From positions 1 to 21,382 of IMG/VR virus record IMGVR_UViG_3300046733_001513: a stretch of 21,382 bases of DNA; one strand, 5' to 3'. Made by a program: the position numbers and the translations under genes. Shown here piece by piece: positions 1-21,382 of this stretch. This DNA comes from a virus. The notes beneath the pieces were generated by a model. It made no database searches. It was not told the DNA's origin and saw only the letters and a program-made list of their open reading frames with translations. How positions within the stretch are numbered: position 1 is the first letter of the stretch; every line of letters starts with the position of its first letter.

Positions 1-390
1 ACACATGATCAGATTGATGAATATCATGCTGAGTGCATTGAAGAAGGTTACGAAGGAATTATGTTACGTGATCCATCTATGGTTTATGAACATACTCGAT
101 CAAAGAAACTTCTTAAATATAAACAGTTCACGGATGATGAATTCAAGGTGATTGATATCACCGCGGGTAAGGGTATGCGAGCCACTATGGCTGGTCGAGT
201 CCGTTGTGTGACGAAGGATGGTGTAGAATTCGAAGCATCGATGCAAGGAACTCACGAATACTTTACAGAACTCTTGGAAAAGAGAAGTGAATTCATTGGT
301 CAGATGGCAACTATTCGATATCAGAATCTAACACCAGATGGAAAGCCTCGATTTGGAGTTATGGTTGATATTGGTCGAATAGATATATAA
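1..390 (+). CDS. ATP-dependent DNA ligase, C-terminal part (5' end outside window)
   Basis: The frame is open from base 1, so this is the 3' end of a longer gene, and the ATG at 61 is internal. Ligase motif IV (EGIMLRD, around bases 52-72) lies across that ATG. Motif V follows with the paired lysines of KLLKYK. The remainder fits the OB-fold domain, ending in a segment like TIRYQNLTPDGKPRFG that is typical of phage and bacterial ATP-dependent ligases. The family seals nicks in double-stranded DNA through an enzyme-AMP intermediate; the adenylated lysine would lie upstream of the window. The stop shares its last base with the start of the next gene (TAATG), so the glycan cassette begins directly against this replication gene. 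Family call is confident; which ligase subfamily is not determined. Confidence 0.88.
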   Translation, partial: THDQIDEYHAECIEEGYEGIMLRDPSMVYEHTRSKKLLKYKQFTDDEFKVIDITAGKGMRATMAGRVRCVTKDGVEFEASMQGTHEYFTELLEKRSEFIGQMATIRYQNLTPDGKPRFGVMVDIGRIDI

Positions 391-1325
391 TGAAAAAGTA
401 TAATTGCCTTTTATTCAATAATGAAATATGGTTATTAGAATTGAGAATCAAGCACGATCTTAAAGTGTTTGATTATGTTGTCATATGTGAAGGTGATAAA
501 ACACACAGTGGCTTGGAAAAGCCATATTATTTCGAAAGATATAAACATCTATTTGAAAAATACCTTGATAGGATTATCTATTTTAAGGTGCAATTACCCA
601 AGCCAACTTGGGGTGATTTTAGATCGACAGTAAGCACGGGCAAATCCATCTTTGTTAAAACCAATAGATGGGAAGTAGAACACTATCATCGTTCAATCTT
701 TAAAGAACATATACTCAATATTACTCAGCCTGATGATCTGATAAGATTTAGCGATCTTGATGAGATTCAAAATAATAATGAGATAAAAGAACACAAATGT
801 GCAGATGATATTACTTTTTATCCATACCATAATTATACAAATTTCATTAGTGAAAAGCCTCATGAGAAAGTATGGATAGCACCTTTCGTGACAAGCGCTC
901 GGATTCTGGATAAGATACAACCTGGAGATTATAGAAAGATAAGTGGAAAAATGAATAAGTATATCGTTCATCATATTTGTAATGAAAGATATTTAAGACA
1001 CAATGATTCAATGGAAACTCCAGTATATAATAAATATAAACTTCCTATTCAAGATATAAAATTTCCTAATAGACATTGGGGTATACATTTGTCAAGTGTA
1101 ACGAATCATTTGAATGGTAGAGAAAAAGCACATTCTTTTTCACATGCAGAGGTAGACATAACATTCATCGCGATGCATGGCCCTTCACCCAATGCAGATC
1201 AGATAGAGAAAAATACTGAAGATGTCATTTCCAACTATATCAATACAAAATTAATGATTAAGCCCCATAGATATATTCCGAAGAAACTCTTTCGCGAAAC
1301 CATCTTTGGTGGATTATATGTATAA
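390..1325 (+). CDS. Glycosyltransferase family 17-like protein
   Basis: This 311-residue protein looks like the GT17 family, whose eukaryotic members add a bisecting N-acetylglucosamine to N-glycans. The N-terminus (YNCLLFNNEIWLLELRI, residues 4-20) matches the family's opening, followed by a YVVICEGDKTHSG segment (residues 29-41). The acidic motif DLDEI (residues 122-126) sits where the family has its D-x-D-E-I/V metal and nucleotide-sugar site. A later HWGIHLSS stretch with a following SFSHAE segment fits the conserved family C-terminus. No signal peptide or membrane segment is evident, so it probably acts in the host cytoplasm. Its start overlaps the ligase stop by one base, suggesting translational coupling. 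It opens the glycan cassette. The sugar donor and acceptor cannot be read from the sequence. Confidence 0.82.
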   Translation: MKKYNCLLFNNEIWLLELRIKHDLKVFDYVVICEGDKTHSGLEKPYYFERYKHLFEKYLDRIIYFKVQLPKPTWGDFRSTVSTGKSIFVKTNRWEVEHYHRSIFKEHILNITQPDDLIRFSDLDEIQNNNEIKEHKCADDITFYPYHNYTNFISEKPHEKVWIAPFVTSARILDKIQPGDYRKISGKMNKYIVHHICNERYLRHNDSMETPVYNKYKLPIQDIKFPNRHWGIHLSSVTNHLNGREKAHSFSHAEVDITFIAMHGPSPNADQIEKNTEDVISNYINTKLMIKPHRYIPKKLFRETIFGGLYV

Positions 1326-1330
1326 GAATT

Positions 1331-1338
1331 TATAAATA
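1331..1338 (+). promoter_or_regulatory. T4-type late promoter element TATAAATA
   Basis: Perfect match to the T4 late promoter core in the 26-base gap between two glycosyltransferase genes, ending 13 bases before the ATG at 1352. In T4 this element is read by the sigma gp55 with the sliding clamp, so most of the glycan cassette would be transcribed late. Being intergenic makes chance less likely. Confidence 0.65.
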
Positions 1339-1351
1339 CATATTCTTAATT

Positions 1352-2377
1352 ATGATAATATCAATTGACGAGTATTTCCAAAAGCCAAATTCCACAGAAT
1401 GGAAGGCACTACAACACATGAAGGAAATCGATAGGTTTGTTGATAGCCCTAATGTTTATATCGGATTCCCTTGGGCACAATATATCGATTCTTATATGCA
1501 ACACGTAGGTGTGCAAGATTGTAAAAAATCTTATAAGACATACTGCGCTCTTCTGGTGGAATTGAAGAAAATACAAGCGCGCTTGAAAGAGATGAAAGGC
1601 ACATACAATAAGGTGTTAACTGTTCATCAGCATGTAGCACTCACATCTCCTTTTATCTACGAAAGATGCTTTAGTAAATTCAGAGTTGATACTGTATTCT
1701 GGTCTCATCTATGTGATCGCTCTCTTAGTGTGGGAAATTATAATGAGAATAATTTATTCTATTCAAAACCGTGGGAGAATACCTTTAAGAGAAAGCATAA
1801 TGTTAAACCTTATTATCTTCACCCTATTCAGATCGAAAAGCCTCTGAAAGAAAAAAAATATTTTAAGAAAAGAAAAGAATTATTTTGTTTTTCTGGTTGT
1901 GGTGATAGTGATATGTATATCGATGATATACGACCGAAGATAGCCAAAGTAGAAAATAATAATATAAGAATCATTGATCGTTGGTATTATAGTAAATTTC
2001 GAAAGGATGGCTTTGAATTGAATGAAACAGAGGGGAAAATCTTTGTGGACAAATCATATATAAAACAATTATCGGATTCACATTTTTGTCTATGTCCAAC
2101 AGGAACAGGTCATAACAGTATTCGTATATGGGAGGCAATCAATGCAGGATCGATCCCCGTATTCATTGATAATCTGCCCGAACTTTACAAAACCCGATCT
2201 GCTGATCTAAAAGATAATTGTGTTATTATAAAAAGTAAAGACCTTAATAATCTGGACAAAGTATTAACTTCATATCTAAAAAAATCTAGGCAGATGAGAG
2301 AAAATTTATTTAAGATAGCCAATGAGATAGTGGAAGAACCCGCACATCAATTATATACCGCATATATCACAGGATGA
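1352..2377 (+). CDS. Exostosin-like (GT47-type) glycosyltransferase
   Basis: A 341-residue protein whose C-terminal half carries the signature of the exostosin family: a segment beginning FCLCPTGTG (from residue 245), then RIWEAINAGSIPVF (residues 258-271). The family binds a nucleotide sugar there and transfers hexuronic acid, hexose or similar sugars; animal members polymerise heparan sulfate and plant members build cell-wall polysaccharides. The N-terminal third is poorly recognisable. No membrane anchor is visible, unlike the eukaryotic type II proteins. A late promoter element lies just upstream. The stop overlaps the next gene in an ATGA. The exact sugar specificity is unknown, and other GT-B families share part of this motif. 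Confidence 0.75.
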   Translation: MIISIDEYFQKPNSTEWKALQHMKEIDRFVDSPNVYIGFPWAQYIDSYMQHVGVQDCKKSYKTYCALLVELKKIQARLKEMKGTYNKVLTVHQHVALTSPFIYERCFSKFRVDTVFWSHLCDRSLSVGNYNENNLFYSKPWENTFKRKHNVKPYYLHPIQIEKPLKEKKYFKKRKELFCFSGCGDSDMYIDDIRPKIAKVENNNIRIIDRWYYSKFRKDGFELNETEGKIFVDKSYIKQLSDSHFCLCPTGTGHNSIRIWEAINAGSIPVFIDNLPELYKTRSADLKDNCVIIKSKDLNNLDKVLTSYLKKSRQMRENLFKIANEIVEEPAHQLYTAYITG

Positions 2378-3381
2378 AGAAAAAATTATTTCTGAGTGTA
2401 ACAGAGAAGGCATCCATTTATAATTCATCTAATTACAGGTGGAGAATTGAAAGGGTTTTTAGAGTGGTTGAAGATATGGATGATGCAGATATTATCCTAT
2501 TGACCGATCCATTCTATCATCAACATGATTTCCTTCAGAGAAAAGAAAAGATCAATGCACGACTCTATTCTTTTTCGGATGAACCTATATGGGATTTATA
2601 TTCGAATGTGTGCACACCAGAGAAATTAAAAGAGAATGTGATTGAATGGAACGGTCATGAGATAACACAGTTGAATCATTTTAATAGTGATATCTTTGAA
2701 TTCGACACACTACCATATTATCTCACTCATCACCCAGATATTGTGGCGAAATATATCACTATGTCGATGCAGTGGTCATATAAGACAGATAAAGAACTTG
2801 TTGATATATGGAGAAAGAGACCAATAAATATCCAAGGGCTCGTGGGTAAAGCAAATGGAAGATTCGAAAAAAAGGTATCAAAGGTATACGATGAATGTAA
2901 TATTGTTCGCAGGTCTAAGATAGCACAAGAGATAGGAAAAGATAAAGAAAATCACCTTGATGGAAAAGGATGGTCGATACAGTCTGGTAAAACTTGTGTT
3001 TCAAACGCAAGAGATAATAGATCATGGCACTATCATAAAATGAAATCCTGTATGAGTTCACGGTATCTTCTCTCTATGGAAAATACCCTTGCACCTAATT
3101 ATATCACAGAGAAGATATTCGATGCAGTATTCTCATTGAATGTACCCATCTTTAATTTCCCACCAGATCATAAGTTTCATAAATTAGGATTAAAAGGTAT
3201 AAATATATTCGGAATTGATGATATTAAAACTTATATAAATGACAGTGTAAAGAAAGATAATTCTCAGATTGTTATAGACAATTTAATGCAGGGAAATGAA
3301 ATATTAAAAAGCGCAGGAAATGATATGGTAAAAGAATCCATAAAAAGAATAGAAAAATTAAATAAAAAAGTGAATGAGTAA
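2374..3381 (+). CDS. GT10 fucosyltransferase-like protein
   Basis: A 335-residue protein resembling alpha-1,3/1,4-fucosyltransferases. Residues 231-252 (opening YLLSMENTLAPNYITEK) match the family's donor-binding motif, including the Y-x-T-E-K core at residues 243-247 and the following ...VPIF strand at 257-260. Known family members transfer fucose from GDP-fucose to N-acetylglucosamine or glucose. The N-terminal half (residues 1-150) is diverged, and the acceptor is not predictable. The gene starts within the stop of the exostosin-like gene (ATGA overlap) and ends overlapping the methyltransferase by eight bases, so it is translated as part of one operon. No GDP-fucose synthesis genes are in the window, so the donor would come from the host or from elsewhere in the phage genome. 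Confidence 0.75.
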   Translation: MKKKLFLSVTEKASIYNSSNYRWRIERVFRVVEDMDDADIILLTDPFYHQHDFLQRKEKINARLYSFSDEPIWDLYSNVCTPEKLKENVIEWNGHEITQLNHFNSDIFEFDTLPYYLTHHPDIVAKYITMSMQWSYKTDKELVDIWRKRPINIQGLVGKANGRFEKKVSKVYDECNIVRRSKIAQEIGKDKENHLDGKGWSIQSGKTCVSNARDNRSWHYHKMKSCMSSRYLLSMENTLAPNYITEKIFDAVFSLNVPIFNFPPDHKFHKLGLKGINIFGIDDIKTYINDSVKKDNSQIVIDNLMQGNEILKSAGNDMVKESIKRIEKLNKKVNE

Positions 3382-4204
3382 TGAATCTACATCAAATTCT
3401 GGCATCTTTATTAATAATGATACTGATATAAATCATATATCTCTTAATTCGGGAAAAGAAAAAGAGTCAAATTCTATATGTCCACCAGATGGTAGGATGA
3501 GACACTGGTATAATTTAAATCATGATGATTTATATATTTACCAAGCATCAATAAATGCCGAAACATATCGAAAATCTTTTGAAAAACATTTAGGAGAACT
3601 AAAAGAAGGCGACAAGATCATGGAATTTGGTTGTTCTTCGGGCAGATTGATTCGATGGTTTGAACCCGAAGCATCAAGGGGTGTGGATGTTTGGGGTGTG
3701 GATATAGATGGTCCCGCCATCACTTGGGCTCAACAGAATTTGCCCAGTAATCTGAATTTCTTTATGAATACTACCTCACCGCACTTGCCATTTCGAGATG
3801 ATTCTTTTAATTTTATCTTTGCGGAATCTGTATTTACTCATATCGCCGAACTCGCGGATGCATGGCTTTTAGAATTAGCTCGGGTGATGAATAAAGATAG
3901 AGGACTGGCTATCATATCTATTAATGATGAGAGAGCAATAGAGAACTTAGAAAAAATAAATCCTCCAAAATATAATGAAATGGGAAAGTGTATATATACA
4001 GGTCCTCGCAAGGCTCTTGGCCTTATAAAAGATTTAAAAGAACCTTTTGGGAAATTAACATTCAATGAGGGACCATGGCAAACTGGTGTATGGTATTCAA
4101 ATGAATTTATTCTTTCTAGACTCAATAAAATTTTCGATATCATTGAAATTATACCCTATTATCACAGCATGTATCAAACTGCTTATATTCTAAAGATCAA
4201 ATGA
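3374..4204 (+). CDS. SAM-dependent class I methyltransferase
   Basis: A 276-residue protein with a class I Rossmann-fold methyltransferase core. Motif I is MEFGCSSGRL (residues 83-92), followed by a strand ending VWGVDID (106-112) that supplies the acidic residue binding the SAM ribose. LPFRDDSFNFIFAESVFTH (138-156) matches the usual motif II and III region. The closest-looking group is the methyltransferase_11/25 type, common in polysaccharide loci. Residues 1-45 have low complexity and no recognisable fold, so a start further in (for example the ATG at 3497) is possible. The coupled start at 3374, overlapping the previous stop by eight bases, is preferred. From context it may O-methylate a sugar of the same glycan; small-molecule or protein substrates are not excluded. 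Confidence 0.85.
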   Translation: MSNESTSNSGIFINNDTDINHISLNSGKEKESNSICPPDGRMRHWYNLNHDDLYIYQASINAETYRKSFEKHLGELKEGDKIMEFGCSSGRLIRWFEPEASRGVDVWGVDIDGPAITWAQQNLPSNLNFFMNTTSPHLPFRDDSFNFIFAESVFTHIAELADAWLLELARVMNKDRGLAIISINDERAIENLEKINPPKYNEMGKCIYTGPRKALGLIKDLKEPFGKLTFNEGPWQTGVWYSNEFILSRLNKIFDIIEIIPYYHSMYQTAYILKIK

Positions 4205-5199
4205 TGGAATTCTATAATATTCAATCTTGTTACATAGATGATAAAGACATCTTATATTTTGATGTGTTTATTAAAGATAATCTGCTTTATATAATAAAGC
4301 CAGTCTATTATAAACCCAGACCAAGATTAGAAAAATGGGTGATAAGGGTAAACGGCGAACCAGTTAAACTTACAGAAAATAAAGTATCTTTAGATTGGCG
4401 AACCGAAACAGAGAACGGTGAACCCTTCTGGATAACAAAGTATGAGATAAAGAATGTCTTGGATATTAATGATGTCAGCATCAAGCTGAAAGATATACAT
4501 GAAACATTTCAATTAGTTCCTCATGTAGAAGAGAAAAAATTATTTTCTGTCTCGACACTATTTAAATATGATATTGAAGAGTATGAGAGATGGTATAATT
4601 ACTACAAGGCTCAAGGAGCAGATCATTTTTATATTTATTATAATGGCATATTGAGTGATGATCAAATAAAAATTCTTGAGAATGATGATGTCACACTGAT
4701 TAATTGGGATTTTCGTTATGTAAATTTTCCTTTATTACAAAAGCCACCAGAAGGCTCACACTATAAGTATGGTCATCATGCACAGCCGGCGCAGATAAAT
4801 CATGCCTTCCATCTATTCAATGATCATTATATGCTATTCTGTGATTTTGATGAATTCCTTGAATGGAATGATGGCACATTGAGAGAAATGATTCTCAAAT
4901 ACTCTGATATAGATGTATTTGGTTTCAGAAACTGCTGGGCTAAGTCAGGCTTTGAGAAGAATACATTACACTATGATGATCCATTAGAATACCCGATAAG
5001 AGCGAAGAACATATATAAAGTAGAATCTTATAAGAATTCAATCAAGATTCATAGCCCTTCGATCACAAATGGCTACAATATAAAGAGTGATCTTAATATG
5101 TACCACTTTCATAAGATAAATGCATCAAAGCGATTGTTTGAAAATAAAAATATCTATCCACCTCTTGATTATAAGAATTATAAATATTTTGAATGGTAG
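4201..5199 (+). CDS. GT92/GT2-type glycosyltransferase
   Basis: A 332-residue protein. After a beta-rich N-terminal region (residues 1-110) comes a GT-A glycosyltransferase domain like GT92 and related bacterial glycosyltransferases: a segment starting LFSVSTLFKYDIEEYERW (residues 114-131), the YNYYKAQGADHFYIYYN strand region, and the metal-binding CDFDEFL motif (residues 214-220). Characterised GT92 enzymes add galactose to core fucose or related sugars, but that specificity cannot be assumed here. Start and stop overlap both neighbours (ATGA at 4201; seven bases with the next gene). A second ATG directly follows the first at 4204, so the start is uncertain by one codon. The N-terminal extension may bind the acceptor or another cassette protein. 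Confidence 0.78.
   Translation: MMEFYNIQSCYIDDKDILYFDVFIKDNLLYIIKPVYYKPRPRLEKWVIRVNGEPVKLTENKVSLDWRTETENGEPFWITKYEIKNVLDINDVSIKLKDIHETFQLVPHVEEKKLFSVSTLFKYDIEEYERWYNYYKAQGADHFYIYYNGILSDDQIKILENDDVTLINWDFRYVNFPLLQKPPEGSHYKYGHHAQPAQINHAFHLFNDHYMLFCDFDEFLEWNDGTLREMILKYSDIDVFGFRNCWAKSGFEKNTLHYDDPLEYPIRAKNIYKVESYKNSIKIHSPSITNGYNIKSDLNMYHFHKINASKRLFENKNIYPPLDYKNYKYFEW
5179..5186 (+). promoter_or_regulatory. Possible T4-type late promoter TATAAATA before the sulfotransferase genes
   Basis: Perfect eight-base match, but inside the last codons of the preceding glycosyltransferase, where AT-rich codons could produce it by chance. It ends six bases before the ATG at 5193, close to the five-base spacing seen at five other starts. 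This makes a separate promoter for the three sulfotransferase genes plausible. Confidence 0.42.
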
Positions 5200-5753
5200 A
5201 TGATAAGAGAAAGTGCGTATTCATACATATACCAAAGTGTGCTGGCAATTCAATTGTAGATGCTTTTGGTATCCATGTTCATAGTCATCAGCCCGCCAAT
5301 TATTACTGGCGAGAGAAAAAAATATTAGATTACTATCTCTTCTCCTTTGTTCGTAACCCTTGGGATAGATTCCTCAGCGCTTATCTTTTCTTGAAAGACG
5401 GTGGAATGAACGATGTAGATAAATTGGCAGCGAAGAATCTAATTAAAGGAAGAGACTTCGAAGAATTTTTATTAGATACTCCGATACATGAAATTCTTCA
5501 ACAAACACACTTTAAAAGATTAACACATTTCTTGAATAGAAAAATTGATTTCATTGGAAAATATGAAAATCTAGATGAAGATTTTAAACAACTATTGATA
5601 AATATTGGAGAGGATGATATAGAACTACCTCATCTTAATGCTACCCGCAATAAGAAACATTATACAGAATATTATAATGATAAGACTATTAAGGCTATAA
5701 GAAAACTTTACTTCAGAGATATAAAATTATTTAATTACGAGTTTGGAAAATGA
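5193..5753 (+). CDS. Carbohydrate sulfotransferase-like protein, copy 1
   Basis: A 186-residue member of the sulfotransferase_2 type, which moves sulfate from PAPS to a sugar hydroxyl. The 5'-phosphosulfate loop is FIHIPKCAGNS (residues 10-20, catalytic-loop Lys15). The 3'-phosphate site is FVRNPWDRFLSAY (52-64, Arg54 and Ser62). Both are near-canonical, making this the most typical of the three copies. It ends with a HYTEYYND...LFNYEFGK tail shared with the next two proteins. It lacks the membrane anchor of Golgi enzymes and is shorter than most animal members, so a soluble cytoplasmic enzyme is likely. The start overlaps the preceding gene by seven bases. The acceptor is unknown; the neighbouring glycosyltransferases suggest a glycan. 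Confidence 0.88.
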   Translation: MVDDKRKCVFIHIPKCAGNSIVDAFGIHVHSHQPANYYWREKKILDYYLFSFVRNPWDRFLSAYLFLKDGGMNDVDKLAAKNLIKGRDFEEFLLDTPIHEILQQTHFKRLTHFLNRKIDFIGKYENLDEDFKQLLINIGEDDIELPHLNATRNKKHYTEYYNDKTIKAIRKLYFRDIKLFNYEFGK

Positions 5754-6415
5754 GAATATCACACAAACACAAATTTATTTTTTACGCCATCAATAAGACA
5801 GGTAGTTCATCTATTCGTGATTATTTTTATAGAGTTTTGAAAGATGACTACGATGAAAATATCACTGTCGGGACGCCGAAGCCACGTCAATGGAATCATC
5901 ACCATAATGACTTTAATGCTGTTAAAAAACATTTCGAAACAATAGAATATAATTATGATGATTATATCAAATTTGCTTTCATACGAAACCCTTGGGATAG
6001 AGAATTATCAATTTATCATTTCAAATTAAGGCGCAGAGACGAGAGCAAATGCCCCGCGGCGACTTGGCAATTGGGAGATTCTGGAAATTCATTTAAAGAA
6101 TGGATCAAAAGTGACCAGTATATGAAAAAATCAAATGATGTTCATGCTTATCAACATAAGTGGTTAGATTTTAATGACCCTAAATTCTTTGCTTTTTCAT
6201 ATGAGAATCTACAAAAGGATTTTGATTCAATGATTGAGTTGATAAATGCTCATTCCTCTGCTGCTGACCTACCTAAAAAGAAATTATCTCATCAGATGAT
6301 GGGTCAATATAAGCATATTCCTTACACAGAATATTATGATGAAGAGATGGTAGAGATTGTATCTAAAAAATTTGCAAAAGATATTGAGATATTCAACTAT
6401 AAATTCGGAGAATAA
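5750..6415 (+). CDS. Sulfotransferase-like protein, copy 2
   Basis: A 221-residue paralogue of the preceding protein. The 5'-phosphosulfate loop is altered to YAINKTGSSSI (residues 12-22), keeping Lys16 but with Asn in place of the usual Pro. The 3'-phosphate motif FIRNPWDRELSIY (77-89) keeps Arg79 and Ser87. The tail again reads YTEYYDEE...IFNYKFGE. A His-rich stretch (residues 50-52) and a longer middle region distinguish it from copy 1, where acceptor choice would be expected to differ. The start lies in the stop of copy 1 (ATGA). A run of about 20 bases around the RNPWD codons is identical to copy 3, which supports duplication within this lineage. Activity is likely but unproven. Confidence 0.83.
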   Translation: MRISHKHKFIFYAINKTGSSSIRDYFYRVLKDDYDENITVGTPKPRQWNHHHNDFNAVKKHFETIEYNYDDYIKFAFIRNPWDRELSIYHFKLRRRDESKCPAATWQLGDSGNSFKEWIKSDQYMKKSNDVHAYQHKWLDFNDPKFFAFSYENLQKDFDSMIELINAHSSAADLPKKKLSHQMMGQYKHIPYTEYYDEEMVEIVSKKFAKDIEIFNYKFGE

Positions 6416-6421
6416 AAAAAA

Positions 6422-7036
6422 ATGATTTTATCAGATAAGTATAAATTTATATTCATCAGACAGCAGAAGATAGGTGGTGCTACGATGGAGAAAAATGGGA
6501 TCGCTGTAATCGACCCAAACTACATTAAATTTACCAAGGATAAATGTCCAGGTGAAGACCCAAATCATATGAGATGTGAGACAATTGCAGACCTGATACC
6601 TCATAAGTATGATAATTACTTTAGATTTACTTTCATACGAAACCCTTGGGCAAGATTGGTCTCTTTATATTTTCATATCAACCAAGGTGCCAGTGAAGAA
6701 ATGTGGAAGAAAGAATATCATGAGAAAAATTTTAATCCTTACAGAAAGACATTCGATCAATTTATAAAAGAATGCGATAATAAATTATGGGCCAATTCTT
6801 TTTTACCCATGAAAGATTTTGCTGGTGATGTGGATTATATAGGTAAGACAGAGAACTTACAAGAGGATTTTAATTATATATGCGATTGTATAGGTGCACC
6901 TAGAAAAGATATTGGATGGGGAAATAAAGGAAATCATAAGTTGTACACTGAATATTATAATGATGAGACGAGAGAAATAGTCGCACAAAGATATGCAGAA
7001 GACATAGCTGCATTTAATTATGAGTTTGGAAAATAA
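6422..7036 (+). CDS. Sulfotransferase-like protein, copy 3 (divergent)
   Basis: A 204-residue paralogue of the two preceding proteins. The 5'-phosphosulfate loop is the most divergent: FIRQQKIGGAT (residues 11-21) keeps Lys16 but not the surrounding Pro-Lys context. The 3'-phosphate motif FIRNPWARLVSLY (71-83) keeps Arg73 and Ser81 and replaces the Asp of RNPWD with Ala. The tail YTEYYNDE...AFNYEFGK matches the other two copies. The start is separated from copy 2 by six A-rich bases, with a GGAG eleven bases upstream that could be a weak ribosome binding site. It overlaps the next gene by 17 bases. It may use a different acceptor or be catalytically weakened; the sequence cannot decide. Confidence 0.78.
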   Translation: MILSDKYKFIFIRQQKIGGATMEKNGIAVIDPNYIKFTKDKCPGEDPNHMRCETIADLIPHKYDNYFRFTFIRNPWARLVSLYFHINQGASEEMWKKEYHEKNFNPYRKTFDQFIKECDNKLWANSFLPMKDFAGDVDYIGKTENLQEDFNYICDCIGAPRKDIGWGNKGNHKLYTEYYNDETREIVAQRYAEDIAAFNYEFGK

Positions 7037-7679
7037 AGTAAAAATATTATCGAACAATTCTGTTTATAGGGTAACAGATCTGATACACCAAAGAGGTGTG
7101 AGATGGGAAAGGGATAGAGCAGAGATACTATCCAATCCAAAGTTTAAAGACACCATAATGTTTGATTATCTTATGGAAAAAGAGAAAGAGTGGGATTACA
7201 TTCTTCTTAAAAGTCTTATAGAAAAACATACAGAGAAATACAATTATCCCATTCCAGAAGAAAATGAATTGGTCGTGCACCTCCGAATGGGTGATGTTGT
7301 GGGAGAAGGAGATTGTTGCCCTGGCTTTGAAGCAATCAATGATATGTATAAAGGATTTTGGGATAATCTAAACCCCGATAAATTTGATAAGGTAACCTTT
7401 GTTGTGGCACTACACTTCGGTGCAAATGATCTGACTGGTCAATATTACTATTCTGACAAGGTAAAGAATGATAACTTTACTATCTTAGAGAATATCAAGA
7501 AGCAGATAGAGGATGTCGGAAAGGAAATGAACATATATTCGTCTAGTGAACCCGATAAAGATATCTGTTACATGGCTCATGCTAGACATTATATGAAGAG
7601 TATGAGTGAATTATCTACCATTGTAGGTAAATGTATGGTAAATGATTCTGATATATATGTGATCAAATCATATAAATAG
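7020..7679 (+). CDS. Fucosyltransferase-like protein with HxR motif (GT11/GT23-like)
   Basis: A 219-residue protein with ELVVHLRMGDVV (residues 83-94), which resembles the H-x-R-R-x-D GDP-fucose-binding motif of GT11, GT23 and O-fucosyltransferases. Here the second Arg is Met, while the first Arg and the Asp remain. Residues 181-203 (DICYMAHARHYMKSM, then SELSTIVGK) resemble the second half of that fold, where a short D-x-x-x-M helix is followed by a Ser-rich strand. It is shorter than typical GT11 enzymes (about 280-300 residues) and may lack part of the N-terminal lobe. The 17-base overlap with the upstream gene is long for this region, so a later start is possible. It closes the glycan cassette. 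Family placement is tentative. Confidence 0.55.
   Translation: MSLENKVKILSNNSVYRVTDLIHQRGVRWERDRAEILSNPKFKDTIMFDYLMEKEKEWDYILLKSLIEKHTEKYNYPIPEENELVVHLRMGDVVGEGDCCPGFEAINDMYKGFWDNLNPDKFDKVTFVVALHFGANDLTGQYYYSDKVKNDNFTILENIKKQIEDVGKEMNIYSSSEPDKDICYMAHARHYMKSMSELSTIVGKCMVNDSDIYVIKSYK
7671..7678 (+). promoter_or_regulatory. T4-type late promoter TATAAATA before the virion genes
   Basis: Perfect late-promoter core overlapping the stop codon of the last cassette gene and ending exactly five bases before the ATG at 7684. In T4, transcription starts about six bases after this core, so the mRNA would start at or next to the ATG. Confidence 0.8.
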
Positions 7680-7683
7680 AACC

Positions 7684-8022
7684 ATGGCTACATATAAAAA
7701 TTTATTTATCGATCAGGGATCGGATTTTAGTGTCATGATTGATCTCAACCCAATAGTTGGTTCCTTAGTTCTAACAAATTATACGGGCAGAGGTCAGATT
7801 AGAAAGACATACAATTCAAGTGCAAAGACAGATTTTACGGTCACCCTTGATAGTGTCAATAAAGAATTAGTTTGTAATCTCACCGCGGCTCAGACAGGCT
7901 TATTAAAGTCTGGAAGATATGTTTATGATCTCGAAATACTTTCACCAGACTCACCATCAATCGTCACACGAGTGATTGAAGGACAAGTAGAAGTCACCCC
8001 TCGTGTGACCCTTGGAGCTTAA
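7684..8022 (+). CDS. Small virion protein with Ig-like (BppU N-terminal-like) fold
   Basis: A 112-residue protein beginning MATYKNLFIDQGSDF, a form shared by small structural proteins found beside the neck genes of marine T4-like phages. The pattern (an early IDQGSDFSVMIDL strand, a GRGQIRKTY centre, a LKSGRYVYDLEI strand and an IEGQVEVTP end) resembles the N-terminal beta-sandwich domain of phage baseplate upper proteins. It probably sits on the neck, tail or fibre attachment surface. It is the first gene behind a late promoter, followed after 13 bases by gp13. Virion location is inferred from the neighbours and the family resemblance. Confidence 0.7.
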   Translation: MATYKNLFIDQGSDFSVMIDLNPIVGSLVLTNYTGRGQIRKTYNSSAKTDFTVTLDSVNKELVCNLTAAQTGLLKSGRYVYDLEILSPDSPSIVTRVIEGQVEVTPRVTLGA

Positions 8023-8030
8023 TATAAATA
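8023..8030 (+). promoter_or_regulatory. T4-type late promoter TATAAATA before gp13
   Basis: Perfect core starting directly after the previous stop codon and ending five bases before the ATG at 8036. It also decides the start of gp13, because the upstream TTG at 8012 would lie before the promoter. Confidence 0.8.
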
Positions 8031-8035
8031 GAGAC

Positions 8036-8788
8036 ATGGCTAAACCAAATTCAAGACAAACATTAATCGATTATTGCATGCGCTCATTGGGTGCACCAGT
8101 GATCGAAATCAATGTAGACGAAGATCAGGTTTCTGATCGCATAGATGAGGCACTTCAATTTTATCAAGAATATCATTCAGATGCCGTTGTCAGAACTTAT
8201 CTCAAAAAGAAAGTTACACAGGATGATATAGATAATCGATACATTGATCTACCTGATAAAATGCTTTTTGTGAATAGAGTTTTTCCTATCGATGGTGGAA
8301 CAACAGGCACAGGAATGTTTTCCGTGGATTATCAGATTCATCTTAATGATATATTTGATATGCAGAATGCCGGCGGTGGATTATTGACCTATGAGATGAG
8401 TCAACAATATCTTTCATTGATCGACCGACAGATTAGTGGTATGCAACACATCTCAACATTTACAAGACATGCCGATAGATTGGCAATCGAAATTGATTGG
8501 GAAGCAAATCTTTCTGTAGATGACTACATCATTGTTGAAGGATATCAAACACTCGATCCCGATACATACACAGATGTTTATAATGATAGATTCCTCAAAA
8601 AATATTCAACCGCTCTCATTAAACGCCAATGGGGCTTGAATCTAATTAAATTTGAAGGTATGCAACTTCCAGGTGGAGTTACTTTAAATGGTCGCCAAAT
8701 TTATGACGACGCTATACAAGATATTGAAAAGATCGAAGAAGAAATGCAACTCACCTACGAGATGCCACCTCACTTCTTTGTTGGATAA
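8036..8788 (+). CDS. gp13: Neck protein gp13 homologue
   Basis: A 250-residue protein matching the T4 gp13 group of marine phages. The recognisable stretch is SRQTLIDYCMRSLGAPVIEI followed by NVDEDQVSDRIDEALQFYQE, near the N-terminus. With gp14, gp13 forms the head-to-tail neck that closes the filled head and receives the tail. The start at ATG 8036 is chosen over the longer open frame from TTG 8012 for two reasons: the conserved N-terminus begins at MAKPNSRQ, and a late promoter lies between the two. The protein is soluble, with no signal or membrane segment. It is followed after eight bases by gp14, the usual partner. Confidence 0.88.
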   Translation: MAKPNSRQTLIDYCMRSLGAPVIEINVDEDQVSDRIDEALQFYQEYHSDAVVRTYLKKKVTQDDIDNRYIDLPDKMLFVNRVFPIDGGTTGTGMFSVDYQIHLNDIFDMQNAGGGLLTYEMSQQYLSLIDRQISGMQHISTFTRHADRLAIEIDWEANLSVDDYIIVEGYQTLDPDTYTDVYNDRFLKKYSTALIKRQWGLNLIKFEGMQLPGGVTLNGRQIYDDAIQDIEKIEEEMQLTYEMPPHFFVG

Positions 8789-8791
8789 ATA
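8784..8791 (+). promoter_or_regulatory. Late-promoter-like element GATAAATA before gp14
   Basis: Matches the relaxed consensus NATAAATA used by marine T4-like phages, with G in the first place. It overlaps the gp13 stop and again ends five bases before the next ATG (8797). Confidence 0.6.
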
Positions 8792-8796
8792 ATGAT

Positions 8797-9717
8797 ATGC
8801 CAAGAAATGTATATTTCAGTCAAGGGACAAATTCTGAACAAAGAATTTACGAAGATATAATTATCGAAGGTCTTCGCATTTACGGGCACGATGTGTACTA
8901 TCTGCCCCGTAAAATAATTAAAGAAGACGGTATCTTTAATGAGGCTTCTCTATCGGAATTCGGTTCCTCGTACATGATCGAGGCTTATGTAGAGAATGTA
9001 GATGGCTTCGAAGGTGAGGGTGATCTTCTATCCAAATTTGGATTAGAGATAAGAGACCAAGCCACATTGGTAATTTCTAATAAGAGATGGGAACAGCTTG
9101 TCGGTAGATTCCAGAATCCTGTCGAGGCTAGACCACAAGAAGGTGATATCATCTTCTTCCCAATGGTCAATACACTATTTGAAATCAAATATGTCGAACA
9201 AGAGACACCATTCTATCAATTACAAAATCTTCCTGTATTCAAGCTCAAGATAGAAGCCTTTGAATATGGTAATGAGGCAATTGATACCGGTGTTGAAGAG
9301 ATTGATGCATTTGAAAGCCAATTTGGCTCCAGAACAAGATTGATCACTGGTGCGACAACAGAATTTGCAGTTGGGGATAATGTTACACAGTATCAACTAG
9401 GTCTTACTGTTAATGGTGAGATCGCAGAACTGATTGGTGACAATCTAGATTCTCCAGCAGGTTCGATCATTGATGTAACTGGAATAAGTGCCGACGATGG
9501 TTCTAATTCCAACTTCAAACCCACTAATGGTTCGAATGGTAACCTTGTTAATGTGTCATCATTTGCCGTTACACCAATTCTTTCGATTGATACCTTTGAG
9601 CCTATTAAAGCCAGTGATACCTACGGAACCGATCAGAGTTCTGAGTTTGAAGATATTGGTAATAATTTCATAGATTTCTCAGAATTAAACCCATTTGGAA
9701 TACCCGATAATGCTTAG
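8797..9717 (+). CDS. gp14: Neck protein gp14 homologue
   Basis: A 306-residue homologue of T4 gp14, the second neck protein. The N-terminal pattern NVYFSQGTNSEQRIYEDIII, then GLRIYGHDVYYLPR, and the later FGLEIRDQATLVISNKRWE (about residues 80-100) are characteristic of the gp14 group in T4-like marine phages. The C-terminal third (from about residue 215) is Ser, Asn, Gly and Asp rich and looks like a flexible or variable tail. The protein works with gp13 at the head-tail junction, where gp15-capped tails dock. Its end overlaps the gp15 start by eight bases (ATGCTTAG), so the pair is probably translationally coupled. Confidence 0.88.
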   Translation: MPRNVYFSQGTNSEQRIYEDIIIEGLRIYGHDVYYLPRKIIKEDGIFNEASLSEFGSSYMIEAYVENVDGFEGEGDLLSKFGLEIRDQATLVISNKRWEQLVGRFQNPVEARPQEGDIIFFPMVNTLFEIKYVEQETPFYQLQNLPVFKLKIEAFEYGNEAIDTGVEEIDAFESQFGSRTRLITGATTEFAVGDNVTQYQLGLTVNGEIAELIGDNLDSPAGSIIDVTGISADDGSNSNFKPTNGSNGNLVNVSSFAVTPILSIDTFEPIKASDTYGTDQSSEFEDIGNNFIDFSELNPFGIPDNA

Positions 9718-10447
9718 TGGAACACATTTTTATAATCAGACAATAAGAAAATCTGTTGCTGTATTTGGAACGATATTCAATAATATTCGTGTCCGTAAAT
9801 ATAATAGCACAGAAGAAAGAGTACCAATCTCTTATGGGCCAAGACAAAAATTCCTTGCCAGTATAGAATCAGATAAAAGAGATGAATCAGTTGCGATCAA
9901 AGTTCCAAGAATGAGTTTTGAGATCACAGATATATCCTATGACCCTACTACAAATTTAAATAAGAATAATAAGATATATTTCAATGATACTGTAACTGGC
10001 AAAGATGTCATAAATCAAAGTGTGCCTTATATACTAGGTATGCAATTAAATATTCTTTCTAAGACTCAAGATGAGGCTCTTCAAATTATGGAGCAGATTC
10101 TTCCCACATTCACACCAGAATATACCGTAGCTATCAAAGATATGAATGGTCCCAATTCATCTGCTGATGTGCCTATTATTCTTGAGAGTATTTCTTTTCA
10201 AGATGAGTATGAAGGGGATTTCGAAACAAGAAGAACCATTATCCATACCCTTGATTTTAAAATGAAAATTAAGTTCTATGGACTAACTACCACCAAGCCA
10301 CTTATCAAGACTGTTGAGGCTGAGTTCTTTGATACGACCGTGGAAGCCCGACCCTCTGAACCAATTGATAGAGTTAAAGTCACAACAGGAGCATCTGATA
10401 CCGCAGATAACTTCACAGCAATAACGACATTTGGCTTTGATGACTAA
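9710..10447 (+). CDS. gp15: Tail sheath-stabilising and tail-completion protein gp15 homologue
   Basis: A 245-residue homologue of T4 gp15, which forms the hexameric ring capping the tail tube and sheath and joins the tail to the neck. Features shared with gp15 are the opening GTHFYNQTIRKSVAVFGTIF (T4 begins MFGYFYN...), VPISYGPRQKFLASI, the LPRxxF-like segment VPRMSFEITDISYD, and the helix EALQIMEQILPTFTPEYTV. The open frame extends to a TTG at 9695, but the ATG at 9710 places the start at the conserved MxxGTHFY and gives a normal eight-base overlap with gp14. The last 40 residues are Thr and Asp rich and are variable in the family. Confidence 0.87.
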   Translation: MLSGTHFYNQTIRKSVAVFGTIFNNIRVRKYNSTEERVPISYGPRQKFLASIESDKRDESVAIKVPRMSFEITDISYDPTTNLNKNNKIYFNDTVTGKDVINQSVPYILGMQLNILSKTQDEALQIMEQILPTFTPEYTVAIKDMNGPNSSADVPIILESISFQDEYEGDFETRRTIIHTLDFKMKIKFYGLTTTKPLIKTVEAEFFDTTVEARPSEPIDRVKVTTGASDTADNFTAITTFGFDD

Positions 10448-10456
10448 TAAAAATTG

Positions 10457-10464
10457 TATAAATA
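10457..10464 (+). promoter_or_regulatory. T4-type late promoter TATAAATA before gp8
   Basis: Perfect core in the 44-base gap between gp15 and gp8, ending 27 bases before the ATG at 10492. It implies a short A-rich leader of roughly 20 bases with no clear Shine-Dalgarno sequence. Confidence 0.78.
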
Positions 10465-10491
10465 AACAAAGAAAGATTTAATTAAAAAAAT

Positions 10492-12033
10492 ATGAGTGCT
10501 ATTATAACCCCAACATTTAGAAAAAACGCTGTCGGAGATTTTCAGTCTGGCATCGATAATCCTAGTAACAACTATTACATTGGTATAGGAAGACTCATTC
10601 CTTGGCCTAATAACCCTGGCACACCTCCAATATCCGAGGAGAGCTCATTGTTTACTGAACCTCTTCCACAAGTGACACTTGCTGAAGAACAAGATGTGCG
10701 CGACGAATTGATGACCTTGGTGAAAGTTAAGGAAAGTTCGCCAATGATTCCCAAGAATCTATGGTCTCAAGATAGAAGATATAAAAGATATGATCCAACC
10801 GATCCTCTTACCTTTGAACTTGAGGGTAATCTATATCCATCTATAACAGTAAGTGATGATAAAATTTATCTTTGCATTGAAAATAATACTGATGGAAATG
10901 GTACTATCGGAGAATCATCACTCTCACCTCATGTCGATAATGGCACATTCCAATCAGCCACACAAAAGGTTGGCGATGATCGTGGTGATGGTTATGTTTG
11001 GGCTTATATTGGCGCTTTATCATCTAATTCTAAATTAGATAATGATCAATTTATAAGTGTTTCACCCGATGCATTGACTGATTCAACTGAGATAGCAGCA
11101 GCGTTGGCTGCGACAGGAGGCTTGGTTTATGGATTCAAGATCGAACAAACAACTGGTACAGTAGACTTAGACAAGGTTGATATTGTTCTTGAGGGTATCG
11201 ATTCAACTGGCACTAAGATCGCCGATGTCTTAATTGTAGATAGTGATGGAACTACTGGAACCATCGATGGTAGATTTACAATCGAAGGCCCCGCATCTGG
11301 TTCGGGCATCGATAAATTGTATTATACGGTTAATTCTTATACAAATGCACCTGCCGGATACAAAAAAGCCACCATCACAGTTTACAGTGTAGATACAAAT
11401 GGTGATCGAACAAAGATTGATGATATTAAGATAATCCCACTTCTGGCGCCACTTGAAGGTTTTGGTTATGATATTTCAAATCATACTCCAGCTCATTATG
11501 CCGGTGTTTATGCAAGATTTGCAGAATCTGTTGATGGTGAGTCTTTAACAGTGGCAGCATATAGACAGATTTCAATCATAAAGAATCCTCAAAGAAGAAC
11601 AGATGATTCACCCGATGATATTGATAACGAAGATGTGGCTCTAGTCTATGCAGATGAAGAAGCAATTGACTGCTTAAATTATATTCAGATTAGTGGTAGT
11701 GATGTGAATCTTCAAGGGTTCGATCCGGGTACAATCATATCTCAGGTTAGTTCAGGTGCCAAAGCACAAGTTGTGCATGTTGATCTAGGTGGTAAAAAGA
11801 TTTACTATCAACAGCAAGATCAATTCCTCTCCAATTTCTTGCCTTTTGATACATCAGGTGATATTGTAGCCGAAACTACAATTCCCGTAACTATACAAGG
11901 TTCAGATGTCTTATCTTTATATACAAGTGAATATATAAAGGATACAGGTGAAGTTCTTTTTGTGGATAATAGAAAAAGAATTAATAGAAATCAAGATCAG
12001 ATTGAAGACCTTAGGATTGTAATACAATTCTAA
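10492..12033 (+). CDS. gp8: Baseplate wedge protein gp8 homologue, enlarged
   Basis: A 513-residue homologue of T4 gp8, a baseplate wedge subunit. Shared landmarks in order are NYYIGIGRLIPWPNN (T4: TIFITFGRSEPW), GDGYVWAYI (residues 165-173; T4: GDGYVWEYL), YRQISIIKNP (357-366; T4: FRQISIITNP) and the C-terminal GEVLFVDNRKRINRN followed by DLRIVIQF. T4 gp8 has 334 residues. The extra length lies mainly between residues about 200 and 325, a beta-rich insert of Asp, Thr and Gly character, and at about 395-470, where an SGAKAQV-type module sits. Both may be surface domains. The gene follows gp15 rather than gp7 as in T4. Function is inferred from the shared motifs. Confidence 0.82.
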   Translation: MSAIITPTFRKNAVGDFQSGIDNPSNNYYIGIGRLIPWPNNPGTPPISEESSLFTEPLPQVTLAEEQDVRDELMTLVKVKESSPMIPKNLWSQDRRYKRYDPTDPLTFELEGNLYPSITVSDDKIYLCIENNTDGNGTIGESSLSPHVDNGTFQSATQKVGDDRGDGYVWAYIGALSSNSKLDNDQFISVSPDALTDSTEIAAALAATGGLVYGFKIEQTTGTVDLDKVDIVLEGIDSTGTKIADVLIVDSDGTTGTIDGRFTIEGPASGSGIDKLYYTVNSYTNAPAGYKKATITVYSVDTNGDRTKIDDIKIIPLLAPLEGFGYDISNHTPAHYAGVYARFAESVDGESLTVAAYRQISIIKNPQRRTDDSPDDIDNEDVALVYADEEAIDCLNYIQISGSDVNLQGFDPGTIISQVSSGAKAQVVHVDLGGKKIYYQQQDQFLSNFLPFDTSGDIVAETTIPVTIQGSDVLSLYTSEYIKDTGEVLFVDNRKRINRNQDQIEDLRIVIQF

Positions 12034-12036
12034 TTC

Positions 12037-12044
12037 AATAAATA
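12037..12044 (+). promoter_or_regulatory. Late-promoter-like element AATAAATA before the DUF4815 gene
   Basis: Matches NATAAATA in the 29-base gap, ending 18 bases before the ATG at 12063. The leader shows no Shine-Dalgarno sequence. The first base differs from the T4 consensus, and AT-rich DNA raises the chance of a random match. Confidence 0.5.
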
Positions 12045-12062
12045 TAATCAAACAAATACAAT

Positions 12063-15000
12063 ATGCCGAATAATATTACAACATTTGGGCAAACGCCTTA
12101 TGTAGATGATTTTCAAACCTCATCCATTGCAGGTGGTAAGACACCAGAAGAGAAAAATTATCTAAGGATTCTATATAAGCCTGGAGTTTCAGTTCAAGCC
12201 CGAGAACTTAATCAAATGCAATCTATGCTTCAATCGCAGATTGATTCATTAGGTAGAGCATCATTTGAAGATGGTGCCGCTGTTGTTGGTGGAGAAAAAC
12301 AATTTGATGATTCAATTTATGCCGTTGATATCAACATTGATGAATCTAATATTTTTCGACCGGAAGATAAGACACATTATCTCAATAATATAACTACATT
12401 ACAATATCAAGAGGTTGATGGAGCCGAGACATATTATATCAATGCTACCGTATTACACTATGTAGAACTTGGTAATGGTGATATAAGATTCTTTGTGAGA
12501 TATGATAATTCATACATAAATGAAACCACAGGTGTTGAAACTAAGACATTCCCAATTTCGGGTGGCGCCATTTATTATGGCGGTGCAGAAACAATTATTT
12601 CCATTAGTACAGAAACAGCTCTCGATCCAGAGTTGACAGGTCGAGGCACCATCTCAGATAGTCCATACCTACCCATTCAAGATTCAAGTAATGGCTCAAT
12701 TGGCTCTTTAGTTGCATCACATCAAGCGATTATTGCTAAAGTAGATTCAGGTATATTCTTTGTAAAAGGAGAATTTGTATTATCTGATGAAACAGAAATC
12801 TTTTTTGTAAAACCTGTATATGATTATCTTGCTAATGGAAAACTTGCCTTTAGAGTAAATGAACAGACCATAACAGCAGAAGATGATGAAACAGAATCTC
12901 TTTATGATAATGCTCAAGGTTATCCTAACTATAAGGCACCTGGTGCAGATAGATATGCAATCGACTTAGAACTTTTATTTCTCAGCGATGGTGATGCAAC
13001 AGTTGCGGGTAATGATAAAGACTTTGTAGATAATAATTCTGATGTAAGCTCGCTTTCAGATATAAATGAGAGTGATGAAATATTCTCATTTATTTTAGAA
13101 ATTGTAGATGGAAAAGATAGAGTAAAGGTATCAGATATTTTGGGTGATAATATCACCAATACCCTTGCACGAAGAACAGAAGAAGAGAGTGGAGATTATG
13201 CCGTTGAGCCTTTTATTATCGATGTTAGAGAATATTATAATGATACTAATGATTCCGAAAATAGAGGATTATATACTGAGCAACAAATTCGTGATGCAGG
13301 AATTACTGTAGAAGAAGGAGATATCTCTGGAATTGCAGAGATCGGCGATGTATTAATCGATGCAACCCAACCATCCCCAGCCGATGTTGAAAAATACGGT
13401 GAATCTAGAATGTCGATTGGTATTGAACCCTCTGTTGCTTATGTAGATGGTTTCAGAGTTGAGGCAACAGAGAGAATTGATATTCCTGCACCAAAGGCTA
13501 GAACAACCGAAGTTGATCCTGTCGAAGCAGTTGTTACTGCAGAACTAGGCTCATATATCGAAGGTGATGGTCTTTTTGGCACACCTGCTTTAGGAATTGA
13601 TGTTACACAAACCACTAGTGGTGCTACTGCTAAAGTAAGAGGAATCGAATATATCGGTGATAAATTTAGATTGTATGTTTATAATATAGACGGCTCATTC
13701 GATAATACAAATGATATAACTGGAACTAATTTCAAATTTACTCCTACAAGCACAATCATTGATCCCACCATATCAGAGAGTTTCATTGTCCTTCCTTATG
13801 AAAATATATCTGATGTGGTTGCAGCTGACTCTACATTCAAGATAAGAGAACTTTTTAATGGTGAATTTGATTCAAGTGAAGGTTCGAATGGGGTTGTTAA
13901 AATAACTTATACCGGCAATGATGGAAGAATCTTTAAGGATGAGGGTGGCGGTGATGATTATCTCATTCAAAGAGGCACAGGAACAACCGAGGCTGTTATT
14001 ATTCCAGAAACCGCAAGTATCAGTAATAATGAAGTAACTCTGACTCTCGCAGCTGGTCACGGGTTCACCGACGGTGAAACTGTACCAGTATTACACTCTT
14101 TTGAGGTTGATGGTGATACATCTGAAAGAAGCATAAAAACTAAAACACCTTCAGATGGAGGAGCAGCAAAACCACATGGTACTCAAACATTCGTGGGCAC
14201 ACTTGATGATACATTTAGAGGATTAGGAAAAGTTGATGTAATCGAAATTATAAGTGCCACTATCACATCTGATAGCCCAATTACAGATATTAAAAGTGAT
14301 ATCGAATTGGATGATGGACAAAGAGATGGTATTTACAAAGAAGCAAAGATTAGATACACAGGATCATTAGACCTAAGTTCTGAAACCGTTGTAGTTACAT
14401 TTAAATATTTTATCCGCGGTAGTGTAGGATCATATTATACTAAAAATTCATATATCAATACCGATTATAAAGATATTCCTTCCTATAAAGGTGTAAGACT
14501 TAGTGATATCATTGATTTCCGAGGTGATGAAATAGGATCAAACGGTCTGACAACATTCTTTGATCCAAATAGTGTTGTAGAGACGAAGGTAAACTATTAT
14601 CTTAATAGAGTTGATGTTGTTGTTGTAAATTCTATTGGAGAATTTAATGTGATAGAAGGTACTCCTGGTCTAAACCCAGATCAGCCCTCTATACCAGACA
14701 ATGCGATGCATCTCTATACGGTCAATGTTCCTGCTTATACTTTTGATATTAAAGATATCGAGAATGAGTATATTGATAATAGAAGATATACAATGAGAGA
14801 TATCGGTGAACTTGAATCTCGCATTAAGAATATCGAATATTTTAATACCCTATCTTTATTGGAGAAAGATGCTAATTCAAAGCAGATTCCCGATGATACC
14901 ACGGGTATGGAAAGATTCAAGAATGGAATCGTAGTTGATAGTTTCCTTGGTCATGGTACATCAGATACACTTGATCCAGGTTACGCTGCTTCGGTTGATA

Positions 15001-17210
15001 AAGTCGAAGGACTTATGAGAGCTTCATTCGATGAAAGTAGTAATAGATTTGTTTTAGAAAATCCACTGATAAACAATGTTCGTCCAAATGGAATCCATCT
15101 TGATGGTATGGCTACTCTTCCATTCGAATATGGTACTGATGAAGTTGCTCTTATCAATCAAGATAAGGCAAGTATGCACATGAGTGTTAATCCCTATGCC
15201 GTAGCTGCATGGTGGGGAGAGATGAAATTATCTCCTTCGTCTGACCAATGGAAAGAAACAAGTCAGAGACCCGATGTTATTGTTAATAGAGAAAATGATG
15301 CGGACGTGCTAAGAAATATCAGAAATGGTATTAGAGCACAGGGAACTATATGGGGTTCTTGGAGAACAAACTGGGCTGGAAGATTTAGATGGACACGAAC
15401 AAATACGTGGCGCCGCTTTGGTAGAGGTCGTAGACTCTTCTTTGGTTTCAACTTCGGAAGATCAATTAGACGAGGTCTAAGAACCACAGCACGAATTGAA
15501 ACAGTAAGAACCACAGTTAATAATAGAGTTGTTGATACATCTTTTGTTCCATTCATAAGATCAAGAAGAGTTTATTTTACAGGTAAGTTGTTTAGACCAA
15601 ATACTAAATTGCATCTCTATTTTGATGGTGTTGATATATCTTCATATGCAACTAAGGCACCATTTGTTGAATTTGCAGATAATCAAGATACTAGAAGTTT
15701 CTTAGGAGAAGATAATCCAACACAGATATTCACAGCTTTAGGTGACACAAGACAAGAATTGATAACTGATGATGCAGGAAGCATTGACGGTTACTTCATT
15801 ATTCCAAATAATTCAGCCAATAAATTCAGAACAGGGGAAAGAGAAGTTGTTCTTAATGACTCTGCAACTGGCGCAAAGGCTGATAATTCGACAACTTCAG
15901 CATCTGTAAATTATAGTGCCACTGGTATAATTCAACATAGACAAAGAACTATTGTTTCTACTAGAAGAGTTAGACTTAGAAGAGAATGGGTTAATATCAG
16001 CAGAAATGTTAGAAGAAGAAGACGTAGATGGAGAGACCCATTGGCTCAATCATTTATGATTGGAGAAATTGAAGAAGGTGTATTTGCTACATCTGTGGAT
16101 TTATATTTCCAAAGGAAATCTAATAATGTTCCTGTTCAGATTTATGTTGTGACTACTGATAATGGTTATCCTTCACAGGAAATCATTCCCGGTAGTGAAA
16201 TAACTTTATTGCCCGAAGATGTCAGTATATCTGATGATGCCACAGCGGTCACAAACTTCAGATTTGATTCACCCATCTATCTTTCACCCGGTGTGGAATA
16301 TGCAATCGTTGTATTATCTAATGATGATAATTATAGAATGTGGCTTTCAGATATAGGTAAAGAAGATGTTACCACAGGTGAAATGATTGTGAAGAATCCA
16401 TATACAGGTGTGATGTTCAAATCACAGAATGCTTCGACATGGACAGCCGATCAGAATAAAGATTTCAAGTTTAAGTTGAATCGAGCCAATTTTGCGACTC
16501 AAACAAAGGACTGGGAATTTGAACTTCTTGCATCATCTGATAGCCCTGCAGCAATATTCTCTCAGGCAATGCTTCAATCTGAAGAGATAAATCTACCTCA
16601 AACAAGTATCAGATATCAATTATCCATTGATGATGGTACAACTTATGTTGATGTTACACCGAGTGAAGAATATTACAATAAAGGTACAATCAGTAATGAT
16701 ATAAAACTTAAAGCAACATTAACAACTTCATCAAGTTTTGTAACACCACTTCTTGATCTTGACAGATTAGGATTAGCAGGTGTTCGCAATATTGTAAATA
16801 GAGAAGATGAAGTGGCGCCAGGTGTGCCCGAGGTTGATTCAGAAATAGATGCTAATCATGGTACAGCAGAAGCAAGGTATATCACACAAGAGGTTTCTCT
16901 AGCCAATCCTGCAGACCAGATTACAACATTCCTTGAAATTAATCGACCAATCTCATCTTCTAATGTTAGAGTTTATATCAGAACAAAGACAGGTGAAGAA
17001 AATATTTCAGAGAATGACTTCATAAGAGTGCTTCCTAAAAATGGAAATCCAATTCCCGTCAACGGCGATAGAGAAGAATTTGCAGAGGTAGAATTTGAAA
17101 AAGAGGGACTACCTTTATTCTCATCATTCCAAATTAAGATTGTCATGACATCCGGTGACCATGAATATGTTCCTGTTATAAAAAGTTTGAGATCGATCGC
17201 AACAACCTAA
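12063..17210 (+). CDS. Giant DUF4815 baseplate/tail structural protein
   Basis: At 1715 residues this is the largest gene in the window. The N-terminus (YKPGVSVQARELNQMQSMLQ, residues 38-57, then LGRASFEDGAAVVGG) is the DUF4815 signature found in baseplate or tail proteins of many tailed phages. The middle holds many beta-rich Asp, Thr and Gly repeats, including an SGATAKV module. A C-terminal part starting DPLAQSFMIGEIEEGVF (from 1325) and running through PVQIYVVTTDNGYPS and GVMFKSQNASTW is shared by large structural proteins of marine T4-like phages. Two unusual Arg-rich tracts lie at 1097-1144 and 1292-1324. The position after gp8 suggests a peripheral baseplate or fibre-bearing role, perhaps replacing T4 gp9/gp10. 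No enzyme motif was recognised. Confidence 0.8.
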   Translation: MPNNITTFGQTPYVDDFQTSSIAGGKTPEEKNYLRILYKPGVSVQARELNQMQSMLQSQIDSLGRASFEDGAAVVGGEKQFDDSIYAVDINIDESNIFRPEDKTHYLNNITTLQYQEVDGAETYYINATVLHYVELGNGDIRFFVRYDNSYINETTGVETKTFPISGGAIYYGGAETIISISTETALDPELTGRGTISDSPYLPIQDSSNGSIGSLVASHQAIIAKVDSGIFFVKGEFVLSDETEIFFVKPVYDYLANGKLAFRVNEQTITAEDDETESLYDNAQGYPNYKAPGADRYAIDLELLFLSDGDATVAGNDKDFVDNNSDVSSLSDINESDEIFSFILEIVDGKDRVKVSDILGDNITNTLARRTEEESGDYAVEPFIIDVREYYNDTNDSENRGLYTEQQIRDAGITVEEGDISGIAEIGDVLIDATQPSPADVEKYGESRMSIGIEPSVAYVDGFRVEATERIDIPAPKARTTEVDPVEAVVTAELGSYIEGDGLFGTPALGIDVTQTTSGATAKVRGIEYIGDKFRLYVYNIDGSFDNTNDITGTNFKFTPTSTIIDPTISESFIVLPYENISDVVAADSTFKIRELFNGEFDSSEGSNGVVKITYTGNDGRIFKDEGGGDDYLIQRGTGTTEAVIIPETASISNNEVTLTLAAGHGFTDGETVPVLHSFEVDGDTSERSIKTKTPSDGGAAKPHGTQTFVGTLDDTFRGLGKVDVIEIISATITSDSPITDIKSDIELDDGQRDGIYKEAKIRYTGSLDLSSETVVVTFKYFIRGSVGSYYTKNSYINTDYKDIPSYKGVRLSDIIDFRGDEIGSNGLTTFFDPNSVVETKVNYYLNRVDVVVVNSIGEFNVIEGTPGLNPDQPSIPDNAMHLYTVNVPAYTFDIKDIENEYIDNRRYTMRDIGELESRIKNIEYFNTLSLLEKDANSKQIPDDTTGMERFKNGIVVDSFLGHGTSDTLDPGYAASVDKVEGLMRASFDESSNRFVLENPLINNVRPNGIHLDGMATLPFEYGTDEVALINQDKASMHMSVNPYAVAAWWGEMKLSPSSDQWKETSQRPDVIVNRENDADVLRNIRNGIRAQGTIWGSWRTNWAGRFRWTRTNTWRRFGRGRRLFFGFNFGRSIRRGLRTTARIETVRTTVNNRVVDTSFVPFIRSRRVYFTGKLFRPNTKLHLYFDGVDISSYATKAPFVEFADNQDTRSFLGEDNPTQIFTALGDTRQELITDDAGSIDGYFIIPNNSANKFRTGEREVVLNDSATGAKADNSTTSASVNYSATGIIQHRQRTIVSTRRVRLRREWVNISRNVRRRRRRWRDPLAQSFMIGEIEEGVFATSVDLYFQRKSNNVPVQIYVVTTDNGYPSQEIIPGSEITLLPEDVSISDDATAVTNFRFDSPIYLSPGVEYAIVVLSNDDNYRMWLSDIGKEDVTTGEMIVKNPYTGVMFKSQNASTWTADQNKDFKFKLNRANFATQTKDWEFELLASSDSPAAIFSQAMLQSEEINLPQTSIRYQLSIDDGTTYVDVTPSEEYYNKGTISNDIKLKATLTTSSSFVTPLLDLDRLGLAGVRNIVNREDEVAPGVPEVDSEIDANHGTAEARYITQEVSLANPADQITTFLEINRPISSSNVRVYIRTKTGEENISENDFIRVLPKNGNPIPVNGDREEFAEVEFEKEGLPLFSSFQIKIVMTSGDHEYVPVIKSLRSIATT

Positions 17211-17212
17211 AT

Positions 17213-17419
17213 ATGACTGGAACAGAATACACACCCATTGAAGATCACCCAGAATATATAAAAGATGGCAAGAATGGTGCTATCATAAATATAGATAATA
17301 GTGCATACGAAGCAGCGCTGAGAAGAAAAGAAATAGGAAAACAAAATAGTAAGATGAAAGAAGACATTGATGAATTAAAATCAATGATGAAATTGTTACT
17401 GACAAAATTAGATAAATAA
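17213..17419 (+). CDS. Small coiled-coil protein
   Basis: A 68-residue protein with a motif like HPEYIKDGKNGAIINIDNSA (residues 12-31) followed by a charged helix. The C-terminal half (from about residue 36; NSKMKEDIDELKSMMKLL is within it) has heptad spacing and probably forms a coiled coil. Proteins of this shape occur next to structural genes in marine T4-like phages, but their role is not established. It begins three bases after the giant structural gene, and its last codons contain the late promoter for the next gene. A small virion or assembly protein is likely. Confidence 0.65.
   Translation: MTGTEYTPIEDHPEYIKDGKNGAIINIDNSAYEAALRRKEIGKQNSKMKEDIDELKSMMKLLLTKLDK
17411..17418 (+). promoter_or_regulatory. 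Late-promoter-like element GATAAATA before the fibre-like gene
   Basis: Matches NATAAATA across the last codons and stop of the small coiled-coil gene and ends five bases before the ATG at 17424, the same spacing as four other starts in the window. Confidence 0.6.
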
Positions 17420-17423
17420 GAAT

Positions 17424-18209
17424 ATGGCACACATAAGCATAAACAAACAATATATTGTAGCTGGAGAGAGTTTTATTCTTACCCTTGATGATTATCAGGG
17501 TGATATCGGAACACAACATGCATATAAGATTAGTGGTACAGGAATTACTGCAGCTGATCATTTTGTGGGTGAATCTTCTCAGATTGATGGACAGATTACT
17601 GGTATCTTAACACTTGACTCTAGTAAAAGTGTTACAAAAGAATTTACTACCACATCTACCTTTCCAACAGGAGAGAATTTCATTCCTATAACAATTACAC
17701 TTGACGATCCATCAGCCAATGAGATTATCCTAAAAGTTTATTCACCCAATCATTTTACAAGAATTGAAAATAGTGATAAGGTCGATCTGGGTGATACATT
17801 TGATCAATGGAGAAAAAAGACAAATGGCTTCATCGCTAGATTAGATACACTAGAAAATAATGTATATCAATATAAGCAGCAAACAATACTTGCTAATGGG
17901 ACCACTTCTCTGTATAATCTAGATTTTGATATTGATACTGATTTGGCTGTTTGGTTTGATGTTCATATTGATGGTATATCTCAAGATAGTTCATCTGCAT
18001 ATACTCTAGATAAAAGTAAGAATACAATATCATTCTCTGCTGTGCCACCTGCAGGTTCCAGTATTAATATTGTCCATAAAGCAGATATCAACGTGACTTC
18101 ATTTGATGGACCAATTCCAATACCAAGTGGATTTGAGGTCAGAGAAATACAGCTCGTAAATACGGATAATACAATCTCACAAGGATTTGTATTCGTCCAA
18201 ATAGTTTAA
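17424..18209 (+). CDS. Tail-fibre-like or baseplate-associated structural protein
   Basis: A 261-residue protein with three visible parts. Residues 1-115 are beta-rich and Ig-like in pattern. Residues about 120-153 (LGDTFDQWRKKTNGFIARLD and onward) form a helical linker of a kind seen in fibre and baseplate proteins of T4-like phages, probably a trimeric coiled coil. Residues about 155-222 (with LYNLDFDIDTDLAVWFDVHI and ISFSAVPPAGSSINIVHKAD) match the small beta module of phage fibres that carries a D-G and P-P-A/x-G turn. It is preceded by a late promoter. The exact role is unknown; it could be a fibre adaptor connecting the large baseplate protein to the fibre encoded next. Confidence 0.65.
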   Translation: MAHISINKQYIVAGESFILTLDDYQGDIGTQHAYKISGTGITAADHFVGESSQIDGQITGILTLDSSKSVTKEFTTTSTFPTGENFIPITITLDDPSANEIILKVYSPNHFTRIENSDKVDLGDTFDQWRKKTNGFIARLDTLENNVYQYKQQTILANGTTSLYNLDFDIDTDLAVWFDVHIDGISQDSSSAYTLDKSKNTISFSAVPPAGSSINIVHKADINVTSFDGPIPIPSGFEVREIQLVNTDNTISQGFVFVQIV

Positions 18210-18231
18210 TGATTCACTATAATAAAAGAAA

Positions 18232-19500
18232 ATGCCGAATTCAAAAATAATACTCACTAAAACATCGAGACCTAATGCAACACCTCACCCAAATGATCTC
18301 GATTATGGTGAACTAGCGATTAACTATGAGGATGGTTTTTTGTTCTTTAAGAATTCTAGTAATAGGATTTCAAAGATTGCTTCAAGCGGTAGTTTTAGCC
18401 AACTTACTCGACATCTCGCAGATAGAGAAAATCCGCATGAAGTAACCAAGGATCAGATCGGTTTAGATCAGGTAGATAATTCGTCTGATTTAAATAAACC
18501 AATTTCTAATGCGGCGCAAACGGCATTGGATAAAAAAGTAAATTTAACAACTCTTAATGCCAACTATTATACCGATGATGAAACGGATGCAAAGATTTCT
18601 CAAAAATTCAGCGAGATTGATGTTAGAATCGAAAATCCGACCCCAACTGCTCCCGCGGGTAGTTTGAGTTATGCTTCCAATAGTAATACATTCAGTTACA
18701 TACAACCCACTATTCCAACTTTGAGTGATCTTGGTGGTGTTGGTATTGATGATATTTTTATCCAACCTCTCGCACCTTCTTCTGGTTCAGGTACTCTATC
18801 ATATCTAGGGAATGGAATATTCTCCTATGATAAGCCCACGATTAGAGGTATTGGTGGATATGCAAGAACTGAAATAGGTTTAAAACAGAAAACTGCAGAC
18901 AGATCATTAGATGGAACTTTAACATATAATGATGGATTTTTCACATATGATAAGCCCACAATTGCTGGGATAACTGAAGGAAAGATAACTTTAGTTGATG
19001 GAGTTCTAGATATAGAGGGTTTTGTAACAGATGCTGAGTTAAATACCTTTAAAACTAAAGAAGGACAAGATATTACAAGTCTTCAAAGTCAGATCACCAG
19101 TAATGACAATGATATCACAGATCTGAAAGGAAAAGATGTAAATCTTCAAAGTCAGATCACCAGTAATGACAATGATATAGCAGTTTTACAAAATAGAGTT
19201 ACCAGTAATGACAATGATATCACTGCAATACAAAACAAAAATACATCTCAAGATGGTAACATAACATCCTTGTCAAATAGAATTACCAGTAATGACAATG
19301 ATATAGCAGTTTTACAAAATAGAGTTACCAGTAATGACAATGATATCACTGCAATACAAAACAAAAATACATCTCAAGATGTTGCAATAAATAATAAGGT
19401 GTCAAATTTGGGCTCTGTGACAGGAATCATCAAATTGACCCAGGGCGAATATGATGCACTTACACCAAATGCTTCCACAGTTTATATTATTGTTGATTAA
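18232..19500 (+). CDS. Tail fibre protein with heptad repeats
   Basis: A 422-residue fibre. The N-terminus carries the phage-fibre attachment pattern LDYGELAINYEDGFLFFKN, followed by ENPHEVTKDQIGLDQVDNSS, the common fibre repeat, and a YYTDDETDAKI segment. Three copies of a G-x-L-x-Y...F-x-Y-x-x-P-T module follow near residues 142, 186 and 226. Residues about 284-386 form a long heptad array built from units such as ITSNDND, IAVLQNR and ITAIQNK, consistent with a trimeric coiled-coil shaft. The end (LTQGEYDALTPNASTVYIIV) is a small C-terminal module seen in other phage proteins. It is too short to contain an obvious large receptor-binding tip, so that may lie in a neighbouring gene. Confidence 0.8.
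   Translation: MPNSKIILTKTSRPNATPHPNDLDYGELAINYEDGFLFFKNSSNRISKIASSGSFSQLTRHLADRENPHEVTKDQIGLDQVDNSSDLNKPISNAAQTALDKKVNLTTLNANYYTDDETDAKISQKFSEIDVRIENPTPTAPAGSLSYASNSNTFSYIQPTIPTLSDLGGVGIDDIFIQPLAPSSGSGTLSYLGNGIFSYDKPTIRGIGGYARTEIGLKQKTADRSLDGTLTYNDGFFTYDKPTIAGITEGKITLVDGVLDIEGFVTDAELNTFKTKEGQDITSLQSQITSNDNDITDLKGKDVNLQSQITSNDNDIAVLQNRVTSNDNDITAIQNKNTSQDGNITSLSNRITSNDNDIAVLQNRVTSNDNDITAIQNKNTSQDVAINNKVSNLGSVTGIIKLTQGEYDALTPNASTVYIIVD
19080..19381 (+). repeat. In-frame direct repeats in steps of 21 bases within the fibre gene
   Basis: A 20-base core (ACCAGTAATGACAATGATAT) occurs five times, at 19096, 19159, 19201, 19285 and 19327. The spacings are 63, 42, 84 and 42 bases, all multiples of 21 (seven codons). 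Within this array, 19159-19255 is identical to 19285-19381 (97 bases, offset 126), and 19080-19115 is identical to 19143-19178 (36 bases, offset 63). The frame is preserved throughout, so the repeats encode coiled-coil heptads. Confidence 0.93.
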
Positions 19501-19502
19501 TT

Positions 19503-20159
19503 ATGATATTAAATAATCTTCAAGGGAAAGTATTTATGGGAAATCAAGAGGTTTCACAAATATATCACGGCACTGTTCCTTTATGGATAGGTACAGTTGA
19601 GGTTAGTTTTACAACCAAAATCAATATCTGGTTCGATAATTCTGGCTCAATGGATTCAACACTAGATGATTTGCAAAGAATGCAAGCAAATAATCTTAAA
19701 ACCACTCTCCTTCCTTTTTATAATAATGATGAAGAAAGATATGATTCATTAGTGACGGTAAGAAATTTTGGTCGAGGTAGTGGATATGAAAATTCTATTT
19801 ATCTTGGAGGTGCTGATATGTTAGCTGCCGCATCCCAAGACCCACCAACAAATGTAATCAATATCATGTTTCAAGATGAAGATTCATCTCCCGGCACTTC
19901 GAATTCCGTTGCTAGAGCGTTTCTCAAGAATGGGCTAAATTCTAATATTAAAAATGCCGCCATTTTTAACCGTGTGTCTAATGGCAAGAGCTCGGGTACT
20001 CGTTTCAGAAATTCTCTTACATCATTGAGATCAACAGGAGGTGTATTTGCATCTCAATGTGATTATAATCTTGATGTCACAAAAAATGCTGGGCGTGCAT
20101 ATTACGCGGGTTTAATCGAAACTTCACTGTTAAGATTGGGACTTGAGAAAGCAGAATAA
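19503..20159 (+). CDS. Virion-like protein with von Willebrand A (MIDAS) domain
   Basis: A 218-residue protein. Residues about 8-30 (GKVFMGNQEVSQIYHGTVPL) resemble short N-terminal elements found in phage tail proteins of the GNxEVxxIYxG type. From residue 39 a VWA-like domain begins: KINIWFDNSGSMDSTLDDLQ contains the metal-ion-dependent adhesion site D45-x-S47-x-S49. A second strand ending INIMFQDEDSS (119-129) sits where VWA domains carry a loop Asp. VWA domains bind protein ligands through a divalent cation. Its place between a tail fibre and another fibre-like gene suggests a virion surface or host-binding role. No signal peptide is present. A VWA used in complex assembly, as in chaperone-linked VWA proteins, is an alternative, but no AAA-ATPase partner is present here. 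Confidence 0.7.
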   Translation: MILNNLQGKVFMGNQEVSQIYHGTVPLWIGTVEVSFTTKINIWFDNSGSMDSTLDDLQRMQANNLKTTLLPFYNNDEERYDSLVTVRNFGRGSGYENSIYLGGADMLAAASQDPPTNVINIMFQDEDSSPGTSNSVARAFLKNGLNSNIKNAAIFNRVSNGKSSGTRFRNSLTSLRSTGGVFASQCDYNLDVTKNAGRAYYAGLIETSLLRLGLEKAE

Positions 20160-20165
20160 TAAAAT

Positions 20166-20393
20166 ATGTATCACTTAATTTTTAAAAAAGAAGAAGACGC
20201 ATGGAAGAGGTCTCTTAAAGAAGGAAAGAAATTTCCAAAGAAGATAAATCCAAATGTGTGTAATAGATTCGAAATGTCTTTCGGATATGTAACCAAACCA
20301 ATTTTAACACCAGAGAATGATTATGTTCTTCCAATAGAAAACTATAAGTTGACTAAGAAAGAAGAAGATGAAAAAATCATATACCCATATTAA
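20166..20393 (+). CDS. Hypothetical 75-residue protein
   Basis: A short, Lys- and Glu-rich protein with no recognised family. It has a basic N-terminal half (for example KEGKKFPKKINPN), a central VTKPILTPEN segment and an acidic-basic end. No signal peptide, membrane segment or metal motif is visible. The gene lies six bases after the VWA gene and 17 bases before the next fibre-like gene, on the same strand, and the tight packing supports a real gene. It may be a small accessory or assembly factor for the neighbouring fibres, but that is only context. Confidence 0.55.
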   Translation: MYHLIFKKEEDAWKRSLKEGKKFPKKINPNVCNRFEMSFGYVTKPILTPENDYVLPIENYKLTKKEEDEKIIYPY

Positions 20394-20397
20394 ATCT

Positions 20398-20405
20398 TAT
20401 AAATA
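20398..20405 (+). promoter_or_regulatory. T4-type late promoter TATAAATA before the terminal fibre-like gene
   Basis: Perfect core in the 17-base gap after the 75-residue gene, ending five bases before the ATG at 20411. It supports that start for the truncated gene. Confidence 0.8.
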
Positions 20406-20410
20406 GAATC

Positions 20411-21382
20411 ATGGCACTTACAAGAAATACAACATCCATTGCAAAACAGACTTCGGGTAATTCCGCAACTTTTGTTACAGGAGATGTCACAGATCCAAAT
20501 AAAGTATTAAAATGGGATAGTAAAGGTAATGCCATTTCGAGTGGCTTTGAAATGACAAACGATGCTTTTGGTGGAATATTACCATCAAGTCCATCTAAGA
20601 TACCAACCCAAGAATCTATCAATTCTCTAATCAATACTAAGTTGGGAGGTGCCGATGGTGCAGCATTGAATTTGATAAAAATCAATCCTGTGGATAATCC
20701 TGCATCTGGTGTAGGTGGTCTTAGTATTTCTCTTAAAGTCGATGGTGAGCAAGTAATAACATATACTCCACCTGATGCTCTTACTGCTGATGAGATTGAT
20801 ATTACAGGTTTTGATTCTGGTGAATTTGTTTCTATTGATTCCGATGGTAAGCTCATAACATCGAAAATGAAGAAGTCTCTTACAATAGATTCATCTTCAA
20901 CAGATGATACATTACCAACATCAAAGGCAGCCTTTGATTATGGACAGAATATAACCGCAAATAGATTGCTTGGTGTAGATGATACTATTACTCATGGCGA
21001 TTTTCTTTCATATAATTCTGCGACAGGAGGATTCGAAGCCAACAGCGCATCAATAAGTAACCATAGATTATTTAGTGCAACTCATACAGATGTAGCAAGT
21101 AATGTTACCCCATCCTATGGTGATTCAATGTACTATGATGGTACAGAATGGACTGTAGGTAACTTTGGTAATTGGGGCGCTGATATGGAATATCGTGGCA
21201 TTACTAGCCAGAATGGTGCGACATTTAGCGATTTAGATTATTCTGGCATGAATTCTGACGTAAGAAATATGTTTAATGCTAATGGATTGCGAGATGCTTT
21301 TTCTCGACCAACAGCATCAACTGCACCCGCCGAAGGTTCAAATCTATCTGGTAACTTATCTGGATTAAAACTTTCATCCATA
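20411..21382 (+). CDS. Tail-fibre-like structural protein, N-terminal part (3' end outside window)
   Basis: Open from ATG 20411 to the last base with no stop, giving 324 residues of a longer protein. It begins MALTRNTTSIAKQTSGNSAT. Residues 161-177 (SSSTDDTLPTSKAAFDY) match the D-D-x-L-P-T-S-K-A segment common in phage tail fibres. A later part with an SYGDSMYYDGTEWTVGNFG pattern looks like the fibre module where a G-D-x-x-x-Y-D-G turn precedes a Trp. The composition (Ser, Thr, Asp and Gly rich, few Cys) fits a beta-structured fibre. The start is supported by a late promoter five bases upstream. Its position after the shorter fibre and the VWA protein suggests it is part of the same host-recognition apparatus. 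The receptor-binding end is not in view. Confidence 0.75.
   Translation, partial: MALTRNTTSIAKQTSGNSATFVTGDVTDPNKVLKWDSKGNAISSGFEMTNDAFGGILPSSPSKIPTQESINSLINTKLGGADGAALNLIKINPVDNPASGVGGLSISLKVDGEQVITYTPPDALTADEIDITGFDSGEFVSIDSDGKLITSKMKKSLTIDSSSTDDTLPTSKAAFDYGQNITANRLLGVDDTITHGDFLSYNSATGGFEANSASISNHRLFSATHTDVASNVTPSYGDSMYYDGTEWTVGNFGNWGADMEYRGITSQNGATFSDLDYSGMNSDVRNMFNANGLRDAFSRPTASTAPAEGSNLSGNLSGLKLSSI

Follow-up and report, generated by a model that had tools for sequence, protein, structure and literature searches.

The window analyzed here, a stretch of 21,382 nt, derives from a T4-like, Kyanoviridae-like marine phage and contains a cassette of nine genes (positions 390-7679) with a DNA ligase gene on one side and neck genes on the other. 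The cassette is best explained as a late-expressed, exchangeable unit whose cytoplasmic sulfated-glycan product is most likely attached to the phage's own particle proteins, an interpretation to which we give about an even chance of being correct. As originally predicted, the phage appears to encode a set of enzymes for building, methylating and sulfating a glycan: the family assignments hold for eight of the nine genes, and this function agrees both with the neighbors of viral sulfotransferases elsewhere, which include glycosyltransferases, nucleotide-sugar enzymes and methyltransferases, and with a UDP-glucuronate-decarboxylase-like (UXS-like) gene just upstream of the cassette region.

Enzymes of the cassette

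All nine predicted ORFs are found, on the plus strand, and the tight junctions claimed for them are borne out by the coordinates, which give overlaps or short gaps (1-26 bases) throughout. The ligase and GT17 genes overlap by 1 base, GT17 and GT47 are separated by 26 bases, and GT47 and GT10 overlap by 4; the methyltransferase (MT) gene overlaps GT10 by 8 bases and GT92 by 4, and GT92 overlaps ST1 by 7; ST1 and ST2 overlap by 4 bases, ST2 and ST3 are separated by 6, ST3 and p10 overlap by 17, and p10 is 4 bases away from the next gene.

The first eight proteins, including the three sulfotransferases, score above the curated Pfam cut-offs, as predicted, and only the call for the ninth, p10, lacks support. 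The first gene (390..1325) encodes a soluble GT17-family glycosyltransferase (PF04724, Glyco_transf_17, 46.6 bits; cut-off 26) with a DLDE motif, no transmembrane helix and a dN/dS of 0.21. The exostosin/GT47-type protein (1352..2377) matches PF03016 (Exostosin_GT47, 50.3 bits; cut-off 33.4) and PF24785 (RXYLT1_C, 34.2 bits) and carries the exostosin motif CP.G.G..S.R..EA...G.IPV; a chlorovirus protein with a PF03016 match later proved to be GT114 (PMC11571054). For the GT10-type, alpha-1,3-fucosyltransferase-like protein (2374..3381), the match to PF00852 (Glyco_transf_10, 26.4 bits; cut-off 23.9) covers the C-terminal motif region only, where the conserved motif EN....[DN]YxTEK is present at residues 236-247 as ENTLAPNYITEK (ENxxxxNYxTEK), and solved fucosyltransferases are matched weakly. 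The next two genes encode a class I SAM methyltransferase (3374..4204; PF08241, Methyltransf_11, 46.2 bits; cut-off 21.2) and a GT92/GT2_4-type glycosyltransferase with a DFDEF motif (4201..5199; PF01697, Glyco_transf_92, 40.8 bits; cut-off 23; PF13704, 36.6 bits). No membrane segments are detected in any of the cassette proteins (maximum 19-residue hydropathy 1.12).

The sulfotransferases ST1 (5193..5753), ST2 (5750..6415) and ST3 (6422..7036) match PF03567, Sulfotransfer_2, with 65.9, 66.6 and 65.5 bits, respectively (cut-off 22); Sulfotransfer_3 (PF13469) has no match in the window. Named members of Sulfotransfer_2 are largely carbohydrate-acting, and PHROG 3347 is annotated as galactose-3-O-sulfotransferase. 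The 5' and 3' PAPS motifs are intact in ST1 and ST2; in ST3, the 5' motif is degenerate (RQQKIGGAT), with the invariant Lys retained. Each of the three proteins falls in a different clade of a largely viral family, with ST1 near bacterial enzymes and ST2 and ST3 in viral clades, so that local tandem duplication can be rejected as their origin. Conservation also differs: ST1 is 92-100% identical in relatives L002, L005, L006 and L007; ST2 is missing from L005, L006 and L007 and is represented by a diverged copy in L008; and ST3 diverges fast (61-81% identity to relatives). The number of sulfotransferases varies among the relatives, with two in L005 and at least three in L008, where the contig end truncates the first one. 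Viral loci with members of this family often encode at least two, which points to a widespread, hardly described trait; because the loci were picked with a sulfotransferase profile, this count is not free of bias.

The ninth protein, p10 (7020..7679), is 93-94% identical in relatives and contains the motifs HxRxGD (HLRMGD) and ALHFG. The original prediction called it HxR-type fucosyltransferase-like, but only the motif is present: p10 has no match in Pfam, PHROG, NCBIfam or PDB, and two AlphaFold2 runs produced no confident fold (pLDDT 44 and 46). Assignment as a GT11-type fucosyltransferase was set aside because there is no family or PDB match, NodZ and O-FucT included; the HxR-type class considered was GT11/GT23. 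A distant homolog in L226 (27% identity) adjoins a sulfotransferase and does not keep the His of the motif.

The position of the UXS-like gene, next to which L101 has UGD, suggests a UDP-xylose-type sugar supply upstream of the cassette. With respect to sulfate, of 49 viral records with a sulfotransferase, 19 have an APS_kinase match, against none of 50 neck-gene records; the two sets differ in record sizes and lineages. In one example, L102, only about 80 residues match and the C-terminal part of the protein resembles a nucleotidyltransferase; PAPS supply by a phage-encoded APS kinase is a lead only.

Late-promoter motifs and cassette exchange

The segment exchanged among relatives is bordered on the 5' side by the 3' end of an ATP-dependent DNA ligase gene (1..390; DNA_ligase_OB_2, phrog_114; 95-97% identity in L005 and L101) and on the 3' side by a gene for a tail-fibre-anchor or assembly-like protein (7684..8022; phrog_3304, phrog_1084), which has a fibre gene as its neighbor in the sister phages L126 and L130. 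A 1715-aa baseplate-type protein is encoded after gp15. Further genes, on the same plus strand as the two border genes, encode neck proteins similar to gp13 (Ad2; 8036..8788; phrog_211) and gp14 (Hc2; 8797..9717; phrog_460; the closest named phages are C48C1 and HTVC008M) and a fibre protein (20411..21382) that is truncated where the contig stops. The orthologue of this fibre protein, L016:6007-9429, contains a collagen-like Gly-X-Y domain, seen in this one relative only.

The T4-type late promoter sequence TATAAATA, a consensus match, is located before GT47 (1331..1338; conserved in L005), before ST1 (5179..5186; conserved in L005, L006 and L007) and before the gene at 7684 (7671..7678; conserved in L005, L006, L007, L008 and L101), and another consensus match precedes the gp13-like gene (8023-8030). 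All seven occurrences of TATAAATA in the window are on the plus strand, and six of them are no more than 32 nt from a gene start (P about 8e-9); when the letters are permuted in 55 other ways, no permutation has more than two such sites. The number alone (3.6 expected) is not significant, whereas the placement is. The motif is common to the cassette genes GT47 and ST1 and to neck, baseplate and fibre genes, and in L101 and L031, which have two different cassettes, the opening gene of each is likewise preceded by a late promoter. GT17 has no late-promoter match of its own, and sigma-70-like promoters in the window are rarer than in shuffles. Judging by these putative promoters, the cassette appears to be co-expressed with the particle genes. 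Many marine T4-like phages carry glycosyltransferase islands, whose target is usually argued by analogy with O-antigen conversion; the same late-promoter motif before cassette and particle genes provides a testable lead on the target.

In sister phages, the slot is occupied by tail-fibre genes or other glycan cassettes, and in L101, L031 and L126 its content differs from that of the window. In L101, a near-identical backbone (ligase 97%, gp13 96%, gp14 95%) encloses another cassette, with GT90 and two sulfotransferases, likewise behind a late promoter. Where the present cassette is found in relatives, its overlapping gene order is retained. The dN/dS values against relatives are 0.05-0.23 for eight cassette genes (ST2, with no L005 counterpart, was left out), so that these eight genes are maintained under purifying selection and, with dN/dS < 0.25, cannot be chance ORFs. 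A search of 50,697 phage records with the cassette proteins gives only weak or partial matches for GT17, GT47 and ST3 and zero matches for GT10, GT92 and p10; the combination of families, unfamiliar when the prediction was made, was indeed not found as a set in this collection.

The likely acceptor of the glycan

Under the preferred explanation, soluble cytoplasmic GT17, GT47, GT10, GT92 and possibly p10 would extend a short branched oligosaccharide during virion assembly, with nucleotide sugars drawn from host and phage; the methyltransferase would cap or alter a sugar, and the three sulfotransferases of different ancestry would each use host PAPS to sulfate a different position. The glycan would decorate particle proteins, with the tail fibres as first suspects and the fibre protein at 20411..21382 as a candidate acceptor, and would thus set the surface charge and identity of the phage; a cassette swap or sulfotransferase gain or loss would change this surface in a serotype-like manner. 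The glycan itself, its assembly order, its acceptor and its benefit are what we infer from the genes. More tentatively, this marine T4-like lineage might carry sulfated, methylated, probably xylose- and fucose-containing glycans on its own virion proteins, with whole-cassette exchange at a single locus as a phage-side serotype switch. Sulfation of virions would affect phage adsorption, aggregation and recognition, and sulfate is an unusual chemical mark that is directly detectable by mass spectrometry or sulfate labelling. If virions are indeed the target, this would be, to our knowledge, the first case of a phage with a sulfated glycoprotein coat made by the virus itself.

Virion proteins are, in our assessment, a more likely acceptor than host LPS. 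Nevertheless, there is a real, if clearly less than even, chance that the cassette remodels the host LPS O-chain or capsule via lipid-linked cytoplasmic precursors and blocks adsorption of competitors, or of the phage's own progeny to lysed-cell debris. Host O-chain modification is the interpretation favored for the glycosyltransferases of the equivalent pelagimyophage island (PMC7029224), UDP-galactopyranose mutase and LPS- or capsule-type enzymes adjoin viral sulfotransferases, and cassette variation fits host-surface variation equally well. Furthermore, because peripheral cytoplasmic glycosyltransferases also build lipid-linked O-units, the lack of membrane segments is compatible with this role. 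Expression late in infection would be appropriate for shielding progeny from debris, but competitor exclusion requires early expression, and the putative promoters of this cassette are late-type ones. Genes for a lipid-carrier starter, flippase, polymerase, export or ligase, which would be expected to count in favor of LPS, were not identified in the sequence at hand, a partial genome, so that LPS-type partners may lie elsewhere. The late promoters, as consensus matches, tilt the acceptor question, on which the original prediction took no side between virion and host cell, towards the virion without settling it.

Hypermodification of the phage's own DNA by these enzymes seems highly improbable: we know of no DNA-acting sulfotransferase, no pyrimidine hydroxymethylase was identified among the genes annotated over the roughly 21 kb that precede the ligase, and late promoters are ill-suited to a replication-coupled function, even though DNA is a target of glycosyltransferases in T4 and other phages. 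Such DNA-decorating enzymes are cited in PMC12619734. It is also improbable that small molecules, lipids or tyrosine are the substrates of the sulfotransferases and that the neighbors are unrelated auxiliary genes, as might be argued from the lack of a known substrate for p10 and for the methyltransferase. The overlapping gene order retained in relatives, the recurrence of glycosyltransferases beside viral sulfotransferases, and the placement of ST1-ST3 in a largely carbohydrate-acting family, in agreement with the PHROG annotation, all argue against this reading. Phage sulfotransferases are already known, with a function stated as "unclear" (PMC10580990).

Comparison with known systems

The original prediction was not aware of a locus of this kind; pelagimyophages and cyanomyophages, however, have glycosyltransferase-rich islands by their neck genes, published as the "host recognition cluster" (PMC7029224). 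Since the slot matches that of the pelagimyophage cluster, the kind of locus is known and the enzyme set is not. Both are hypervariable islands of T4-like marine phages that adjoin neck genes and include tail fibres and glycosyltransferases; the present one also lies directly upstream of gp13/gp14 (the 7684 gene, gp13 and gp14 follow) and has non-syntenic, variable content (L101, L031, L126). The published clusters include UDP-glucose 6-dehydrogenase among LPS-type genes (PMC7029224). They differ in having a VrlC border and GT8, in contrast to the DNA ligase border, the position of baseplate and fibre genes behind gp15, and the three sulfotransferases with GT17/GT47/GT10/GT92 found here. Late promoters and an allelic swap are documented for the present cassette.

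We know of no sulfotransferases in chlorovirus PBCV-1 and of no sulfation in mycobacteriophage virion glycosylation. The PBCV-1 capsid N-glycan enzymes (A064R, A075L, A111/114R) resemble the cassette in that they are virus-encoded, mostly soluble cytoplasmic glycosyltransferases with a methyltransferase; chloroviruses glycosylate the capsid protein in the cytoplasm, and one of their xylosyltransferases was formerly annotated as exostosin/GT47 (PMC11571054, PMC5408694). The PBCV-1 glycan contains fucose and xylose; unlike here, the genes are scattered, the virus is a eukaryotic algal one, and the acceptor is known. Mycobacteriophage virion glycosylation is an example of a tailed phage that adds glycans to the capsid and tail tube of its own particle (Freeman 2023, cited in PMC12619734).

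Among phages, the glycan cluster of Synechococcus phage S-B05 (L013) shares GT17 and a methyltransferase, and also has GT11; it differs in having its own dTDP-sugar and TagD genes and no sulfotransferase annotated in the stretch read. Sulfotransferase genes are present in OM43 phages (PMC10580990), where they belong to Sulfotransfer_3, and in Stenotrophomonas phage DLP6, as a single gene beside hypothetical genes and DNA polymerase. New here are the late promoters, the L101 swap, the variable sulfotransferase number, the upstream sugar supply predicted from sequence, and the purifying selection.

Gene content of the cassette

The source of the window (21,382 bases of a viral record) is a T4-like phage whose gp14 neck protein shows about 37-40% identity to those of Phage C48C1, Pelagibacter phage HTVC008M and cyanophages. 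Nine genes at positions 390-7679 on the plus strand, flanked on one side by the last part of a DNA ligase gene and on the other by neck genes, have overlapping or near-contiguous junctions, with the sole exception of a 26-base gap between genes 1 and 2. Eight of the nine exceed the curated Pfam cut-offs (GT17, exostosin/GT47, GT10, class I methyltransferase, GT92 and three PF03567 sulfotransferases, ST1-ST3) and their products contain the family-typical motifs, in agreement with the glycosyltransferase, methyltransferase and sulfotransferase families of the original prediction. For every cassette gene measured against its counterpart in the relative L005 (ST2 has none there), dN/dS is 0.07-0.23, the same range as for neck and baseplate genes, which shows that these genes are kept by evolution.

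The ninth protein, p10 (7020-7679), has no matches in Pfam, PHROGs, NCBIfam or the PDB, and structure prediction gave no usable model. Its previous description as fucosyltransferase-like is not supported beyond the motif HLRMGD, the histidine of which is absent from its one distant relative, in L226. This relative adjoins a sulfotransferase inside another glycan island, so p10 is probably a glycan enzyme. L226, a 12.6 kb stretch from a record of 70 kb, holds a large glycan island with five sulfotransferases, Gly_transf_sug and FkbM methyltransferase genes, the p10 homologue and a DUF1796 protein.

Cassette exchange and the sulfotransferases

The nearly identical contig L002 has all nine genes in the same order, and L005 has this order minus ST2. 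The partial contig L008 encodes three sulfotransferases upstream of p10, the first one cut by the contig end and one without a counterpart in the window; the total would be four if ST1 lies beyond the end. In L101, which is 97% identical to the window in the ligase (129 codons), 96% in gp13 and 95% in gp14, the segment between the ligase and the 7684 gene (7684-8022) contains instead a GT90 glycosyltransferase and two sulfotransferases. In the sister phages L126 and L130, a fibre-like gene precedes the 7684 homologue; in the sister L031, as in other contigs, two sulfotransferases, a GT2-type enzyme and UDP-galactopyranose mutase precede gp13; and in the cultured pelagiphage HTVC008M (L011:8261-11134), four 2OG-Fe(II) oxygenase-type genes and a putative ferrochelatase precede the neck genes. 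Given this differing content, the slot is a replacement site. HTVC008M also encodes a tryptophan halogenase a few genes past the neck genes. Baseplate and fibre genes come after gp15 in the window (10492-21382), whereas in sister phages gp15 is followed by genes of another kind (in the annotated C48C1, terminase) and fibres lie upstream of gp13, so that the module order is rearranged between them.

In a tree of 226 sequences (moderate supports), ST1, ST2 and ST3 fall in three separate clades, ST2 and ST3 inside a virus-dominated group with 75 other viral sequences and one bacterial sequence, and ST1 closer to bacterial enzymes. At least two sulfotransferases per locus are found at 52 of 71 viral loci compared with 12 of 80 bacterial ones, both sets having been gathered with a viral profile. 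The neighbours of the viral sulfotransferases include many glycosyltransferase families, nucleotide-sugar enzymes and methyltransferases.

Predicted late promoters and precursor supply

The T4 late promoter consensus, TATAAATA, occurs seven times in the window, always on the plus strand. Six of the seven boxes are found no more than 32 nt from the start of a gene (GT47, ST1, the 7684 gene, gp13, baseplate gene 10492 and fibre gene 20411; binomial P about 8e-9), and all other permutations of the same letters have at most two such positions. The boxes ahead of GT47 and ST1 are kept in relatives, and the replacement cassettes of L101 and L031 have a box of this type ahead of the first gene; the window scan gave none for GT17. 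These computed matches suggest that the boxes act as late promoters; if used, the cassette would be expressed together with the particle genes. An ATG follows the box by 5-6 nt in 4 of 7 cases in the window (5179, 7671, 8023, 20398), 20 of 35 in close contigs and 19 of 30 in sister contigs; provided that transcription begins at the same position as in T4, many of the late transcripts would lack a leader.

The best solved relatives of an epimerase-family protein encoded two genes upstream of the ligase are UDP-glucuronate decarboxylases, but other nucleotide-sugar epimerases match almost equally well; L101 additionally holds a UDP-glucose-dehydrogenase-like gene. Together, UDP-glucose dehydrogenase and UDP-glucuronate decarboxylase yield UDP-xylose, which would be the product of the putative pair. 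As far as the partial sequence reveals, phages of this clade would depend on the host for PAPS. Of the 49 viral records that bear sulfotransferases, 19 contain APS_kinase-family matches (e.g., L357:1471-1902 and L102:10094-10930, the latter with a nucleotidyltransferase-like C-terminal part), as against 0 of 50 neck-gene records; these matches could reflect a PAPS supply encoded by the phages themselves or a different pathway for activated groups.

The acceptor and the published host recognition cluster

The cassette enzymes have no membrane segments, and neither a lipid-carrier nor an export gene was identified in the partial genome sequence, which points to cytoplasmic assembly of a short glycan to which methyl and sulfate would be added. 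We give roughly even chances to virion proteins being the acceptor, a reading favoured by the predicted late promoters, the fibre-slot location and the precedent of chloroviruses (PMC5408694, PMC11571054). The published O-chain reading of the equivalent island stands against this and would make the host envelope the target, which we consider less likely. Among virion proteins, one candidate acceptor is the fibre protein truncated at the window end, the orthologue of which in a relative contains a collagen-like Gly-X-Y stretch, Thr-rich at position Y. Glycosylated collagen-like proteins are borne by Bacillus spores. In the same relative, L016, a two-domain glycosyltransferase (GT2_4 and Fringe-like; 3801-5300) is encoded on the opposite strand, two small genes past the collagen-like fibre gene. 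The fibre region of the window also encodes a protein (19503-20159, strongly diverged in L016) with a DNSGS motif resembling the von Willebrand A domain metal site.

The original prediction knew of no phage cluster with this combination of families. As for the kind of locus, the slot is the counterpart of the host recognition cluster, which has been described as a hypervariable island of fibre and glycosyltransferase genes adjoining gp14 (PMC7029224). The enzyme combination, its predicted late promoters, the exchange of the entire cassette and the clade of viral sulfotransferases had no match in the literature searched or the phage collection. Like that cluster, the slot is a variable fibre/glycosyltransferase island by the neck genes, but its outer border is DNA ligase rather than VrlC. 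Thus, the type of locus is already known, and these four features are new within the literature and phage collection searched.

Follow-up and report, generated by a model that had tools for sequence, protein, structure and literature searches.

What is the function of a small protein that is encoded directly behind a tail-fibre gene and carries the signature of a von Willebrand A (VWA) domain? The question arises from a virus record of 21,382 bases, analysed at its full length and here called the window, which represents a T4-like marine myovirus with genes for a sheath stabiliser, a gp8-like wedge and a DUF4815 baseplate protein, the last about 31 % identical to the protein of Pelagibacter phage Mosig and of cyanophages. 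An ORF of 218 amino acids at 19503-20159 on the plus strand, composed of an N-terminal anchor module and a VWA domain, had been singled out in an earlier note for the motif DNSGSM at residues 45-50, a hydrophobic strand before it and a tail-protein-like N-terminus, all in a setting of tail-fibre genes. The translated ORF contains the motif exactly there, preceded by the strand KINIWF, and 24 of its first 28 residues are the same in the positional homologue of the related phage L008. The setting was also as described: a coiled-coil tail fibre of 422 amino acids (18232-19500, plus strand; PHROG tail-fibre and minor tail matches), the putative shaft bearing the tip, stops 2 bases before the ORF, and an ORF of 75 amino acids (20166-20393, plus strand) begins 6 bases behind it and is followed by another long fibre-like ORF. 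An identical copy of the 218-aa ORF is present in L001/L003; close 8-mer pattern searches for its relatives yielded nothing beyond the identical record or L008.

The motif is weak by itself, because in related loci a loose pattern of a hydrophobic strand plus [DN]x[ST]x[ST] picks up unrelated structural ORFs by the dozen; the motif match alone was dropped as evidence for a VWA domain on this ground. Viral contigs searched by pattern for stretches resembling IxFDxSGSMxxTL gave 74 of them, nearly all from one clear family with shared features past the motif (FYxND...Y...V, ERT, VINLVFQDE, FQV, AV.NGTG.YSG..GLSD and YY...I..ALN.LGY). The 218-aa protein diverges from the rest of the family and is shorter, lacking the stretches 'YxxDIxxLR' and 'GLSD'. 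A profile of 48 other viral family proteins matched the 218-aa protein with 104.7 bits. After masking of residues 37-56, the part by which the family had been recruited, the score was 60.4 bits versus a best score of 9.0 among 2000 shuffles. Judged from the sequences, family membership of the 218-aa protein is independent of the motif, and it is this membership that places the protein among VWA proteins above chance. Pfam, including PF00092 and PF25106, had no match for the 218-aa protein and none for two other family members, and PHROGs had an insignificant match alone for the 218-aa protein (E 0.09). Matches in phmmer to the solved structures 7toj and 2d5k were rejected as chance. In 50,697 phage records, tblastn found no match to the 218-aa protein or to four other family members, thus no proteomics-backed isolate is tied to the domain.

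The structure prediction that had been proposed as a check of the fold bore it out. An earlier AF2 model from a 2-row alignment was useless (pLDDT 28). With an alignment of 66 rows the mean pLDDT was 77, and the domain at residues 36-215 (19608-20147, plus strand) was modelled mostly at 70-96, less well in the loops around residues 91-100 and 131-140. VIA-align gave vWF A1 as best match (Z 12.9) and integrin domains at Z about 12; VWA or integrin I domains made up nearly all of the fifty matches listed, with Z between 10.7 and 12.9 and one row titled B19V capsid. Structural alignments to integrin and vWF A1 domains had about 10-15 % identity. Foldseek matches in the PDB were weak and mixed, VWA domains being ranked alongside other Rossmann-like folds (best E 7e-3). 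BFVD ranked a viral protein without a name first (E 1.8e-7), and next came several entries from uncultured phages and giant viruses that are annotated as VWFA proteins. On the basis of the AF2 model, the VIA-align matches and the family profile, residues 36-215 almost certainly adopt a VWA fold.

The complete MIDAS that the earlier note had named as a check was recovered in part: loops 1 and 3 stood, whereas the classical Thr of loop 2 is not clearly present and a near-invariant Glu is found in that area. Loop 1 is D45-x-S47-x-S49-M50 (19635-19652, plus strand), with D, S and S each in 64 and M in all 66 rows of alignment A4. A MIDAS has its loop-3 Asp after the fourth strand, a place taken by D125; the candidate pair D125-E126 (19875-19880, plus strand; D in 64 and E in 66 of 66 rows) follows strand 117-124 in the AF2 model. 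In the loop-2 area the loop is short, position 98 is T or S in 41 of 66 rows, and E96 (19788-19790, plus strand), located before helix 98-111, is conserved in 64 of 66. No polar positions are better conserved than D45, S47, S49, E96, D125 and E126, each kept in 64 to 66 of the 66 rows, and D/S/S and the loop-3 Asp occur together in 62 rows. The counts for loop 1 are partly circular, because many alignment rows were recruited with that motif; independent evidence comes from D125/E126 in the rows so recruited and from loop 1 in the rows found by FQDE. The fold of the window domain is like that of integrin beta I and vWF A1 domains. The beta-I MIDAS combines a DxSxS-M loop 1 with an acid near loop 2 and an Asp in loop 3, and a Glu serves in the loop-2 area of integrin beta domains; by analogy, E96 could be a metal ligand of loop 2. 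This is a resemblance of site type and does not imply shared ancestry. Metal binding is uncertain, because no clear loop-2 Thr is seen and little sequence lies between the second strand and loop 3; metal-dependent binding by the VWA domain, with a metal that we infer from the site, appears moderately probable. Four family members (L164, L168, L167 and L189) miss part of the DxSxS/loop-3 set and are, as read from their sequences, possibly metal-independent versions.

Comparison with related phages revealed an exchange at this locus. L008 is about 85 % identical to the window across much of the region; its fibre is 55 % identical to the 422-aa fibre and its copy of the 75-aa ORF 94 % identical. 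The latter ORF bounds the exchanged slot and is identical on the amino acid level in L005/L007. In the slot, L008 has an ORF of 207 amino acids (17702-18325 of L008) with the same 2-base spacing to the fibre; the anchor common to both phages is followed by a different VWA domain, which matches Pfam VWA_4 (E 1.3e-8). From the match to this ORF, the anchor was delimited to residues 1-30 (MILNNLQGKVFMGNQEVSQIYHGTVPLWIG; 19503-19592, plus strand), a module with low AF2 confidence on its own and predicted to dock on the fibre. The flanking DNA and the 30-residue anchor are about 85-95 % identical, and between the alignable flanks the cassette at 19620-20139 (plus strand) could not be aligned above background with L008. 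The DNA identity was 0.85-0.90 at 19460-19579, about 0.4 at 19620-20099 and 0.88-0.97 from 20180, and the blastn pieces stop near 19590 and restart at 20159. Exchange of the domain as a unit between related phages is shown computationally here, and slot exchange is the manner in which receptor-recognition tips evolve. Aligned profile against profile, the family and the lone VWA_4 domain of L008 matched over no more than the first 30 positions, thus a shared origin of the two exchanged heads is supported no further than the fold. L005 and L007 lack the small ORF and have a fibre of 928 amino acids that parts from the window fibre near residue 327 of the latter. The 422-aa fibre ends in a Phage_tail_C segment (PF24243; 19426-19494, plus strand; E 1.2e-5, exceeding the curated cut-off), a candidate docking site of the anchor. 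According to Pfam, this fibre end is present in the window and in L008 (3.5e-6) together with the anchored ORF, and absent in L005 without it. A search with the 75-aa ORF for further slot alleles retrieved only the three already known, hence the swap and the co-occurrence with PF24243 rest on few genomes.

The domain was detected in 166 ORFs, corresponding to 123 distinct carrier sequences, and no more than 20 residues follow it in 138 of these ORFs, with a median of 1. The crAss-type muzzle (PF25731) was matched in Pfam by the three carriers tested (L122, 2e-18; L119, 4e-14; L115, 9e-17), and another 20 carriers have muzzle-like N-termini, recognised by pattern only. The tail of phicrAss001 ends in the muzzle, which is probably in contact with the cell (PMC10172136). 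A structural protein of the cultured Cellulophaga phage phi13:2 aligns with L122 to residue 1323, the domain starts at 1319, and the C-terminus differs. A second group of carriers (L203-L206 and L208) was identified by N-terminal similarity as Bacteroidota contractile injection fibres of the crown type that end in the VWA family. In L204 (Aquimarina), where Pfam misses the domain, the fibre is encoded behind gp25 and baseplate-J genes and contains PKD; its N-part matches the tCIS protein 7b5h (2e-27) and 9wt0 (6e-107). Lipoprotein-like ORFs of Flavobacteriaceae, about 500-555 amino acids long and with the domain at the C-terminus, were also observed (L195, L196, L197, L199, L201, L202, L207, L210 and L211). 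The one in L195 sits among chromosomal housekeeping genes. These lipoprotein-like carriers are possibly bacterial adhesins, and the carriers as a whole are mostly surface- or target-facing proteins.

In T2-type phages, gp38 is encoded by a small gene adjoining the fibre gene. This gp38, known from T2, PP01 and S16, is a separate receptor-binding protein at the tip of the gp37 fibre with a variable recognition part (PMC12892980). The 218-aa protein is likewise encoded by a separate small ORF directly behind the fibre gene, with a constant N-part and a variable head; the heads differ, however, in that the VWA head of the window is exchanged whole, whereas that of gp38 is a poly-glycine-II sandwich with variable loops. 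The likeness is one of arrangement, without sequence kinship; the 218-aa protein may work like gp38 and is not classed as gp38. By analogy, gp38 of T2-type phages is the closest functional parallel. A VWA domain in a baseplate/fibre protein, together with domain substitution, was recognised in 2007 from the sequence of gp164 of Bacillus phage 0305phi8-36 (PMC2147016). There too the VWA domain belongs to a virion-gene region of a phage and is swapped for another domain between related elements, but it is located mid-protein and in another phage lineage, and the VWA domain of the window is missed by Pfam. Fibres of eCIS (eBAP4 group) contain VWA, PKD and Ig modules (PMC12923769). The Bacteroidota injection fibres described above end in the same domain family as the 218-aa protein; these eCIS/tCIS fibres are long single chains, whereas the tip of the T4-like phage is a separate protein of 218 amino acids. 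The same family stands at the C-terminus of the crAss-type muzzle in the uncultured phages L115, L119 and L122; the muzzle, in contrast, is a hexamer at the end of another type of tail. VWA domains in phage fibre regions and in eCIS fibres are thus already known, and because PMC2147016 and PMC12923769 are precedents, the protein is not new in category. The remark in the earlier note that it knew of no described T4-like virion protein of this type agrees with the open-access literature searched, in which no T4-like example was found described.

We favour the reading of the 218-aa protein as a two-part fibre-tip adhesin. The anchor, approximately the first 30 residues, would dock on the C-terminal segment of the upstream fibre, as gp38 does on gp37 in T2-type phages. 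The VWA domain, residues 36-215, would then be located at the exposed fibre end with a MIDAS-type acidic site of D45, S47, S49, D125 and perhaps E96, and this head would bind a host surface molecule, probably via a bound divalent cation. Related phages would swap the whole head on the same anchor, or the anchor and the fibre end together, and head exchange would change the recognition by the fibre. An exposed role at the fibre tip is likely; the two-part adhesin as a whole, for which we infer docking, presence in the virion, metal and ligand, is held as rather probable. The adhesion that the earlier note put forward as a possibility has gained support from the cassette swap between conserved flanks and from the relatives placed C-terminally on tail-tip and injection fibres.

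In T4, fibre chaperones are encoded behind fibre genes, and a small protein directly after a fibre gene could also serve in structure or assembly. In that case the VWA domain would cap, trimerise or chaperone the fibre and then leave, or stay without host contact, on the model of gp38 of T4 (not of T2), of gp57A or of phage VWA proteins working with MoxR ATPases. MoxR-VWA pairs have been proposed to act in virion assembly of jumbo phages (PMC7824862). No AAA+ ATPase was detected among the window proteins scanned, and a MoxR-VWA cochaperone was rejected for the missing partner. A dissociating chaperone makes little sense for relatives that have the domain fused C-terminally to long structural proteins, lipoproteins and eCIS fibres, and a head swap on a constant anchor suits recognition better than folding; an assembly factor is considered unlikely. 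The missing loop-2 Thr and the four family members that lost part of the motif would agree with a metal-free tip domain, whose loops bind the host or another part of the virion and whose MIDAS residues only maintain the fold. Yet just these residues, together with E96 and E126, are conserved more strongly than any other polar positions of the family, and we regard a metal-free tip as quite unlikely.

Free-standing domain lipoproteins in chromosomes of Flavobacteriaceae, such as that of L195, could be taken as precedent for a mobile passenger without attachment function, e.g., a decoy or another host-interaction protein, located by chance amid the fibre genes. Against such a passenger, which seems very improbable, speak the 2-base spacing to the fibre, the anchor conserved in both phages and the lack of a promoter-like TATAAATA directly before the 218-aa ORF. 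Upstream of the fibre genes such a site, T4-late-promoter-like and weak, comes no nearer than 10457-10464 (plus strand), a position that fits but does not prove a common late transcript of the fibre genes. Seven sites were counted in the window, all on the plus strand, for an expectation of 3.6 on both strands; at least seven were obtained in 8 of 100 shuffles.

For most uncultured marine phages host recognition is unknown, partly since the fibre tips match no profile. The domain family is lacking in Pfam and barely touched by PHROGs, yet many metagenomic phages have it at the C-terminus of their tail proteins, and such tips could be annotated with a profile of the family. Cation-dependent adsorption becomes a concrete test. 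Tentatively, and with less than even confidence, the adhesin reading may be widened to the whole unclassified VWA family. Its integrin-beta-like site, made up of DxSxS, the Glu near loop 2 and the Asp-Glu pair of loop 3, might characterise a general metal-dependent swappable tip of T4-like fibres, crAss-type muzzles, Bacteroidota injection fibres and flavobacterial lipoproteins, which in T4-like phages would sit on a dedicated docking anchor that accepts different VWA heads.

Two further observations concern the window itself. The coiled-coil of the 422-aa fibre contains near-perfect direct repeats at 19061-19381, of about 110 and about 55 bases and 91-96 % identical, at which recombination could produce a variable shaft length. 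The block at 390-7033 encodes glycosyltransferases (GT17, GT47 exostosin, GT10 and GT92), a methyltransferase and three Sulfotransfer_2 genes in a row; taken together, these genes suggest that a sulfated glycan is made, which might sit on the host surface or on the virion.
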